Positions 1 through 64,000 of a stretch of DNA of 64,000 bases are shown here, in pieces; position 1 is the stretch's first letter, and every line of letters begins with the position of its first letter. The DNA is taken from assembly GCF_026240635.1 (NCBI RefSeq), contig NZ_CP110848.1, forward strand, positions 1,862,501-1,926,500, read 5' to 3'. The stretch comes from Trichothermofontia sichuanensis B231 (GTDB lineage: Bacteria; Cyanobacteriota; Cyanobacteriia; B231). Below the pieces are notes generated by a model, which saw only the letters and a program-made list of their open reading frames with translations, was not told the DNA's origin and searched no databases. Made by a program: the position numbers and the translations under genes.

Positions 1-370
1 CGGGCACCGGCGGGGGGACCTGGGCAAAGACCGCTGAGAGGGATGGAGTCTGGGGTAATTCGGGGATGGGATAGGGTTGATTACTGGCTACCAACAGTGC
101 CTCAGCGTCCACCAATGCCAACTCCGGCGGCACCGCTTCTGGGATAGCGATTTGGGTATGGATGCCGCGAGAGCTTGCGGTCAGGGAGTTAGCCGGAGCA
201 GTGGGAGGCGTCTTCGGGGGTATCCGGGGTGAGGGTGTGGTTGGGCCGATCGGCACTTGAGGACCTTGGGATAGGGCTGCTGGGTCCCGCAACAGGTGGC
301 CACCAGAAAAACTGGCGACGGACAGCGCCGCCATCGGGGGAAAATACCGTAAAAAGTCTTGCATCTCCAT
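1..370 (-). CDS. Partial proline-rich protein of unknown function
   Basis: An open frame runs from an ATG at 370 to the window edge without a stop, giving about 123 residues; the C-terminal part lies outside. The first 25 residues are mildly hydrophobic, then a Pro/Thr/Ser-rich stretch (around residues 35-60) resembles a flexible linker of a secreted or envelope protein. It starts 11 bases after the stop of the glycosyltransferase gene on the same strand, so the two are probably co-transcribed and the protein may belong to the same polysaccharide locus. No family is recognised. A second ATG two codons later (364) is an alternative start. Confidence 0.5.
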   Translation of the reverse strand, partial: MEMQDFLRYFPPMAALSVASFSGGHLLRDPAALSQGPQVPIGPTTPSPRIPPKTPPTAPANSLTASSRGIHTQIAIPEAVPPELALVDAEALLVASNQPYPIPELPQTPSLSAVFAQVPPPVP

Positions 371-381
371 CGTGCACCACC

Positions 382-1698
382 TCATGAATGTTTAGGTCGT
401 ATCGCCTTACCCGACTGGGTTTTGGCTATAACCCGGTGCAGCAGGTGATAGTAGTCCTGGACAATGTGTTCTGGGGAGAAATGGGTTTCCAGGTATTGCC
501 GCCCCGATCGCCCTAACTCAGCCGCCAGCGCACGATCGTGGTTCAACTGTTGAATAAAACGGGCCAACCCTTGACTATCTCCATGCCGAAAGGTTTGACC
601 ACAATTCGCCTCGCGGAGTAGATCATTGAGATAGGAGTCACTGTCGCAGATAGCCGCGATCGGCCTACCGGCTGCCAAGGCTGAATAGAGCTTACTGGGC
701 GCAACTAATCCCTCCATGCGCGGCCCAATACTCACAATCGACAGATCACAGGCAGTCAGGGAATAGGGCAACACCGCCTTATCCTGGTAGGGCAGAAACA
801 GAACTTGTTCTAATTGCCAGTCCTTGGCCTGCTGCTGACAGGCTTGGTATTGGGTACCGCCTCCAATAAAGACAAATTTAATCGGCTCTTGACGGAGTAA
901 TTTTGCAGCGTCTAGCAGGGTTGCTAAATCATGGCAGCGTCCCGTATTACCCGAGTAGAGGACGACAAAGGGATCAACCAGATTGTGGATTTGGGCAAAC
1001 CAGTTCGCCTGTTTCGCGATCGGTTGAATCAGAAATGGATCAGCCCAATTATGAATGACTGTAATTTTAGGTGCGAGTTCGGGATGATTGCTTATCAAAC
1101 GCTGTTTCATGGTTTCACTGAGAACGACGATCGCTGCCGCCCGCTCCCAAATTCGTTGGTTCAACCCATGCCAAAACTGAATCAATGGGCTGTCCTCTGG
1201 TAGCACACCTAACTCAGTAATAATGTCGGGGTAAAGATCATAGATCAGGCAAACATAGGGCAAACCAAACAGGCGGTGAATGCCATAGCCAAGGACTTGG
1301 AGAAAGGGCGGAGATGTCGTTAACAACAATACCTGGGTTTGATGCGCATGACGCAGTAAATGTAACGTTGATCGCAAACAAAAAAGAACACCACTCAACG
1401 CCTTGCCCCGGATACGCTGGGGCCAGAGATAAATACTGCGAGTACGACGGACACTCACGCGATCGATCGTCTCGGCTGGGGAAGCCGTACTATCCTGAAA
1501 AGCATATCCCGGTTGCCCAGTAAAAATTCGCACATCAATCCCCTGCAGACTAAGGCGGTGAGCCAATTCTTCAATCAATTGGCCCGTTGGTGCATAGTCT
1601 GGTGGAAAGAACTGCGTCACGATTAATAACTTGAGCGACGCCGTCGGATCAGGATTGCACCAACCCTTGCACATCTGCACACTAAAGCCAGTACTCAT
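382..1698 (-). CDS. Glycosyltransferase family 4 (WbuB-like)
   Basis: Probable cytoplasmic or membrane-associated GT-B sugar transferase for surface polysaccharide or glycolipid. The N-terminal Rossmann half opens with LLIVTQFFPPDYAPTG, the usual start of WbuB-like GT4 enzymes, followed by the acceptor-side residues LLLTTSPPF and YDLYPDI. The donor-binding half has VVLYSGNTGRCHDL and the late acidic motif MEGLVAPSKLYSALAAGRP. About 438 residues, normal for the family. The start is uncertain: ATG 1698 and ATG 1674 are both possible and neither has a clear Shine-Dalgarno site. A longer in-frame extension upstream is unlike the family. It is followed closely by the partial gene at 1-370. Confidence 0.85.
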   Translation of the reverse strand: MSTGFSVQMCKGWCNPDPTASLKLLIVTQFFPPDYAPTGQLIEELAHRLSLQGIDVRIFTGQPGYAFQDSTASPAETIDRVSVRRTRSIYLWPQRIRGKALSGVLFCLRSTLHLLRHAHQTQVLLLTTSPPFLQVLGYGIHRLFGLPYVCLIYDLYPDIITELGVLPEDSPLIQFWHGLNQRIWERAAAIVVLSETMKQRLISNHPELAPKITVIHNWADPFLIQPIAKQANWFAQIHNLVDPFVVLYSGNTGRCHDLATLLDAAKLLRQEPIKFVFIGGGTQYQACQQQAKDWQLEQVLFLPYQDKAVLPYSLTACDLSIVSIGPRMEGLVAPSKLYSALAAGRPIAAICDSDSYLNDLLREANCGQTFRHGDSQGLARFIQQLNHDRALAAELGRSGRQYLETHFSPEHIVQDYYHLLHRVIAKTQSGKAIRPKHS

Positions 1699-2364
1699 AG
1701 CGTTATCGAAAACAACGGAAACGCGCTCCCACCAAAGGTGGGGAAGACAGAGTAGAGGCAACCTCGTTTAGGATTTACATCCGCTCTGTTCAAGATCAGG
1801 ATAGTTTGCAAATCAGGAGAGAGGAAATAGGAAACAGGAAACAGGGACGCCCCCTGCTTGACTGACCCATCTTTGCCCCTTATGAGGGGACAGGGGACAG
1901 CCTTTACCTCAATCACAAAGTACAGCTTTACCGGGGTAGGATGGGAGCAGCCCGCGGGTGCGGCCCTTACCCTAAATCCCTCTCCCAGAGCCGGAGAGGG
2001 ACCTGAAAATCCGGCTCCCCTTCTCCCAAGTGGGGAGAAGGGGGTGGGGGATGAGGGCTGCCGGTCGGATCGAGATCCCAACCTTAACTGTGTACTGAGT
2101 AAATTAGGTAAAGGCTGTAAGAAGGAAGACTCTTTTCTCCTGATCGACTGACCCCTCTTTGCCCCTCATCCCTAAATCCCTTCTCCCACAAGGGGCGAAG
2201 GGACTTTAGCCCCCCAAACCCTGGCTCGATGAGCACCTCGCCCGCTCTGGGACAGGGGTTAGGGTCAGGGCAGTTGGATCTCTGTTAGACAATCAAGGAA
2301 CGACTCTCGCTATTCCCTGTTCCCTATTCCCTGTTCCCTGTCCACACTGATCACGCTGCTAGGG
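1699..2364. other. Intergenic stretch built of dispersed repeats
   Basis: No gene is supported between the glycosyltransferase start and the purH stop. The stretch holds the family C element at 1897-2118. On either side are copies of another GC-rich repeat beginning GACTGACCC and containing the phrase CCCTAAATCCC (about 1859-1896 and 2146-2290). Related pieces occur near 34221 and 43540. Short frames on both strands here are read through repeat DNA and are not genes. Confidence 0.7.
1897..2118. repeat. Family C MITE-like element, most complete copy
   Basis: The ends are inverted repeats, ACAGCCTTTACCT at 1897-1909 and AGGTAAAGGCTGT at 2106-2118. The interior carries a GC-rich part with CCCTCTCCC and GGAGAGGG arms. 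No coding capacity. Related copies or fragments lie near 30456, 45033-45151, 46700, 54078-54100, 59519-59550 and 60575-60739. The paired ends and dispersal suggest a non-autonomous transposable element; no partner transposase is present in the window. Confidence 0.7.
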
Positions 2365-3921
2365 CTAATGCAAGAAATGCCGTTTCCCCGTAAAGACCAT
2401 TGCGATCCCCAATTCATTCGCTGCCTGGATTGAATCCGCATCCCGCAGACTCCCCCCCGGTTGCACGATCGCGGTGATCCCTGCCGCCGCCGCCGTCCGC
2501 ACCGAGTCATCGAAGGGGAAAAAGGCATCACTGGCCAGAACCGCTCCTTGGGCTTTTTCGCCCGCCTGGGTGAGGGCAATTTGCACCGATCCCACCCGGT
2601 TCATTTGACCGGCTCCCACACCGATCGTGGTGCGATCGCGGGTAACGACGATCGCGTTGGATTTGACGTGTTTGACCACCTTCCAGGCAAACAGGAGTTC
2701 GGCGAATTGGGCAGGAGTCGGCTGGGTTTGGGTAACCACCTGCCATGCCTGCGTATCCATGTCGCCCCGATCGGCAGTTTGGGCCAAAAAGCCACCGGCA
2801 ATGACTTTGATCGTCACGGGTTCCCCGGTGGTTAAATCGGGCAGGATTAAAATTCGTAATTTAGATTTTTTCTGGAGAATCTCGGCAGCGTCCGGGTCGC
2901 AGGCGGGGGCCAGGATGCATTCCAAAAAGGTTTGACTCAGCCGGTCTGCTGTCGCTGCGTCGATCGCTCGGTTGAGGGCCACAATGCCACCAAAGGCTGA
3001 GGTGGCATCCGCATTAAAGGCACGATCGTAGGTTTCCGCCAGGGTATCCCCGAGGGCAACCCCACAGGGGTTGGTATGCTTGAGGATGGCAACGGCAGCC
3101 TGCTCCTGGCCAAATTCGGCAATCAATGCCCGTGCCGCTTCCAGATCCACAAGGTTGTTGTAGCTCAGTTCCTTCCCCTGTAATTGGGTGGCAGCGGCCC
3201 AACCCCGCGGCGTGGTGCCGCTGCGATACCAGACGGCAGCCTGGTGGGGGTTTTCACCATAGCGTAGGCTTTGATGCCGCTGCCCGGACAGGATCAGAGT
3301 TCCGGGGAAAACGTCGGCCTCGGTTTCTGCTTGGAATTGTTGGCTGAGATAGGCAGTAATGGCCCGATCGTAAGCAGCAGTGTGTTGAAACGCTTTCAGC
3401 GCACAGGCCTGGCGGAAGGCAAGGGATGGTTGACCGCCCTGTTGCCGGAGTTCTTGTAGGTAGGCGTCGTACTGGCTGGGGTCACACAGGATCGTCACAA
3501 AGGTGTAGTTTTTGGCACTGGCGCGAACCAAGGTGGGACCCCCAATATCAATTTGCTCGATCGCGTCAGCAAGGTCAATCCCCGGTTGGGCGATCGTTTG
3601 TTCAAAGGGATATAGGTTAACGACCACAAGTTCGATCGCGGGGATGTCATTGGCAGCCAAGTCAGCGCGATCGCTCTCCCGATCCAAACGGGCCAGGATA
3701 CCGCCATGAATACGCGGATGGAGGGTTTTCACCCGCCCGCCCAAAATTTCCGGTGACCCGGTGTGTTCAGCCACCTTGATCACGGGCAGGCCAGCCTCTT
3801 TGAGAACTTGGGCAGTCCCACCACTGCTGATCAGGGTGAAGCCAAATTCTTGCACGAGGGTCTGGGCTAATCCAACGAGTCCAGACTTATTTGATGTACT
3901 CAGCAGTGCTAGCCGCGCCAT
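2365..3921 (-). CDS. purH: Bifunctional AICAR formyltransferase / IMP cyclohydrolase
   Basis: Catalyses the last two steps of IMP synthesis: formyl transfer from 10-formyl-THF to AICAR, then ring closure. The 518-residue length is typical. The N-terminal MGS-like cyclohydrolase domain begins ARLALLSTSNKSGL and contains LVVVNLYPF. The C-terminal formyltransferase domain contains SLRYGENPHQ and the catalytic-region motif ILKHTNPCGVA near residue 280, and ends AMVFTGKRHFLH as in other PurH proteins. The start is the ATG at 3921. Flanked on both sides by repeat-rich intergenic DNA, so probably transcribed alone. Confidence 0.97.
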   Translation of the reverse strand: MARLALLSTSNKSGLVGLAQTLVQEFGFTLISSGGTAQVLKEAGLPVIKVAEHTGSPEILGGRVKTLHPRIHGGILARLDRESDRADLAANDIPAIELVVVNLYPFEQTIAQPGIDLADAIEQIDIGGPTLVRASAKNYTFVTILCDPSQYDAYLQELRQQGGQPSLAFRQACALKAFQHTAAYDRAITAYLSQQFQAETEADVFPGTLILSGQRHQSLRYGENPHQAAVWYRSGTTPRGWAAATQLQGKELSYNNLVDLEAARALIAEFGQEQAAVAILKHTNPCGVALGDTLAETYDRAFNADATSAFGGIVALNRAIDAATADRLSQTFLECILAPACDPDAAEILQKKSKLRILILPDLTTGEPVTIKVIAGGFLAQTADRGDMDTQAWQVVTQTQPTPAQFAELLFAWKVVKHVKSNAIVVTRDRTTIGVGAGQMNRVGSVQIALTQAGEKAQGAVLASDAFFPFDDSVRTAAAAGITAIVQPGGSLRDADSIQAANELGIAMVFTGKRHFLH

Positions 3922-4509
3922 ACCATTCAGGTCCTTGTGATCTTGACAATGTGTACTTGACGATGCCGTTAGAGTTCCTTTCAGCCTGGGTGGTTTACAC
4001 CTTAGGCGATCGCCGCCCCTATCTTAACCAGTGCTGATGGATAAACGAGGTCATTATACGCCTAGCAGTCTATCCGCAAGGCAATATCCTGGTTAGAATT
4101 AAGATTTGTCGCTGTCCAGTTTCATACTCCAAATGCAGTAGCCTCAAACTAAAGGGTATTGATCGTTGTTGCTGATAGATAAATCGTGTGGATAAATCAT
4201 GACTAAAAAGGTGGGTGTCATTTAACTAAAAGCCCTCAGCACTAATTGACTGACAAAACTCGAACTACCCTCACCCCAACCCCTCGCCTAGCGCGAGTGA
4301 GGTGCTCGTTGAGCTAGTTTTTGCGATCCAAGTCCCTTCGCCCCCGGTGGGAGAAGGGATTGAAGGATGAGGGGCAAAACAAAGTCCCTTCACCCGACTT
4401 GAGAGAAGGGGGAAATGCGAGGTTATATGAAGCTATTCATATTGTCAAAATTCGTATTGTCAAAATCAATTTTTCCCAACTGATGTTATAAACCCGACGT
4501 TCTAAAACT

Positions 4510-4621
4510 GGTTCTTCTGGGATTTTGGGGTAAGCAGTATCAGCAGCTACAAATAAACGATCGGAAACGTTGAGTTTATGGTGGGGGCGCTACGCGCCCC
4601 CACCATAAACTCAGGAGAGCC
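4510..4621. repeat. Family A MITE-like element, copy 1
   Basis: A 112-base element. It begins GGTTCTTCTGGG and ends CTCAGGAGAGCC, imperfect inverted termini of the GGCTCT type that resemble ISL3-family ends. The right half is a perfect hairpin: GAGTTTATGGTGGGGGCGC, a 3-base loop TAC, and the complementary arm (4572-4612). The first half is almost identical to copy 2 (24076-24187); copy 3 (44917-45030) is decayed. Intergenic here. Confidence 0.75.
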
Positions 4622-4674
4622 CTACTAACTGTATTCATGAAGTATCTCCACAGGAGAACTGCTGGTCACGCATG

Positions 4675-4722
4675 GATAATCCTGCTAAGATAATCCTGCT
4701 AATCTGATAATCCTGCTAATCT
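4675..4722. repeat. Short tandem repeat, 17-base unit
   Basis: The unit GATAATCCTGCTAATCT occurs twice in full (4689-4705 and 4706-4722), preceded by a 14-base partial unit at 4675-4688. It lies upstream of the esterase gene. No function is apparent. Confidence 0.8.
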
Positions 4723-4815
4723 GATGGTTAGCCCAGATACTTTTCCTCAGCGGGAAAGTCCCTTTGATTTAACCGTTACCTCATCAAAGTTGCCTGCATT
4801 CTAAGGAGTCTACCC

Positions 4816-5445
4816 CTGTCTCTCCAGTCGATTACTATTCTGCCCCAAACCGCTCGCCCAGCCACCGGGTTGATCGTGATGTTGCATGGTTGGGGGGCCA
4901 ACGCCCAGGATTTAGTGCCGATCGCGCCCCTGACGAACCTGCCCGACTATCAATTTATCTTTCCTGAAGCCCCCTTCCCCCATCCCTACACCTTCTCCGG
5001 CAAGATGTGGTATGACCTGGAAAGTGAGGATCACCAAGGCTTAACCGAAAGCCGAGAGTACCTGCGGGATTGGCTGCAACGTCTGGAGGCCCAAACCCAA
5101 ATTCCCCTGGAACGCACGATCTTGAGTGGCTTTTCCCAAGGAGGGGCGATGACCCTGGACGTGGGGCTGGATTTACCGCTAGCTGGGTTAGTATGCTTTA
5201 GCGGCTATCTCCATCCCACGGATCGCCCTGTGGGTATTCCCTATCCCCCTGTCCTCCTCCTCCACGGTGGTCAGGATACCGTCGTGCCCCTACGCGCTGC
5301 TGAGCAAGCATATCATGTCCTACAAAGCTGGGGAGTACCCGTCGAGTACGAAACCTATCCAACAATGGGTCATGAAATTCAACCTCCTTTGCTGGAGAAA
5401 ATGCATCACTTTGTTCAGACGTTACCTGCCTTTGCAGCAAGTTAA
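4816..5445 (+). CDS. Alpha/beta hydrolase, phospholipase/carboxylesterase type
   Basis: Predicted cytoplasmic serine esterase. The oxyanion-hole motif is MLHGWGANAQD, the nucleophile elbow is GFSQGG with catalytic Ser, Asp is in HGGQDTVV and His is in MGHEI, all in family order. An ATG or TTG start near 4870-4879 would cut off the first beta strand, which in homologues reads roughly LQSITI-PQ. That strand is encoded in frame from a CTG at 4816, seven bases after a strong AAGGAG, so CTG is the most likely start, giving about 209 residues. Both flanks are repeat or pseudogene DNA. Confidence 0.85.
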   Translation: MSLQSITILPQTARPATGLIVMLHGWGANAQDLVPIAPLTNLPDYQFIFPEAPFPHPYTFSGKMWYDLESEDHQGLTESREYLRDWLQRLEAQTQIPLERTILSGFSQGGAMTLDVGLDLPLAGLVCFSGYLHPTDRPVGIPYPPVLLLHGGQDTVVPLRAAEQAYHVLQSWGVPVEYETYPTMGHEIQPPLLEKMHHFVQTLPAFAAS

Positions 5446-5552
5446 CCAGGAGTGACGATGGCTAATACGCCAATGACCTAGCTGATCGCATACCGACGTA
5501 AAATTCTGGTTAGAAAGGACCACGAAATTCGTGGACTTCACTATTCAACACG

Positions 5553-5598
5553 CCCTTGTCCCGACTGAAGAGGGCCCCTTGTCCCGACTGAAGAGGGC
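5553..5598 (+). repeat. 23-base tandem duplication inside the amidohydrolase pseudogene
   Basis: Two perfect adjacent copies of a 23-base unit beginning CCCTTGTCCCGACTG (5553-5575 and 5576-5598). Twenty-three is not a multiple of three, so the duplication shifts the frame. Removing one copy restores a continuous amidohydrolase reading (LVPTEEG then YGTVDVQVV). Confidence 0.95.
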
Positions 5599-5655
5599 TA
5601 TGGCACCGTCGATGTGCAAGTGGTGGCTGGTCGGATTCCGACGATCGCCCCCACT

Positions 5656-5774
5656 TATAGTCATTGCAATTGAGGCTGAAACAGCCCCCTCACCCCCAAC
5701 CCCTCTCACCCCCAACCCCTCTCCCACAGGGGGAGAGGGGCTTAGACATCTCTTTCTAATCTGAAATAACTATA
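5656..5774. repeat. Family B MITE-like element, copy B1
   Basis: About 119 bases, bounded by TATAGTCATTGCAATT on the left and AATAACTATA on the right, flanked by TA as in IS630/Tc1-type insertions. The interior is a GC-rich run of CCCCCAACCCCT with a hairpin of CCCTCTCCC and GGGAGAGGGG. It interrupts the amidohydrolase pseudogene between the IAPT and PIVGTPIDARD coding pieces. Other copies: 29396-29512, 30339-30445, 43718-43820, 53907-54020, 59571-59679. Confidence 0.8.
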
Positions 5775-6217
5775 CCGATTGTTGGCACGCCCATTGATGC
5801 TCGGGATCACCTCCTACTGCCTGGTTTTGTCAACGCCTATACCTACTCCTCAGAGATCTGGTAACGGGGCTGTATGCCTCCCCGGTCCCTGGGACTGTGG
5901 ATCGCCCAATTGTATGACTTTGCTCCCCTAGATTCTGAACAGGTTTACCTGAGTGCTCTGTTGACTGCGGTGGAGACTCTGCTGTCAGGGGGAACCACCG
6001 TCGTGGATCACCTCGTCCTCATGCCTGGCCAGGCGCTTGAAACGATCGCGGCTGCCGTGCGGGCTTATCGGGAAATAGGCATTCGGGCCTTTATCAGTCT
6101 GCTCATTCAGGCTCAACCGCTGATCACGAGCCTGCCCACCGGTAACAGCAGTCCCGCGCCAGCTGGGGCCTATCCCTAGGCCACCCACGCAGTGCTGGCC
6201 ATGATGCAGCTTCCTGG

Positions 6218-7585
6218 TTAGTCGGCAACGCTGGCAACACTCTCTAAATCAGGGCTGGTCTCAGAAAGGTACAGCCGCTCCTCACTCGCATCGTACTCAA
6301 AGAGTTCCGCATAACGTCCCCAGTCGATCGCCGTCGCAAATTGACGTTCGGCTTCTTCACGGGGGAAATGTTCATCCCAGAGGTCTAAAAAGAAATCAGC
6401 CCGCATCGAACCACTGCGTTTTTCCCGCAGGGTTTGGACGATGCTCCGGATCACGGGTACGTGGGTGAGCACTTGCTTGCGGAACAGATCCTTACTGCGG
6501 AGGATCGTCGTTGTAGCAAAATCCTGACCAATGTCCGTCAGGCACACATCCCCCTGGGATACCGCCGCAAATCCCAGCAGAACGGCTGCATCCAGAATGG
6601 GCAAGAGATCATCGACCGCCAGTTGGAGCCGCTCCGCCAGTCGTGGAATATCATCGGTGCCTTCAGGTTGATCCACAATCAATTCCAGCAGACCGCTAAT
6701 GCCCCCCACGCGCGCATGCGGTAAGGCGATCGCATAGGGCGATGGCGCTGCGGGTTGGGGCTGCGGCTGCACCGACACCTGACCCGTGACTTCAATCTCC
6801 GGATTAGTCATAACGGTGTAGATATAATCCACCAGGGAAGCAAAATGAGGAGAATTGCGCTCGTGGGGGCGGGGTAAATCAATCACTACTTCCCCCCGAA
6901 TGTGTCCTGGATTAGCGCCTAAAATGACCGCGCGATCGGCCAGGAATACCGCTTCTTCGATATTGTGGGTGACGATCAAAATACTTTTCGAGGGGAAGGT
7001 TTTGGCATTCCACAGGTCATCAATTTCCCCCCGCAGGTTTTCTGAAGTCAAGACATCTAGGGCACTGAAGGGTTCATCCATGAACAACACCTGAGGTTCT
7101 AACACAAAGGCACGGGCGAACCCCACCCGCTGTTTCATCCCCCCCGAAAGCTCCTTGGGATAGGCACTTTCAAACCCATCTAACCCCACCAGGTCAATGG
7201 CCTTGAGGGCACGCCGTCGCCGCTCCTCACGCTTGACCCCCCGTGCTTCTAGCCCTAACTCCACATTTTCCTGAACCGTTAACCACGGCAACAGGGCAAA
7301 GCTTTGAAAGACCATTGCCACGTCATTATTTGCACCCCGTAGGGGCCTACCATTGCTGAGTACCTGCCCCTGACTGGGTGGAATCAACCCAGCCATAATG
7401 CGGAGTAGGGTGCTTTTGCCACTGCCACTGCGTCCCAACAGAGCAACCACCTCACCCGCTTTTACCACTAAGCTGACGTTACTGAGAACCGTAAACTCGC
7501 CTTTGCCATCGGGCAGCGGAAAATGTTTAGAAACCTGTGCAACGGTAATTAGGTCCGTTAGATCAGTAGGATTCGGGTTTATCAT
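6218..7585 (-). CDS. Anion ABC transporter ATP-binding protein with C-terminal AAA-associated domain
   Basis: Energises import by the adjacent fused permease. The nucleotide-binding domain (about residues 12-260) has Walker A GRSGSGKST, signature LSGGMKQRVG, Walker B VLFMDEPFSALD and the H-loop in VTHNIEEAV. Residues about 300-455 form the AAA-associated tail seen on many NitT/TauT-type ATPases of bacteria. The start is ATG 7585, preceded by GGGAGG; further in-frame sequence upstream overlaps the permease gene and is not expected to be used. The substrate (nitrate, bicarbonate, sulfonate or another anion) cannot be told from the sequence. No binding-protein gene is adjacent. Confidence 0.9.
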   Translation of the reverse strand: MINPNPTDLTDLITVAQVSKHFPLPDGKGEFTVLSNVSLVVKAGEVVALLGRSGSGKSTLLRIMAGLIPPSQGQVLSNGRPLRGANNDVAMVFQSFALLPWLTVQENVELGLEARGVKREERRRRALKAIDLVGLDGFESAYPKELSGGMKQRVGFARAFVLEPQVLFMDEPFSALDVLTSENLRGEIDDLWNAKTFPSKSILIVTHNIEEAVFLADRAVILGANPGHIRGEVVIDLPRPHERNSPHFASLVDYIYTVMTNPEIEVTGQVSVQPQPQPAAPSPYAIALPHARVGGISGLLELIVDQPEGTDDIPRLAERLQLAVDDLLPILDAAVLLGFAAVSQGDVCLTDIGQDFATTTILRSKDLFRKQVLTHVPVIRSIVQTLREKRSGSMRADFFLDLWDEHFPREEAERQFATAIDWGRYAELFEYDASEERLYLSETSPDLESVASVAD

Positions 7586-7599
7586 GGCGCGACCTCCCT

Positions 7600-9330
7600 C
7601 TAGAGATGATATTTCGTTTCGGCAAGTTGGTAGAGTCGTCGCCACAACAAACGATTGAGACCGACCACAAACAAACTCATCATCCCAATGCCCAGGGTAA
7701 TGCGCGGCCAATCACCCACTGTCGTCGCTTCAGCAATGTAGGCTCCAAGACCAGTGGCCACCAAAGTCGTTTGTCCCCAGGACACGATTTCCGAAACAAT
7801 GCTGGCATTCCAGGCCCCGCCGCTAGCCGTTACCCCGCCCGTCACCCAGGCCGAGAAAATCCCCGGAATGATCAGTTTGCGCCAGCGCTGCCAGCCATGT
7901 AGACCAATATCGTCGGCCATTTCGCGCAGGTCAGTGGGAATCCCCTGGGCACCCGCGATCGAGTTAAACAGGATATACCACTGGGCACCGAGGGCCATGA
8001 GTAAAATGCTCCCCCATTCGATACTGATGTGGGAACGAATAAAGAACAGGGTGGCAAAGGGAAAGATAAAGTTGGCCGGGAAGGAGGCGAGGAACTGGAC
8101 AACGGGTTGCAGCGCCCGCGCCAGTTTGGGGTTAAAGCCGATCGCAACCCCCACAGGCGTCCAGATTACCGTTGCCAACAGCAGGAGGACGGTCACACGC
8201 AATAGGGTGAGAATGCCCAGCCAGAAGGTTTTGAACACTTCCCCCAGACCGATAGTCGTCAGAATGAAGTGTAACGCCCAGGCGATTAAGCAACCAATAA
8301 TCACCAGCAAGGTGACATTGTAAAGGCGATCGTACCGCTGTTGGTGAGCCGGGTCCGCTAGCTTAAAGGTAGATCGGGGTTGCGTGAGCCGGGACAGAAA
8401 CTGGTTAATGGCTTCCTGGACTGGGGTCAGCGCTTGGCCCAAGAGGCGAGGAATGCGGGCGGTCTGCAATAAATCATAGACCCAGGATTCCGGGGTTTCT
8501 GCCGCCGCACTTTGCTCCATCCGAAACTTATCTGACCAGGCAATCAAGGGCCGCCAGAACAGTTGATCGACTAAGATAATGACGATCGCAATCGTGATCA
8601 GGGCGTACCCCAGGGCGGCTAAATCTTCCGCCGCGATCGCTGCTGCCACATAGGAGCCAATGCCCGGTAGGGTATATTCCTGGTTCAGGACGCTAATGGC
8701 TTCACTGGCCGCCACAAAAAACCAGCCCCCGCCAAAGCTCATCATGGCATTCCACAGCAAACCGATCGTGGCCACTGGGACTTCTAACTGGGTAAACCGT
8801 TGCCAGCGCGAGAGTTGATACAACCGGGCAGCCTCATCCAGTTCCCTGGGAATGGTCCGTAGGGACTGGTAGAACGAAAAGGTCATGTTCCAGACCTGGC
8901 TAGTAAAGATGGCGAAAATCGACGCTGCCTCCAACCCTAGCAAGCTGCCAGGGAAGAGGGCAATAAAGCCGGTGACCGTAATCGAGAGGAATCCCAAGAC
9001 GGGCACCGATTGCAGGATATCCAATAGGGGAATCATCACCCGCTCTGCCCGACGGCTATTGGCAGCAACATACCCGTAGATCAGTGTGAATACCGTTGAG
9101 AAAAACAGGGCAATAAACATGCGCAGGGTCGATCGCCCCGCATAGTAGGGCAAGTTGCGCGGGTCAAGATTGATGGCAGGTACCACCTCTGGGGGGTGAA
9201 AGCTGACCAGTGCCCCAGCCCCAATGCGAGCGATCAGGGCAAGTAACACCAGGGTGCCGAGAATGACGGCAACATCAGCCAGCCCGCAGGGGAACCGCCG
9301 CAGGGCTTCAGGGGTGGGAAAGGTTTTCAT
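7600..9330 (-). CDS. Duplicated (fused) ABC anion transporter permease
   Basis: A 576-residue inner-membrane protein made of two BPD_transp_1 permease domains in tandem. The first, about residues 60-275, contains the cytoplasmic EAA-type loop LDEAARLYQLSRWQ. The second, about residues 335-570, contains the equivalent loop LREMADDIGLHGWQRW. One chain therefore supplies both halves of the channel. The architecture matches the duplicated-permease anion transporters that pair with an AAA-tailed ATPase. The ATPase gene begins 14 bases downstream, forming a two-gene operon. Confidence 0.9.
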   Translation of the reverse strand: MKTFPTPEALRRFPCGLADVAVILGTLVLLALIARIGAGALVSFHPPEVVPAINLDPRNLPYYAGRSTLRMFIALFFSTVFTLIYGYVAANSRRAERVMIPLLDILQSVPVLGFLSITVTGFIALFPGSLLGLEAASIFAIFTSQVWNMTFSFYQSLRTIPRELDEAARLYQLSRWQRFTQLEVPVATIGLLWNAMMSFGGGWFFVAASEAISVLNQEYTLPGIGSYVAAAIAAEDLAALGYALITIAIVIILVDQLFWRPLIAWSDKFRMEQSAAAETPESWVYDLLQTARIPRLLGQALTPVQEAINQFLSRLTQPRSTFKLADPAHQQRYDRLYNVTLLVIIGCLIAWALHFILTTIGLGEVFKTFWLGILTLLRVTVLLLLATVIWTPVGVAIGFNPKLARALQPVVQFLASFPANFIFPFATLFFIRSHISIEWGSILLMALGAQWYILFNSIAGAQGIPTDLREMADDIGLHGWQRWRKLIIPGIFSAWVTGGVTASGGAWNASIVSEIVSWGQTTLVATGLGAYIAEATTVGDWPRITLGIGMMSLFVVGLNRLLWRRLYQLAETKYHL

Positions 9331-9642
9331 AACAGAACCTGCGATCGGCTAGTAATCATCAGCTTCAGGGTCTCACGCTTCAGGGTCTCACGCTTCCGAC
9401 CTCACCTAATGTCTCATGACACTGGCCCCTGCGGGTACCTCAATTCAGAAGGATTGGGGTCGCTGTACTGCCCGATCGTCGGCGCTGACTTGGCTGAGCA
9501 GCCCCCAAAACGATGCGCCTGCGGAGATGCTAAGGAACGTGCTGGTTTAACCAACTAGCGAGTTAACTCGCAGTACACTGGGAACACCCCTTCCGAAACA
9601 ATGCACATTCGTTTGTCCTACGGAGATACTACGCGAACAGTT
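9331..9642. other. Divergent promoter region, ABC transporter / Ycf49 pair
   Basis: About 310 bases between divergent genes. A 15-base phrase ending in CTTCAGGGTCTCACG occurs twice near 9361-9391. No RNA gene or riboswitch was recognised; promoters for both directions must lie here but cannot be placed with confidence. Confidence 0.5.
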
Positions 9643-9951
9643 ATGCATATCCTTTCCATCCCCACCTGGATCATTCATATTTCCAGTGTGATCGAGTGGA
9701 CTGCCGCAATCTGGCTCGTTTGGGTCTACGCCGATTTAAGTGGCAATGGGGCATGGCGGCTTTTAGCCCTGGCCATGTTGCCCGCCCTGATCAGCGCCAT
9801 GTGTGCCTGTACCTGGCACTTTTTTGACAATACACCCACCCTAGAATGGCTCGTTACCCTCCAGGCCAGCACCACCGTCCTAGGAAATACCACCCTCCTG
9901 CTAGCCGCCTGGGTGCTATGGAAAACCCGTAAGCTGGAGCTAGAACCATGA
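9643..9951 (+). CDS. Ycf49-like protein (DUF2499)
   Basis: A 102-residue membrane protein with about three hydrophobic segments. The conserved opening MHILSIPTWIIHISSVIEW and the phrase MLPALISAMCACTWHFFDN identify the Ycf49/DUF2499 family of cyanobacteria and plastids, whose function is unknown. An ATG at 9601 would add 14 residues unlike the family, so ATG 9643 is preferred. It overlaps the next gene by four bases (ATGA), indicating translational coupling with the DUF3593 protein. Confidence 0.85.
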   Translation: MHILSIPTWIIHISSVIEWTAAIWLVWVYADLSGNGAWRLLALAMLPALISAMCACTWHFFDNTPTLEWLVTLQASTTVLGNTTLLLAAWVLWKTRKLELEP

Positions 9952-10283
9952 TTCCCCCTGTTGATACCCTGGCCCAACTGACGTTACCCTCCAAAGACAC
10001 TCTGTTTGCGGTCTCCCTATTTCCCTACCTGGGCTTTCTCTGGTTTCTGACCCGATCGCGACAAGTTCCCCGCTTAGCCTTAATTGGGTTTTACACCACC
10101 CTCATTTTTGTCGGCGTGACGATTCCAGCCGGGATTTACGCCAGAGTTGTCTACCATGAAGCCCTGGCCAACGTAGACTGGTTACATGGGAGTGCAGAAG
10201 TGTTTCTCACCCTGGCTAATATCCTGATTGTGCTGGGGTTCCGCCAGGCGGTGCTTGCCCAACGTACCCGCCAGTTGGATTGA
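9948..10283 (+). CDS. DUF3593 membrane protein
   Basis: A 111-residue protein with three predicted membrane segments (about residues 17-34, 42-65 and 80-100) and the conserved phrases LFAVSLFPYLGFLWFL and DWLHGSAEVFLTLANILIV. It belongs to a cyanobacterium/plastid family of unknown function that commonly sits beside the Ycf49-like gene, as here with a four-base overlap. The two small proteins may form a complex in the thylakoid or plasma membrane; this is inference from linkage. Confidence 0.8.
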   Translation: MIPPVDTLAQLTLPSKDTLFAVSLFPYLGFLWFLTRSRQVPRLALIGFYTTLIFVGVTIPAGIYARVVYHEALANVDWLHGSAEVFLTLANILIVLGFRQAVLAQRTRQLD

Positions 10284-10365
10284 CCCTGAATTCCCTGATC
10301 GCGCCGCGTCTCATTTGAGAAGGGGCCTGTGCGATCGACCTTGCCAATGCGGGAGGAAGCTGGTT

Positions 10366-11379
10366 TTGCCCTATCCTCAAGTCCTTTGCCTCGGTGAAGT
10401 CTTGTTCGATTACTTAGCCGATGTCCCCCTGGAGACGCTACCAAACCCGCCTGATGCGGCTTTGCCGGTGGTAAAAAGTTGGACGGCCTATGCTGGGGGC
10501 GCACCGGCTAATGTGGCCTGTGGTCTGGTCAAGTTGGGGACAGCGGCAGGGTTTATTGGTTGTGTGGGGATGGATGTCGGCGGGGAAGTGCTGGTGCAGA
10601 TCCTGGCGACGGCGGGGGTGGATCTGACGGGGGTACAGCGTCATCCGGAATTGCCCACCCGTCAGGTTTATGTGCTGCGATCGACCACCGGGGAACGCTA
10701 TTTTGCTGGATTTGGTGACCATCAAGCGGCAGATGCCTTTGCCGATACGGCCCTCCAGGCAGACGCCCTGCCCGTTGCCCTCTTTGCCCAGGCCCAATAT
10801 CTTGTTCTGGGAACCCTGATGTTGGCCTATCCTACCAGTCGCCAAGCGGTTCAGCGTGCCCTGGCTTTAGCCCAAACCCACCAGTTAACCGTGGTTCTGG
10901 ATGTGAATTGGCGGCCCCAGTTCTGGCCCGATCCCTCAATGGCGATGTCCCACATTCGGGCCGCGATCGCCCAGGCGACTTTCCTCAAACTTGCCGATGA
11001 CGAAGCCGAGTGGCTGTTTCAAACCCGTGATCCAGGCGCGATCGCGGCCCAGTTTCCTAACCTGCATGGCGTTTTGCTCACCCAGGGAGACCAAGGCTGT
11101 CGGTACTGGATTCGTGGCCATCAGGATCACTATCCCGCCTTCCCTGTCGCTGTTGTCGATACCACTGGGGCAGGCGATAGTTTTGTCGCCGCCTTTGTCC
11201 ATCAACTGTGCCAGAGTCAGGGACAGTGTCTGGCGACGGCTGAGCGTATCCAGGCCACGATCGCCTACGCTAATAGTGTCGGTGCCCTTAGCACAACGCA
11301 ACCGGGTGCGATCGCGGCCCAACCCACTGCAACCGCTGTCCGTAGCTTCCTTCAGCACCAAGCCCAGCTTTTATCCTAG
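10366..11379 (+). CDS. PfkB-family carbohydrate kinase (fructokinase-like)
   Basis: A cytoplasmic sugar kinase of the ribokinase fold. GGAPANVACGLVKLG near residue 45 is the substrate/lid motif, and DTTGAGDSFVAAF near residue 263 is the C-terminal signature with the catalytic Asp and anion hole. The start is placed at TTG 10366 because GGGAGGA lies about eight bases upstream and the translation then begins PYPQVLCLGEVLFD, as in family members; the longer frame upstream overlaps the previous gene. About 337 residues. Its last four bases overlap the stop of the convergent HD-GYP gene. Confidence 0.9.
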   Translation: MPYPQVLCLGEVLFDYLADVPLETLPNPPDAALPVVKSWTAYAGGAPANVACGLVKLGTAAGFIGCVGMDVGGEVLVQILATAGVDLTGVQRHPELPTRQVYVLRSTTGERYFAGFGDHQAADAFADTALQADALPVALFAQAQYLVLGTLMLAYPTSRQAVQRALALAQTHQLTVVLDVNWRPQFWPDPSMAMSHIRAAIAQATFLKLADDEAEWLFQTRDPGAIAAQFPNLHGVLLTQGDQGCRYWIRGHQDHYPAFPVAVVDTTGAGDSFVAAFVHQLCQSQGQCLATAERIQATIAYANSVGALSTTQPGAIAAQPTATAVRSFLQHQAQLLS

Positions 11380-12389
11380 GTCACTACCGTTGCCGTTGGC
11401 TCGGATAGGGGGCTACAGGTGGCAGTCGTTTGGCGGATGAATTCGGCAAATTTAGCAATCAATGTTGGGTTACGCCATCCCCGCTCCGTCTCTTGCATCA
11501 GAATTTCCAGGGCTTGTTCAGGGGTAAAAGCAGGTTTATAGGGACGCTCACTCACGAGGGCATCATAGATGTCAATTATTTGGAAGATTTGGGCTAGAAG
11601 TGGGATTTGATCCCCCGCAAGACCATCCGGATAGCCCGTCCCATCCCAGCGTTCGTGGTGGTGGCGAATAATGGGGAGAACACCTCGCATCGTGCGCAGG
11701 GGTTGACAAATCCGCTCGCCAATAATGACGTGCTGGCGCATGATCTCCCACTCTTCATCGGTCAACTGACCTTTTTTCAGTAAAACGGCATCGGGAATCC
11801 CCACTTTGCCAATATCGTGCAGATACCCCCCCCAGGCCAAATCGCGAATCTCGGTTCGGCTTAACCCTAGAAATTCACCAAAGGCTTCACCCAGGTCAAC
11901 CAACCGTTCACAATGATCTCCGGTACCGGGATCACGACTTTCCACCGTGCGGGCGATCGAAAACAGAACCTGCTCAGCATGTTCCAAATCTTCATTGAGT
12001 CGCTTCTGCCGGATCAGCGATTTTACCCGTGCTGAAAGTTCCAAGCGATCGAAGGGCTTGTTCAGGAAGTCATCGGCCCCTGCTTCAATCCCCCGCAGTC
12101 GTGAGTTTTGATCGTTCAGGGCCGTAATGATAACGACGGGAATCAGACGGGTGTGCTCATCCCCTTTTAGCCGGGAACAGACTTCAAAGCCGTCCAAACC
12201 GGGCATCATAATATCCAGCAAAATTAAGTCAGGGTTGATCGCCGTTGTTTGCTCTAGGGCAGAGATCCCATCCTCGGCTTCAAACACCTCGTATCCCTCT
12301 ACCGATAGCAATGCGGCAGCAGTGGCCCGCCCGTAGGGATTATCATCAACGACCAAAATTCTGGATGTATCCGAGACAGCAGCATTCAT
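11376..12389 (-). CDS. Response regulator with HD-GYP domain (probable c-di-GMP phosphodiesterase)
   Basis: Receiver domain at residues 1-125 with phospho-acceptor Asp in LILLDIMMPGLDG and Lys in LNKPFD. This is followed by a HD-GYP domain with HDIGKVGIPD and HHHERWDGTGYPDGL, the metal and GYP motifs of RpfG-type cyclic-di-GMP phosphodiesterases. 337 residues, complete. All key residues are present, so activity is plausible. No sensor kinase is adjacent, so the partner is unknown. Convergent with the PfkB kinase gene. Confidence 0.92.
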   Translation of the reverse strand: MNAAVSDTSRILVVDDNPYGRATAAALLSVEGYEVFEAEDGISALEQTTAINPDLILLDIMMPGLDGFEVCSRLKGDEHTRLIPVVIITALNDQNSRLRGIEAGADDFLNKPFDRLELSARVKSLIRQKRLNEDLEHAEQVLFSIARTVESRDPGTGDHCERLVDLGEAFGEFLGLSRTEIRDLAWGGYLHDIGKVGIPDAVLLKKGQLTDEEWEIMRQHVIIGERICQPLRTMRGVLPIIRHHHERWDGTGYPDGLAGDQIPLLAQIFQIIDIYDALVSERPYKPAFTPEQALEILMQETERGWRNPTLIAKFAEFIRQTTATCSPLSEPTATVVT

Positions 12390-12753
12390 GGGGGAACTCT
12401 CTTACTCCCTACGATATTGAGTCAAGGGTATGGGCAGGTGCTCACTCGTCCCCTTACTAATCGCTTACCGAGGAGAACACTGGGTTCTCTCGGAGCGGAC
12501 AGATCCCACCGGCAAGGGGCAGATGCTGATTTCCAGTGTGGTTGTGCGCCTAGATCTGGGATAGGGGTAGAGCCGTTATTGTTTTTTCAGTATCCTAAAC
12601 TTGAATGGATTGATCAAACCGTCTTTTCACGGAAGTCTGCCCCCCTAGCGGCCTGATCAGTGGTTTTGCCATAGACGGAGCGATCGCCTACAATCCAGGT
12701 GCCGATGCGGCGTGCTCTGGATGAGCGGCCTGATCTACTGTGGTGTACTTGTT
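12390..12753. other. Intergenic region with no recognised gene
   Basis: About 360 bases between the divergently oriented HD-GYP and membrane-protein genes. Several short frames exist but none has family resemblance or a ribosome-binding site. Probably two promoters. Confidence 0.5.
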
Positions 12754-13170
12754 ATGATTTCTGACGCCTCAACCCCTTCCTCCGAATACCGCGATCGGCT
12801 GAGTCGCTATGCGGCTCGTCGCCGTCGTGCTGCTCAGGTTCACCCTGCCTATCGTCCCCAAACGATCGAAGTGGCGATTAAAGTGGGCATGAATGTGCTG
12901 TTTATTGCCGGTTGTGTCACTGCTTTAATCCACTTACTGCCCCAGATCCGGAATCAATACCGAGAGTTACGAGAGATTCAGGCGGAAACCACCCTCACTA
13001 GGACCCGGGTCGAACATTTACAAGCAGACTTCAATCGTTACTTTGATCCCCAACAAGCTAAAAGTGTGATGCAGGAACAGGGGCATCGGGTTGATCCCAG
13101 CCAACGTCGAGTGGTCTTTGTTGAACCCTCGCCTTCTCCGTCGGCAGCTTTGCCGCTGGAGGCAGATTAG
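12754..13170 (+). CDS. Single-pass membrane protein with coiled coil (DivIC/FtsL-like layout)
   Basis: About 138 residues: a basic cytoplasmic N-terminus (RLSRYAARRRRAAQ), one membrane helix (about residues 42-62, VLFIAGCVTALIHLLP), then a heptad-rich segment (QIRNQYRELREIQAETTLTRTRVEHLQADFNRYF) and a short Pro/Ser tail. This bitopic coiled-coil plan resembles DivIC/FtsL-type division proteins, but no family motif confirms that. The start could also be an upstream ATG at 12712. ATG 12754 is chosen because it keeps the charged N-terminus directly before the helix. Confidence 0.6.
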   Translation: MISDASTPSSEYRDRLSRYAARRRRAAQVHPAYRPQTIEVAIKVGMNVLFIAGCVTALIHLLPQIRNQYRELREIQAETTLTRTRVEHLQADFNRYFDPQQAKSVMQEQGHRVDPSQRRVVFVEPSPSPSAALPLEAD

Positions 13171-13244
13171 GAGAGTTACCGCTCTGGGCCAGTCAGTTCC
13201 GGTTCCTAGCCAATCCCCTCCCGGTCAGTGTCCACTGCAACCCG

Positions 13245-13577
13245 TTACGACTGGCCGCAGCAGCGATCGATACCCAAACTATCCAACAATAAATCACTTA
13301 CCGCATTAGCCACGGCAAACTCGCTATAAAAGCTTTTGGAGAAGTCAAACCCCTGCATTTCCGTCACGATCGCGATCACTAAGGCCCCGACATCGTTTTC
13401 CCCTTCTAGGCGCTGGCGCATGAATACCTGAGCAGCCCGACGGGCAATGTCCTGGTTGACGGGTTCCGGTAAAAACTCCTCATTCAACCAGCGATGCAGT
13501 GCCTCAAAGAGCCACTCGCCCTCTTGTGACGCATTTTGGACAGGAGGTAAGGTCAACGGCGGAATCGGCTCAGTCAT
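13245..13577 (-). CDS. Conserved hypothetical protein, 110 residues
   Basis: A soluble, acidic, largely helical protein without membrane segments (phrases WLFEALHRWLNEEFLPEP and AAQVFMRQRLEGENDVGALVIAIV). It has normal codon use with HIP1 sites and a clear ATG start. I do not recognise a named family. The convergent neighbour ends 75 bases away and the DUF1830 gene lies upstream on the same strand. Confidence 0.6.
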   Translation of the reverse strand: MTEPIPPLTLPPVQNASQEGEWLFEALHRWLNEEFLPEPVNQDIARRAAQVFMRQRLEGENDVGALVIAIVTEMQGFDFSKSFYSEFAVANAVSDLLLDSLGIDRCCGQS

Positions 13578-13689
13578 AATAAGTTCGGTATTCTTTAACG
13601 GGTTTTTTATTGTCGCACACCGATCGCTGGCTGACTGTTTTCCAAACCATGCCCTCCTGGGAGGTTTTAGCGCTGTCCCGCTGTGGAAC

Positions 13690-13959
13690 TTAGTCAGCCT
13701 TAACTTGCAGATCTTGACAGGGAATTGATTCCTGGGTTAGCGTGGCGATCGCGGTCTGACTATACACCTGTAGCTGTGCGGTGGAGGGTGCCTGGAACAG
13801 CAAGCGTTGCCCCGGAAAAATCACCCGTTCAAAGTTTAAATCAGGCTTGTCAGTGATTTTGATCACCTGTAGCTGCTGGGTTTGGTTGGCGTAATAGCAC
13901 AGCAACAATTCTGAATCTTGAAAGGACGAATTGATCGGGCTTTTCGCTAAATTAACCAT
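13690..13959 (-). CDS. DUF1830 protein
   Basis: 89 residues. The phrases LLCYYANQTQQLQVIKIT and FERVIFPGQRLLFQAP match the small cyanobacterial DUF1830 family, of unknown function, probably a compact beta-sheet protein. ATG 13959 is preceded by AGGAG, though at a long spacing of about 14 bases. Monocistronic by position. Confidence 0.8.
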   Translation of the reverse strand: MVNLAKSPINSSFQDSELLLCYYANQTQQLQVIKITDKPDLNFERVIFPGQRLLFQAPSTAQLQVYSQTAIATLTQESIPCQDLQVKAD

Positions 13960-14191
13960 GTTTTTATTTCTTCTCCTAGAGTTTTATCAAAGCGGTTCAC
14001 TATAGTTACAAGGTAACGCATCCAGAGGGCTGATTTCAGAATTTCTTCAAGATTTCATCGAGCAATTGGGTTTTCGGTCAGGGGGGGCGATCTGAAGCTC
14101 TGGTTCGATGAGCACCTAGCTCGCTCACTCCATACCCCTTAAACTAGAAGCATCTACCTAGTTAATTAGTTCGGCTGAGTAACTATACCCA

Positions 14192-14526
14192 ATGCAACCG
14201 TCACCCTCTCCTGCCATCGCGAGCGATCGCCTAACTGAGTTAGCCGAGTCGGATTTGGGCAAGCCGGACTTGGGTAAGCTGGATTTGGCCGAGTGGGGTT
14301 GGCGCATCACTGAGGTCTGCCAACCCGATGGCACGATCGCATACGTTAATATCCCCTTAACGGAAAGCGAGTTTTTACATCCCCAGGAGGGATATTATCT
14401 GCCCAACAGTACGTTCCATGACACGGTGGCTGGCGACGCTAGGGCGATGCTGAACAACGGGCGGCGGAGATGGCTGCTTTGCTAGCCCGTTATCAGCAAC
14501 AGTTTGGGGACTTGCCCGGAGGATGA
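14192..14526 (+). pseudogene. Frameshifted N-terminal fragment of a Uma2-family protein
   Basis: The first frame reads WRITEVCQPDGTIAYVNIPLTESEFLHPQEGYYLPNSTFHDTVAGDARAML, the N-terminal part of a common cyanobacterial Uma2 (putative endonuclease) subgroup. After about 14455 the protein-like reading continues in another frame (RAAEMAALLARYQQQFGDLPG) and stops at 14526. The C-terminal catalytic core of about 150 residues is absent. A short internal repeat (DLGKPDLGKLDL) is visible near residue 22. It ends 13 bases from the stop of the convergent nrdJ gene. Confidence 0.7.
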
Positions 14527-14538
14527 GCGTAACTATTT

Positions 14539-17500
14539 CTATTCCGGCAGCAGACACTTATCCGAGTCACAGCCTGCTGGACCAGCTTCGGTGAGATACC
14601 CGGAGTCGTGGCGACGGAGGGCGGCGTGGAAGTCGTCGGTTTGTCGCCGTTGGTGCACTTCCGCCAACATGCGATCGTAGGTTTCTTTGGTAATTGGCTC
14701 AAACGGTAGGCGTGGGAAGGTTTGCAGGTCATCAAAGCGGGCCAATAGGGCAGCAGAAATATACCCTTCGCCGTTTTGGATGGCCGCGTAAATGCGCTTA
14801 CCCAGGCTCTCAATCTCCGGCTCCCGCAGTTCGATCGTGGCACTGGTATTATGGGTGGTCCAATGGCGCTGGACTTGCATATAGAAGTCAAATTGCGCCA
14901 AGGCAGAAAATTTGGAAATATCGATCGCATCGGCTCCCGGCAGATTCGCCCAAGACACCTCCACGGGTAACTCCACCAGCCACTCGCTACACCGCGGATC
15001 AAAGGGATCGTTCAAGAGATTGCCATTTTCGTCCTTGTCCGACTGGGAAGGAATGACGCTGTAGCCGCAATCCAGACAGGCCAGGGCAACCGGATCGTTT
15101 TTGCGGAAGGTGATCCGCCGGATAAAGCGTTGGGCCTTGGGCGGATGCCAACCGGGGGATGCCCCCGTGAGTAATGACTTAGTTCCGGCAGGTTGGACGG
15201 TGGTACAGCGGTTGGGGCGTTTCAAACCGTGGCGATCGCAGTAGTCCCACACGGTTTCATGCACGACTTGCCGCCAACGGGTCAGGTATGCCTGTTCCTG
15301 TTGCCGGAATTCTAAACCGGTGGGGGTATCCGGGCGACCAGCCTCCCACCAGCGTAACCACTCAATGCCGAAGGCGGTGACGAAAAAGTCGAACAGTCCC
15401 GTAAAGGAAACGCCGACGATCGGGTCTAATTGCCGACTGAATTGATAGCGCGGTTCTTGGAATTGGTGATTCAGTAATATCGCAACCGATAAAGCACCGG
15501 CTGTAAATGCTTCTTTTTGTTCGTCTAAATCCTGGGGATCTAACTGATTGAGATGGATCTCTGATAAATTACAGTGAAAATCCGAGCCGATCACTTCACC
15601 GCATGGGTTGAGGCCATAGCGCTGCAACCGATGTGAAAGCTCATCTTCTGACATCTCTGGTTTGTAGTGCCGCAGCCAGTTTTTTGCCTCTGCGGCACCC
15701 AGGGAGGTATAGACTTCTAGAAATTCCTGCTTGAGTTCAGGGGTGGGCAGCAAATCGATATTGGCACGGGCGATCGCTTCAGGGGCATATTGAATCGCAC
15801 CTTCGCCGGAATAAAACTGTTTTCGTACTGCTTCAATGCACTCTGTTTCTGTTGGCTTGTGGTGAAACACACGGGTATGGTTGGCCATACGCAGGGCGTC
15901 CCGTTCCGGATCAATGCGCCAATTCCCCGCCTCATCCTGTTGCCACAGGTTAGCCTTGGCATTGGCAAAGGCTTCGTCTTCACTGGCCCCTTGACGCATC
16001 CCCGCACTGTTGTGCATCAGATAACCATCACAGTAAAAACAGTGGGCATCCTCGACCTCAATATCGTAAGTCTGAACGTAGTCATGGCTGCCTAATTCTT
16101 TTACTGTTACGGGAATATCAAGACTAACCTCAGCTTCAGCAATATACCTCTCGTAATTGGCAGCCACGCTTCGGGAACCTTCAAAACCCATTTCCCGCAT
16201 TTGGCTATAGGTATAGGTTTCCCGCATCATGGTTGCAGGAATTGTAAAGCCATGCGTTTTCTGGCCTTGATGGATCTTCCCCTTCAAGGAATAGGGCACA
16301 ACGAGACTGTTGTAGCGAGCCTTAAAAGCTGGTAATTTGAGGTTGTATTTGAGTTGCCAATGCTCTTTTTGGGGGAGTGTGACGCCGATTCGAATAGCAA
16401 TCCCCAGGCTAGATAGGAGAGCGCTAACTTGACGAGCAAAGTTAGGATATACAGTCGTTAACAGGCAAGGTGGCCGCCCACAGGCAGAGCCGTCGCTATC
16501 CATTAGACCGGCTAAGTAAGCGCAACGCACCTCAACGGTTCCTTGCAAGATAAAGCTGGGGACTTCTAAGGGTTGTTTGGGTTGCTTAATATAGCGGTGA
16601 AAGTATTCTGCAAGACGAATAGAGGTTACTCGCGATCGCAAGGTATTCTCACCTTCGATGCATTCTTGGCTGGCTTGTACATCAAAGAGGGCAAGAGCAC
16701 GGTTGATTTTGGTATGAATCTGCTGAGCAAACTCGGAATCTAAACTGTTGTAAGTCCAACAAATGCTACCAAAGGGTTTGTTGTACTTATTGCGTCCCAA
16801 GCTGACATACCCATCCCCGTGGGTAAAGCCAATTAACCAAGCAACATCAGCCGTCAGTTCTGGAATGGTAATTGCTTGAGAAGTATGGCTACCGCGTGGT
16901 CGAGAATCGGTAAAGTCTGATGGCAAATGAGTAACCGTACCAGGTAAGACTTGAGTATTGTGAAGCAGGCGATCGCCCTCGTTTAAGGCATTGAGAAATT
17001 TCCAGCGAATTCCCCCTGAGACATCCACAAGAGTCGCAATTCGATGGTTTAGGGTAGCTCGCAGCAATGGACCATTTGTTATTACTTCATAGGTCTCTTG
17101 GTAACCTTGGTTAAATTTCTGAGTTACTCGCCGAAACCCTAGGGGTGTTTGCACCCAGTCCCCTACTTGGATGTCTTTAATAGGGATCAGTCCCTTGCTC
17201 GTGTGTACCAAAGCATCCTCAGGCAAACAACGCCTGACGTTGCCAGCAACAACGACAACGGCAGCCTCGTCAATGAGCAAACAACACTCAACGGAGGTGA
17301 GTTGACGACCGACGGCCTTATTCAGAATTTGGGCACAGCGGCGATACATATCCGGCAACTTAATCGGATTGGCTACCCCCCCAAAGCCGCGCAAGGGTTC
17401 GCCAGTTGGCCGCACATTGCTCAAGTCAACGATTACTTCAATTTCTCCACTAAAGCGATCGTCGGTTGAGAGTTCTAGTAGGGATTGGTAGGACTTGACC

Positions 17501-18051
17501 CAACCCTGGCGACTGTCGCCAACAGTGATCACAACCTGGTTGCCCGTGATGGTAATGTCGGTCTGTTCCCGGCGATCGCCTACGGGAACACTGCCTACCT
17601 CCCCCTGCACCTTAACCCGGAGCGTATTCCGAATCGACGGCAGCTTTTCAATATATTTTGGTTCCAACACCGCCCCTGTACCACAGCCCATCATCGCCAG
17701 GTCCATCATCAGGCCAAAGGCTCGCCAGTCGATGACATTGGTGCTGGTGCAGTTGTAGGCCCCGGAGAAATTTTCCGGTTGCTTGATCCAGTTCGTCCCC
17801 CCCACCCAGAGCCAGCGGCCAGAGGGCAGGGCGTGAATGGCCCGTTGCTGTCGGTTCAACAGGGCAATTTCTTCGGGAGTGAGACCACCCAATTCGGTCA
17901 ACCCCCGGAGTGTGCGATCGCAAACCTCATCCCAGGACTCACGCTCCCCGTCCTGTTTACGACTGTAGGTGCGGTAAAACACAGGATTGGCGGTCGGAGC
18001 CGTTGAAGGAAATCCGGCGGCTGCGTGAGGGCGCTCTAGCTCTTGAACCAT
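14539..18051 (-). CDS. nrdJ: Class II (adenosylcobalamin-dependent) ribonucleotide reductase with intein
   Basis: Reduces ribonucleotides to deoxyribonucleotides using adenosylcobalamin. The 1170-residue precursor consists of a 274-residue N-extein, a 407-residue intein and a 489-residue C-extein; the spliced enzyme is 763 residues, the size of the monomeric RTPR type. Visible motifs are GAYNCTSTNV (one of the redox Cys), LNPCGEVIGSDFHCNLSEIHL (thiyl-radical Cys and neighbours), QPAGTKSLLTGASPGWH, and a C-terminal Cys pair in GCDSDKC. ATG 18051 follows TAGGAG at good spacing; the longer frame to 18144 lacks family similarity. No cobalamin riboswitch pattern was seen in the 170 bases upstream. 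Confidence 0.95.
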   Translation of the reverse strand: MVQELERPHAAAGFPSTAPTANPVFYRTYSRKQDGERESWDEVCDRTLRGLTELGGLTPEEIALLNRQQRAIHALPSGRWLWVGGTNWIKQPENFSGAYNCTSTNVIDWRAFGLMMDLAMMGCGTGAVLEPKYIEKLPSIRNTLRVKVQGEVGSVPVGDRREQTDITITGNQVVITVGDSRQGWVKSYQSLLELSTDDRFSGEIEVIVDLSNVRPTGEPLRGFGGVANPIKLPDMYRRCAQILNKAVGRQLTSVECCLLIDEAAVVVVAGNVRRCLPEDALVHTSKGLIPIKDIQVGDWVQTPLGFRRVTQKFNQGYQETYEVITNGPLLRATLNHRIATLVDVSGGIRWKFLNALNEGDRLLHNTQVLPGTVTHLPSDFTDSRPRGSHTSQAITIPELTADVAWLIGFTHGDGYVSLGRNKYNKPFGSICWTYNSLDSEFAQQIHTKINRALALFDVQASQECIEGENTLRSRVTSIRLAEYFHRYIKQPKQPLEVPSFILQGTVEVRCAYLAGLMDSDGSACGRPPCLLTTVYPNFARQVSALLSSLGIAIRIGVTLPQKEHWQLKYNLKLPAFKARYNSLVVPYSLKGKIHQGQKTHGFTIPATMMRETYTYSQMREMGFEGSRSVAANYERYIAEAEVSLDIPVTVKELGSHDYVQTYDIEVEDAHCFYCDGYLMHNSAGMRQGASEDEAFANAKANLWQQDEAGNWRIDPERDALRMANHTRVFHHKPTETECIEAVRKQFYSGEGAIQYAPEAIARANIDLLPTPELKQEFLEVYTSLGAAEAKNWLRHYKPEMSEDELSHRLQRYGLNPCGEVIGSDFHCNLSEIHLNQLDPQDLDEQKEAFTAGALSVAILLNHQFQEPRYQFSRQLDPIVGVSFTGLFDFFVTAFGIEWLRWWEAGRPDTPTGLEFRQQEQAYLTRWRQVVHETVWDYCDRHGLKRPNRCTTVQPAGTKSLLTGASPGWHPPKAQRFIRRITFRKNDPVALACLDCGYSVIPSQSDKDENGNLLNDPFDPRCSEWLVELPVEVSWANLPGADAIDISKFSALAQFDFYMQVQRHWTTHNTSATIELREPEIESLGKRIYAAIQNGEGYISAALLARFDDLQTFPRLPFEPITKETYDRMLAEVHQRRQTDDFHAALRRHDSGYLTEAGPAGCDSDKCLLPE
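16009..17229 (-). other. Intein with LAGLIDADG homing endonuclease inside nrdJ
   Basis: Encodes 407 residues. The first residue is Cys (CLPEDALVHTSKG), the block B region is ATLNHRI with conserved His, and the C-terminal end is CDGYLMHN with penultimate His and terminal Asn, followed by extein Ser (SAGMRQG). The two endonuclease motifs are LIGFTHGDG and LAGLMDSDGSA, each with an acidic residue, so the homing domain looks intact. Insertion is in the highly conserved NVRR/SAGMRQG site. All residues needed for standard protein splicing are present. Confidence 0.95.
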
Positions 18052-18222
18052 GATCACTGCTCCTAGGGGGTGTTGTGGGTAAAATGGCCGGTACGACGCT
18101 ATCGATAGAGTGTCTATCCTATCGCAGACAGACGCTGGCAGCATCCCCCCCAGCGGTTAAAGATTCATTGGCGTGTTGGTGTCGTTTAGTTTTCGGGACA
18201 TCGGTACTTCCCAGCCCCGGTG

Positions 18223-18456
18223 CTAACTCGCAACGGCAACTGGGGTAGGCGTTGGGGCTGTGATCGGTTGTAGGCGGTAACCTACTACCGGTACCCCCCG
18301 GCAGAAGAAGCCCTGACGGGGGCGTAGTTCAAAGGCAGGGGATCGCCCTTGCCGCCATTCGACTTCGGTCAGTACCTGCATCCCGGTGGCGGTGGGAATC
18401 AGTCGAACGGGCGTTTGCCGCGATCGGGTAATCAATAGATGAGTTGGCTGAAACAT
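18223..18456 (-). CDS. Small conserved hypothetical protein
   Basis: About 77 residues starting MFQPTHLLITRSRQTPVRLIPT; the start at ATG 18456 has AGGAG ten bases upstream. Beta-rich, basic, ending in an Ala/Pro/Thr/Val tail, with no membrane segment or known motif. It lies upstream of nrdJ on the same strand, separated by about 170 bases. Function unknown. Confidence 0.5.
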   Translation of the reverse strand: MFQPTHLLITRSRQTPVRLIPTATGMQVLTEVEWRQGRSPAFELRPRQGFFCRGVPVVGYRLQPITAPTPTPVAVAS

Positions 18457-18719
18457 CTCGTTAACACTCCTGGCCAATCAGTCGTTAAATCTGAGGAAGG
18501 TCTGAGCGGAACCTGGGAAGAACGGCCCGCTATTTGCTCTTAGTGTAACAAAAATATTAAGTTTTGTAATTTACTCTCATAAATGGGATGGGTAGGGATG
18601 GCGGTAACCGCTTGTGGGGGTTTCTGGGTATGGGCACGGATTGTTGTGCCTGTGACATCTCAATTGGTGGGGCTGGCGCTATACACTGGGGATTCAGATG
18701 TGTTTGCGAGCTTGCGCCT

Positions 18720-19898
18720 ATGTCACGCCTGTTTCCTGCTACGGAGCACGCTGGCCATTTACCCCCGTCGCTTTTACCGGATACGGTCACGGCGTTGAAG
18801 GTGGCTCCGGCTCAGGTGGTCCGAGGTCGGGGAATTCTGCCAGACATGACGGCTGCGATCGCCCGCTTAGGGCGACGGCCTTTGCTGGTGGGCGGGGCGC
18901 AGACGGTCTCGTTGATGCTGAGGTGCTGGCAGCCGGGGTTGGAAAAGCTGCCGTTGGCGATCGCGCAGGCTGATTACAGACCTGACTGTAGTGAAGTGAC
19001 TTTGCAACGCTTACGCGATCGGGCGGCGGCGCATCAGGCTGATGTGATCATTGGGGTGGGCGGGGGTAAGGCGCTTGATACGGCTAAACTCTTGGCGGAG
19101 CAGTGCCAATTGCCGATCGTGACGGTTCCTGCCTCTGCCGCGACTTGTGCGGCTTGGACTGCTTTGTCTAATGTCTATTCTGAGGAAGGTGCTTTCCTCT
19201 ACGATGTGGGTCTGAGTCGATGTCCGGATTTGCTGATTCTGGACTATGATTTGGTGGCTACTGCTCCGCAACGAACTTTGATTGCTGGGATTGGGGATGC
19301 TTTGGCGAAGTGGTATGAAGCGTCGGTTAGTAGTGGCAACTCCTCCCAAACGCTGATGATTGCGGCGGTGCAACAGGCGCGGGTGTTGCGTGATATTTTG
19401 CTCCAAAAGTCGCTGGCTGCTCTACAGGCGCCGGGAGGTGAGGTCTGGCAAGAGATTGTGGATGCAACGGTACTGATGGCGGGTGTGATTGGGGGATTGG
19501 GAGGTGCCCAGTGTCGAACGGTGGCTGCCCATGCGGTTCATAATGGTCTCACTCACCTGAGGGCTACGAAGCAGTTCCCTACTCTACATGGGGAAAAGGT
19601 GGCCTATGGTATCCTGGTGCAACTCCGGCTGGAGGAAATGATTCAGGGTAGTCAATTGGCGATCGCGGCCCGTCAGCAATTGCTGAATTTTTATCAGAGT
19701 ATCGGCTTACCTACCTGTCTCCATGACTTGGGTCTGGCACTGGTGACGTTGGCGGAGTTGGAACAAGCGGCTACGATCGCCTGTGCACCTTCTTCAGATT
19801 TGCATTATTTACCTTTCCCAGTTGAACCTACCCAATTGGTAGCAGCAATGGTATCCACGACTACTCCCTGTGAAACGTTTCCGTTTCCATGCAGTTAG
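18720..19898 (+). CDS. Iron-containing alcohol/glycerol dehydrogenase family oxidoreductase
   Basis: About 392 residues. The NAD(P)-binding phrase GVGGGKALDTAK and the nucleotide-contact region VPASAATCAAWTALSNVY are those of glycerol/glycerol-1-phosphate dehydrogenase-like enzymes. Metal ligands are visible as Asp in GIGDALAKWYE, His in HNGLTHL and His in PTLHGEKVAYG. The substrate is not determinable. ATG 18720 fits the family start; the frame extends further upstream without similarity. The last codons and the stop lie inside a degenerate CRISPR repeat (19883-19918), so the original C-terminus may have been altered by the array boundary. Confidence 0.85.
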   Translation: MSRLFPATEHAGHLPPSLLPDTVTALKVAPAQVVRGRGILPDMTAAIARLGRRPLLVGGAQTVSLMLRCWQPGLEKLPLAIAQADYRPDCSEVTLQRLRDRAAAHQADVIIGVGGGKALDTAKLLAEQCQLPIVTVPASAATCAAWTALSNVYSEEGAFLYDVGLSRCPDLLILDYDLVATAPQRTLIAGIGDALAKWYEASVSSGNSSQTLMIAAVQQARVLRDILLQKSLAALQAPGGEVWQEIVDATVLMAGVIGGLGGAQCRTVAAHAVHNGLTHLRATKQFPTLHGEKVAYGILVQLRLEEMIQGSQLAIAARQQLLNFYQSIGLPTCLHDLGLALVTLAELEQAATIACAPSSDLHYLPFPVEPTQLVAAMVSTTTPCETFPFPCS

Positions 19899-20532
19899 TT
19901 TCCCCAGCGAGTCGGGATTCAAGAGAACGGTAAGTTCTCTGAATAAAGATTTCCCCGTTTCCCTTGAATTAGTTTCCCCAGCGAGTGGGGACTAGAGAAC
20001 TTTGTAAATTTACTGTGCCGATCCGCATATCGGATCGGGTTTCCATTCAATTAGTTTCCCCAGCGAGTGGGGACTTTGTGCAACTGCACTATTGGTGATC
20101 TGAGCAACAAGTTTCCATTCAATTAGTTTCCCCAGCGAGTGGGGACAAAATTTACCCGACGCCAAAACAAGCTGCAATTTTAGAGTTTCCATTCAATTAG
20201 TTTCCCCAGCGAGTGGGGACTTTAGCCTGCGCGATCGCATTACCTTACAACAATCCCTGTTTCCATTCAATTAGTTTCCCCAGCGAGTGGGGACTGTAAT
20301 TCTGCCGTTGTCCGAAAGATCGACGATTCCGGTTTCCATTCAATTAGTTTCCCCAGCGAGTGGGGACGGAGTCGGGTACTTGCTGGTCCTTGGCGAACGT
20401 TTGGGATGTTTCCATTCAATTAGTTTCCCCAGCGAGTGGGGACAGTGGGGACGCAATCAGGCTGGCCCCGACGATCGTTGCCCCAGGACTGCTGTCGTTT
20501 CCATTCAATTAGTTTCCCCAGCGAGTGGGGAC
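19883..20532 (-). CRISPR. CRISPR array, 9 repeats of 36 bases, 8 spacers
   Basis: Repeats start at 19883, 19957, 20039, 20111, 20185, 20259, 20332, 20408 and 20497. On the plus strand each begins GTTTCCATTC and ends GCGAGTGGGGAC. The seven from 20039 on are identical; the repeat at 19957 has two changes and that at 19883 four, so the low-coordinate side is the trailer. The reverse-strand repeat forms a small hairpin (TCCCCA/TGGGGA, loop CTCGC) and ends in GAATGGAAAC, the usual 5'-handle side, so transcription is leftward from the cas side. Spacers are 36-40 bases except 46 (19993-20038) and 53 (20444-20496). No spacer target was seen by eye in the window. Confidence 0.97.
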
Positions 20533-20719
20533 TCTTCCCATTAAACCTCATATCCTGCTTGGGTTTCAAGCCTTAATTGCGAGGGGGTCGGGAAAAATTG
20601 CTCAAACCGTGCTATCTTCATCCTTCAAAATCTCCAAACCCTTTGCCAAACCTGCCATCGAGGGCTTCGACGTAAAACCGTTATTCCAGCTATTTTGTTT
20701 CTCTCCTCGCACCAAACCC
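20533..20719 (-). promoter_or_regulatory. CRISPR leader
   Basis: The 187 bases between the cas2 stop and the leader-proximal repeat contain no gene. On the minus strand they include A/T-rich tracts and a GGGTCGGGAAAAATTG-type phrase (in reverse) like leaders of other cyanobacterial type III arrays. Repeat decay at the far end supports this being the acquisition side. It should carry the promoter for the pre-crRNA; the exact promoter was not placed. Confidence 0.7.
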
Positions 20720-20998
20720 TTAGACAATAATCGAACTGGGCGCTTGCGTCAGCGGTACCCCACCCCAAACTTCCACTTGGCTCAGCGTATGGCCTGACAG
20801 CGGATAAAACCGCACCGAATCCTCATCTAGATTCACCCGTTTGCGTAATCGTTGCCGCAATTCATCATACTTTGCTGCCGATAACAAACACTCAAATACA
20901 CTATACTGTACTCGTCGTCCATATCCCTCCAACAAGTCTGATACCCGTTGGCGACGCTTATTACAGGGAATATCATAAGCCACCACATAGAGCAGCAT
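20720..20998 (-). CDS. cas2: CRISPR-associated endoribonuclease Cas2
   Basis: 92 residues, normal for Cas2. It opens MLLYVVAYDIPCNKRRQRV with the conserved Asp of the ferredoxin-like fold, then LLEGYGRRVQYSVFEC, and ends VRFYPLSGHTLSQVEVWG. As a dimer it bridges two Cas1 dimers in the spacer integration complex. It starts eight bases after the cas1 stop on the same strand and is followed directly by leader and array. Confidence 0.95.
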   Translation of the reverse strand: MLLYVVAYDIPCNKRRQRVSDLLEGYGRRVQYSVFECLLSAAKYDELRQRLRKRVNLDEDSVRFYPLSGHTLSQVEVWGGVPLTQAPSSIIV

Positions 20999-21006
20999 AA
21001 ACTTAC

Positions 21007-21999
21007 CTACCGAATTAAATATGGCTCATAGCCCAGCCCTGGATTATAGACAAACTGCTTATACATCTTTACCTGTTGATTCAACAAATCCCAACGCGGT
21101 TGTCGCTCGCCAGAACGCACCTGCACCTTCTCCTCCATGCGCTGCACAAACGCCTGCAAAAATTTCTTCCGTCCCGACTCCCCCAAAAAACAGCCTCCAT
21201 CCCGAAACTCAAAATCTGCTTCTGCATCCATCACCCGACTATTGACTAGCCATAACACCAGCGAATCAATCAACGGTGCCCGAAATTCCTCCAACAAATC
21301 CGATGCCAAGGCCGCATGACGCTCACTCCCCTCGTGCAAACAGCCATAGTACGGGTCTAGCCCCTGCAACTCAATCAACGACAGTAGATGGTTCCAGAGT
21401 ACCTGATAACCAAAACTGAGCATTGCATTTACTGCATTTCCTGGCGGACGCCGCGATCGTGCCATAAATGCAAAGTCTGGCGACGACAAACATTCCCCAA
21501 AGGCTGCAAAGTAACTAGCAGCCCCGGCCCCTTCCAACCCCATCAGCCGATCGGCCGAATCTGCCCGCATCGCCTCCTGTGCCAAATGGTCCAAGGTTTC
21601 GATCGCCAGCGCGATCGTTGGGGCCGCTACCCGTCGCTGTTGCCGTAACAACAACACCCGACCATTCTTCAGCTTTACCTGCACCAACCGCTGTGCCACC
21701 AGCAACCGCTCCAGCCGCGACAACCCCTGCTGGTAGCGTGCCAACTGCCGATAGCCCCGCGCGATCGCCAGCACCCGGCCATAGCAATAGCCCTGGCGCG
21801 AGAGATAGGCGATCGGGATCTCGCGCCAGAGACAGGCCCGAATCACCTGCGTCGTCGACTGCGACTTACCAAACACCAGGATTTGTTCGACTAGCAGCAA
21901 CTGCACCGACTGCAAAACAGTATCTCCCCGTTTTACCACCAGCGTCTCCTGGTGCAGCGACACATAACACCCCTGCTGCGACAGATAGAGCGTCAACAT
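21007..21999 (-). CDS. cas1: CRISPR-associated endonuclease Cas1
   Basis: 330 residues; the metal-dependent integrase of spacer acquisition. The N-terminal beta domain begins MLTLYLSQQGCYVSLHQETLVV. The catalytic helical domain contains LMGLEGAGAASYFAAF (Glu), YYGCLHEGSERHAALASDLLEEFRAPLID (His and Asp/Glu) and FLQAFVQRMEEKV near the C-terminus. All metal-binding residues expected in Cas1 are present, so the protein looks functional. Its 5' end lies in a locally duplicated segment (21988-22086), which places a decoy copy of the start upstream. Confidence 0.95.
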   Translation of the reverse strand: MLTLYLSQQGCYVSLHQETLVVKRGDTVLQSVQLLLVEQILVFGKSQSTTQVIRACLWREIPIAYLSRQGYCYGRVLAIARGYRQLARYQQGLSRLERLLVAQRLVQVKLKNGRVLLLRQQRRVAAPTIALAIETLDHLAQEAMRADSADRLMGLEGAGAASYFAAFGECLSSPDFAFMARSRRPPGNAVNAMLSFGYQVLWNHLLSLIELQGLDPYYGCLHEGSERHAALASDLLEEFRAPLIDSLVLWLVNSRVMDAEADFEFRDGGCFLGESGRKKFLQAFVQRMEEKVQVRSGERQPRWDLLNQQVKMYKQFVYNPGLGYEPYLIR

Positions 22000-22086
22000 T
22001 CCCTAGAACCGGTCTTAGAAGCATCTATTTCTTCAAGAATAGATGCTTCATTAGAGCGACCGATCGAGCGTCAACATTCCCTAGAA
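21988..22086. repeat. 21-base direct repeats around a hairpin at the cas1 start
   Basis: The same 21 bases occur at 21988-22008 and 22066-22086. On the minus strand they read TTCTAGGGAATG followed by the first cas1 codons. Between them lies a perfect hairpin, GAAGCATCTATT (22018-22029), an 8-base loop and AATAGATGCTTC (22038-22049), within an imperfect palindrome bounded by CGGTC and GACCG. The upstream copy encodes only an 8-residue decoy (MLTLDRSL) and also supplies the csx18 stop. Confidence 0.85.
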
Positions 22087-22371
22087 GCAGTTCCCCCGGT
22101 CCAGATCATGATCATCCCGGGTCTGGGCCAAATCCGATCGCGATTGCCCCAGCAACTCCGCCCGCTGCTCCGTCGGTTGTAAATAGCGCACCACCCGATC
22201 CGCCAGCGTCGCCGACACATAGGACGCCACCACCACCAGCAACGTATTGATGATCACCGCCATCAACCCCAACGGCGCAATAATCAAAATAATCCACGTC
22301 ATTACCCCATTTACCACCGCGACAAACAGATTACGCGCCCGCGTCAATCGTTTTGATAGGTACATACGCAT
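22081..22371 (-). CDS. csx18: CRISPR-associated membrane protein Csx18-like
   Basis: About 96 residues with two close hydrophobic helices (residues about 15-35 and 38-55: FVAVVNGVMTWIILIIAPLGLMAVIINTLLVVVASYV) and a charged C-terminal tail (QRAELLGQSRSDLAQTRDDH). The size, topology and position between a CARF effector and cas1 match Csx18 of cyanobacterial type III loci, whose role is unknown. ATG 22371 or the second ATG 22365 may be used; GAGG is better spaced for the second. The end overlaps the duplicated segment before cas1. Confidence 0.7.
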   Translation of the reverse strand: MRMYLSKRLTRARNLFVAVVNGVMTWIILIIAPLGLMAVIINTLLVVVASYVSATLADRVVRYLQPTEQRAELLGQSRSDLAQTRDDHDLDRGNCF

Positions 22372-22386
22372 TAACCTCGATAGTTG

Positions 22387-23670
22387 CTAAACACTTGCCA
22401 CCGCTTGCTTGAGCAATGCACATACTTGCTGATTTAAGCGATCGAAGGGATTCCCTGCCGCCAAACTCACCACAAACTGCATCGCCCGCCGCAAATTCGC
22501 CAACAGCGTCTCCGCATCCTCGATCGCTGACACCCCCACCAACTGATGCACCACCTCATTCCGGCGATCGCAATAGTCATTGATAGCCTTAATGGCCGAC
22601 ACCACCTCGCGAAAATCCGGAAAATAGTCCAGAATTGCTATCAACGTCAGCCGCGCGATCGCCTCCTCCGGCCCCACCCGCAACGACACCCCACTGGGTA
22701 AACGATACCCTTGCAGAAATCGATATAAATTGCCCTGATCAAACTGTCGAATCACCGCCCAAGCATCCGCCCGATCGCCATACTTAGTTGAGATCGCTAA
22801 CCCCGCGCGATTGGTCACCAAAAACCGAATCAAATTTTCATGCAGCCCCGATAAAACGACTAGAAACTCCGCATAACGCCCTAATTGCAACAAAATCAGC
22901 GCTTGGAAATAGGCATCTCGCAAAATTGCCGTCATCTCCTTCTGGCGCAGCGTCGCAATCTCCTGAAACCAGACCGGATCAACTGCATTCTTGACCGGCA
23001 CCAAAGCATTAAATGCCCGATCGAAATCCCGTACCTGGCGATAGTAACCATATTCCAATAAAGCCAGCGCGATCGGCGTTTGTAGATGACTTTCCTGAAG
23101 GCTAATAAATGCCCCCCGATAGTTGTAATCCTGAATCTGCTGCTGAATCACTTTGCAGTCAAACTCATCCCGTAACGGCGTCACATCCATCTGTAAGACC
23201 CGTTCCTGGTGCGGTCGCATTTGCTGGGGATCACGCACCTGCCAGACTCGGCTTCTGGGCGCATAGCCCGCCGCTTGCAGCAAACTCCAGGCCAACTTCA
23301 TCACCGGCGTTCCCGATGACGCATTAAACTCCAGACAATCCTCCGGAGCCAGGTAAGCCCGCGCCTCATCCAGAATCGCCGATCGGGCTGCCGGCGCCGC
23401 CAACAAAAGGTTCACTGGGTCCTCCGATAACCCCCGCTGCACCGGCACTAGCCGAATCCGCTCCGGGTCGAGCGCCAGTTCCGTACTGAGCCAAGTTTGG
23501 GTATCGATCGCACCCATCGCCGTTTCCTCGGTATAGAGCAGAATGACCCTCTTAATCACCTGTTGCTGCTGGAGGAGATGCTTGACCAAGGAAACGATCG
23601 AGCCTTCCGTATGGTTTTTATCCGAAAATGGGTCTTGTTTACCGACAAAAGAAAGCAGGATACTAGGCAT
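22387..23670 (-). CDS. CARF-HEPN protein (Csm6/Csx1-like, type III accessory RNase)
   Basis: About 427 residues. The N-terminal Rossmann-like region begins PSILLSFVGKQDPF and has the CARF ligand-loop phrase LEFNASSGTPVMKLAWSLL near residue 125, expected to bind cyclic oligoadenylate. The C-terminal helical half contains CDRRNEVVHQL, an R-x4-H HEPN ribonuclease motif. By family logic it is a non-specific RNase switched on by a Cas10 signal. Both ligand and catalytic motifs are intact, but no Cas10 gene remains in this locus. ATG 23670 is preferred over an in-frame TTG five codons upstream. It is followed by csx18 after 15 bases. Confidence 0.85.
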   Translation of the reverse strand: MPSILLSFVGKQDPFSDKNHTEGSIVSLVKHLLQQQQVIKRVILLYTEETAMGAIDTQTWLSTELALDPERIRLVPVQRGLSEDPVNLLLAAPAARSAILDEARAYLAPEDCLEFNASSGTPVMKLAWSLLQAAGYAPRSRVWQVRDPQQMRPHQERVLQMDVTPLRDEFDCKVIQQQIQDYNYRGAFISLQESHLQTPIALALLEYGYYRQVRDFDRAFNALVPVKNAVDPVWFQEIATLRQKEMTAILRDAYFQALILLQLGRYAEFLVVLSGLHENLIRFLVTNRAGLAISTKYGDRADAWAVIRQFDQGNLYRFLQGYRLPSGVSLRVGPEEAIARLTLIAILDYFPDFREVVSAIKAINDYCDRRNEVVHQLVGVSAIEDAETLLANLRRAMQFVVSLAAGNPFDRLNQQVCALLKQAVASV

Positions 23671-23681
23671 AGCGATCGGGT

Positions 23682-23995
23682 TCAAGGAATAACAACAGAC
23701 AAAAATCGCTCACTAACGATCGATTGCCAATCGGCTTGAGGATGGATGGACATGTCCAGACGGGGGGATAAGGGCTGTCGCTCGGAAATACCCAAATCTT
23801 CATATTCGGCCACCTTAGTCAGGTAATCGTCTTTCCAGTGCTGACTCACGACCTCAATCACGCCCGGTGGGGGTACATAGGCCGCCGATCGTGAACTTGT
23901 TTGCATCTGTCCAATAATTCAAAGTCTCGCTCTGAACCATCATCCCAGGCGAGAAATTCTTCAAAAGTTAGGGGGTGGGCCAGTATCGCATACAT
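23682..23995 (-). pseudogene. Internally deleted Uma2-family remnant
   Basis: The first piece is MYAILAHPLTFEEFLAWDDGSERDFELLD, the typical Uma2 N-terminus. In another frame follows RSAAYVPPPGVIEVVSQHWKDDYLTKVAEYEDLGI, which belongs to the catalytic C-terminal core. About 60-80 residues between them are missing and the end (from ISERQPLSP) is scrambled. It sits between the CARF gene and other operon members and no longer encodes a complete protein. Confidence 0.8.
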
Positions 23996-24075
23996 TGATT
24001 CTACGCCGTTATTGCTATTGTTCTTGTGTCTATACTCCTGCAAGAATACCCAACAAACAACTGACTAAGTTTTCT

Positions 24076-24187
24076 GGTTCTTCTGGGATTTTGGGGTAAG
24101 CAGTATCAGCAGCTACAAATAAACGATCGCAAATGCTGAGTTTATGGTGGGGGCGCGTAGCGCCCCCACCATAAACTCAGAAGAGCC
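24076..24187. repeat. Family A MITE-like element, copy 2
   Basis: 112 bases with ends GGTTCTTCTGGG and CAGAAGAGCC. The left half is identical to copy 1 over about 50 bases. The hairpin arms match copy 1, but the three-base loop reads GTA instead of TAC. Its right end overlaps the last codons of the truncated Uma2 gene at 24177-24458 and supplies the stop codon. Confidence 0.8.
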
Positions 24188-24458
24188 GCATTGATTTAAT
24201 TTTCAAGCCTAGTTCTACGGCTAAAAAGTAGATTAGCCGTCCAATTAATTCGGCAGCAAACTCATGAATCTCCAGTGGCATCGTAATTTCTAGTATCCCC
24301 CGGTCATAGGTTAGATGCGCATTACGACGTTCCCTCAAGGTATCCCGAATGGTCAAATAGTCCTGCCAGGTCAACTGTCGCAGGACAATCCGCCTTTCGC
24401 CGACGGGTAATGGGACCGGTTGGAGGACAAGGGGCGCGATCGGAGATAGTGTGCTCAT
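24177..24458 (-). pseudogene. Uma2-family gene truncated by a family A MITE
   Basis: The 93-residue frame reads MSTLSPIAPLVLQPVPLPVGERRIVLRQLTWQDYLTIRD and then HLTYDRGILEITMPLEIHEFAAELIGRLIYFLAVELGLKIKSM, the N-terminal half of a second Uma2 subgroup. Full proteins run to about 190 residues and carry the nuclease residues in the missing half. The final codons RLF-stop come from the MITE end (24177-24187). No continuation is seen beyond the element. Confidence 0.8.
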
Positions 24459-24687
24459 GATCCATTCACCAAAGCTAGGTATTTAAGCCTTCTACATTGT
24501 CGCGATCGTCTGTCTAGATTGTATCAGGCGCTAAGACGAGAGGACTCCAGCAGAATGTCTTCATAAACTGCTGCTAAGGTCATTGATGTCAACTGATAAA
24601 CCGAATCCCACGTAAAGCCATACTAGGTGATTCAAACAACGTCAATCAAAAAGTGATTCGGCAGTGATCCGGCTTAGTTATTCAGAC

Positions 24688-26709
24688 TCAGTTATAGGGA
24701 AAGATTTGTGCAAATTGGTGACAATCGCATCCTTGACGCAACCTATTTAGGTATTGCTGACGAGGATTTTGAGTGGCTCCAAATACTGTTACGACCTGAT
24801 AATCCCCCAAATCGGCAATCCAAACAGGTGAGGGCTTTACCTTGGCACCCAAAACCGCACCACAGAGGTCTGGATCATAGTTGCCGTTTTTCTTGAGTTC
24901 CTCACTGTGGAGCACGGCTAGGGCATAGGGCTTGCTAAAGTTGCTCTTGCCTGTGCAGACAACAATCTGACAGTTGGTATCAACGGCTTCTGTCCATTTA
25001 TCTTTTCTGACTTCACCTGGACGTTGAAGCTGATTTGGGTTGATAGTTTGATTAGTCAGTTTCCCTAATGCCTTATAAAAATCCTGTAAGCGTCGCTGAA
25101 ACAGTTTTTTGAACTCCTGAACCGTATCTGGCAACTCCCAAAACCCATCATCGCTCTCAGGACTGAGGGTGGAGCCACGCCACCAAGGGGCACGACCATT
25201 CTCTCGGTTTTGCCGAGAATAGCAAGGTCGCCTCGCTCCCTGACCAATGCCGCCTAGATGAAACATCAGCCAGGTTAAGTTCTGGCAGAGGGTTGCGACT
25301 GTTCGGTGTTGCTCCGGCGGTGTTTCCGTGGAATGGGCAAGAATCAGAGTGCCTGACTGCTCACCACAAGGGTCCTGTTTGCCCTGGGCGTTGGGACGGG
25401 CCTCCCGTTGAACAACACGACCATTGGTAATTCTCACCGTCAGGTAGCCTCTGGATTGGCGGGGAGTAATTGCACCAAAGAGGGTGCCTTCTAGTTGCTG
25501 CACGTCCCTAGACGGCAACACTCCCAACGCCAAGGCCCGGAACCAGTAGCGCAGCATAGACTTGAAGGCTACGGGACGCACTTCGGCATCTGGGTTGCCC
25601 CGCATTTGCCATTCATGGCGACGATCGTTCCAGTTCCACTGCGTAAACTTTTGCCGCCCATGAATCAGTTGCCCTTCCAAAGTGAAATCAACTCGGAAAA
25701 ACTCATTAGCGGCACTGGCGTGTCCTGCCCGTACCAGGCTGCCGTAGCCCGTATTTACCTGCGAGCCAATCCCTGCTTGTAGTCCCCGACTCAGCCATTG
25801 TTTGACCTGATCGATAATATCCGGATCACTCCCCGGCATGGGGCGAATCCCAATTAAGAATGTTGTTTCCGAGAGGGAGAAAAGGGGATTAGGATTAGGG
25901 GAATAGAGTAAATCGCGGCCAGCCGCATCCCACGACCAGATATTATTGGCCATGTCCACTGCTAAGCCGCCCCCATTGCCCGACTGCTGGGGCAGAGGAT
26001 AGGCATCTAAAAAAATTACCTTACCCGATCGCTCTTCGCGGTTCTCACTCCCTAAATAGCCAAAATACCGACGAGCGATGACTTCTTCAGCTTGTTGCCA
26101 GGATAGATTCTGCTCCGCCATTAGTTCCCGAATGGCCTGGGTACGGGCAACACCGCGTAGGGTACTAGAAGGAATATAGGGCATCCCCAAGGCATCAAAA
26201 GCAGGCAATAGGATACTTTCTGGCCCGCGATGGCCCCCCACTCGGATGCGCCACAGACATTTAGCCGGAAAAGTATTCCCTTCTCCTGCAATCAACTTTG
26301 TCCGATTCGTCAAGGTTATGAGGCGATCGCGATAATTGGCCTGCTCTTCTGCTATTTGCAAGATCTGGACTTTAGTGGGATCTTTGTAGGCGCTATCCGG
26401 CGATCGCATCCAGCGCAGATATTCCACAAAACTAGCCGTTGCATCTGGGTTAGGCGTGGGATCAAGCGGATGTTCTAGCCAAGGCGACGGAACCGGACGA
26501 TCGTGGCCACCCCCACCTTGTCCCCCCCCAGGATTCCTGCCGCCACCCCGATAGCCACCGCCTTGATCGCCACCCCGCCCACCTTGACGAGCCGTCGGTC
26601 TCTGAGGATCGCGATCAGGAGGTGCGGGTCGCTGGCCGGGTGTTTGAGGGCGTTGGGTAGCGGGTGATGGTTGCGCCTGTCCTGGGCGTTTCGGACGTTC
26701 AAAAACCAT
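24688..26709 (-). CDS. Cmr6-Cmr1-like fused RAMP protein
   Basis: A 673-residue type III effector subunit with two RAMP modules. Residues 1-75 are low-complexity Pro/Gly/Arg. Residues about 130-330 are Cmr6-like, with GMPYIPSSTLRGVAR and the glycine-rich loop AGIGSQVNTGYGSL (residues 312-325). Residues about 337-673 are Cmr1-like, with the arginine-rich start RPVAFKSMLRYWFRALALG, a GTLFG turn and GGIGQGARRPCYSRQN. Cmr6 and Cmr1 normally cap the same end of the Cmr backbone, so a covalent fusion is structurally sensible. It overlaps neither neighbour; the small helical subunit gene ends two bases upstream. Confidence 0.85.
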   Translation of the reverse strand: MVFERPKRPGQAQPSPATQRPQTPGQRPAPPDRDPQRPTARQGGRGGDQGGGYRGGGRNPGGGQGGGGHDRPVPSPWLEHPLDPTPNPDATASFVEYLRWMRSPDSAYKDPTKVQILQIAEEQANYRDRLITLTNRTKLIAGEGNTFPAKCLWRIRVGGHRGPESILLPAFDALGMPYIPSSTLRGVARTQAIRELMAEQNLSWQQAEEVIARRYFGYLGSENREERSGKVIFLDAYPLPQQSGNGGGLAVDMANNIWSWDAAGRDLLYSPNPNPLFSLSETTFLIGIRPMPGSDPDIIDQVKQWLSRGLQAGIGSQVNTGYGSLVRAGHASAANEFFRVDFTLEGQLIHGRQKFTQWNWNDRRHEWQMRGNPDAEVRPVAFKSMLRYWFRALALGVLPSRDVQQLEGTLFGAITPRQSRGYLTVRITNGRVVQREARPNAQGKQDPCGEQSGTLILAHSTETPPEQHRTVATLCQNLTWLMFHLGGIGQGARRPCYSRQNRENGRAPWWRGSTLSPESDDGFWELPDTVQEFKKLFQRRLQDFYKALGKLTNQTINPNQLQRPGEVRKDKWTEAVDTNCQIVVCTGKSNFSKPYALAVLHSEELKKNGNYDPDLCGAVLGAKVKPSPVWIADLGDYQVVTVFGATQNPRQQYLNRLRQGCDCHQFAQIFPYN

Positions 26710-26711
26710 GA

Positions 26712-27104
26712 CTATGCCTCTCCCTTAATATCGTGATAGACTGCCGTCGCCCAAAAACTGAATTCCTGCGCGATCGCTAACCCTAAGCCGGTTAAACCTA
26801 AGTATTCGTCTGTATCAAGATCTTTTAGGGTTTGTAAGCCCTGGTTCCCGGCTAAATGCGCTTGTCCAGAAATTTGCTCCAAACATTCAAAGAATTTCTT
26901 AACAACTTGCTTTTTACCTTCCTGACTGAGGGCTTGCTCTTCTGCTTTTAGACGCATCATCCCCCAAGTTGAGAGATAAGTATACAGTTCAACGGCCTGA
27001 TTTTTCTGCTCCTTCAATCGCGCCTCATCCTGGTTAGGTTGCGCCCGCAATTGGCTCAATGCTTCATAAACTGGCTTGCCCATTGTCCGTGGATCAAATC
27101 CCAT
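26712..27104 (-). CDS. Small helical type III subunit (Cmr5-like position)
   Basis: 130 residues, almost all helical and charged, with the conserved-looking ending LDTDEYLGLTGLGLAIAQEFSFWATAVYHDI. It sits between cmr4 and the Cmr6-Cmr1 fusion, the slot of the small subunit (Cmr5/Cas11) that lines the target RNA in type III-B complexes. Sequence similarity to classical Cmr5 is not obvious to me, so the assignment rests on size, fold class and position. Confidence 0.6.
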   Translation of the reverse strand: MGFDPRTMGKPVYEALSQLRAQPNQDEARLKEQKNQAVELYTYLSTWGMMRLKAEEQALSQEGKKQVVKKFFECLEQISGQAHLAGNQGLQTLKDLDTDEYLGLTGLGLAIAQEFSFWATAVYHDIKGEA

Positions 27105-27132
27105 AACCTTTTGCCCTCGTTAAAAATTCAGA

Positions 27133-27948
27133 CTACATCCAAATCTGCACAAAGCCCCGTCCTAAACCCTCCTGGCCCCCAATCTGGAGAATGGCGAGAT
27201 CGTCCGCTTGTAGCAATTGCTCAAACTTATCTTTCGGATCAGTTTTAGTATCCTTTGCCTTGCCATTAGTCTGGGAGGTCACCCCCCAGGGAAAATACAT
27301 TAGCGTATCCGGGGGAATTGCTTCTTCGTAGCGGAAGCCACCATTCACCGTTTTGTGCTCATCTAGCTTGACCTTCACCTGTCGCCACAGGCTCATCTGG
27401 ATCAACGTGGCACAATGCTGATCGGATAGCACAATCACCCGCTTGATGCTGCTAGTATGGCTCGATTGGGGAACAAATTGATGCCAATCGCTCCACGCAG
27501 TTAGCCTTTGCGGTTTCAAAATGGCATCTTTCAAATAGATAGGTTTACCCTTAGCAAGATCGGGATTGACAGCATACTGGCTGGCAGCATCCGGAATCGG
27601 AATTTGCAACTGCTTCAGTCTGGCCCAGCGTTGCAGCAACAGTGGGCAGCTAATCCAAACCACACCATGACTAAGGGAAGGCACCGGTAACCAGAGAATT
27701 GAGCCATCGCCAATCCAAATAGATCCCTGCTCCAGTTTATCGCCTGCATTGATTTCGTTGCCAAATAACCAATACTGTAAATCCCTTTCTGTCACATTGG
27801 CTCGTAATCTTCCCCGAATCGAACTAGAGGGAATGTAGGGCAACTCAGTATGGGATTCACGGGCGATGCCTAATAAATTCCCCTCCTGGGTAGTGCCACC
27901 CGTGTGCAGAGGAGACAGAAGGTAGAGATAAACCAAATTTCCAATCAT
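27133..27948 (-). CDS. cmr4: Type III-B RAMP protein Cmr4
   Basis: About 271 residues. It opens MIGNLVYLYLLSPLHTGGTTQEGNLLGIARESHTELPYIPSSSIRGRLRA, the standard Cmr4 start: SPLHTG, then the PYIPSSSIRG motif preceding the backbone thumb. It ends with the glycine-rich LQIGGQEGLGRGFVQI. Cmr4 forms the repeated backbone and carries the target-RNA cleavage site. ATG 27948 has GGAG at suitable distance and overlaps the stop of the upstream toxin remnant as ATGA, so translation was coupled to that gene. Confidence 0.9.
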   Translation of the reverse strand: MIGNLVYLYLLSPLHTGGTTQEGNLLGIARESHTELPYIPSSSIRGRLRANVTERDLQYWLFGNEINAGDKLEQGSIWIGDGSILWLPVPSLSHGVVWISCPLLLQRWARLKQLQIPIPDAASQYAVNPDLAKGKPIYLKDAILKPQRLTAWSDWHQFVPQSSHTSSIKRVIVLSDQHCATLIQMSLWRQVKVKLDEHKTVNGGFRYEEAIPPDTLMYFPWGVTSQTNGKAKDTKTDPKDKFEQLLQADDLAILQIGGQEGLGRGFVQIWM

Positions 27949-28131
27949 TGGCGTTCTCCACAATTTGAAATTTTAAAAATCTGTTTTAGCCCTGCAAGGA
28001 TGGGGGCATATTCCTCACTGGTCAAAGTACCAAGGTAGGCAACATCCGTTGCCTTGCTGCTCTCGGCCTTTAGGCTGTTGGTCTGGTAAAGCAACCAAAA
28101 TGATATCTCCAGGCGCGAGGGTATCAACCAA
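27945..28131 (-). pseudogene. PemK/MazF-type toxin remnant with internal deletion
   Basis: One frame reads LVDTLAPGDIILVALPDQQPKGREQQG, the N-terminal beta strands of a cyanobacterial PemK/MazF RNase toxin. A second frame reads TDVAYLGTLTSEEYAPILAGLKQIF, the C-terminal helix. About 60 residues between them, including the rest of the catalytic barrel, are missing and the join is out of frame. The final TGA overlaps the cmr4 ATG. The toxin cannot be functional. Confidence 0.8.
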
Positions 28132-28449
28132 GGAATTTTCCTCCTTCCACCACAAACCCACGACCAGGTATGTAATGAATTGGTTTTCCTGAAGGCATAC
28201 CCTGCTCACCCCACTCATACGGAGGTAGATCCTCGACTAACTCAGCCTCTAACCATCTATGCATTTCAGGATCTACATTTTCCATCGGCAAATCCGCAAT
28301 CGCTGCCAAAATTGCCGCTGGTGACTTCGCTGTTTGGGCTTCAAGGTGAGCCTCAATGACCACAGACACGTGAGTTCCTTCTGGCAAAGCATCGGTTGCA
28401 TCGGCTTTAGCACACCATCTTCATAAATAGCTTCGATCGTGAGGCTCAT
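28124..28449 (-). pseudogene. Frameshifted antitoxin (DUF104-type N-terminus)
   Basis: ATG 28449 starts MSLTIEAIYEDGVLKPMQPM, the signature of DUF104-type antitoxin proteins. Near 28388 the reading shifts by one base, continuing LPEGTHVSVVIEAHL and then AAILAAIADLPMENVDPEMHRWLEAELVEDLPPYEWGEQG to the stop at 28124. Apart from the shift the gene is full length. Its ATG overlaps the cmr3 stop as ATGA, and its end overlaps the toxin start, so the pair was embedded in the cmr operon. Confidence 0.8.
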
Positions 28450-28978
28450 GGGGTTTCTCCTTCAGGCGTTTCAATGGGTTGGTATGGAAGCCACAATAGC
28501 TCTGAGTAGCCCAGTTGGCGCATCCGTTGTGCCCGTGCGAGTGCCTTCCCTGGTTTCGCATCCGGATCGTCTGCATAGAGTGGTTGGGGATGTTCGAGAT
28601 AATAAACACTACCTGGGGGAGCCGCAAACACCTGGGGAGCCGGAATACTTTTCCCTGTGCCGTCCTTATCCTGAATACGACAACTAATCGGCACCGGTTT
28701 ATCGGTTGCTACGCCTACCAAATTCGGTTGTTTCCATTCCCACGGATAGGCACAGCAGCGGGCAGTATCGCGATCGCGCCCATCTTTGGATCTTTCCCGA
28801 TGAATGCGTTCAAAAATACCGGGCGTAATTAAGTACGCCAGACACCGTTTCACCTGTTGTCGCTGCTGCTCAGAAATCTGCCAAAGTTTTTGCCATTGTG
28901 TTTGCAGGGAGTCACAGCGATCGAGCACCGCGCGATGTCCTTCGCCACCTAAACGCAGGGTAACGGGTGTGGCAATCT
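28446..28978 (-). pseudogene. C-terminal fragment of cmr3
   Basis: The frame is open from about 28978 to 28446 and reads TLRLGGEGHRAVLDRCDSL, then CLAYLITPGIFERIHRE, WKQPNLVGVATDKPVPISC and FAAPPGSVYYLEHPQPLYAD. This is the second half of a Cmr3 RAMP protein (the LGGEG and PGSVYYLE motifs). About half of the protein is missing on the 5' side. Directly upstream the sequence switches to a WYL regulator read on the other strand. In type III-B complexes Cmr3 binds the crRNA 5' handle and docks Cas10, so its loss should disable assembly. Confidence 0.85.
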
Positions 28979-29413
28979 CTTAATTCAGATGGTTGGGGCC
29001 TCTACCTAGGTGAGCCAGAAGCCCAGCAGACCGAACTAGCAGGCCAATTGCCCCTTACCGAATTCAAGGTGCGTTTTTACCCCCCCGTTGCCGCCTTTAT
29101 CCTCGAAGGCGATCGCCGCCATCCCCGCCAACGCATCCGATGCGGCCCCCAGGATCAGCAAGGCCAAGTGAGCTATGTGGATTACACAGTCCCCCTCCCC
29201 GATCGCTCCTTTAATGAATTCAGCCGTTGGGTGAATCGCTTTCTGGGTCATGTACAAGTCCTCGCACCACCATCGTTGGTCACCGCCCATCGAGACGCGA
29301 TCACTGCACAAATGGCTCTATACAAGTCAGAAAATACGAGTAAGGAAAAGACCAGCAGCCCGCATCCCCCAATCCGTTCTCCCAAAAGCTCACCCTATGG
29401 TCAAGCCAAATAA
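28967..29413 (+). pseudogene. C-terminal fragment of a WYL-domain transcription regulator
   Basis: The frame reads SDGWGLYLGEPEAQQTELAGQLPLTEFKVRFYPPVAAFILEG, then VSYVDYTVPLPDRSFNEFSRWVNRFLGHVQVLAPPSLV, the WYL/WCX C-terminal part of regulators often divergently encoded beside cyanobacterial CRISPR operons. The N-terminal HTH and the WYL core are absent, with an in-frame stop just upstream at 28961. The last residues (PYGQAK-stop) are encoded by a family B MITE (29396-29512), so the 3' end is also altered. Confidence 0.8.
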
Positions 29414-29512
29414 GAACAACACAGCTTTTGACTCCCCTCTCCCGCTCTGGGAGAGGGGCTGGGGGTGAGGGGGCTGTTTTAACCTAAATTGCAATGACTA
29501 TAAATTGGAATG
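29396..29512. repeat. Family B MITE-like element, copy B2
   Basis: Left end TATGGTCAAGCCAAATAAG (two changes from TATAGTCAATCC), right end CTAAATTGCAATGACTATA, with the CCCTCTCCCGCTC hairpin between. It lies at the end of the WYL remnant, contributing its stop, and 25 bases from the stop of the ABC-2 permease gene. Orientation is opposite to copy B3. Confidence 0.75.
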
Positions 29513-29536
29513 ACTGTAAATCATAAAAGATTTCCA

Positions 29537-30319
29537 TTAGCTGGAAGCGCTAGTGTAAAATCGCAGTGCAAATTGCCAGAACTGATGGGATAAATACAAG
29601 AGGGCAATTGCTAATGCTACTGTAGCCAATAACCAGCCCCCAGAAATTCGATCGAGCATAGCCTCCGCGGGAACAGTGGTTAAAAAGACCACTGGAATCA
29701 CAAAGGTAAAAAAGAATCGGTAGGCAGCCGGGTAGGCGACGATCGGAAAGCGTCCAGCATCCAGCAACCCCCGTAGGACCTCGGTAACGTTATAAATCTT
29801 GACGAACCAGATACTGGTGGCCCCCAACATAAACCACAGGCTGTAAAGACTCAGCACCCCACATAACAAGGGTAAAAGGCCAAAAAGATAGGCCCGTAAC
29901 CCAATCCCCAGATGGTTACCCGCATAGGCAATGACAGCAATGCCCGCCAACACATCCGGTATCCCCCACGGGGAAATGGCACGGGTTGATAACCAGAATT
30001 GACTGCTAATCGGTTTCAATAGTACAAAATCCAGCGTTCCCTCCTGTACCTGAGTCACAATTCGATTCAAATTCGGCACCAGTAAGGTGCTAGAAATTCC
30101 CTGAAGTAGGGTGAAAATCCCCAGAACTAGCAGGGCTTCCTCCCAGGACCAATGTTGGAAAGTATAGCCCGTGCGATAAAACAGAAACAACCCAAACAGG
30201 CTACCCCCTAAATTTCCCCCACTACTCAAGGCCGAGATGACAAAATTCAGGCGATATTCCATCTCCGCCGCGATCGCAGTAGTCCAGAATAGTCGTAATA
30301 CTCGCCAGTAGCGCTGCAT
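29537..30319 (-). CDS. ABC-2 family transporter permease
   Basis: 260 residues with six predicted membrane helices. It opens MQRYWRVLRLFWTTAIAAEMEYRLNFV and contains VQEGTLDFVLLKPISSQFWLS, typical of the ABC2_membrane_6 (COG3694-like) exporter permeases that work with a second permease and an ATPase. Neither partner is adjacent, so it must pair with subunits elsewhere. The gene is closely bracketed by two family B MITEs in opposite orientation (25 bases downstream, 20 bases upstream of the start). Confidence 0.85.
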   Translation of the reverse strand: MQRYWRVLRLFWTTAIAAEMEYRLNFVISALSSGGNLGGSLFGLFLFYRTGYTFQHWSWEEALLVLGIFTLLQGISSTLLVPNLNRIVTQVQEGTLDFVLLKPISSQFWLSTRAISPWGIPDVLAGIAVIAYAGNHLGIGLRAYLFGLLPLLCGVLSLYSLWFMLGATSIWFVKIYNVTEVLRGLLDAGRFPIVAYPAAYRFFFTFVIPVVFLTTVPAEAMLDRISGGWLLATVALAIALLYLSHQFWQFALRFYTSASS

Positions 30320-30338
30320 CGTATCTTAAAAATTAAAC

Positions 30339-30445
30339 TATAGTCATTGCAATTTAGACTGAAACAACACTCTCACTCCCAGGACCTCTCCCAGAGCGTG
30401 AGAGGGGAATGAAAAACTGTATCGTTCTTATTTGGATTGACTATA
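30339..30445. repeat. Family B MITE-like element, copy B3
   Basis: Left end TATAGTCATTGCAATTTAG, right end TTATTTGGATTGACTATA, 107 bases, flanked by TA. The central hairpin is CCTCTCCCAGAG/GTGAGAGG-like. It is directly followed by a partial family C sequence (about 30456-30560). It sits 20 bases upstream of the ABC-2 permease start codon, where it may have replaced the native promoter. Confidence 0.8.
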
Positions 30446-30629
30446 CGACAACTTACAACCTTGACCTCAATCATAAAGTACAGTTTTACAGGAGTAGGGC
30501 GAGGGTTTCCTTCTCCCTTTGGGAAGAGGAACGTATCGCCTTCACAGAGGCATTGACTTGCGCAAGGAACCATCGTAGCGCTAGCCGGAGCAGTGGCTAG
30601 TGCCTCAACATCACGAAAAGAACAGCAAT

Positions 30630-33600
30630 TCACTCCTCCGTCGTTTCAATCACTGCATTGCGATCGAGCAATAACAGGGTTCGCAATTGATCCGTATCTA
30701 ACTCCGTTAACCAATCCTCGCCCGTACCCACCACTTGCTCTGCAAGCGCTTTTTTGTTCTCAAGCAGCTCATGAATTCTCTCCTCCAGTGTGCCGGAACA
30801 GACAAACTTATGAACCTGGACATTACGGGTTTGACCAATCCGGAACGCTCGATCAGTCGCCTGGTTTTCCACCGCCGGATTCCACCAGCGATCGTAATGA
30901 AACACATGGTTAGCACGGGTGAGATTCAAACCCACCCCTCCTGCTTTCAGAGATAGGATCATAATCGGTGGACCTTGCGGATCGTGCTGGAAGCGATCGA
31001 CCATCTCTTCCCGTTGGGCCTGACGGGTCTCCCCATAGAGGAAAAAAATTTCTCGGTTATGGCGGGCTTCTAAATGAGTCTTAAGCAGTTTCCCCCACTC
31101 CGCAAATTGGGTAAAAATCAAAGCATGATCACCATTTTCTAACAGTTCTTCCAGCATTTCATCCAACCGTTGCAACTTACCTGAACTACGGGCAAAGTGA
31201 GCAGTTGCCACGGCTGCGGTTTGTGACTTGGGGAGATCTGTTGAGTTGGTTCTCGTGCGATTTTTAGCAACCTTGGCAGTCGTCTTAGTTCCCGCTAAGT
31301 TGATCTCGGTTCTGCCCAAAAGGGGATGGTTACAAATTTGCTTCAGCCGCATCAGTAGCGCTAGAATCATCCCCCGTCGCTGAATTCCTTCTGCCGCTTC
31401 TATAGCTGCCAGGGTGTGATCCACTGTCTGCTGATAGAGGGCCGCTTGCTCTGGAGTAAGGCCACAGAAGACGGTCATCTCCTGCTTTTCCGGAAGATCC
31501 TGGATGATTTCCCGATCGGTTTTCAAGCGCCGCAGAATAAATGGCTGAACCAGTGCTCGCAGCGTTTTCAAGGAATCCGTATCGCCATAACGCTCGATCG
31601 GAATGGCAAAACGGCGTTGGAAAAATGGGCGTGGTCCCAAGTAACCGGGATTGAGAAAATCCATAATCGACCATAGTTCCGACAACCGATTTTCCACCGG
31701 TGTCCCGGTCAAAGCAATCCGAAAGTGGGCACTGAGTTCACGGATGGCTTGGGCCTGTTTTGCCTGGGGATTCTTGATATTCTGGGCCTCATCAATGACT
31801 AACCCCCGCCACTGAATTTGTTGAAACTCCTTCAGATCTCGATAGGCAAGGGCATAACTGCTGATGATCAAGTGTTTTCCCTGCACCGCCCGTCCAAAGG
31901 CCTTCCCCTTCGTCCGCTTATCCCCGTGGTGAACCAGGGTTTTGAGGCTGGGGCCGAAACGGCGCACCTCCCGCTCCCAGTTACCTAACACCGAGGTAGG
32001 GCAAATGAGCAAAACCGGCGCGTCCAGAGCGCCCTGTTCCTGCAAGAATAGAAGAAAAGCAATACATTGAATGGTCTTGCCTAACCCCATGTCGTCCGCG
32101 AGGCAGGCTCCTAACCCCCAACGCTCTAAAAAGGCAAGCCAGCCTACCCCCCGTGCCTGGTAGGGACGCAATTCACCCCGAAACCCACGGGGCGGATCAA
32201 TGGGGGTCAACGATCGCTGATTCGTCAGGGTAGCCAATAATTCCTGTAAGGCTCCCGTCGCTTCAAAGTTCACCACCGGTAACTTGGCGATCGTCTGGGT
32301 ATCCCCCGTACTCAGCCGCAGGGCCTCCTCTAGGGACAAGGTGCGCCGATCAGGCCGTTCAGCAAAAAAAACCTGGGCCGCCTTCACATCCTGGGGCCGC
32401 AACTCCACCCACTGGCCGTTGATCTGGACCAGCGGACTGTTGAGACTTACCAACCGTTCAAACTCTGCTTGGGAAAGCGTTTGGCCTGCGATCGCCAGCT
32501 CCCACTCAAAGTTAAGCAGACTAGATAATCCCAACGTTTGGGCGCGTTGGTCAGTGCCTGCCTTGGCTCGGATCTTTAGCCCCAGGCGATTACTCCAGGC
32601 TTCTCGCTGCGCCAAACTGGGAGGCAAGATCACCCCTAGCCCATTCTCCTGGAATCGCCACACACCGGTCTTGAGAAATTCATACGCTTGCAGGGGTGTC
32701 AGGGTACAAGATTGGGGCCGTTCTACTTCCAGACTGGCCTCCAGCAGAGGATACAGACGGGCGGCAAGGCCCAGGCCCATGAGGAGAGTTTCCTGGGGTT
32801 GGGCGATCGTACGGCCCTGATACTCAAAAGATTCCCCCGGCTGCGCCCAAATCGTGGCTGCATCCACCACAAAAGTCGGATCATCTGCCGCCTGTAAACC
32901 ATAGTCCAGGGACCAATCGCCTCCCTCCTGCACCGGGGTTCGGAGGGAAAAGCAGGCATGGAACAGCTGTTGTCCGCTCAAATAGGGGTAGACAGGGCGA
33001 CTCCAGGTCGTCAGGGCGGCCAACAGGCGATCGCGGGTTGCGGGGTCTAATTCCAGTTGCGGCTCGTCCTCGCGTAGGGCTTGCAGCCAACGCCCTAGGG
33101 GCGACGGATTGGTTGGCAACGGTTGGGATTGGGCCACAGCTCGCACTTGCGCATCAATAATGCCGTGCAAAAAGCTGCGAATCAGGGTGGCAGGAGCCGG
33201 GGGGAGAACGATCGCCGCCACATCCTCTAGCGGTGCCGGCTGATAAAAGCGACAGGCTGGCGGGAATTGGCGAGCAAAGGTTTCTAAACGAGACTGATCA
33301 ACAGCACTATCGAGCAAGGGTTGCCAGTCAGCGATCGCGGTCACTCGCCCCCCTTCATTAACCAACCGCAGTCCCGGCAAAAACTTACAGCGAGCCAGAA
33401 GATCCAACCCCCAGCGGGCAACATGGGACCAAAACCGCACATCCGTGCCGATAAAATCAGCTTCGCGGTTGGCCAACCCTAAGGGCAACGATTGGAGAAA
33501 CTGTATGGCCTGCAAGGGGGTGAGGCAATACCCTTCCACCTGCCACGGGTACAAACGGGTAGCCTCAGCCTTGGCCGCGATCGCACCCTCATCTGTTAAT

Positions 33601-33989
33601 CCCGCAATCAATCCCTCCTCAGAAGCCGCCCCCCCGTCAGCGGTTAACACCGTAGCCGAATGCAGGGGGAGTAACTCCGTCTCCGTAATGATCGTGGGCA
33701 AGGCGATCGTCATCACGTGCCCAATCTGGGCAAAGGCTTCTGGCCAATACAACTGCTGGGCGTGGTGGCGGGTTTGTAATTCCCGTGCCAACCCTTGTCC
33801 ATCTAGGGCTAAGGGAAGAGGAACCGGACTCGGCATCGTGGCGCGGGGAACCAGCGGCTTGCGCCATACTTCCCCCCAGAGAAACCAGGTCCCCCCATTT
33901 GCAAAGGTTTGGGCTGCATCGGCAGTGAGTCGAGGAGAATGGGCAGTCAGTTGGGCTGCGGTCAGCCAAGTACCATGTAAAATTGCCAT
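30630..33989 (-). CDS. SNF2-family DEAD/DEAH-box helicase
   Basis: About 1119 residues, the large bacterial SNF2 type. Residues 1-600 are a poorly conserved N-terminal region with the SNF2-associated segment before the motor. The motor has ACLADDMGLGKTIQCIAFLLFL (motif I), VIDEAQNIKNP (motif II, DEAQ), ALTGTPVENRLSELWSIMDFLNPGYLG (motif III), ILSLKAGGVGLNLTRANHVFHYDRWWNPAVE and QATDRAFRIGQTRNVQVHKFV (motifs V-VI). A DNA translocase, probably remodelling protein-DNA complexes or supporting repair. ATG 33989 fits (MAILHGTWL); the frame extends 23 codons further upstream without similarity. Confidence 0.93.
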   Translation of the reverse strand: MAILHGTWLTAAQLTAHSPRLTADAAQTFANGGTWFLWGEVWRKPLVPRATMPSPVPLPLALDGQGLARELQTRHHAQQLYWPEAFAQIGHVMTIALPTIITETELLPLHSATVLTADGGAASEEGLIAGLTDEGAIAAKAEATRLYPWQVEGYCLTPLQAIQFLQSLPLGLANREADFIGTDVRFWSHVARWGLDLLARCKFLPGLRLVNEGGRVTAIADWQPLLDSAVDQSRLETFARQFPPACRFYQPAPLEDVAAIVLPPAPATLIRSFLHGIIDAQVRAVAQSQPLPTNPSPLGRWLQALREDEPQLELDPATRDRLLAALTTWSRPVYPYLSGQQLFHACFSLRTPVQEGGDWSLDYGLQAADDPTFVVDAATIWAQPGESFEYQGRTIAQPQETLLMGLGLAARLYPLLEASLEVERPQSCTLTPLQAYEFLKTGVWRFQENGLGVILPPSLAQREAWSNRLGLKIRAKAGTDQRAQTLGLSSLLNFEWELAIAGQTLSQAEFERLVSLNSPLVQINGQWVELRPQDVKAAQVFFAERPDRRTLSLEEALRLSTGDTQTIAKLPVVNFEATGALQELLATLTNQRSLTPIDPPRGFRGELRPYQARGVGWLAFLERWGLGACLADDMGLGKTIQCIAFLLFLQEQGALDAPVLLICPTSVLGNWEREVRRFGPSLKTLVHHGDKRTKGKAFGRAVQGKHLIISSYALAYRDLKEFQQIQWRGLVIDEAQNIKNPQAKQAQAIRELSAHFRIALTGTPVENRLSELWSIMDFLNPGYLGPRPFFQRRFAIPIERYGDTDSLKTLRALVQPFILRRLKTDREIIQDLPEKQEMTVFCGLTPEQAALYQQTVDHTLAAIEAAEGIQRRGMILALLMRLKQICNHPLLGRTEINLAGTKTTAKVAKNRTRTNSTDLPKSQTAAVATAHFARSSGKLQRLDEMLEELLENGDHALIFTQFAEWGKLLKTHLEARHNREIFFLYGETRQAQREEMVDRFQHDPQGPPIMILSLKAGGVGLNLTRANHVFHYDRWWNPAVENQATDRAFRIGQTRNVQVHKFVCSGTLEERIHELLENKKALAEQVVGTGEDWLTELDTDQLRTLLLLDRNAVIETTEE

Positions 33990-34311
33990 GCAAATTCGTA
34001 GGCCATCACGCCGACCAGGAGAGTCTAGAGAACACTTAAGCGTGATCCTCACTCCCAAGGGTCAAGTGCCTATTCTACAACTTTGCTTGAGCCGTCTGGA
34101 AGGTTGGCGATCAGACAGGCAGGGGCACCGTCTCAACCGTGGCAACACCCAGCTAGGATGCCTACCGAGGACTTGGCGATCGCCTGCGCCAGAGGACCAG
34201 ACAGCGGTTTATCCCCTGGTTGACTGACCCATCTTTGCCCCTTTCACGAGAACAGAGAACAGAGATAGTCGCTCAGTTGCCCTCGCTTCTCACTTCTCTA
34301 TCCTCACTCCT

Positions 34312-34475
34312 CGCTCTATCGACATCTGGGGAAGGCATGTCATCGTCTACCGCTGGGCAGACCCCATTCGCACTGTCCAAGTGGGGGGTGGGTGGCGGCG
34401 GATTCTCCAGAGGAGGATCCGCTAGGGAAGTGTTGTTCAGAGAAGTCCCGTTACTTTCCAGGCTAGCACCGTCTT
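34312..34475 (-). repeat. 164-base inverted copy of the TPR gene 5' part
   Basis: This segment is the reverse complement of 40706-40869 with about four mismatches and no gaps. In the TPR gene the sequence codes for residues about 21-75; here it lies in intergenic DNA between the helicase and Rpn genes and is not translated. The flanking stretch 33990-34546 otherwise contains GC-rich dispersed repeats (starting GACTGACCC near 34222 and ending GTCAGTCAATCAGG near 34543). Confidence 0.95.
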
Positions 34476-34546
34476 AACCCTCCCTTGCCCGCTCTGGGAG
34501 AGGGGTTGGGGTGAGGGCAGTCCGAGTTTTGTCAGTCAATCAGGAT

Positions 34547-35431
34547 TTACCCTTTTACATCGAGATCGCCCGCTTCTACGAGCGCCGCCAGCGTAGGCAT
34601 TGTTAGCGCCAGATCCACTAAGGCTTCCAGTTGCTCAACCGTTAATTGTCGGACCCGCGTCTGCACCGTTTCAGGAACGTCGCCAAAGCGATGGGCCAAG
34701 ATTCGCAAAATTAACGCCACTGCCTCTTCCTGCCGACCTTCCTGCCGACCTTCCTGCCGACCTTCCTGCCGACCTTCCTGCCGACCTTCCTGCCGACCTT
34801 CCTGGAAAATCTCTTGATAGATCACGGATTCGCGCATAATCCCCTCCCGGAAAATCTGACGGATGAATCCCTTCTGAAACTTTAAGCCCGCTAGTAACTG
34901 CACATAGCTTGAGACCTGCTGCCGTTCTGACTCTGATTCTAACTGACGCACCCGCTGGGCGATCTGGGTTAACCATTGCTCTGGATTGGGCATCGCTACT
35001 AAAGTAGCGAAGGGGAGTAGGGCCGGATCGGCTAGCAAAGGCTGGGGATCCTGCTCCCAAAGGCGGAGCACTTGGTAGTGATGAACTGTCCCCTCTAGGG
35101 AAAAGCAGGTTTCAATCACCCTCCCTGGGGGTGGAGGCAGCAGCAAAACGACTACTTGGGTAATCGGTAACTGGTAGAGACGATACAAACGTACCCAATA
35201 GTCCAACATGCGCAGGGGTAAGGGGGGCTTGGAGGTGAGCAACGTTTGAAACTCTAGATGCAGGATCCGGTTTTGGGTGCGCAGCAACACCACCGAATCA
35301 GCACGAAGGGGTTCGATGCTGAGTTCGGTTTTAAGAACGCTGACAGCTTGGGAAACTTCGCCGAGAATCCAGGCCGCGATCCGATCCGGATACTTTTCAG
35401 CAATCAGTTTGCAGAGGTTGTCAAAAGACAT
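34547..35431 (-). CDS. Rpn-family nuclease / DUF4351-like protein
   Basis: About 294 residues. The N-terminal PD-(D/E)xK-like region has LKTELSIEPLRADSVVLLRTQNRILHLEFQTLLTSKPPLPLRMLDYWVRLYR, with the Asp and E-x-Q type residues of Rpn (recombination-promoting nuclease) proteins. The middle carries a glutamine-rich repeat region (EGRQ)6. The C-terminus (ILAHRFGDVPETVQTRVRQLTVEQLEALVDLAL) is the DUF4351 helical tail. ATG 35431 matches the family start MSFDNLCKLIAEKYPDRIAAWIL; the frame reads on upstream without similarity. Such proteins are associated with RecA-independent recombination. Confidence 0.85.
   Translation of the reverse strand: MSFDNLCKLIAEKYPDRIAAWILGEVSQAVSVLKTELSIEPLRADSVVLLRTQNRILHLEFQTLLTSKPPLPLRMLDYWVRLYRLYQLPITQVVVLLLPPPPGRVIETCFSLEGTVHHYQVLRLWEQDPQPLLADPALLPFATLVAMPNPEQWLTQIAQRVRQLESESERQQVSSYVQLLAGLKFQKGFIRQIFREGIMRESVIYQEIFQEGRQEGRQEGRQEGRQEGRQEGRQEEAVALILRILAHRFGDVPETVQTRVRQLTVEQLEALVDLALTMPTLAALVEAGDLDVKG
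34727..34798 (-). repeat. 12-base tandem repeat (EGRQ) inside the Rpn-like gene
   Basis: Six perfect consecutive copies of TTCCTGCCGACC on the plus strand, followed by a partial copy, encoding (EGRQ)6 on the minus strand. The unit is a multiple of three, so copy number can change without disturbing the frame. Probably a slippage-prone flexible linker. Confidence 0.95.
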
Positions 35432-35623
35432 GGGCAAGGAGGATAGCAAGGGATAACCCCGACGGGTGTCCCAGTTTAGTCCATTTAGTCCATCCCTGCG
35501 CGTAGTCCATCCCTGCGCGATCGCACCTCCCCCCTGCGACAGTCCTAGAATATCAATGTTAGGATTGCCACAGATACCGAAGAAGTTGTAAATAGACGAC
35601 GTAAGAAGAAGGAAACGTAAGGC

Positions 35624-37768
35624 ATGAAAGAAATAGAGAAGTCGATATCCTTTGATGGTAGGGATATTCGACTCCTGGTAGGCTTGCTTGCACCCCAAGC
35701 AGGCGGTTCAGTGTTAGTGCAGTCGGGCGATACAGCCGTTTTGGTTACGGCAACCCGCGCCGGGTCGCGAGAAGGGATTGATTTTCTACCGCTGGTGGTG
35801 GACTACGAAGAACGACTTTATGCCGCTGGCCGGATCCCCGGTGGTTTCTTACGCCGGGAAGGTAAACCGCCAGAAAAGGCCATTCTAACAGGACGGTTGA
35901 TCGATCGCCCCATCCGTCCCCTGTTCCCCAGTTGGCTGCGGGATGATATCCAGATTGTCGCCACAACCCTTTCGATGGATGAGAGGGTGCCCCCCGATGT
36001 ACTGGCCGCCACCGGGGCTTCGATCGCCACCCTGCTGGCCCGGATCCCTTTTTATGGCCCGATGGCTGCTGTCCGGGTGGGCTTGGTGGGGGATGATTTC
36101 ATTATCAATCCCACCTACCGGGAGATTGAGATGGGGGATTTAGACTTGGTGGTGGCCAGTTCCCCCGAAGGCGTGATTATGGTGGAAGCGGGGGCTAATC
36201 AACTGCCAGAGGAGGACATCATTGAGGCGATCGACTTTGGCCACGAAACCGCTCTGGAATTAATCCAGGCCCAACGGGACCTGATGGCCGACTTGGGCAT
36301 TGAACCGGTACAGCCGGAGCCACCTGCCCAAGACCCCACTCTGGAAAACTTTGTCCGCGATCGCGCCAGTGAGTCTATCCAGGCCGTGCTGGCCCGATTT
36401 GAAACAGATAAGCACGTCCGGGATGCCGCCCTGGATGAGATTCGGGAAACCCTGGCCGCCACCATTGCCGAATTACCTGAAACCGATCCAGTGCAGGCGA
36501 TCGTCACCGCTGATCCCAAGGCCCTGGCTCAAGCCTTCAAGGGATTAACCAAGGAAATCATGCGGCGACAGATCATTGAGTCAGGCGTGCGGGTGGATGG
36601 TCGCAAATTGGATGAAGTGCGGCCTATCTCCTGTCGGGTTGGGATCCTGCCCAGCCGTGTGCACGGCAGTGGGTTATTCAATCGCGGGTTAACCCAGGTG
36701 ATGTCCCTGGCCACCTTGGGAACAGCGGGCGATGCCCAGGAACTGGATGACCTCCACCCGGATGATCAAAAACGCTATCTACACCATTACAACTTTCCTC
36801 CCTTTTCCGTCGGGGAAGTGCGTCCTCTGCGATCGCCCGGTCGGCGCGAGATCGGCCACGGTGCCCTGGCTGAACGTGCCCTCGTCCCCGTCCTGCCCCC
36901 CAAGGCGGATTTTCCCTACGTGATTCGGGTGGTTTCTGAAGTTCTGTCCTCCGATGGTTCCACCTCAATGGGATCCGTGTGTGGCTCCACCTTGGCCCTG
37001 ATGGATGCGGGGGTACCCATCTCCAAACCCGTCAGCGGTACTGCTATGGGTTTGATCAAGGAAGGCGATGAGGTGCGGATTCTGACTGATATCCAGAGTA
37101 TCGAAGACTTCCTAGGGGATATGGACTTCAAAGTTGCGGGGACGGATACCGGAATCACTGCCCTGCAAATGGATATGAAAATCCACGGCTTACCCGTTGC
37201 CACGATCGCCGAAGCTATCTATCAAGCCCGTCCGGCGCGGATGCATATCCTGGAGCAAATGCTCAAGGTGATCGACAAACCTAAGCCGCAACTCTCGCCC
37301 TTTGCACCCCGCCTGCTTACCCTCAAGATTGATCCAGACATGATCGGCTTGCTGATCGGTCCGGGGGGTAAGACAGTTAAGGGCATTACTGAAAGTACCG
37401 GGGCCAAGATCGACATCGAAGATGACGGCACGGTGATGATTTCCGCCACTGATGGCGAAAAGGCCAAGAAAGCCCGCAGCATTATCCAGGGTCTCACCCG
37501 CAAGCTAAACACTGGCGATGTCTATGCTGGACGGGTCACCCGGATCATCCCGATCGGGGCCTTTGTCGAGTTGCTGCCCGGCAAGGAAGGGATGATCCAC
37601 ATCTCCCAACTGGCTGATTATCGCGTGGGTAGGGTCGAAGATGAAGTAGCCGTGGGCGATGAAGTCATTGTCAAGATCCGGGAAATTGATTCCCGTGGCC
37701 GCGTTAACCTCACCCGTTTGGGGATTCACCCGGACGAGGCGGCAGCGGCACGGCAGGCGAATCAGTAG
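35624..37768 (+). CDS. pnp: Polyribonucleotide nucleotidyltransferase (PNPase)
   Basis: 714 residues; the phosphorolytic 3'-5' exoribonuclease and RNA-tailing enzyme. Two RNase PH domains (about 1-210 and 310-545) are seen with [54 protein letters not shown], and [19 protein letters not shown] in the catalytic second domain. Then a KH domain ([29 protein letters not shown]) and an S1 domain ([31 protein letters not shown]). AAGGAAACG precedes ATG 35624. The last 59 bases overlap the 3' end of the convergent PP2C gene. Confidence 0.97.
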
Positions 37769-40190
37769 CATCGGTTGCCCCCCCGATTGGCGATGCGGAA
37801 GGGGTGGGCAACACACAGGCCCGGTCTAAATTGGTAGGTAACTCAGTGCTCACTGTCCAGGGTTGGTTAGCCTCTAACCGCAGCCAGCCCTGAGCACCCA
37901 CCGGCGCTGTACCAACGGTGCTGCGAGGGGGAGCGCTCCCCCCACGGGTCTCGCCCGTGGGCACATTCGGCAATCCACAAAGTCGCACCTGGAACCAGCT
38001 TTGATCGGGGGAAACGGTCTGCTGCCGCAACAGCTGTAGCCAACTTCCTGGGGGCAGTTGCTGGGCTAAATGGGCATGGGTGGTTAGGCTTAAGCTTGGC
38101 TCGGGTGCCGGCCAGAGGATCTGCACCCGTTCGAGGGTAACGATTTGCCCAATGCCAGGTGACGGCGTTCCGCCAATCGCAGTGGTTGCGGGTGAAGTCG
38201 GCTCAGGGCTGGCGGTGGGTTTGGGGGAAGGCTGTACTGGATCGAGGGGAACGGAGAGGGATTCTGAAGGGGTGGGCGGAGCCAATGGGCTAGTCAACCC
38301 CAGGGGGGCAAGGCGATTGCTCAGCCATAGTCCCAGCCCCCCCAGCCCCAATGCCACCAGCATACTGCCCAGCAGGATCCCCCACCGCCGCGATCGCCCA
38401 GCCGTAACCGGCGTTTTTGCTAAAATTTCCGTGCGAATGCCGGTCGTAACGGTCTCCGAAAGGGCCATCAGGCTCTCGGCCTCCAGTTGGGTAGGGGCAT
38501 CCGGCAGGCTGGGGGTAGGGGTGAGGCGGACCAATAGGGTTTGGGCATCCAGAGAGACTGCTGGTGTTTGGGCAAGGCGATAGACCATCAGGGCAACAGT
38601 AACGTTGTCATGACCATTCCAGTGATTGGCTAGTGCCACTAGGCGTTGACTCACAGTAACCACATCCCGCTGCTCAGTCAGGATGGGTAACAGTTCGGTC
38701 TGCCAAAATTGCTCAACCCGATCGCCATCGCTCAAGCCATCGGAGCACAGCAGTAGCACACAGTCCTCATCCACAACAAAACGCTGGGTGGTGGGATACA
38801 ACTGGCTGGCTGGTCCCATCCCTACGGCCTGGACTAGGGCACCCCCAATGGACCCCTGAATTGCTTCACGATAGAGGCAATAGCCTAGGCGCGCATCTCG
38901 TGAGGCGATGTCGTCGTCCAGGGTAATTTGATGGCAACCGTGGCGGGTAATCCAGTACAAGCGGCTATCCCCGACGTGGGTAATGTAGACCTCATGGTGG
39001 TCTGCCAGGGCCATCACCAGGGTTGTTCCCATCCGTTGCCGCTCGTGACGGTGTTCTTCATTATTGCGCTGGTTAATGGCATCGTTGGCAGCATAGACGG
39101 CCTGCTCCAGGCCCGTGGTGATCCGGTGGGGCTGCCACAAGGAGCGGTTCAGCGGTAGTTTTTTAATCTGATTCGGCAAGGTGGCGATCGCCAGCCCAGA
39201 GGCGATACTGCCCCCCTCGTGCCCGCCCAAACCATCACACACGATCGCTAGGGGAAATTGGTTGGTGGGGTTGGCGGTTGGCACTGCCGTGGGGTAGCAG
39301 GCATCCTCATTGCAGTCCCGACTCGGGCCACGATCGGTCTGGGTTACAATTTGGAGCGATCGCGCCACTACGCCCAGCTTTTCTAGGGCTTCCGAGTGGA
39401 GGGTGTGGTATTGGAAGAGGGCCTGATCCAGCCAGAGGGTCAGATACTCGGCATTCGGCACCTGTCGTTGTTGTAACTGTTCCCACAGATAGCTCAGAAA
39501 GGGAGCCAGGACCGGTTGGGAGTCCGTAAACCAGGCTCGCCAACAGGTTCCCAACTGCGCTAAGGTCGGTGGTGGCTCCGTTTCGGGGCGATCGCGATCA
39601 AAGGCCAATGCCAGTAGCCGCACCCAGGGACCCTCAACCCGCAGTAGCTCCGGATCAAGCAGGCTAGAGACAGCCCCTTCGCGCTGGAGCGGCGCCCAAA
39701 GTTGGGCCATTTGCCAGAGCCAGTTTAATTGCCGCAGGGGGGACGCCTGGGGCCACGCCTCTCGTAGGGAGGGCAGCAGGGGGGAGGCAGTTGCCCGTTC
39801 CGGACTAGCCAAAACGGCCAGATTCAGGGGAGCCTCCTCTAAGAGCACGACCGTCTGCACATGTTCGGGAAGATAGAGCAGGCCGTAGGGTTGGGGAATA
39901 TGCAGCCGCCACGCCATCAAACTAAGGTAGGCAGCAAGATCATTGGAAATCTCAGTGGGCATGGCTGGCAATCGCTGCGGCTGGGTATCGAGCAGAACAC
40001 GACCCTGAACATGGAAGTAGCGATCGCTCAACATAGCCCCCATCTCGTAGGTTTCGACAATGGGATTCAAGGCCCAAAGATACCGCTTGACCAAAGGGGT
40101 TTGGCACTGCTGACAGAAGTGATGCTCAGTCGGGTTAGGTGCCTGACACTCGGGATTGACACAGGAAATGTTAACGACAGCCTTATCCAT
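37710..40190 (-). CDS. PP2C-type serine/threonine phosphatase with zinc-ribbon start and membrane anchor
   Basis: About 826 residues. The N-terminus has a four-Cys ribbon ([24 protein letters not shown]), then a kinase-like degenerate region. The PP2C domain (about 300-560) has [55 protein letters not shown] and [11 protein letters not shown], so all metal-binding Asp are present. A membrane helix ([23 protein letters not shown]) leads into a Pro/Ser-rich segment and a C-terminal globular part outside the cytoplasm. ATG 40190 is chosen from the ribbon start; the frame continues 70 codons upstream without similarity. Confidence 0.88.
37927..37961. repeat. Two adjacent hairpins inside the PP2C coding region
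   Basis: A perfect 16-base palindrome GGGGGAGCGCTCCCCC at 37927-37942 overlaps the hairpin CCCACGGG, loop TCTCG, CCCGTGGG at 37941-37961. They encode an in-frame Gly/Pro/Ser-rich insert ([12 protein letters not shown]) in the extracytoplasmic C-terminal part. This looks like a REP-type palindromic element captured in a coding sequence. Confidence 0.7.
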
Positions 40191-40644
40191 ACTCTTCAGT
40201 GAGTTTAAGAAGCTCGATGGCGACGCTTGCGTAATACCCTGTTGACCGCGATGCCATTTTGTTAAGTTAACAGAAGCCCGACGGATTAGCGCAGGCGGAC
40301 AAGGCTGGGTAAGATTCTCCAGCAGATTGCGCAGAACGAGTGGGTTACGCCTTGACCGAGGCTTGACCGTCGCTGGAATTTGACAAGATGAATTGGCCAC
40401 TCCCCCATTCGCGACGAGCTGGGTTGAGAGAGAGGGCGATTCTCCTGTGCAGATAGGGTGCGAGCAGCGCTACCTCAGTTTAACCAGTGCCGTTTACCTT
40501 AAGAATTAAACTTATAAGAATTAAGAATTAAGTAAAAGAAATCTTGCGCGATCGCCTCACTTTCTATACTCAAGGGGAAGATGGACCTCAAGATCAGCCC
40601 ATAGGCCCCGATCGCAACTGCACTCAACTACAACATGACTGGTT
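40191..40644. other. Divergent promoter region between PP2C and TPR genes
   Basis: About 450 bases without a supported gene. It contains a perfect dyad TGTTAAGTTAACA at 40260-40272, about 70 bases upstream of the PP2C start, which could be an operator. Three copies of AAGAATTAA lie near 40500-40535. No sigma-70 promoter could be placed with confidence. Confidence 0.45.
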
Positions 40645-41805
40645 ATGCCTACAAGAAACTCTCGCCCTAAGTCCGCTCTTCCCCTAGCTAAACCCTTAGC
40701 GTCCCAAGACGGTGCTAGCCTGGAAAGTAACGGGACTTCTCTGAACAACACTTCCCTAGCGGATCCTCCTCTGGAGAATCCGCCGCCACCCACCCCTCAC
40801 TTGGACAGTGGGAACGGGGTCTGCCCAGCGGTAGACGATGACATGCCTTCCCCAGATATCGATAGAGCGCTGACAACGACAACCCCAAAACCAGTTGCCA
40901 CCGCGGCCTTCCAGGCGGCAGCGGGGGATGTTGCCGCCCAAGTTGCGTACTGGTCTCACCAGGGCGATGTTCAACGGCGGGCAAAGGACTTTGCAGCCGC
41001 AATCACCAGCTACGATCGGGTGTTGGAACTGGATGCTGCTAATTATTGGGCTTGGTACCATCGCGGCAGTGTGCTGGAGGACCTAGAACGCTATGAGGAA
41101 GCGGTGGATAGCTACAGCAATGCCATCACGGCGCGTCCCGATGACTATTGGGCTTGGTACCAACAGGGCAACTGTTTGGATCAATTACAACGCTTTGATG
41201 CCGCAATCGCGAGCTATGATCGGGCGATCGCATTGCGCCCGGATGACTATTGGGCCTGGTATCGTCGTGCGAATGTTCTGCACCATGCCGATCGCTATGC
41301 GGAAGCGGTTGCCAGTTACGATCGTGCACTGGAACTGCGACCAGGGGACTTTTGGGGGTGGTATCGGCGTGGTCAGACCCTGCTCGCAGCACAACAGTAT
41401 AACGAAGCAGTGAATAGCTTCCAAGCAGCCCTGACCCTGCGACCGCAACAGGCCAATGCCTGGTATGCCCTGGCGAGTTGCTATGCCGAGCAACGGCTAG
41501 TAGAGCAGGCGATCGCTTGCCTACGGGAGGCGCTGCAGTGGGGGGATGAAGATTACCGGGAGAAGGCCGCCGGGGATACCCACTTCAGCAGCATCTGCCG
41601 CCGCAAGCCGTTCCAAATGTTCCTTAAGGAGCCGGCGCTCACAGCTGAGGTTACGGAAGAAGTGACCTCGGTAATAGCAACTTCAACCGACGAGCCGGAG
41701 ATTAATGGGACAGCAAATACCTCAGCCAATGGCCACGGAGCGGCGGACGCGATCGTGGACGTGCTCATGGATCCCCTGGCGGATCAGGACGACAAGACGG
41801 TATGA
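40645..41805 (+). CDS. Tetratricopeptide-repeat protein
   Basis: 386 residues. Residues 1-95 are low-complexity Pro/Ser/Asn and partly shared with the inverted duplication at 34312. From about residue 96 come five to six TPR units, the central ones nearly identical (phrases DYWAWYQQGNCLDQLQRFDAAIASYDRAIALRPD, then DYWAWYRRANVLHHADRYAEAVASYDRALELRPG), forming a protein-binding solenoid. The tail is acidic. No signal peptide. It overlaps msrP by four bases (ATGA), so it is translationally coupled and may serve that reductase or its client proteins. Confidence 0.9.
   Translation: MPTRNSRPKSALPLAKPLASQDGASLESNGTSLNNTSLADPPLENPPPPTPHLDSGNGVCPAVDDDMPSPDIDRALTTTTPKPVATAAFQAAAGDVAAQVAYWSHQGDVQRRAKDFAAAITSYDRVLELDAANYWAWYHRGSVLEDLERYEEAVDSYSNAITARPDDYWAWYQQGNCLDQLQRFDAAIASYDRAIALRPDDYWAWYRRANVLHHADRYAEAVASYDRALELRPGDFWGWYRRGQTLLAAQQYNEAVNSFQAALTLRPQQANAWYALASCYAEQRLVEQAIACLREALQWGDEDYREKAAGDTHFSSICRRKPFQMFLKEPALTAEVTEEVTSVIATSTDEPEINGTANTSANGHGAADAIVDVLMDPLADQDDKTV
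40706..40869 (+). repeat. TPR-gene arm of the 164-base inverted duplication
   Basis: Partner of 34312-34475, identical in reverse complement at about 160 of 164 positions. Here it is coding (N-terminal low-complexity part), so this is probably the source copy. The two arms bracket the Rpn, pnp and PP2C genes. Confidence 0.95.
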
Positions 41806-42800
41806 CCCTGATTCGCACTCCCCCCGGTTGGCACCTGCCAGAACACGCTGTTACCCCAGAAACTGCCTACCTGAACCGTCGCCAGATGCTCAGGAGCATC
41901 GTGGGAATGGGCCTGGGGGTGGTTGGCCTACCGGCGATCGCGGGCTGTCAGCAAAGTGTCCGATCCCAAGCTGCCGCCCATGCCCAACTAGCGGCAACGC
42001 TGAATACCCCCAGCCTGGAACCGTATCAGGTGAATCCCCGCTTTGCAGCGGTCGATCGACCTACGACCGATCGGACCTTGGCAGGGCAATACAACAACTA
42101 CTACGAATTCGGCAGTGGCAAGTCCGTGTGGCAGGCGGCGCAAAAGTTGCCCACGGATCCGTGGTCGGTGGAAGTAACGGGCTTGGTGAAATATCCACGA
42201 ACCTATACCCTGGAGGATTTACTCCACACTTTCCCCTTGGAGGAACGGGTCTATCGCTTTCGGTGTGTGGAAGCCTGGTCAATGGTGTTGCCCTGGCTAG
42301 GCTTCCCGATGCGTGCCCTATTGACCCAAGTGGAACCCACCCCCGCTGCTAAGTTTGTGCGGTTTACCGCCTTCTACGACCCCCAACTGATGGGAGGGCT
42401 GTTCGCATCCCTCTATCCCTGGCCCTATACCGAGGGGTTACGCCTTGAGGAAATGGCAAATGAGTTGGCCTTTTTTGCCGTGGGGTTGTACGGAAAGCGA
42501 TTACCCAAGCAGCACGGCGCACCCCTCCGGATGGTGTTGCCCTGGAAATACGGCTTTAAGGGAGCAAAGGCGATCGTTAGAATTGAGTTTGTGGCCACGG
42601 AGCCAAAAACCTTCTGGCATACGGTGCAACCGAATGAATATGGCTTCCTGGCTAACGTCGAGCCAGATGTTCCCCATCCCCGCTGGTCCCAGAAAACCGA
42701 ACGGTTTATTTCGACAGGACCGGGCCTGAGTTGGGAGAAGCGCCCAACGCTGTTGTATAACGGCTATGCCAACTGGGTGAGTGACCTGTATCCTCGCTAG
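41802..42800 (+). CDS. msrP: Protein-methionine-sulfoxide reductase catalytic subunit
   Basis: 332 residues; a molybdopterin enzyme that repairs oxidised Met in envelope proteins. It has a twin-arginine signal near residue 27 (NRRQMLRSIVGMGLGVVGLPAIAGC), then the sulfite-oxidase fold with LLHTFPLEERVYRFRCVEAWSMVLPWLGFP (Cys ligand of Mo, about residue 152), LYPWPYTEGLRLEEM and LPKQHGAPLRMVLPWKYGFKGAK. Export through Tat, whose tatC gene is also in this window. The haem-binding partner MsrQ is not adjacent. Coupled to the TPR gene by ATGA. Confidence 0.93.
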   Translation: MTLIRTPPGWHLPEHAVTPETAYLNRRQMLRSIVGMGLGVVGLPAIAGCQQSVRSQAAAHAQLAATLNTPSLEPYQVNPRFAAVDRPTTDRTLAGQYNNYYEFGSGKSVWQAAQKLPTDPWSVEVTGLVKYPRTYTLEDLLHTFPLEERVYRFRCVEAWSMVLPWLGFPMRALLTQVEPTPAAKFVRFTAFYDPQLMGGLFASLYPWPYTEGLRLEEMANELAFFAVGLYGKRLPKQHGAPLRMVLPWKYGFKGAKAIVRIEFVATEPKTFWHTVQPNEYGFLANVEPDVPHPRWSQKTERFISTGPGLSWEKRPTLLYNGYANWVSDLYPR

Positions 42801-42818
42801 CCATTAACTGGACTGGAC

Positions 42819-43487
42819 ATGATTTACCTGCCCGTTACCATCGTTCTTTTTTTACTCCTGCTCTTGCTGTTCCCGCTCATCTGGATCGCGCTCGCCCTAG
42901 AGGTGGTGGAAGTCGCGGTGGCCAAGCTGGGCTTTTCACCCCAAGCGGCTCTAGTAATCTGTCTGGCCGTTGTCCTAGGCAGTACTATCAATATCCCCCT
43001 CTACGAACGGGTTGCAAGTGTTCCGGTTGTAGCCGATCTTGTGGATCTGTGGAGTGCTCGCTTCTGGGGCATCCCCTTGCGCCGAATTGAGCAACGCACG
43101 ATCGTAGCCTTAAACATCGGTGGAGGTCTGATTCCTACCGTATTAGCTCTGTATGAATTCACCCGGTCTGACCCCGTCGTTATTTTAATGGTGACGGCAG
43201 TTGTAACCTTAGTTAGTTATGTTTCAGCGCAAATCGTTCCTGGCATTGGCATCCAGATGAATGCCCTGATTGCCCCCTTAACCGCATCATTCGCTGCTAT
43301 CCTACTAGCCGGGAGCAATGCACCCTCTGTTGCATTTGCCGGAGGAGTTTTGGGTACCTTAATTGGTGCCGATCTGTTACACCTGCCAGAATTAGAAAAA
43401 ATGTCTGCAGGGGTGCTGAGTATTGGTGGAGCTGGTGTTTTTGATGGAATTGTGCTGTGCGGTTTGTTTGCATTGCTCCTAACCTGA
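42819..43487 (+). CDS. DUF1614 integral membrane protein
   Basis: 222 residues with six or seven hydrophobic segments. The phrases AVVLGSTINIPLYERVAS, ALNIGGGLIPTVLALYEF, AQIVPGIGIQMNALIAPLTASFAAILLA and GTLIGADLLHLPELEKM match the DUF1614 family of bacterial and archaeal membrane proteins of unknown function. It begins 18 bases after msrP and is probably in the same transcription unit with the TPR gene. Confidence 0.82.
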   Translation: MIYLPVTIVLFLLLLLLFPLIWIALALEVVEVAVAKLGFSPQAALVICLAVVLGSTINIPLYERVASVPVVADLVDLWSARFWGIPLRRIEQRTIVALNIGGGLIPTVLALYEFTRSDPVVILMVTAVVTLVSYVSAQIVPGIGIQMNALIAPLTASFAAILLAGSNAPSVAFAGGVLGTLIGADLLHLPELEKMSAGVLSIGGAGVFDGIVLCGLFALLLT

Positions 43488-43717
43488 ATTGAAGTCTGCT
43501 GGTAAGTCCCCTCGCTTAGCAACTACCGCAGCCTGGTTGCCTGACCCCGCTTTGCCCCTCATCCCTAAATCCCTTTCCCCACCAGAAGCGAAGGGACTTG
43601 AACCCAAAACCCTGGCTCTAGGAGCCTTACCACATCAGCCTTCTTTACACATCACTGGTTCAGCAATTGCTGTAGCTTTGTCTGGCCATTCTAGCAAGGT
43701 ACAATCACAAGCGCTTC

Positions 43718-43820
43718 TATAGTTATTTGAGATTAGAAAGAGATGTCTAAGCCCCTCTCCCGCAGGGGGAGAGGGATTGGGGGTGAGGGGGCTGTTTCAG
43801 CCTAAATTGCAATGACTATA
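43718..43820. repeat. Family B MITE-like element, copy B4, within intergenic 43488-43913
   Basis: 103 bases from TATAGTTATTTGAGATT to TTGCAATGACTATA, an inverted version of B1. The rest of this 425-base gap holds a GC-rich repeat fragment (about 43540-43640, CCTCATCCCTAAATCCC) and the A/T-rich start region of the next gene. No other gene is supported. Confidence 0.75.
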
Positions 43821-43913
43821 TTTGTTGATATCCTACGCTTATCCATGCTAGTATCAATTTGTATATTGGTATTTAATGGTCTTTAATATACTCGTGGGTT
43901 AAGGATTTTAGTG

Positions 43914-44912
43914 ATGCGTTTTGTATTTTTGATTCCAGATTTAGATCAGACAAAATCCTGGAAGTTAGTCAATAAACTTGCTAATCAATCGCGATTAACA
44001 AAACTAAAAATAGTTCAAGATTTTTTTCGGCTAAGAATGATGCGAACGTTTGACGTTTCCGGTGGTGCTCTAAATATCATGCGCCATTGCCAGGTTGCCA
44101 ATAATTGCGGTGCTGATGCGGTGCTGGCAACCATGCGTGGTTGGGATAGCTATGGTGAATGGGGATTACCGGGACTGACGTATATTCGCTGGGCAGACCG
44201 ACGGCCAGATGATATCTGCATCGTGCCTGATATTGTCACTGCCTTGATTGATGAAGTCGAAGGACCGGCGATCGCCTATCTTCAAGTGCCGACGCACATA
44301 CATCGCGATTTCGATTACTTGAGCGATCGCGTAGCCCTCTGGACAGATTCTCCCTTTATGCAACAGATCTGTCGTGACACCTTTCCTGGCAAAGAGGCTC
44401 AAATTGTTCCCAATATCATTGATGCCGATGCTTTTCCCTACAGGCCGCAGGCTGAGCGGGAGGCTGGTCTGCTCTTTGCTTTCCCTCGCAAAGGACCAGA
44501 GTTTATAACTGAAACGCAAGAGAAATACTCTCAACTAGGAGGTACTTATTGGCGCTTTGAACTGATAGATGGTTTATCCATCCATGAACTAGCTAAACAA
44601 TTTCAGCGTCCACAAGTATTTCTAGCTTCTGCTGAAATTGAGGGTTGTGCCTTGCCTCCTCAAGAATCAATGGCTTCTGGTATTGTTGTGGTTGGACGCA
44701 CGGCAAACGGTGCAAACTTTTGCATGGAACACCGCAAAACAGCGATGATTGCAGAAACTCCGGAACAAGCAGCCAGATGTTTATTAGAGCTAGAAGATCC
44801 CGACCTGCGTGATCATATTTCACGAAATGCCTATCATTACATAAGCCGATACTTTCCCGCTAACGAACCCACAGACTTTTGGAAAAACACTATTAAAAAC
44901 TATTCTCAGTAA
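43914..44912 (+). CDS. Glycosyltransferase-like protein
   Basis: About 333 residues of GT-B type. It opens MRFVFLIPDLDQTKSWKL, and the donor-site half has VALWTDSPFMQQICRDTF, IVPNIIDADAFPYRP, VFLASAEIEGCALPPQESMASGIVVVGRTANGANF with the E-x7-E-like ending of GT4/GT1 enzymes. It lies beside a DegT aminotransferase, consistent with surface glycan work. GTG 43911 and ATG 43914 are adjacent; AAGGAT precedes both. Base composition is more A/T rich than the neighbours, which may mark transfer. The acceptor is unknown. Confidence 0.75.
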   Translation: MRFVFLIPDLDQTKSWKLVNKLANQSRLTKLKIVQDFFRLRMMRTFDVSGGALNIMRHCQVANNCGADAVLATMRGWDSYGEWGLPGLTYIRWADRRPDDICIVPDIVTALIDEVEGPAIAYLQVPTHIHRDFDYLSDRVALWTDSPFMQQICRDTFPGKEAQIVPNIIDADAFPYRPQAEREAGLLFAFPRKGPEFITETQEKYSQLGGTYWRFELIDGLSIHELAKQFQRPQVFLASAEIEGCALPPQESMASGIVVVGRTANGANFCMEHRKTAMIAETPEQAARCLLELEDPDLRDHISRNAYHYISRYFPANEPTDFWKNTIKNYSQ

Positions 44913-44916
44913 TTAC

Positions 44917-45030
44917 GGCTCTTCTGGGATTTGGGTGCAAATTGGACAAGCAACTACAAACACAAGATTGGGGAAGTACTAAGTTTATGGGGAGAGTGTG
45001 TAGCGCTCCTATCCTAAATTCAGGAGAGCC
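44917..45030. repeat. Family A MITE-like element, copy 3 (decayed)
   Basis: 114 bases from GGCTCTTCTGGGATTTGGG to AAATTCAGGAGAGCC, giving the clearest terminal inverted repeats of the family. The internal hairpin has many mismatches. TTAC is found on both sides (44913-44916 and 45031-45034), a possible target duplication. It begins four bases after the glycosyltransferase stop. Confidence 0.75.
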
Positions 45031-45032
45031 TT

Positions 45033-45151
45033 ACAGCCTTTACTTTAATCATAAAGTACAGTTTTACAGGGGGTAAGATGGGTGCACCCTGCTGGTGCGG
45101 CCCTCACCCTAAATCCCTCTCCCAGAGCGGGAGGGGGACTTGAACATCCGG
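45033..45151. repeat. Family C fragment
   Basis: It begins ACAGCCTTTACTTTAATC and continues through the GC-rich CCCTCACCCTAAATCCC phrase like 1897-2010, then breaks off. It directly abuts the family A element and reaches the stop of the DegT gene. A similar fragment occurs at about 46700-46820. Confidence 0.65.
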
Positions 45152-45152
45152 G

Positions 45153-46292
45153 CTACAAACAAAAATTAAAATTACGTATTGACTCAATTACCCTTGCTTG
45201 ATCACTTTCTGTGAGCTCGTTGTAGAAGGGAAGGCGTAATAGTCGATCACTCACACTCTCCGTGACTGGGCAATCACCTTGAGAACCGCCGAACTTTCTT
45301 CCCATTTGTGATAAGTGCAAGGGCAAGTAATGAAAGACACTGCTAATGTTTTTTGATTTTAGGTGAGCAATCAAGGCCTGACGCAGGTCTAGAGAAGGAA
45401 GCAGCATATAGAACATGTGATAGGCTTGTTCACAATGTTCTGGAATCGTTGGAAGTTTAACTTGATGGTCCTCAGCCCAGTCACAGAGGTTTTCATAATA
45501 AAATTGCCAAATTTGGCGTCGTTTCTCTTGAATTCGCTGGTAGTTTTCTAGTTGAGCGTAAAGAAAAGCTGCTAAGATCCCTGAAGGGAGATAACTAGAT
45601 CCAATGTCCATCCAGGTATATTTATCAACTTGACCACGGTAAAAAAGGCTACGATTAGTTCCTTTTTCGCGAATAATTTCAGCCCTGTCTGCGTACTCCA
45701 TATTATTGATCAACAGTGCCCCACCTTCACCACAGGTAAAGTTTTTGGTCTCATGGAAGCTTTGGGTCGCTAGACAGCCAAATGTTCCCAAGTATTTATT
45801 CTTATACTTGCCGAACAGACCATGAGCATTATCTTCAATCACGGGTATTCCGTACCGCCTAGAAATATCCATGATTGTATCCATTTCGCAACCTACACCG
45901 GCATAATGAACTGGAACGATCGCCCGAGTGCGAGGTGAGATCAGTTTCTCAAGTTTAGCCTCATCCATATTGAGCGTATCGGGCCTGATATCACTGAAAA
46001 CGGGTTGTGCCCCCCGTAGAACAAAGGCATTGATAGTTGAAACAAAGGTAAAGGACGGGACAATCACTTCGTCACCAGGCTGGATATTTAAGAGTAGGGC
46101 TGCCATTTCCAGCGCATGGGTACACGAAGTCGTCAGCAGCACTTTGGGAACCCCTAGGTGCTGTTCAAGAAAAGCATGACACTTTTTTGTAAATGCTCCA
46201 TCTCCAGATAGATCCCTATCCATGATGGTTCGCACGATGTATTCAAACTCCTTGCCCAAGGTTGAAGGCTGATTAAAAGGAATATATTGCAT
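45153..46292 (-). CDS. DegT/DnrJ/EryC1 aminotransferase (WecE-like)
   Basis: 379 residues; a PLP enzyme expected to make dTDP-4-amino-4,6-dideoxyhexose for surface glycans. Motifs: LTTSCTHALEMAALLLNIQPGDEVIVPSFTFVSTINAFV, IVPVHYAGVGCEMD, VIEDNAHGLFG and the Schiff-base Lys in SFHETKNFTCGEGGAL (about residue 180). The C-terminus has the SVFHYLPLHLSQMG substrate region. Its length and motifs fit dTDP-4-amino-4,6-dideoxygalactose transaminase. Divergent relation to no gene; faces the glycosyltransferase across repeats. Confidence 0.9.
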   Translation of the reverse strand: MQYIPFNQPSTLGKEFEYIVRTIMDRDLSGDGAFTKKCHAFLEQHLGVPKVLLTTSCTHALEMAALLLNIQPGDEVIVPSFTFVSTINAFVLRGAQPVFSDIRPDTLNMDEAKLEKLISPRTRAIVPVHYAGVGCEMDTIMDISRRYGIPVIEDNAHGLFGKYKNKYLGTFGCLATQSFHETKNFTCGEGGALLINNMEYADRAEIIREKGTNRSLFYRGQVDKYTWMDIGSSYLPSGILAAFLYAQLENYQRIQEKRRQIWQFYYENLCDWAEDHQVKLPTIPEHCEQAYHMFYMLLPSLDLRQALIAHLKSKNISSVFHYLPLHLSQMGRKFGGSQGDCPVTESVSDRLLRLPFYNELTESDQARVIESIRNFNFCL

Positions 46293-46987
46293 CTGTAGTC
46301 GTTTATCTATCTAGCTTATTTGCTTAAGATATTTGCTTAAGAGTTGAACTGAGTCGAACTAATGTTTATGTTTCTGTATACCAAACGTCCTTTGTGATTG
46401 ATTGGCTCTTTAACTTTATTGAAATCTTATTGAAAATCTCCTAGAAAGGAAGCATTCGTGTTGGACAGACAAGCGGTGAATTTAGACAAAATTACAAGCA
46501 AAATTACAAGGTAGTTTAAATTAAATTAGATAAATCAAACAAAACTCAAGTCAAAAGATTTATTAGCTGGTTAGCTGGATTTGGTTTGTATTGTTGTGAA
46601 TTTTATAGCCTTAATTAAACCTCATCCAACTAGTAAACCGATTCAGTAGTGATTTGGCAAGTAAAGTTTGCGATCTTAAAAAGGCAACTTTAGAGATTTA
46701 CAGCCTTTCCCTGAATCATCAAGGACAGTTTTACATGGTTAGGATGGGGTTCTCCCCTTGGTGCGCCCCTTACCCTAGATCCCTCGCCCGCTCTGGGAAC
46801 TGGCTGGGGTTGGGGTGAAGCGCCTTGGAGTTTTGTCAACCAATCAGGTATATAACCAGACTTTTGAGCAAATCTTGGGGAAGTTTTATTGGCATCGGAC
46901 TATTAAAAGCTGCATTAACTTCTAGATTCTCTCTCAAAAGTTGTGCTAACTTGTGTATAGAGAATACATATAATATCGTCTTGCCTT
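46293..46987. other. A/T-rich intergenic region with repeat fragments
   Basis: About 700 bases without a supported gene. The first 400 bases are A/T rich, in contrast to the rest of the window. A family C fragment starts at about 46700, followed by a GC-rich repeat piece ending TTTTGTCAACCAATCAGG near 46850, then the promoter region of the STAND gene. Confidence 0.55.
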
Positions 46988-48400
46988 ATGCCTCAGTCGG
47001 GACGGCGGTACCGAAAGACAGCGATTTTGACTGCTCAAGGATTACAGAAGCTCGAAGCAGCAAAATCGGTTCACGTCGCTGGGAATCCTTATCCGCATCC
47101 TCGCACCTATACATTGGAAGCTTTAAGTGAACTGACGGGACTCTCACCCCACACCCTCAGTAAAATCCATTCTGGTAAATCAGGAGTCGATCGACGCACA
47201 CTCATCCGTTACTTCACGGCCTTTAACTTAACTCTGGAGCCTGAAGATTACCTTCAACCTTCCCCCCGATCGGTTGCTAACCAGCTTGACCCAAAGACAG
47301 CCGCAGTTAGCAAGGACAGCTACCCAGAAGTGCCTTTATGCGCTTCCCCGATCGTGAGTTGGGGGTTAGCTCCGGACGTATCCTGGTTTTATGGACGTAC
47401 GAGAGAACTGGCAACCCTTAAACAGTGGATATTGCGCGATCGCTGTCGCTTAATTAGCCTGCTGGGTCTAGGCGGTGTTGGTAAGACATATCTGGCTACG
47501 AAGTTAGCCGAACAAATTCAGTCTGAGTTTAAGTTTGTCATTTGGTGTAGTTGGCAATCACTTGAGCGATCGCCCTTGCCCTTACCCAACTTTCTAGATG
47601 ACCTAATTAGTCAACTCTGCCCTGATCAGGCACCTTCAATCCCAGACTATCCGCTTGTCAAGGTCCAGCATCTGATTAATCTTCTCAGCCAGATGCCTTG
47701 CTTGTTAGTCCTCGATGCGGTTGAATCTGTCTTGCAGTCTCCTAGCTTATCGGCTGATTGCAGCTGTTCCAATTACCCATTAACGGGACAGAGCCTTTTA
47801 AGCCATGAAGCCTACCGTGATCTTATCAAACATTTGGGGTCAGCACGACATCAGAGTTGTATCCTTTTAACCAGTCGGGAAGAACCGCAACTTTTTCGGT
47901 TAATGGCAGATCATCCCTCCGGAATGAGATCGCTGTCACTGCAAGGGTTATCAATTGCTGATATCCAACAATTCTTTGCTGTCTATGGTGACTTTCAGGC
48001 TACTCCAGCAGACTGGCAATGTCTAGTTGAATACTACGATGGCAATCCCCTAATGCTGGGAATTGTGGCTAGAACCATTCAGCGTCTATTTCATGGCAAC
48101 ATTACAGATTTTCTGGAACAGAAGACGCTGATTCTCAAGCCCATTCGTGAGCTACTCGATCAACATTGGCAGTCTTTATGCAGTCCAGAAAAAGCAATCA
48201 TGATCAGCCTCGCAGCGCAGCCTCTGCCCTTCTCCCTTACAGAACTAAGATCTCATCTCTCATCTATCCTCTCCTTCCCCGATCTGCTTGAAGCACTCAA
48301 TGCCCTGCAGATGCGATCGCTGATTAACAGGACTGTTACCCAGATCTCGTTACCTGCTTTGATTAGAGATTATATCAATGAGTACATTGATGGATATTGA
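46988..48400 (+). CDS. STAND (NB-ARC-like) NTPase without sensor repeats
   Basis: 470 residues. Residues 1-100 form a helix-turn-helix-like region (YTLEALSELTGLSPHTLSKIHSGKSGVDRRTLIRYF). The NTPase follows with YGRTRELATLKQW, P-loop SLLGLGGVGKTYLATKLAEQI, Walker B CLLVLDAVESVL, the sensor SCILLTSREEP and the GxP-type phrase YYDGNPLMLGIVARTI. Cyanobacterial relatives usually continue into long WD40 or TPR arrays; this protein stops after the winged-helix region. Either it is a short form or the 3' part was lost at the junction with the kinase remnant read on the other strand. Confidence 0.8.
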   Translation: MPQSGRRYRKTAILTAQGLQKLEAAKSVHVAGNPYPHPRTYTLEALSELTGLSPHTLSKIHSGKSGVDRRTLIRYFTAFNLTLEPEDYLQPSPRSVANQLDPKTAAVSKDSYPEVPLCASPIVSWGLAPDVSWFYGRTRELATLKQWILRDRCRLISLLGLGGVGKTYLATKLAEQIQSEFKFVIWCSWQSLERSPLPLPNFLDDLISQLCPDQAPSIPDYPLVKVQHLINLLSQMPCLLVLDAVESVLQSPSLSADCSCSNYPLTGQSLLSHEAYRDLIKHLGSARHQSCILLTSREEPQLFRLMADHPSGMRSLSLQGLSIADIQQFFAVYGDFQATPADWQCLVEYYDGNPLMLGIVARTIQRLFHGNITDFLEQKTLILKPIRELLDQHWQSLCSPEKAIMISLAAQPLPFSLTELRSHLSSILSFPDLLEALNALQMRSLINRTVTQISLPALIRDYINEYIDGY

Positions 48401-48717
48401 TAGCTGGCATCATAGTTGGCAACATCTGCCGTTATGACCTCACCAAAGCGTGTGCTGACTCGCGGACGAACCCGTGAGCTAGCTGTAGATGGGGTTAAGG
48501 TTTGATCAAAATGGGCCAACCGGTGGGGAATTTGTGGTGACTCCGCCCATTGGTACAGACGTTGGGCTTTTGTTAAACAAACGGCCTGAAAGCGGTCTTC
48601 ATCGATTGCCAGGAAAGTCCGCCCAGATCCCCCCTCCCCCAACTGCCGCACGGCTTGATAGCGATCGCGTAACAAAAGTTTAGAGCCACCGGTTTGGCAA
48701 AATCGCGCTCCCTTCAA
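48370..48717 (-). pseudogene. N-terminal remnant of a Ser/Thr protein kinase
   Basis: The frame reads GARFCQTGGSKLLLRDRYQAVRQLGEGGSGRTFLAIDEDRFQAV, the Cys-ribbon plus glycine-rich loop that opens a common cyanobacterial kinase type, and later ESPQIPHRLAHFDQTL. The lysine strand, catalytic loop (HRD) and DFG segment are absent, and the second ribbon Cys pair is damaged (CQTGG). After about residue 70 no kinase similarity remains. The 3' end overlaps the STAND gene end. Confidence 0.75.
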
Positions 48718-49064
48718 ATTCTGCGGTTGATTGAATGAGAACGCGATTGAGGCGCGAATCCGCTATAAATTGTGTCAGAGTGCGTCCAGAGTTAGAACCG
48801 AATCCCTGTCACTCACTCTGCCCGCCGTCGATACCCCTGATTCGCCACTATTACCCTTAGCCTTTGTTAAAAAGTTGTTAAAAAGTGTATCCATTTTTCC
48901 GCGATATCTGGCATCTATATCTAGCATCTGCCCCTTGGTAGATGTGCGGAGCCATCACCTGCCCCCTTGACAAGCGGGGAAATTTTGCTAACGCTGAGTC
49001 TAACACTGAATCTACGCATTCAACGCCGACTGCTTCGCTTCTTGCCGTTCTTCCCCCAGGTCCC
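48718..49064. other. Upstream region of topA
   Basis: About 350 bases with no supported gene. It includes a repeated short phrase ATATCTGGCATCTATATCTAGCATC near 48904, in two imperfect direct copies. An in-frame extension of topA to 48942 is open but lacks similarity to topoisomerases. Confidence 0.45.
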
Positions 49065-51764
49065 ATGTCCACGCTCGTTATTGTTGAATCTCCCACCAAA
49101 GCGCGCACCATTCGCAATTTTCTACCCCAGGGCTACCGGGTAGAGGCATCGATGGGCCATGTGCGCGATCTGCCCCAGTCGGCGAGCGAGGTGCCCGCCA
49201 GCGTTAAGGGTGAAAAGTGGGCAAAGCTAGGGGTTAATGTCGAAGCCAACTTTGATCCGCTCTACGTAGTGCCGAAGGACAAGCAAAAGGTGGTCAAGGC
49301 CCTAAAGGAAGCCCTAAAGGAAGCGGATGAATTGCTGCTGGCTACAGATGAAGATCGGGAGGGGGAAAGCATTAGCTGGCACCTGTTGGAGGTGTTGCAG
49401 CCCAAGGTTCCAGTTCGTCGCATGGTGTTTCACGAAATTACGGAGGAGGCGATCGCTGAGGCACTCCATCACTGCCGCACGATCGACGATCAACTGGTTC
49501 GCGCCCAGGAAACGCGCCGAATTCTCGATCGCCTAGTGGGCTATACCCTCTCCCCCCTACTCTGGAAAAAAATTGCCTCTGGCCTGTCGGCGGGGCGGGT
49601 GCAGTCTGTCTCCGTCCGCCTGTTGGTGCAACGGGAGCAAGAACGGCGGGCCTTCCGCCAGGGCAGCTACTGGGATCTCAAGGCGACTCTGGTAGCAGAG
49701 ACGGCGTCTGGTCCGGTTCCCTTTGAAGCACGGATGGTCACCTTAGGCGGGCGACGGCTGGCCACAGGGAGCGATTTTGAGGCACACACGGGTCAGATTG
49801 CCCCCGGTCGCGATGTGGTGCTCCTGGATGAAGCGCAAGCCAATGCCTTGCGCGATCGCCTGCGGGATCTGCCCTGGCAAGTGACGGCTTTGGAGGAACG
49901 GCCTTCAATCCGTAAACCCTCAGCCCCCTTTACCACTTCAACGTTGCAGCAGGAGGCCAACCGCAAGCTGCGTCTGTCGGCCCGTGACACTATGCGTCTG
50001 GCCCAAAGCCTCTATGAACAGGGCTATATCACCTACATGCGGACGGATTCAGTCCATTTATCAGACCAGGCGATCGCAGCCGCCCGGTCCTGTGTGGAGC
50101 AGATGTATGGGGCGACCTACCTGAGTCCGGAACCGCGCCAATTTCATACCAAGAGCAAAAACGCCCAGGAGGCCCACGAAGCCATTCGCCCCGCGGGGCA
50201 CACCTTCCGCACCCCTCAAGAGACGGGCCTTAGTGGCCGCGAGTTGGAGCTATACGACCTGATCTGGAAGCGTACAGTAGCGACGCAAATGGCCGACGCA
50301 CGACAAACCCATGTCACCGTTCAGCTACAGGTGGGGGATGCGGGTTTCCGGGCGACCGGCAAGCGGATCGATTTCCCTGGTTTCTTCCGGGCGTATGTGG
50401 AAGGTTCGGATGACCCGGAGGCAGCCTTGGAAAACCAGGAGGTGATCCTGCCGCCCCTGCGCCAGGGCGATCAGCCCACGTGCCAGGAATTGGTAGCGAT
50501 CGGCCACCAAACCCAGCCCCCGGCCCGCTATACGGAAGCCCTGCTGGTCAAGACCCTCGAACAGGAAGGGATTGGCCGTCCCAGTACCTACGCCACCATT
50601 ATTGGCACGATTATCGATCGCGGCTATGCCCAGATGGTCAACAACACCCTGGTTCCCACCTTCACGGCCTTTGCTGTGACAGCCTTGTTGGAAAAATACT
50701 TTCCCGATCTGGTTGATCTGGGCTTTACAGCCCGTATGGAGCAAACCCTGGATGAGATTTCGACAGGGGAAGCGGATTGGTTGCCTTACCTGCGGGAATT
50801 TTATCTGGGCGAAAGGGGGCTGGAAAACCAGGTGCGGGAGCGGGAAAACCAAATTGACCCCAGCGAAGCCCGCACGGTGGCACTTCAGGATTTGGCGGCG
50901 AAGGTGCGCATTGGTCGTTTTGGCCCCTATCTGGAGGTGGAGGAGGGGGACGAGGTGGTAACAGCCTCGATTCCGAAGGATGTTATGCCCGCAGACCTGA
51001 ACCAGGAGCAGGTGCAACGGTTGCTGCGCCAGAAAACTGAGGGGCCGGATAAGTTGGGGGTGCACCCGGAAACGGGTGAACCGATCTACCGGCTAGTGGG
51101 CACCTATGGTCCCTATGTCCAGTTGGGAGAGGTGAGTGATGCCAATCCCAAGCCCAAACGGGCCTCCCTGCCCAAGGGCTTGAAGCTGGAAGAGGTCACC
51201 CTCGAACAGGCGATCGGGCTACTCTCGCTGCCGCGCCTGCTGGGGGTCCATCCGGAGACGGGCGCTAAAGTCCAGGCGGGTTTGGGCCAGTTTGGTCCCT
51301 ATGTGGTGCATGACCAGGGAAAGGCGGGTAAGGATTATCGATCGCTCAAGGCCGGGGATGATGTGCTGACGATTACCCTAGAGCGTGCCCTAGAGTTACT
51401 CGCTGAACCCAAAGGCCAACGGGGACGGCGGGCTGCTGGCAGCCCGCCTCCCCTCCGGGAGTTGGGAGTCCATCCCGATGACGGTAAGCCGGTGACCGTC
51501 CAGCAAGGTCCCTATGGTCTCTATATCAAGCATGGCAAAACCAATGTGGGTCTTCCTGAGGGTGAGACGGTGGAAAGTTTAACGCTGGAGAAAGGGCTAG
51601 CCCTCTTGGCCGGCAAGAAGGGGAAGAAGAAAACGGGGACTACTACCAAGGCGGCCAGGCAGGCGGCAGCGGACAACTGCACCCAACCCCCGAAACGCAC
51701 GACTGCAAAATCGACCGCAAAATCGACCAAAACGAAAAGTTCACGCCAGCAGGCCACTACCTGA
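49065..51764 (+). CDS. topA: DNA topoisomerase I
   Basis: About 900 residues; relaxes negative supercoils by a type IA mechanism. The Toprim domain starts [24 protein letters not shown], with [16 protein letters not shown] (metal Asp-x-Asp-x-Glu). [17 protein letters not shown] and the active-site Tyr in [15 protein letters not shown] follow. The C-terminal third has three or four topoisomerase I repeats of the form [12 protein letters not shown], then a Lys/Thr-rich tail. ATG 49065 opens the conserved Toprim strand; upstream in-frame residues are not conserved. A 22-base palindromic segment (51428-51449) codes RAAGSPP in the linker before the last repeat. Confidence 0.97.
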
Positions 51765-51823
51765 TCCGGGGGCAACCCCTGTTGGGGTGATGCCCTCAGG
51801 TTGGGTAGGGGGTAACCCTGGGT

Positions 51824-52729
51824 CTAGGGCTGGTCTAGGTCATCGATGATCGTCCGGGCTAGGGCGCACAGGGTGTTGTGGGCATGGCCGTTGGTTGCCA
51901 GGATGGCTCCCCACTGGTTTACGTCTGCCTGGTTATACCGCAGAGAGGAGCCATCAATGCGACTAACCTGCCCGCCGGCTTCAGTCAAAATCAACTCTGG
52001 GGCCGCCAAGTCCCAATCCTTGGGGGCTGATTTGCCAGACAAAATCGGGTACCAATCGGCCTGTTGCTCCACAATCGCGCTGATTTTGCAGCCCACACTG
52101 CCAACATAGTGGCGATTGGCACAGGGGAAACGGTCTAAAAATTGGTTGAAGCGATCGTCGCGATGGGTACGGCTGACAACGATCGTTAAGTCCTCTGGCT
52201 GTGAGCGGGTTGAAACCGTCAAGCGGCGATCGGGTTCGGCTTGCCCCAGGGTTTGCACGTAGCTACCCCCCCCTAAGGTTGCATAGTACAATTTTTCTAA
52301 CTCAGGGCAAACGACAACGGCGAGGACTGGACGTCCCTGATAGGTAAGGGCGATGTGGAGGGCATATTCGCCGGTACGATCGATAAAATCACGGGTACCA
52401 TCCAGCGGATCAACGATCCAGACCCACGCTTGGGGCAAGGGTTGGGGGTGAGCACCCGCTTTATAGGTTTCTTCGCTGAGGTAGCCGTGCTCCCGATCCG
52501 GGACGATCGTGTGTAGCTGTTCCAGGATGAAATGATTCGCAGCAATATCGGCAGCAGTGACTGGCCCCTCCTGTTCTTCTTGCACCCCCAGATTGGTCCG
52601 CCCCGGTTCACCTTGATAGTAGCTACGCAGAATCGCAGCCGCCCCCCAGCCCACCTGACACACCTGCGGCAAGAGGTCATGTAACATTTGCTGTGCTTGG
52701 TTGTTCAAAACCAACGGATCGGTTTGCAT
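51824..52729 (-). CDS. cysQ: 3'(2'),5'-bisphosphate nucleotidase / inositol monophosphatase family
   Basis: 301 residues. Lithium-sensitive phosphatase fold with GPVTAADIAANHFILEQL (metal Asp), LSEETY (metal Glu), WIVDPLDGTRDFIDRTGEYALHIAL (the DPLDGT signature) and KDWDLAAPELILTEAGGQV (second signature with metal Asp). The type is closest to CysQ/HAL2-like enzymes that remove phosphate from 3'-phosphoadenosine 5'-phosphate, a by-product of sulfate assimilation. The adjacent sulfate permease remnant fits that theme. ATG 52729. Confidence 0.88.
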   Translation of the reverse strand: MQTDPLVLNNQAQQMLHDLLPQVCQVGWGAAAILRSYYQGEPGRTNLGVQEEQEGPVTAADIAANHFILEQLHTIVPDREHGYLSEETYKAGAHPQPLPQAWVWIVDPLDGTRDFIDRTGEYALHIALTYQGRPVLAVVVCPELEKLYYATLGGGSYVQTLGQAEPDRRLTVSTRSQPEDLTIVVSRTHRDDRFNQFLDRFPCANRHYVGSVGCKISAIVEQQADWYPILSGKSAPKDWDLAAPELILTEAGGQVSRIDGSSLRYNQADVNQWGAILATNGHAHNTLCALARTIIDDLDQP

Positions 52730-52824
52730 GGGCGGCCACTCATCTTAAAACTTCCCATCCACTGTATAAAAAAATGGCACATTCAATCTTACGGCAGCCT
52801 GCCGCTGGGCAAATTAGGCCACAC

Positions 52825-53093
52825 TCACCCGCGCTTCACCGGTATAGGTTTCAAGGTGCGGACATTTTTGGGATGAAGGAAAACCGTTTGTTGGGGTTGC
52901 AGATTTAAGCTCTGGAACTGTTCGCGCTTGATGTAGGCGATGCTCGGATGGCGATTGGCCAACAGTAGCTCAACCCGGATGGTCCAGCCGATATGGACTA
53001 GGCGTTGTACCGTGGCTGATACCCCCCCGATTCCGGCGATACCGCAATATCAATATCATGGGGGCGCAGGAATGCCTGACTCTGGGGCGATCT
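52825..53093 (-). pseudogene. C-terminal fragment of sulfate ABC transporter ATPase CysA
   Basis: The minus strand reads SQAFLRPHDIDIAVSPESGGVSATVQRLVHIGWTIRVELLL, then AYIKREQFQSLNLQPQQTVFLHPKNV to a stop at 52825. This is the regulatory C-terminal domain of CysA (PHDIDI and the ATVQR-GW strand). The ATPase domain is missing and an in-frame stop lies upstream at about 53094. The fragment's 5' end overlaps the start of cysW on the opposite strand. Confidence 0.85.
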
Positions 53094-53873
53094 CTAGTTA
53101 TCTACCTGCTGCTGATCCTGTTCCTGCCCGCTGTTAATGTCTTTATCAAAACCTTTAGCGGCGGGATCGGCTCCTTCTTGAAAACCTTCACCGATCCCAC
53201 CTTTCTCCATGCCGCCAAGCTCACGGTATTAATGGCAGTGATTACTGTTCCTCTGAATACAGTGTTTGGCCTGTGTACGGCCTGGGCCTTAGCCCGTCAT
53301 CCCCGATTTCGAGGACGTGCCCTGCTGATTAGTATTATCGATTTGCCCTTTTCCGTATCGCCGATCGTCGCTGGTTTGATGATCGTCCTGCTGTATAGTC
53401 GCAACGGTTGGTTTGGCGGCTGGTTAGAAAGCAACGATATCAAGATTATCTTTGCTGTCCCAGGGATGGCACTAGCCACCCTTTTTGTCACCATGCCCTT
53501 TGTGGCGCGGGAAGTCTTACCCGTTCTTGAGGAAGCGGGTAAAGATCAAGAAGAAGCGGCAAAAACCCTGGGGGCGAATGACTGGCAAACCTTCTGGCGC
53601 GTCACCCTTCCCTCCATCCGCTGGGCCTTGCTTGATGGGGTAATTCTGACCAATGCACGGGCAATGGGAGAATTTGGGGCGGTGGCCGTGGTGTCAGGCA
53701 ATATCGTTGGCAAAACCCAAACCCTGCCCCTGTTTGTGGAGCAAGCCTATAAGGAATATCAAACCCAAGCGGCGTTTACCGCTGCTGTTGTCTTGGCCTG
53801 TTTGGCGGTAGTCACGATCGGTCTCAAAGAGTTGTTAGAACACAAAATTAGTCACTCAACTTCAATCGAGTAA
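53058..53873 (+). CDS. cysW: Sulfate ABC transporter permease CysW, shortened N-terminus
   Basis: 271 residues with six membrane helices. Strong CysW features: LLLILFLPAVNVFIKTFSGGIGSFLKTFTDPTFLHAAKLTVLMAVITVPLNTVFGLCTAWALAR, ISIIDLPFSVSPIVAGLMIVLLYSRNGWFG, and the EAA loop EEAGKDQEEAAKTLGANDWQTFWRVTLP. It normally pairs with CysT and CysA. Here the first 10-15 residues are replaced (MGAQECLTLG) where it runs into the cysA remnant, no cysT or binding protein is adjacent, and the promoter is probably lost. The reading frame is otherwise intact. Confidence 0.88.
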   Translation: MGAQECLTLGRSLVIYLLLILFLPAVNVFIKTFSGGIGSFLKTFTDPTFLHAAKLTVLMAVITVPLNTVFGLCTAWALARHPRFRGRALLISIIDLPFSVSPIVAGLMIVLLYSRNGWFGGWLESNDIKIIFAVPGMALATLFVTMPFVAREVLPVLEEAGKDQEEAAKTLGANDWQTFWRVTLPSIRWALLDGVILTNARAMGEFGAVAVVSGNIVGKTQTLPLFVEQAYKEYQTQAAFTAAVVLACLAVVTIGLKELLEHKISHSTSIE

Positions 53874-53906
53874 TCTCTTCCGACACCGGAGGTAAAATCT
53901 GATGGT

Positions 53907-54020
53907 TATAGTCATTGCCATTTAGACTGAAACAGCACCCCCAGTCCCTCTCTCGCTTTGGGAGAGGAGAGTGAAAAACTGTATTGTTCTTATGTATTGT
54001 TCTTATTTGGATTGACCGTA
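53907..54020. repeat. Family B MITE-like element, copy B5
   Basis: It begins TATAGTCATTGCCATTTAG and ends TTATTTGGATTGACCGTA, with a 13-base internal tandem duplication (TATTGTTCTTATG twice, near 53980-54007). It follows the cysW stop by about 33 bases. Family C terminal sequence follows at about 54078-54100 and supplies the last ten codons of the next gene on the minus strand. Confidence 0.75.
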
Positions 54021-54069
54021 ATCCCTCTTCCTTGAGCACCTTGGCTAGTTGGCTAGCCTCCACCAGCTA

Positions 54070-55308
54070 TCAGGAGCTGAGTAAATTAGGTAAAGGCTGT
54101 AATCGGTCAAGGATCTTAGTGACTTCAGTAGCCATGCGTGCATCTAGCTGGCGGGCTTCTTCATCGGGGTCGCTGCCAGTTTGGGCTGCGAGCAAGGTTA
54201 AGCAAAAGGTTTGTAACTGTGCAGGTTCATAGCGCGTATTGAGCCATTGGCCTAGCACAACATAACTGAGTTCGCTGCGATCGCGCAGATGGCTGCGCCC
54301 GAATCCCATTTTGGAGAGGATCACAGGAAGGTGGAGATAGGGTTCTAATTCTAAAGTCCTGATGGCAACATCGAGATATCGGGCGGAGTCAGTCCCTAGG
54401 GCCGTGATGAGGGGTTTTAAACTCTGCTGGCTGACTCCAGAAATTTGGGCAGCCATCGGTAAATAGGCGTGCCAGCCGATACTGGAGAGGACACGGGTCA
54501 GATCATAGGCAGAAACGGTGTTATCACCGCGATGTTCATCGACTTGGGCGGTCAGCAGCACCCGATCGCGATCAGGATCATAAAGTTCCGGCTGCTTAAG
54601 GAAGGGCGGCTCACCATAGCGGCCTTGAAATTTGAGGTCTGAATTGCCTGTTAGTTGCTTCAGCCAGGTTTCTAAGGCGATCGGTGTTGCCAATAATTTA
54701 AAACTATGGGCGATTGCATTGGAGGTGGCAATTCGTTGCTGGTAGCTAATGACTTCGGTAGCCAGTTCGCTAAACCGGTAGCACTGGTCACTGCCGTGAT
54801 CCCGGATCCGATAGTGATCGAGATCGATCGTCTGGGGATCCTCCATTTCAATCAGGGCAGGCAGTTGGGCGACCAGATACAGCAGCGGAATGATTTTGGT
54901 TGCGCTCCAGAATTCAACGGGTAGCAGAGCCTGGCGTCCCCACCACTGGGTGTGGAATGTCTGCTGCCGCCACAGGCCGATACACAGGCAAGCATGTTGA
55001 ATATCAGGATGTAGAAAATCTAACGGGCCTTCTTGAAGGATCGGGAGCTGGCCGCGATCAGGATAGGGATGCCATTGGCCAGGGGGTAATGGGTCGAGGG
55101 GGCAGGCGGACGTCATGCCCAAGGGTAGATCCAATGGTGGAACCGAGGCAGCCAGCCGATCGGCGTAAGCAGGAATCTCCGTCTGAAAAGGAGAGTTTTC
55201 AATCCCGCGATCGAGAAAGGCTAGGCGATCGGCATCAAAGCCCACCTCCTGGGCCAGGTAAGCCGAGTAAAAGTCGGTGCGATCAGGGACGGGGTGATTA
55301 GCTGACAT
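54070..55308 (-). CDS. Beta-lactamase-like serine hydrolase (SxxK)
   Basis: About 412 residues. The motif EFWSATKIIPLLYLVAQL is a SxxK nucleophile of penicillin-recognising enzymes, and ATSNAIAHSFKLL downstream is a candidate for the second (SxN-like) motif. No signal peptide or lipobox is visible, so it may be cytoplasmic, which is unusual for the fold. The start is ATG 55308 (GTG 55314 and TTG 55311 also in frame). The C-terminal LQPLPNLLSS is encoded by a family C repeat end, so the native C-terminus may have been replaced. The function is unknown. Confidence 0.65.
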   Translation of the reverse strand: MSANHPVPDRTDFYSAYLAQEVGFDADRLAFLDRGIENSPFQTEIPAYADRLAASVPPLDLPLGMTSACPLDPLPPGQWHPYPDRGQLPILQEGPLDFLHPDIQHACLCIGLWRQQTFHTQWWGRQALLPVEFWSATKIIPLLYLVAQLPALIEMEDPQTIDLDHYRIRDHGSDQCYRFSELATEVISYQQRIATSNAIAHSFKLLATPIALETWLKQLTGNSDLKFQGRYGEPPFLKQPELYDPDRDRVLLTAQVDEHRGDNTVSAYDLTRVLSSIGWHAYLPMAAQISGVSQQSLKPLITALGTDSARYLDVAIRTLELEPYLHLPVILSKMGFGRSHLRDRSELSYVVLGQWLNTRYEPAQLQTFCLTLLAAQTGSDPDEEARQLDARMATEVTKILDRLQPLPNLLSS

Positions 55309-55463
55309 CAACACGGTGGAAGGCGAGGCAAGGTGCGAATGACCCGAATCGATTCTCCCACTAGGGGTGAAGGGACTTTAACCGCAAAACTTGGCTCCTC
55401 CGCCTCATCCCCCCTTTGGGAGGGGCCTAGGGGAAACCAGAAAAGCGGTTGGGAATGAGGGGA

Positions 55464-56582
55464 TTACGGTGGGGGTGGGGCAGCGATCGCAAAGCTGCCA
55501 TACCCCAACTCACTGACCCTATGCCAGCGGGAAATGGCCTCCCGGAAGGTTTTCCAGGAGTCATAAACCTCGCGGAAGCTGGGGTTATCAGCAGCTTTTT
55601 CTTCCAGCAGCGCCGTCGATTCCCGTTGTGCCGCCGTGAGAATTTCCCGACTATAGGGCCGCAATTTTGTGCCCTTTGCCAGGAGGCGCTGGAGAGCTTC
55701 GGGATTTCGGGAATCATATTTGGATAAACAGTCAACGTTGGCATAGGCGGCTGCGGCCTGGAGTACGGCCTGGTACTCCTTGGGTAATTGCTGCCATGCT
55801 GTCAGGTTAACCATAAAGTCAAAACTCGACCCCGGTTCCCACCAGCCCGGATAGTAGTAAAACTCAGCCGCATTATTGAGGCCCAACTTCTCGTCATCGT
55901 AGGGACCCACCCACTCGGCAGCATCGATCGCCCCCCGATCCAGCGCTAGGAAAATTTCTCCCCCTGGCAATACCTGGACATTCACCCCTAGGCGGGCTAG
56001 CACCTCTCCACCTAAGCCTGGAATTCGCATCTTGAGACCATTCAGGTCTGATACCGTATTCACTTCCCGCTTAAACCAGCCCCCCATCTGAACCCCTGTA
56101 TTGCCCGCCGGGAAGGCAATGACATTGAAATCACTGTAGAGCTTGTTCATCGCCTCCATGCCACCGCCATGGTAGAGCCACGCATTTTGTTGTTGCGCAT
56201 TAAAGCCAAAGGGGAGACAGGTGCCAAAGGCTAGGGCAGAGTTTTTGCCGATGTAGTAGTAGCTGGCGGAATGGCCACACTGGACGGTACCGGCCTGCAC
56301 CGCATCCAAGACCTGAAGCCCCGGGACAATTTCCCCCGCTGCCGCCGGTGCGATCGTAAAGCGACCATTGGTCATGGCACTGACCTGTGCAGCCACCATT
56401 TGCGCCGCCCCAAACGGGGTATCGAGGGAAGTGGGCCAACTGGTAGCCATTTGCCAATGCACGATCGGCAGATCGCTGCCTGTTGTGCCTGCACTGGGTG
56501 TCGTTTGCCCACAAGCTCCCAGGGCAGTGACGGTTCCGACTCCGATCGCCGTCCGCGTGATAAACTGACGCCGCTTCATCAT
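55464..56582 (-). CDS. TRAP transporter substrate-binding protein (DctP type), Tat lipoprotein
   Basis: About 372 residues. The signal MMKRRQFITRTAIGVGTVTALGAC has a twin arginine and a lipobox (LGAC), so it should be exported folded and lipid anchored. The mature part shows DctP/TAXI-family features: HWQMATSWPTSLDTPFGAAQMVAAQV, GTVQCGHSASYYYIGKNSALAFGTCLPFGF, WFKREVNTVSDLNGLKMRIPGLGGEVLARLG and LDRGAIDAAEWVGPYDD. It resembles 2-oxo-acid binding proteins. The TRAP membrane subunits are not in the window. tatC lies next upstream on the same strand. Confidence 0.88.
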   Translation of the reverse strand: MMKRRQFITRTAIGVGTVTALGACGQTTPSAGTTGSDLPIVHWQMATSWPTSLDTPFGAAQMVAAQVSAMTNGRFTIAPAAAGEIVPGLQVLDAVQAGTVQCGHSASYYYIGKNSALAFGTCLPFGFNAQQQNAWLYHGGGMEAMNKLYSDFNVIAFPAGNTGVQMGGWFKREVNTVSDLNGLKMRIPGLGGEVLARLGVNVQVLPGGEIFLALDRGAIDAAEWVGPYDDEKLGLNNAAEFYYYPGWWEPGSSFDFMVNLTAWQQLPKEYQAVLQAAAAYANVDCLSKYDSRNPEALQRLLAKGTKLRPYSREILTAAQRESTALLEEKAADNPSFREVYDSWKTFREAISRWHRVSELGYGSFAIAAPPPP

Positions 56583-56766
56583 GACTTTGTCTCTCACCCG
56601 ATGTCCTGCTTCACAACCGATGCGCTGGAGGTTTCACCTGCCGGGAGACTCCCAGTTTAAGCCTTGCGTCATCGACTGCAATACTTGCCATACTCACTAT
56701 AGGATGATTGAAGCGTGCATCCCCCTTTTGTGACCCTCTAATCTACCCCTAGCGCACCAATCCTAA

Positions 56767-57555
56767 CTATTTGCCTAACAGCTTCATCACCCCAATTCCA
56801 CCAAAATATAGCCCTAGCACGGCTCCTCCGAGCAGGCTTTGGGTAATGGGATCAGTCGAAGGGGTGATCACTGCCCCCAGCACCAATGCCCCCATTACGA
56901 CAAACCGCCAGCCCATGAGCATTTGTTGTGATGAAACAACTCCCAGTAAGCCTAACAGGGCTTGAATAACGGGTACTTGGAAGGCTAAGCCCGTTAAGAA
57001 TAGTAGCTGCAAGACGAAATCAAAATAGCGCTCGAATGACCATAATTGATCCACGACGTCTGCCCCATAGCTAATAAAAAATTGCAAGGCAGCGGGAATC
57101 AGGAGCAGGTAGGCAAAGACCAAGCCTCCTAAAAATAGCAGGCTTGAACCGAGTACGATCGGGCCTAACAATCGCCGCTCCCGTCGCGTTAACCCAGGTA
57201 GCACAAACTGAATAATTTGGTACAGGATAAAGGGACTGCTGAGCAGTAAGCCACTCAGCCCCGCCACCCGCACCGAGGTAAAGAAAAATTCCCCTGGTGA
57301 CAGTTGCAAGAACTTAGCGCCCTGGGCCGGGGCCTGCAGCAATTGCACGATCGGCTTGACGGCCACAAAACAGCCTACCACTGCGATCGCGACCACGATC
57401 AATGAATAAAAGATCCGCATCCGCAGTTCTTCCAGATGCTCAAAGATGCTCATTTCCACATCATTGGGCAACTCATCCAGGGGATCGATGGTGGGTGCTG
57501 CTGGGGGTAGAGTCGCAGATACACGGTTCGCTTCTAGATCAGGGGGCGCAGTCAT
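56767..57555 (-). CDS. tatC: Sec-independent protein translocase TatC
   Basis: 262 residues with six membrane helices. It begins with a Pro-rich cytoplasmic stretch, then the conserved [18 protein letters not shown], the periplasmic loop with [43 protein letters not shown], and the FYLVPAL-type phrase [10 protein letters not shown]. TatC recognises twin-arginine signals. Two likely Tat substrates, the TRAP binding protein and MsrP, are in the window. ATG 57555 (an in-frame TTG two codons upstream is less likely). Confidence 0.95.
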
Positions 57556-57716
57556 AGGCAATGGCTAAACAGTTGTTAACTATTGTATCGGGGTCTACCA
57601 AGGTACGATCGCCAGTTTGGCCTACCGATGGGGTAGGCATCCCGACGCAAACAAAATTTTTGCCGTTTGACTTTTACCTTGCACCGTTTACCTTTTACCT
57701 TTTACCTTCTCACCCC

Positions 57717-59396
57717 CTACCAATCCCACTTATCATCCGCTGGAGCCGGTTGTTTAAGCGGTTTCAAGGGAATTTCCAGGGGACTATCGCCAGGGGTGGG
57801 TGCAGCCGTGCGACTAGACGATCGGGGACCCAGCGTGGCCTCTGATTCATCCAGGGAGTCTGGGTTTGGAGTAAATTCGTCTGGAAATTCTAGGCGCAGA
57901 GGTTCGATCACCCGTGCGATCGCGTCCTGGATAAAAGACTTGACGAACTCATCCTTGCGGTTTAGCTGGAACTGGCGCTGCACCACTTCGGTAATGCCCC
58001 CATCACCCCAATCCTGATCCTGGCGGAAATACTCAATAAAACTTTTCCCGGCAATGCGGGTTAAATAGGCAGCGGTAATCCCCTGGATTGCGCGTCCAAT
58101 CAGGAATGTACTGAGGTTAAGTTGCAGGGCGGTGGACAGCAGTTCGATCGCGCCCTTGACAATCCCCAGACTGGTCAAAGTCTTCGCCAGGGAGAGGGCC
58201 AACTCCCGCCCCCGCTCCATATTCAGTTCGCAGCCATAGACCTGGCCAATTTCGACCACCATCTGGGCATTGACCGCCGCCGCGGCCAGCAGGTCAATCA
58301 CAGGTAGGGGTGTCACCGACACCACCCCCGCCCCAATCCACTGGAAGCGTTCCACAATTTTGTCCGCTTGACGGCGGCGTTGCCGATCGATCAACCGGCG
58401 GGCTTCATCCCCCAACCGTTGCGATTGGAGCAAGATATTATCCGCAATCAAGTCCTCCCCTTCCGCTCGCAGGACCGCCGCCATCCGACGGAGCAGGGGA
58501 GTCAGTTCTGGTTCCGGCTGGAAGATCTCGCCATTGTCTAAACGCACCGCCTGGGGATTAGCCGCCACCGCCACGACATCCAGGGGATTCACCACATTGC
58601 GCACCCGTTCCCGTAATCGGGCTAGCAGGACTTCCACATCCGCTTCGGTATATAAATCGCTTTTGTTCAGGACGAGGAGCGATCGCTTGCCAATGGCGGC
58701 CAGGGTTTGCAACGGCTGGTATTCCGACTGGCGCAGGTCATTGTCCACCACAAACAGGAGCAGGTCAGCTTCCGTGGCCAATTGCCGGGCAATCTGTTCG
58801 CGATCGCTGCCGGCGCTTCCCGCTTCCAGGATACCGGGGGCATCGGTGAGCAAAATCTGGCGGCCCACCCCCTTCAGGCTGAGGCGATAGGTTTCCCCCG
58901 TGGTCGTCGTTCCCATTGGCGCACTCACCTGGCCCACGATTCGTCCCATCAGGGCATTGACCAGGGAGGTTTTGCCCGCCGACCCGGTGCCAAAGACCAC
59001 CACCTGGAGTTCATCGCGGCTGAGGCTGGCTTCCAGGGAACGCGATCGGGCGAGCAAGGCTTGGCGGGAGACTTCATCCTGGATCTGCTGGACCTGTTGC
59101 CGCACGGCCCGTAGGGTTTCCTCGGCAGCTTCTTTTTTCACCGTAGGCACCTTAGGACGCAGGCGGCGTTTACGGGGTTGGGTCGAGGATGTTTGGAATT
59201 GCCAGAGGTAGTAGAGGAAGGCGCCTACAAAAATTGCCAGAATGGCGATCAGGAGCAGGATGAGCAGATTACTGAGCAGGGGTGAGGTATAGGACACCTG
59301 CCAAAACAATTGCCGCAGGGATTCGATCAGCCAGATCATCATCCCCAGGATGAAGCTGAGACCAACCAGTAGGGTAAGAAGGCGGGGCAGGCGCAT
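57717..59396 (-). CDS. Membrane-associated GTPase with DUF697-type tail
   Basis: About 559 residues. Two N-terminal membrane helices (LLTLLVGLSFILGMMIWLI and LLILLLIAILAIFVGAFLYYLW) precede a basic, coiled segment. The GTPase domain (about 125-300) has P-loop VVFGTGSAGKTSLVNALMG, TTTTGETYRL (G2), LLTDAPGILEAGS (G3) and LLVLNKSDLY (G4). The C-terminal helical region VSVTPLPVIDLLAAAAVNAQMVVEIGQVYG is the DUF697 signature. A dynamin/Era-related cyanobacterial family without a proven role, possibly in membrane remodelling. ATG 59396 sets the first helix at the N-terminus. Confidence 0.88.
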   Translation of the reverse strand: MRLPRLLTLLVGLSFILGMMIWLIESLRQLFWQVSYTSPLLSNLLILLLIAILAIFVGAFLYYLWQFQTSSTQPRKRRLRPKVPTVKKEAAEETLRAVRQQVQQIQDEVSRQALLARSRSLEASLSRDELQVVVFGTGSAGKTSLVNALMGRIVGQVSAPMGTTTTGETYRLSLKGVGRQILLTDAPGILEAGSAGSDREQIARQLATEADLLLFVVDNDLRQSEYQPLQTLAAIGKRSLLVLNKSDLYTEADVEVLLARLRERVRNVVNPLDVVAVAANPQAVRLDNGEIFQPEPELTPLLRRMAAVLRAEGEDLIADNILLQSQRLGDEARRLIDRQRRRQADKIVERFQWIGAGVVSVTPLPVIDLLAAAAVNAQMVVEIGQVYGCELNMERGRELALSLAKTLTSLGIVKGAIELLSTALQLNLSTFLIGRAIQGITAAYLTRIAGKSFIEYFRQDQDWGDGGITEVVQRQFQLNRKDEFVKSFIQDAIARVIEPLRLEFPDEFTPNPDSLDESEATLGPRSSSRTAAPTPGDSPLEIPLKPLKQPAPADDKWDW

Positions 59397-59570
59397 GGCG
59401 ATCGCAAAGCAGCAAAGGAAGCAACCCGCCTCCCATTGTAGTGCGTGGGTGCCGGGGGAAGTGGTTGGGCAATCCGGTTGGTCTTGGCTAACTGGGGTGC
59501 TTGCAAACAACCGTTAGTACAGCCTTTACCTTAATCATAAAGTACAGTAGCTATCAAGGGTTGGGATTAG

Positions 59571-59679
59571 TCTGATGATTAATTCAAATAAGAACGATGC
59601 AGTTTTCACTCCTCTCTCCCCCTCTGGGAGAGGGTCTGGGGGTGAGGGTGCTGTTTCAGCCTAAATTGCAATGACTATA
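59571..59679. repeat. Family B MITE-like element, copy B6, within intergenic 59397-59742
   Basis: About 109 bases ending CTAAATTGCAATGACTATA; the left end (near ATTCAAATAAGAACGATG) is decayed. A family C end (ACAGCCTTTACCTTAATC) is at 59519-59550. Both lie in the divergent promoter region between the GTPase and ABC-2 permease genes; no other gene is seen there. Confidence 0.7.
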
Positions 59680-59742
59680 ACATTTTCCCGACGATCGCTT
59701 GCTAGCTTTTAGAATAGCCAAGTTAGACATGGGCGATCGCGA

Positions 59743-60534
59743 ATGAAGTATTGGTACGAAACCCTGGCTGTGGCAGGGCGAATTTTAACCGAATTGGGCC
59801 GCCGCCAGCGAAGTCTGATTTTTTGGGCGATATTCCCCCTCTCGGTGCTGATTTTGAACGGCCTGATCCTGGCCGAACGCTCGAAAACTTTTCTACCCAC
59901 ACCCTTGACCTTGGGCGAAGCCCTGGAGTGGGCGGCTCCGGCCACCCTAGTGGGGGCTGCCCTGTTTTTTAGTTGTTTAGGGGGCAGCGTGGCCACCGTG
60001 GTCACTGAGCGCGAACAACACACCCTCAAACGCTTGTTTCTGAGTCCCCTCAGTGGCGTCTCCTATTTTTTGGGCATTGGTTTAGCCCATAGCGCGATCG
60101 CCCTCGGACAAACCCTCGTAGTCGGGGTGACCGCCTTTTTCCTGGGGGCACGTTGCCAAGGCTCCGCCGGGTTAGCGCTACTGGTGATTGGGTTGAGCAT
60201 CATTGCCTATGTTGGCGTTGGCTTTATTTTGGGAACCCAACTGGCCCGCCGCACCGAAGATGTGAATACCTTAGTCGCTGCCTTTGGCGTTCCCCTACTC
60301 ATTTTGGGCGGTGCCTTTATGCCAACCTCAACCTTTCCAAAAGTGTTGCTGGATCTAGCCAAATATAACCCCATCTATCACATGAATGAAGCATTAACCA
60401 ACATTGTGGCCAAGGGAGATACCTTCGCTGAAATTCGCGGCCATTTCATTTTCCTAGCCAGTTTTGCGGCGGTAATGATTGGGGTGGGCTGGTTGTCCTA
60501 TCGGCGGATGTTGCAAGTAGAACGTCGACTCTAA
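59743..60534 (+). CDS. ABC-2 type exporter permease
   Basis: 263 residues, six membrane segments. MKYWYETLAVAGRILTELGRRQRSLIFWAIFPLSVL at the start, EREQHTLKRLFLSPLSGVSYFLG in the first cytoplasmic loop and AFGVPLLILGGAFMPTSTFP near the end are typical of DrrB/COG0842 permeases for drugs, lipids or polysaccharides. The ATPase gene follows 210 bases downstream, interrupted by a family C repeat. The substrate is unknown. Confidence 0.88.
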   Translation: MKYWYETLAVAGRILTELGRRQRSLIFWAIFPLSVLILNGLILAERSKTFLPTPLTLGEALEWAAPATLVGAALFFSCLGGSVATVVTEREQHTLKRLFLSPLSGVSYFLGIGLAHSAIALGQTLVVGVTAFFLGARCQGSAGLALLVIGLSIIAYVGVGFILGTQLARRTEDVNTLVAAFGVPLLILGGAFMPTSTFPKVLLDLAKYNPIYHMNEALTNIVAKGDTFAEIRGHFIFLASFAAVMIGVGWLSYRRMLQVERRL

Positions 60535-60574
60535 CGAAAAGAAGTACAGGCGGAAGCCTCCTAGTTGGTCAAAA

Positions 60575-60739
60575 GGCTGCCCTCATCCCCCAACCCTTCG
60601 ACCACAAGGGTCGAAGGGGAGCCGGATTGGCAAGTCCGGCTCCCGCTCTGGGAGAGGGATTTAGGCTGAGGGCCGCACCCGTGGGCTGCCCCCAGCCTAC
60701 CCCGGTAAAACGGTACTTTATGATTGCGGTAAAGGCTGT
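60575..60739. repeat. Family C element between permease and ATPase genes
   Basis: The right end GGTAAAGGCTGT (to 60739) and the interior (CCCCGGTAAAACGG and a GC-rich hairpin near 60617-60648) match the reverse complement of the 1897 copy; the left end is not recognisable. It stops five bases before the ATPase start codon and separates two genes that are usually contiguous. Confidence 0.65.
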
Positions 60740-60744
60740 AAGCA

Positions 60745-61647
60745 ATGAGGAAAATGCTAGAAATTGTTGGACTCAACAAGGTATACGGGACACGCGTTGT
60801 ATTGCAAGATTTGAGCCTATCGATCGCGGCGGGACAGATCTATGGCTTGTTAGGGCCAAATGGGGCCGGTAAAACAACAACAATTAATATACTGTGCAAT
60901 TTGTTGCAGGCAGATCGGGGAACCGTTCAAATCAATGGGATGCCCGTATCAGAGCAGACAAAGTTTTTAATTGGGGTCGTTCCCCAGGAAACCCTGGTTT
61001 ATCGCTATTTGTCCTGCGCGGAAAACTTGCGGTTCTTTGCCAGTCTATACGGGTTACAGGGACAAGCCCGGCGACGCCGGGTGCAAACCTGCCTAGCAAT
61101 GGTCGGCTTGAGCGATCGCGCAACGAGTGTAGCGGCAACGCTCAGTGGCGGGATGCAGCGGCGGCTCAGCTTAGCGATCGCCTTGATTCATCAACCCAAA
61201 CTCTTGATTCTGGATGAACCAACCACGGGTTTGGATTTAGAAGCCCGCTTTGAGGTGTGGGCATTAATCCAGCAGTTAAAGCAAGAAGGCATTACCATCC
61301 TGTTAACCACCCATTTCCTAGACGAAGCAGAGCGCCTGTGCGATCGCATTGGTATTTTGAAACAGGGACAGATCGTCGCCGAAGGCAGTCTGGCAGACCT
61401 ACGCACGCTACTCCCCGCGCAAGAAGTTATTGTAGTACAAACGTCCGATGAAGCTGCCGCGATCGCCCGTGCTAATGCCCTCCACTATCCCCACCGCCGC
61501 TATGGCCGCGACCTAGCCTTTTGGTTACCTAAACCCCTGGACCTGACTGAAATTCTGGCCCAATTTGCAGGGATTCCCCTAGAGGGTATTTCCCGTCAAC
61601 CTGTGCGCCTAGAGCACATTTATTTAGAAGTGATGCAACAGCAGTGA
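60745..61647 (+). CDS. ABC exporter ATP-binding protein
   Basis: 300 residues. Walker A GLLGPNGAGKTTT, Q-loop GVVPQETLVY, signature LSGGMQRRLSLAIAL, Walker B LLILDEPTTGLDLEAR and H-loop LLTTHFLDEAERL are all intact. The C-terminal tail (about 215-300) resembles the DUF4162-type extension of drug and polysaccharide exporter ATPases. It works with the permease at 59743-60534. ATG 60745 and ATG 60754 are both in frame; the family C repeat ends right before the first, so the ribosome-binding site is poor. Confidence 0.92.
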   Translation: MRKMLEIVGLNKVYGTRVVLQDLSLSIAAGQIYGLLGPNGAGKTTTINILCNLLQADRGTVQINGMPVSEQTKFLIGVVPQETLVYRYLSCAENLRFFASLYGLQGQARRRRVQTCLAMVGLSDRATSVAATLSGGMQRRLSLAIALIHQPKLLILDEPTTGLDLEARFEVWALIQQLKQEGITILLTTHFLDEAERLCDRIGILKQGQIVAEGSLADLRTLLPAQEVIVVQTSDEAAAIARANALHYPHRRYGRDLAFWLPKPLDLTEILAQFAGIPLEGISRQPVRLEHIYLEVMQQQ

Positions 61648-61815
61648 TGCAACAAAGCGGTCTATCGATCGCAACGACCAATTAGCAGCAGTCGCGGCAA
61701 AGCCAACGCAATCTTGACATAAGCTATACACTTACTTTACCCAATGCTCAAAATTTGGTTTGCATACTGGGAGAGTAAGCACCGTGTCCTTTTGAGTGAC
61801 AACTGAGCGACGACA

Positions 61816-62016
61816 ATGACGACGACAATGACAAATAATGTAGATAACCTCAACACCAAGTTAAACGATCGCTCTTCCTGTCAACACCAGTGTGTGACAG
61901 CACGGGGTGAAACCATTCTGTTTGTTTATCCCAATGGTCACATTGCCCCAGAGATTAGCCCGGCAGAGGACGCACCCATGCACTTGGCTGAGCAATCCCC
62001 GTTGGGAGAGGCTTAA
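61816..62016 (+). CDS. Possible small protein, 66 residues
   Basis: The frame starts ATG 61816 (or 61828) and encodes a hydrophilic N-terminus followed by QHQCVTARGETILFVYPNGHIAPE and an acidic tail. The central phrase looks protein-like and HIP1 sites are present, but I recognise no family and there is no convincing ribosome-binding site. The regions around it (61648-61815 and 62017-62292) contain no other gene. Confidence 0.4.
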   Translation: MTTTMTNNVDNLNTKLNDRSSCQHQCVTARGETILFVYPNGHIAPEISPAEDAPMHLAEQSPLGEA

Positions 62017-62292
62017 ATCAGATTTAGCGGCGGATTCAGTAAATGATAATGATGCTTAAGGAGATGTTTAAAGAAGCCATCACAGTGATGCGGTCATCTC
62101 CTCAGCGGCCTCTCCTCCTTATGAACAGGGAAGTGGACAGGTAAGCCAGGTGATCACAAGTGGTGAGCTTGAATTGGCGCTTGATTCAGGGTGAGAGAGT
62201 ATTTCTAGGTTAAGATATCTAAGGATTGATCCACTATCCAGTGGTATCCATTACTCCTGATCCTGATCCAAATTGATCCTAGTTAACAAAAC

Positions 62293-62793
62293 ATGAAATC
62301 ACTCATATTGCCTCTGACCTTGCTCTTGCCCGTCCTGGGATATTCGCTGACTGCACCAGCGATCGCTGCCGAAAGCACGCGAGAAGTGGCTCAAGTATCA
62401 ACCGCGTTACAAGGTGAATGGGTACTGGTAGGGTGGGGCGACAAAGCAAATCTGACGCCCCCAGTGGCAGGTACACGGGTGACAGCTAATTTTATGGGCG
62501 ATCGGCTGTCCGGTTCAACGGGCTGTAATAACTACATGACCTCGTTTACCACCGAAGGAACTACCCTGAAATTGGGACCAACCGCCACTACGATGAAGGC
62601 TTGTTCTGACCCGATCTCTCAGCAAGAAAGCCAATTCCTCATGGCGCTGAGTGGCGTCAAAACCTATGCAATGACCCCCGAAGGCCATCTGCACCTGACC
62701 TACGAAACGGAAGCTGCTAGCGGTGTGTTGGCCTTTGTCCCCCTGGCTACCTACCAAGGGGCAGCCCAGGAAGCCATTCCTGCCTTGTGGTAA
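62293..62793 (+). CDS. META-domain (HslJ-like) secreted protein
   Basis: 166 residues. Signal peptide MKSLILPLTLLLPVLGYSLTAPAIAA with probable cleavage after AIA, then one META domain: LQGEWVLVGWGDKANLTPPVAGTRVTANFMGDRLSGSTGCNNYMTSF and LGPTATTMKACSDPISQQESQFLMAL, with the paired Cys. Periplasmic or envelope location. The family is linked to stress resistance and motility in other bacteria; no specific role can be given here. Confidence 0.85.
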   Translation: MKSLILPLTLLLPVLGYSLTAPAIAAESTREVAQVSTALQGEWVLVGWGDKANLTPPVAGTRVTANFMGDRLSGSTGCNNYMTSFTTEGTTLKLGPTATTMKACSDPISQQESQFLMALSGVKTYAMTPEGHLHLTYETEAASGVLAFVPLATYQGAAQEAIPALW

Positions 62794-63049
62794 GTAGACT
62801 AGGCTGATTCAACTCAACTTTTTAACTTTCATCGTTACTTTCATCGTTTGCACCGCATTTGCGCCGGAGAATTACCCTCATCCCCACCCAATCCTTGGTT
62901 TCCCGGCAAAGGGGGGTAGCCCTCTGGGTCCCCAGTTGGGCCGAGGGTGGGGCTGAGACGAGGTGCGTTTCGTACTGGGTTCGTACTGTGGGTGTCAGTT
63001 TGGGCCAATCCGGCAGACTATGATAGAACCGGTTTAATTCAAAGGCAGC

Positions 63050-64000
63050 ATGTACAACTTAAAAGTTGTCATTATCGGGGCAGGGATCGGTGGGTTAACG
63101 GCTGGGATTGCCCTTCGTCAGCTCGGTTACCAAGTTGAAATCTACGACAAGGTGAGCGAGCTACGCCCAGCGGGAGCGGCGATTTCCCTATGGTCCAATG
63201 GGGTAAAAGTTCTGAATCGCCTGGGGTTGGGGCAGGCGATCGCCCGTATTGGGGGCCAAATGGATCGGATGGAGTATCGCTCCCATGAGGATGAACTATT
63301 GAGTGCGATCGATCTTGATCCCCTAGTGCAACGGGTTGGGCAACGCCCCTACCCGGTTTCACGCACGGAACTGCAACAATTGCTCCTAGATGCCTTCGGG
63401 GCCGAGGCTGTGCGGTTGCAGTCAAAATGTATAGCGGTCGAAGAAACCAATACAGCAGTCACCGCAATTTTTGTGAACGGCGATCGGGCCACGGGGGACG
63501 TGTTGATTGCAGCGGATGGGATTCATTCTGTCTTACGCGAATACGTGGTGGGGACCCCCGTCCAGCCCCGCTATGCCAATTATGTGAACTGGAACGGGTT
63601 AGTACCCTGCCATCCCGAATTGGGGGATCCCAACACCTGGGTGTTGTATGTAGGCGAGGGAAAACGGGCCTCGATGATGCCAATTGGCGGCAATCGCTTC
63701 TATTATTTTTTTGGCGCCTCCATGCCCAAGGGAACTACGGTGGAACCGGCGCAACGGCGAGAGGAACTGGCGCAACACTTTGCCAGCTGGCCGACTGCGG
63801 TGGGTAAATTGATCGAACAGCTTGATCCGCTGCAAACTAATCGTCTGGAGATTCACGATCTCGATCCCCTACCCAGACTTGTGCGGGGACGGGTGGCTCT
63901 GCTGGGGGATGCAGCCCATGCTTCGACCCCAACCCTGGGCCAGGGGGGCTGTCAGGCAATGGAAGACGCGGTAATCCTCAGCCACTACCTGGTGACAACG
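63050..64000 (+). CDS. FAD-dependent monooxygenase, 3' end outside the window
   Basis: 317 codons are present. The FAD-binding fold opens MYNLKVVIIGAGIGGLTAGIALRQLGYQVEIYDK (GxGxxG), then SRTELQQLLLDAF (DG-motif neighbourhood), VLIAADGIHSVLRE and RVALLGDAAHASTPTLGQGGCQAMEDAVIL (GD motif). This is the pattern of p-hydroxybenzoate-hydroxylase-like enzymes such as urate hydroxylase HpxO or zeaxanthin-epoxidase-like proteins. The substrate is uncertain. ATG 63050 lies about 260 bases after the META gene. The frame runs open to the last base. Confidence 0.88.
   Translation, partial: MYNLKVVIIGAGIGGLTAGIALRQLGYQVEIYDKVSELRPAGAAISLWSNGVKVLNRLGLGQAIARIGGQMDRMEYRSHEDELLSAIDLDPLVQRVGQRPYPVSRTELQQLLLDAFGAEAVRLQSKCIAVEETNTAVTAIFVNGDRATGDVLIAADGIHSVLREYVVGTPVQPRYANYVNWNGLVPCHPELGDPNTWVLYVGEGKRASMMPIGGNRFYYFFGASMPKGTTVEPAQRREELAQHFASWPTAVGKLIEQLDPLQTNRLEIHDLDPLPRLVRGRVALLGDAAHASTPTLGQGGCQAMEDAVILSHYLVTT

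What the first reader, a model, noticed from the sequence alone, without database searches (positions are those of the whole stretch)
22387..23670. Intact CARF-HEPN effector left without its cyclic-oligoadenylate synthase
The ligand-loop phrase SSGTPVM and the HEPN motif RNEVVH are both intact, although no Cas10 cyclase is in the locus. Selective retention suggests either very recent loss of cas10, activation by a second type III system in trans, or a new signal source.
Basis: partly seen in the sequence, partly recalled or inferred. Interest (0 to 1): 0.65.

Follow-up and report, generated by a model that had tools for sequence, protein, structure and literature searches.

The report
Csm6-type RNase orphaned by cas10 deletion
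A cyanobacterial antiviral CRISPR operon recently lost, in one deletion, the gene that makes the alarm signal, but still carries the intact RNA-cutting enzyme that the signal switches on, and two other CRISPR systems in the same genome could supply that signal.

Summary
Window 22387-23670(-) is an intact 427-residue CARF-HEPN protein (SSGTPVM, RNEVVH) in a type III-B locus with no cas10. Related loci show what happened. In cyanobacteria the gene sits in WYL(+)/cmr2/cmr3/cmr4/cmr5/cmr6-cmr1/CARF-HEPN/csx18/cas1/cas2. Here one deletion of about 4.9 kb joins mid-cmr3 to mid-WYL at about 28976, removing all of cmr2. It is recent: even the useless cmr3 and WYL stubs are undecayed (under about 2% neutral divergence). 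"Selective retention" is therefore not supported, because everything left is intact.

The cell is not signal-less. About 1.07 Mb away lie two Cas10 genes with GGDD in type III-D/III-B-like loci, with Card1-like, Csx1, TIGR02710 and Csx3 proteins. Activation in trans is the best functional reading, shown as possible but not shown to occur. It has a natural parallel: in Thermosynechococcus this effector stands alone at the galE site, intact in the two species with an unlinked Cas10 (dN/dS about 0.14-0.25) and broken in all five without.

Fold and profile place it nearest cA6-activated Csm6, whereas the trans loci look cA4-oriented, so ligand match is the open question. The enzyme family and the inter-locus idea are both published. 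New member of a known kind, moderate interest.

The parts
22387..23670 (-). Csm6-type CARF-HEPN ribonuclease, 427 aa; ligand motif SSGTPVM, HEPN motif RNEVVH
   Evidence: (PADLOC CARF1--CARF_HEPN PDLC01806, 502 bits)
19957..20532 (+). CRISPR array, 36-nt repeat GTTTCCATTCAATTAGTTTCCCCAGCGAGTGGGGAC, 8 repeats found (7 exact, 1 with 2 mismatches); no other copy of this repeat in the genome at up to 3 mismatches
20720..20998 (-). cas2
21007..21999 (-). cas1
22081..22371 (-). csx18
   Evidence: NF040558, 98 bits, cut-off 50
24177..24458 (-). short ORF resembling a Uma2-family fragment, between CARF-HEPN and cmr6-1 (identified by eye)
   Evidence: not scanned against a family library
24688..26709 (-). 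cmr6-cmr1 fusion, 673 aa, intact; same fusion in G005, G049, G007
26712..27104 (-). cmr5, intact
   Evidence: 65% identical to the G005 gene at the same place
27133..27963 (-). cmr4, intact
28446..28976 (-). C-terminal part of cmr3 (about 176 residues); the N-terminal ~210-240 residues are deleted
   Evidence: (PF09700 positions 241-365 of 367)
28970..28985 (.). deletion joint: cmr3 stub directly abuts WYL stub; cmr2 (cas10) and about 4.9 kb in all missing compared with G005 and G049
28976..29413 (+). C-terminal part of the WYL/WCX regulator that in relatives is divergent from cmr2; N-terminal ~280 residues deleted
   Evidence: (PF25583)

Best explanation
The gene encodes a Csm6-type RNase: a CARF domain that binds cyclic oligoadenylate switches on a HEPN domain that cuts RNA without sequence guidance. 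It was the cis effector of a cyanobacterial type III-B operon. One recent deletion removed the operon's regulator (N-terminal part), its Cas10/Cmr2 and half of Cmr3, so this locus can no longer build a surveillance complex or make the signal. The effector is still intact and, if expressed, can only be switched on in trans, most likely by one or both of the unlinked type III-D/III-B-like Cas10 cyclases about 1.07 Mb away. Shown by sequence: the protein family, the deletion and its recency, and two GGDD Cas10s in trans. Inferred: expression, ligand match and actual activation in trans.
For: Family and fold. Ancestral order WYL/cmr2/cmr3/cmr4/cmr5/cmr6-1/CARF/csx18/cas1/cas2 in many cyanobacteria, cmr2 with GGDD. 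Clean joint between mid-cmr3 and mid-WYL. No decay in the stubs: cmr3 0 of 39 and WYL 0 of 23 positions that are invariant in homologues are changed; simulation leaves 3.4% probability at 2% neutral divergence. Cas10s in trans with GGDD, plus Csx19, Card1-like, TIGR02221 Csx1, Csx3-AAA and TIGR02710. Precedent for trans use: in genus g28 (Thermosynechococcus) the effector is alone beside galE; the two species that carry it intact have an unlinked III-B Cas10 operon (in G111 with no CARF gene among its neighbours), and the five species with broken copies have no Cas10; NG86 dN 0.11 / dS 0.82 between the two intact copies. Over the class sample: 24 of 27 intact copies but 0 of 6 broken ones come with a real Cas10.
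Against: The nearest solved relatives are cA6-activated Csm6, while Card1-like, Csx1 and Csx3 in the trans loci point to cA4; the trans Cas10s may not make enough of the right ring. The deletion also removed the probable operon promoter between WYL and cmr2, and no convincing promoter precedes the CARF gene (fewer hits than shuffled sequence), so it may be silent. Because the loss is so recent, intactness here is no evidence of use. The CARF shows 2 changes at 46 otherwise invariant positions (rank 23 of 24), both conservative. No CRISPR array was found in the 80 kb around the trans Cas10 loci, so their guide supply is unknown.
Confidence: 0.55

Rival explanations
1. The effector is a freshly orphaned gene with no current role: it has lost its cyclase, its complex and probably its promoter, and is intact only because decay has not yet set in.
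For: Equal intactness of genes that cannot work, the cmr3 and WYL stubs; no promoter-like site; ligand type may not match the trans systems; homologues do decay where no Cas10 is left (G087).
Against: Two GGDD Cas10s remain in the genome, the condition under which Thermosynechococcus keeps the gene under purifying selection.
Confidence: 0.38
2. The effector answers a signal not made by Cas10, such as a CBASS-like or unknown nucleotide.
For: Only that no Cas10 lies in the locus. Three draft assemblies (G225, G274, G277) hold an intact homologue with no Cas10 found.
Against: No SMODS CD-NTase in the genome. In G225 and G274 the contig ends inside the cmr operon. Every homologue with a long upstream flank and an intact frame, except the Thermosynechococcus stand-alone copies, sits next to a GGDD Cas10.
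Confidence: 0.03
3. The missing cas10 is an assembly or collapse artefact.
For: Reads cannot be inspected here.
Against: Single-contig 4.44 Mb genome, 99.76% complete; the joint is base-clean between two homologous genes and no trace of this Cmr2 subfamily exists elsewhere in the genome.
Confidence: 0.03

Closest known systems
Csm6 ribonucleases activated by cA6 (E. italicus Csm6, PDB 6TUG; S. thermophilus Csm6', PDB 8PCW/8PE3)
   Same: CARF plus HEPN order and length; fold match E=4e-12 to 6TUG; profile match E=3e-8 to Csm6' with the aligned motifs SSxTP and RNxxxH. The HEPN residues R372/N373/H377 and the CARF threonine T114 of EiCsm6 (PMC7101355) have counterparts here.
   Different: 16% identity; below the NCBIfam csm6 cut-off (64 of 150 bits). 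The position after SSGTP is V or A here, Q in the S. thermophilus protein; EiCsm6 uses Gln116 for cA6 contact (PMC7101355). Encoded with type III-B rather than III-A.
PADLOC cluster PDLC01806, CARF1--CARF_HEPN
   Same: Full-length match, 502 bits: this protein belongs to an already catalogued cluster.
   Different: PADLOC's entry carries no description; no ligand assignment was seen here.
Inter-locus type III signalling (Hoikkala et al. 2024, PMC11229360)
   Same: Same idea of signal from one locus and effector from another; they report cyclase-positive loci without effectors being more often in genomes with several type III loci.
   Different: They start from cyclase loci without effectors. 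Here is the mirror case, an effector locus without cyclase, with an independent conservation/decay contrast.
Synechocystis 6803 CARF proteins SyCsx1 and SyCsm6 (PMC9676260)
   Same: Cyanobacterial type III CARF effectors with cA4 signalling and a Csx3 gene in the genome.
   Different: SyCsm6 is CARF fused to RelE; SyCsx1 is of the DxTHG Csx1 group. Neither is this family.

Membership tests
Csm6 (CARF-HEPN ribonuclease) | N-terminal CARF Rossmann fold with the ligand-loop motif | tested here: met
   SSGTPxMK nearly invariant in 21 homologues
Csm6 (CARF-HEPN ribonuclease) | C-terminal HEPN domain with R-x4-6-H | tested here: met
   R370-N371-E-V-V-H375, R/N/H invariant
Csm6 (CARF-HEPN ribonuclease) | Score above the NCBIfam TIGR02672 cut-off | tested here: not met
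   64.4 of 150 bits; so described as Csm6-type, not filed as a TIGR02672 equivalog
Csm6 (CARF-HEPN ribonuclease) | RNase activity switched on by cA6 (definition used in PMC11229360) | not testable with these tools
   needs biochemistry; nearest structures are cA6-bound
Type III-B CRISPR-Cas (functional system) | Cas10/Cmr2 present | tested here: not met
   absent from the locus; no relative of this Cmr2 anywhere in the genome
Type III-B CRISPR-Cas (functional system) | cmr3, cmr4, cmr5, cmr6, cmr1 present and whole | tested here: not met
   cmr4, cmr5 and cmr6-1 whole; cmr3 truncated
Inter-locus (trans) cOA signalling | Cas10 with intact GGDD elsewhere in the same genome | tested here: met
   two genes, 520 and 793 aa
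Inter-locus (trans) cOA signalling | The ring made by the trans Cas10 is the ring the effector binds | not testable with these tools
   indirect evidence conflicts: effector near cA6 types, trans loci carry Card1-like, Csx1 and Csx3 proteins
CBASS | CD-NTase (SMODS) in the genome | tested here: not met
   no PF18144 match

The most novel reading that the evidence does not exclude
The orphaned effector has been taken over by the heterologous III-D/III-B-like cyclases in trans, across subtypes and possibly across ring size (a cA6-type sensor reading a mainly cA4-making system), so that CRISPR signalling in such cells is a shared pool rather than a set of closed cis circuits.
Probability: 0.25. 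Interest if true: 0.6.

Novelty: new member of a known kind. Interest (0 to 1): 0.4.

Why it matters
Whether type III loci share their alarm signal between loci is an open proposal in the literature. This locus is a clean mirror case (effector kept, cyclase deleted, other cyclases present). The Thermosynechococcus series found on the way is a natural experiment: the same stand-alone effector at the same chromosomal site is intact when an unlinked Cas10 exists and broken when none does. That makes trans signalling directly testable with a defined effector and defined cyclases.

Tried and rejected
1) "Selective retention": rejected, since the stubs of cmr3 and WYL are just as intact. 2) CBASS cyclase: no PF18144 match. 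3) The missing Cmr2 moved elsewhere: no match to a Cmr2 profile in the genome. 4) PF22335 hits taken at face value: rejected for G087, where the hit is a GGDEF/GGEEF protein; the E. coli control also rings, so weak hits were discounted (G274 treated as no Cas10). 5) The apparent stop in the G111 homologue lies outside the reading frame of the gene (449-codon open frame). 6) dN/dS for the window gene itself was not attempted: the nearest homologues are 53-56% identical and no other genome of its family appeared among those searched. 7) Promoter scan gave nothing above chance. 8) Single-sequence genome contigs and PDB searches with the lone protein found nothing; alignments were needed. 9) The first multiple-alignment call failed on a frame error and was redone.

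Full report
WHAT IS THERE. The window lies in a single-contig 4.44 Mb cyanobacterial genome, 99.76% complete; no other genome of its family appeared among the relatives searched. At 22387-23670 on the minus strand is an open gene of 427 codons. It scores 64 bits with NCBIfam csm6, under the cut-off of 150, and 502 bits with the PADLOC cluster CARF1--CARF_HEPN. Across 21 homologues the ligand loop SSGTPxMK and the HEPN residues R370, N371 and H375 are invariant or nearly so. The predicted structure is confident (pLDDT 91.6). Its nearest solved folds are E. italicus Csm6 with a cA6 analogue (E=4e-12), then S. thermophilus Csm6' with cA6, then T. thermophilus Csm6, which was solved with cA4. A profile search by sequence alone also puts Csm6' first (E=3e-8).

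WHY THERE IS NO CAS10 IN THE LOCUS. In the relatives G005, G049 and G007 and in many named cyanobacterial loci, the gene order is WYL regulator (divergent), cmr2 with GGDD, cmr3, cmr4, cmr5, cmr6-cmr1, CARF-HEPN, csx18, cas1, cas2 (not every gene in every locus). A second group of relatives has a shorter Cas10, also with GGDD, at the same place. In the window the cmr3 reading frame begins at a point matching residue about 211 of the G007 protein (IATPVTLRLGGEGHRA). It abuts, with no spare bases, the WYL frame beginning at a point matching residue about 280 (SLNSDGWGLYLGEP). Compared with G005 and G049 about 4.9 kb are gone: the first part of cmr3, all of cmr2, the divergent promoter region and two thirds of the WYL gene. 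One deletion explains everything. No trace of this Cmr2 subfamily remains in the genome.

HOW RECENT. The cmr3 and WYL stubs cannot work, yet neither has an internal stop, and none of the 39 and 23 positions that are invariant in homologues is changed. A neutral simulation gives 19% probability for this at 1% divergence and 3.4% at 2%. The loss is therefore recent, below about 2% neutral divergence. It follows that the intactness of the CARF-HEPN gene cannot be read as selective retention: cmr4, cmr5, cmr6-1, csx18, cas1, cas2 and both stubs are intact too. If anything the CARF gene has slightly more unusual residues (2 of 46, both conservative).

SIGNAL SOURCES IN THE SAME CELL. At 2.936-2.966 Mb, about 1.07 Mb from the locus, the genome has a 520-aa Cas10d with GGDD followed by RAMP genes and csx19 (type III-D), then a 793-aa Cas10 with GGDD (Cmr2-like). 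Around them are a Card1-like CARF nuclease, a TIGR02221 Csx1, a Csx3-AAA ring-nuclease candidate and a TIGR02710 CARF-HEPN protein. There is no SMODS-type CD-NTase. Trans activation is therefore possible. From the literature, Card1/Can2, Csx1 and Csx3 are cA4 proteins (PMC11229360, PMC7371418), whereas the window protein is nearest to cA6-type Csm6. The match of ring size is the weak link; Cas10 enzymes can make rings of three to six units (PMC9676260).

A NATURAL EXPERIMENT. In genus g28 (one member, G174, is titled uncultured Thermosynechococcus) the same family occurs as a stand-alone gene between galE and a conserved flank gene, far from any cas gene. It is intact in G111 and G146, whose single Cas10 lies 0.32 and 0.93 Mb away in an operon cmr2-3-4-5-6/1; in G111 no CARF gene was seen among that operon's neighbours, and in G146 none matched the CARF proteins used as queries. 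The two intact copies show dN 0.11 / dS 0.82 by NG86 and 0.13 / 0.50 by YN00, that is purifying selection. In G043, G029, G091, G174 and G208 the gene is broken or a fragment at the same site, and none has a Cas10 by PF22335. Two species have Cas10 but no effector (G057, G101) and two have neither (G139, G153). Among copies present, intact goes with Cas10 2 of 2 against 0 of 5 (hypergeometric 1/21, by hand). Over the whole sample, counting only real Cas10s, 24 of 27 intact copies and 0 of 6 broken copies have one (84/1107568, by hand, ignoring shared ancestry). The three exceptions (G225, G274, G277) are fragmented drafts; in two of them the contig ends inside the cmr operon. In G087 a truncated cmr2 and a split CARF gene occur together. 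The effector thus tends to be kept where some Cas10 exists and lost where none does, and linkage is not required.

READING. The window gene is a Csm6-type effector recently orphaned in cis. Best functional reading: available for activation in trans by the remaining Cas10s (about 0.55). Main rival: a gene that has just lost its job, and perhaps its promoter, and has not yet decayed (about 0.38; no promoter signal above chance). A new signal source is unsupported.

NOVELTY. The protein cluster is catalogued, Csm6 is well studied, and signalling between type III loci has been proposed (PMC11229360, section on inter-locus signalling). This is a new member of a known kind. What adds interest is the mirror-image arrangement and the Thermosynechococcus contrast; a paper search for Thermosynechococcus with Csm6 and type III CRISPR found none in the held library.

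Noticed in passing
L131/L132 (G111, G146) and L025, L026, L133, L134, L155 (G043, G029, G091, G174, G208): Stand-alone CARF-HEPN gene beside galE in Thermosynechococcus-group genomes: intact with an unlinked Cas10, broken without one.
   Followed up: yes
14539-18144 (-): A 1201-aa ORF looks like a ribonucleotide reductase interrupted by an intein (reading by eye; CLPEDALVH...YLMHNS).
   Followed up: no
L024, L067, L068, L070 (G049, Pseudanabaena and Spirulina MAGs): Homologues whose CARF half is 46-49% identical to the window protein but whose C-terminal half does not align, though it still has an RNxxxH motif: apparent exchange or fast divergence of the HEPN part.
   Followed up: partly
L140 (G087) 1158-2009 and 9144-11275: Independent case: cmr2 cut to its first ~290 residues and the CARF gene split by about 0.86 kb.
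   Followed up: partly
28124-28387 (-): Small unknown gene between cmr3 and cmr4; a 37-residue similarity lies upstream of cmr4 in G005 (L020:17926-18036).
   Followed up: no
G000:C1:775704-776567: A second-locus Cas1 lies in a 568-aa open frame, so it may be fused to another domain.
   Followed up: no
24688-26709 (-): cmr6 and cmr1 are one fused gene here and in several relatives; in L057 they lie in two adjacent frames.
   Followed up: partly
G000:C1:2906000-2985700: No CRISPR array found in the 80 kb around the two trans Cas10 genes, so they must take guides from elsewhere.
   Followed up: partly
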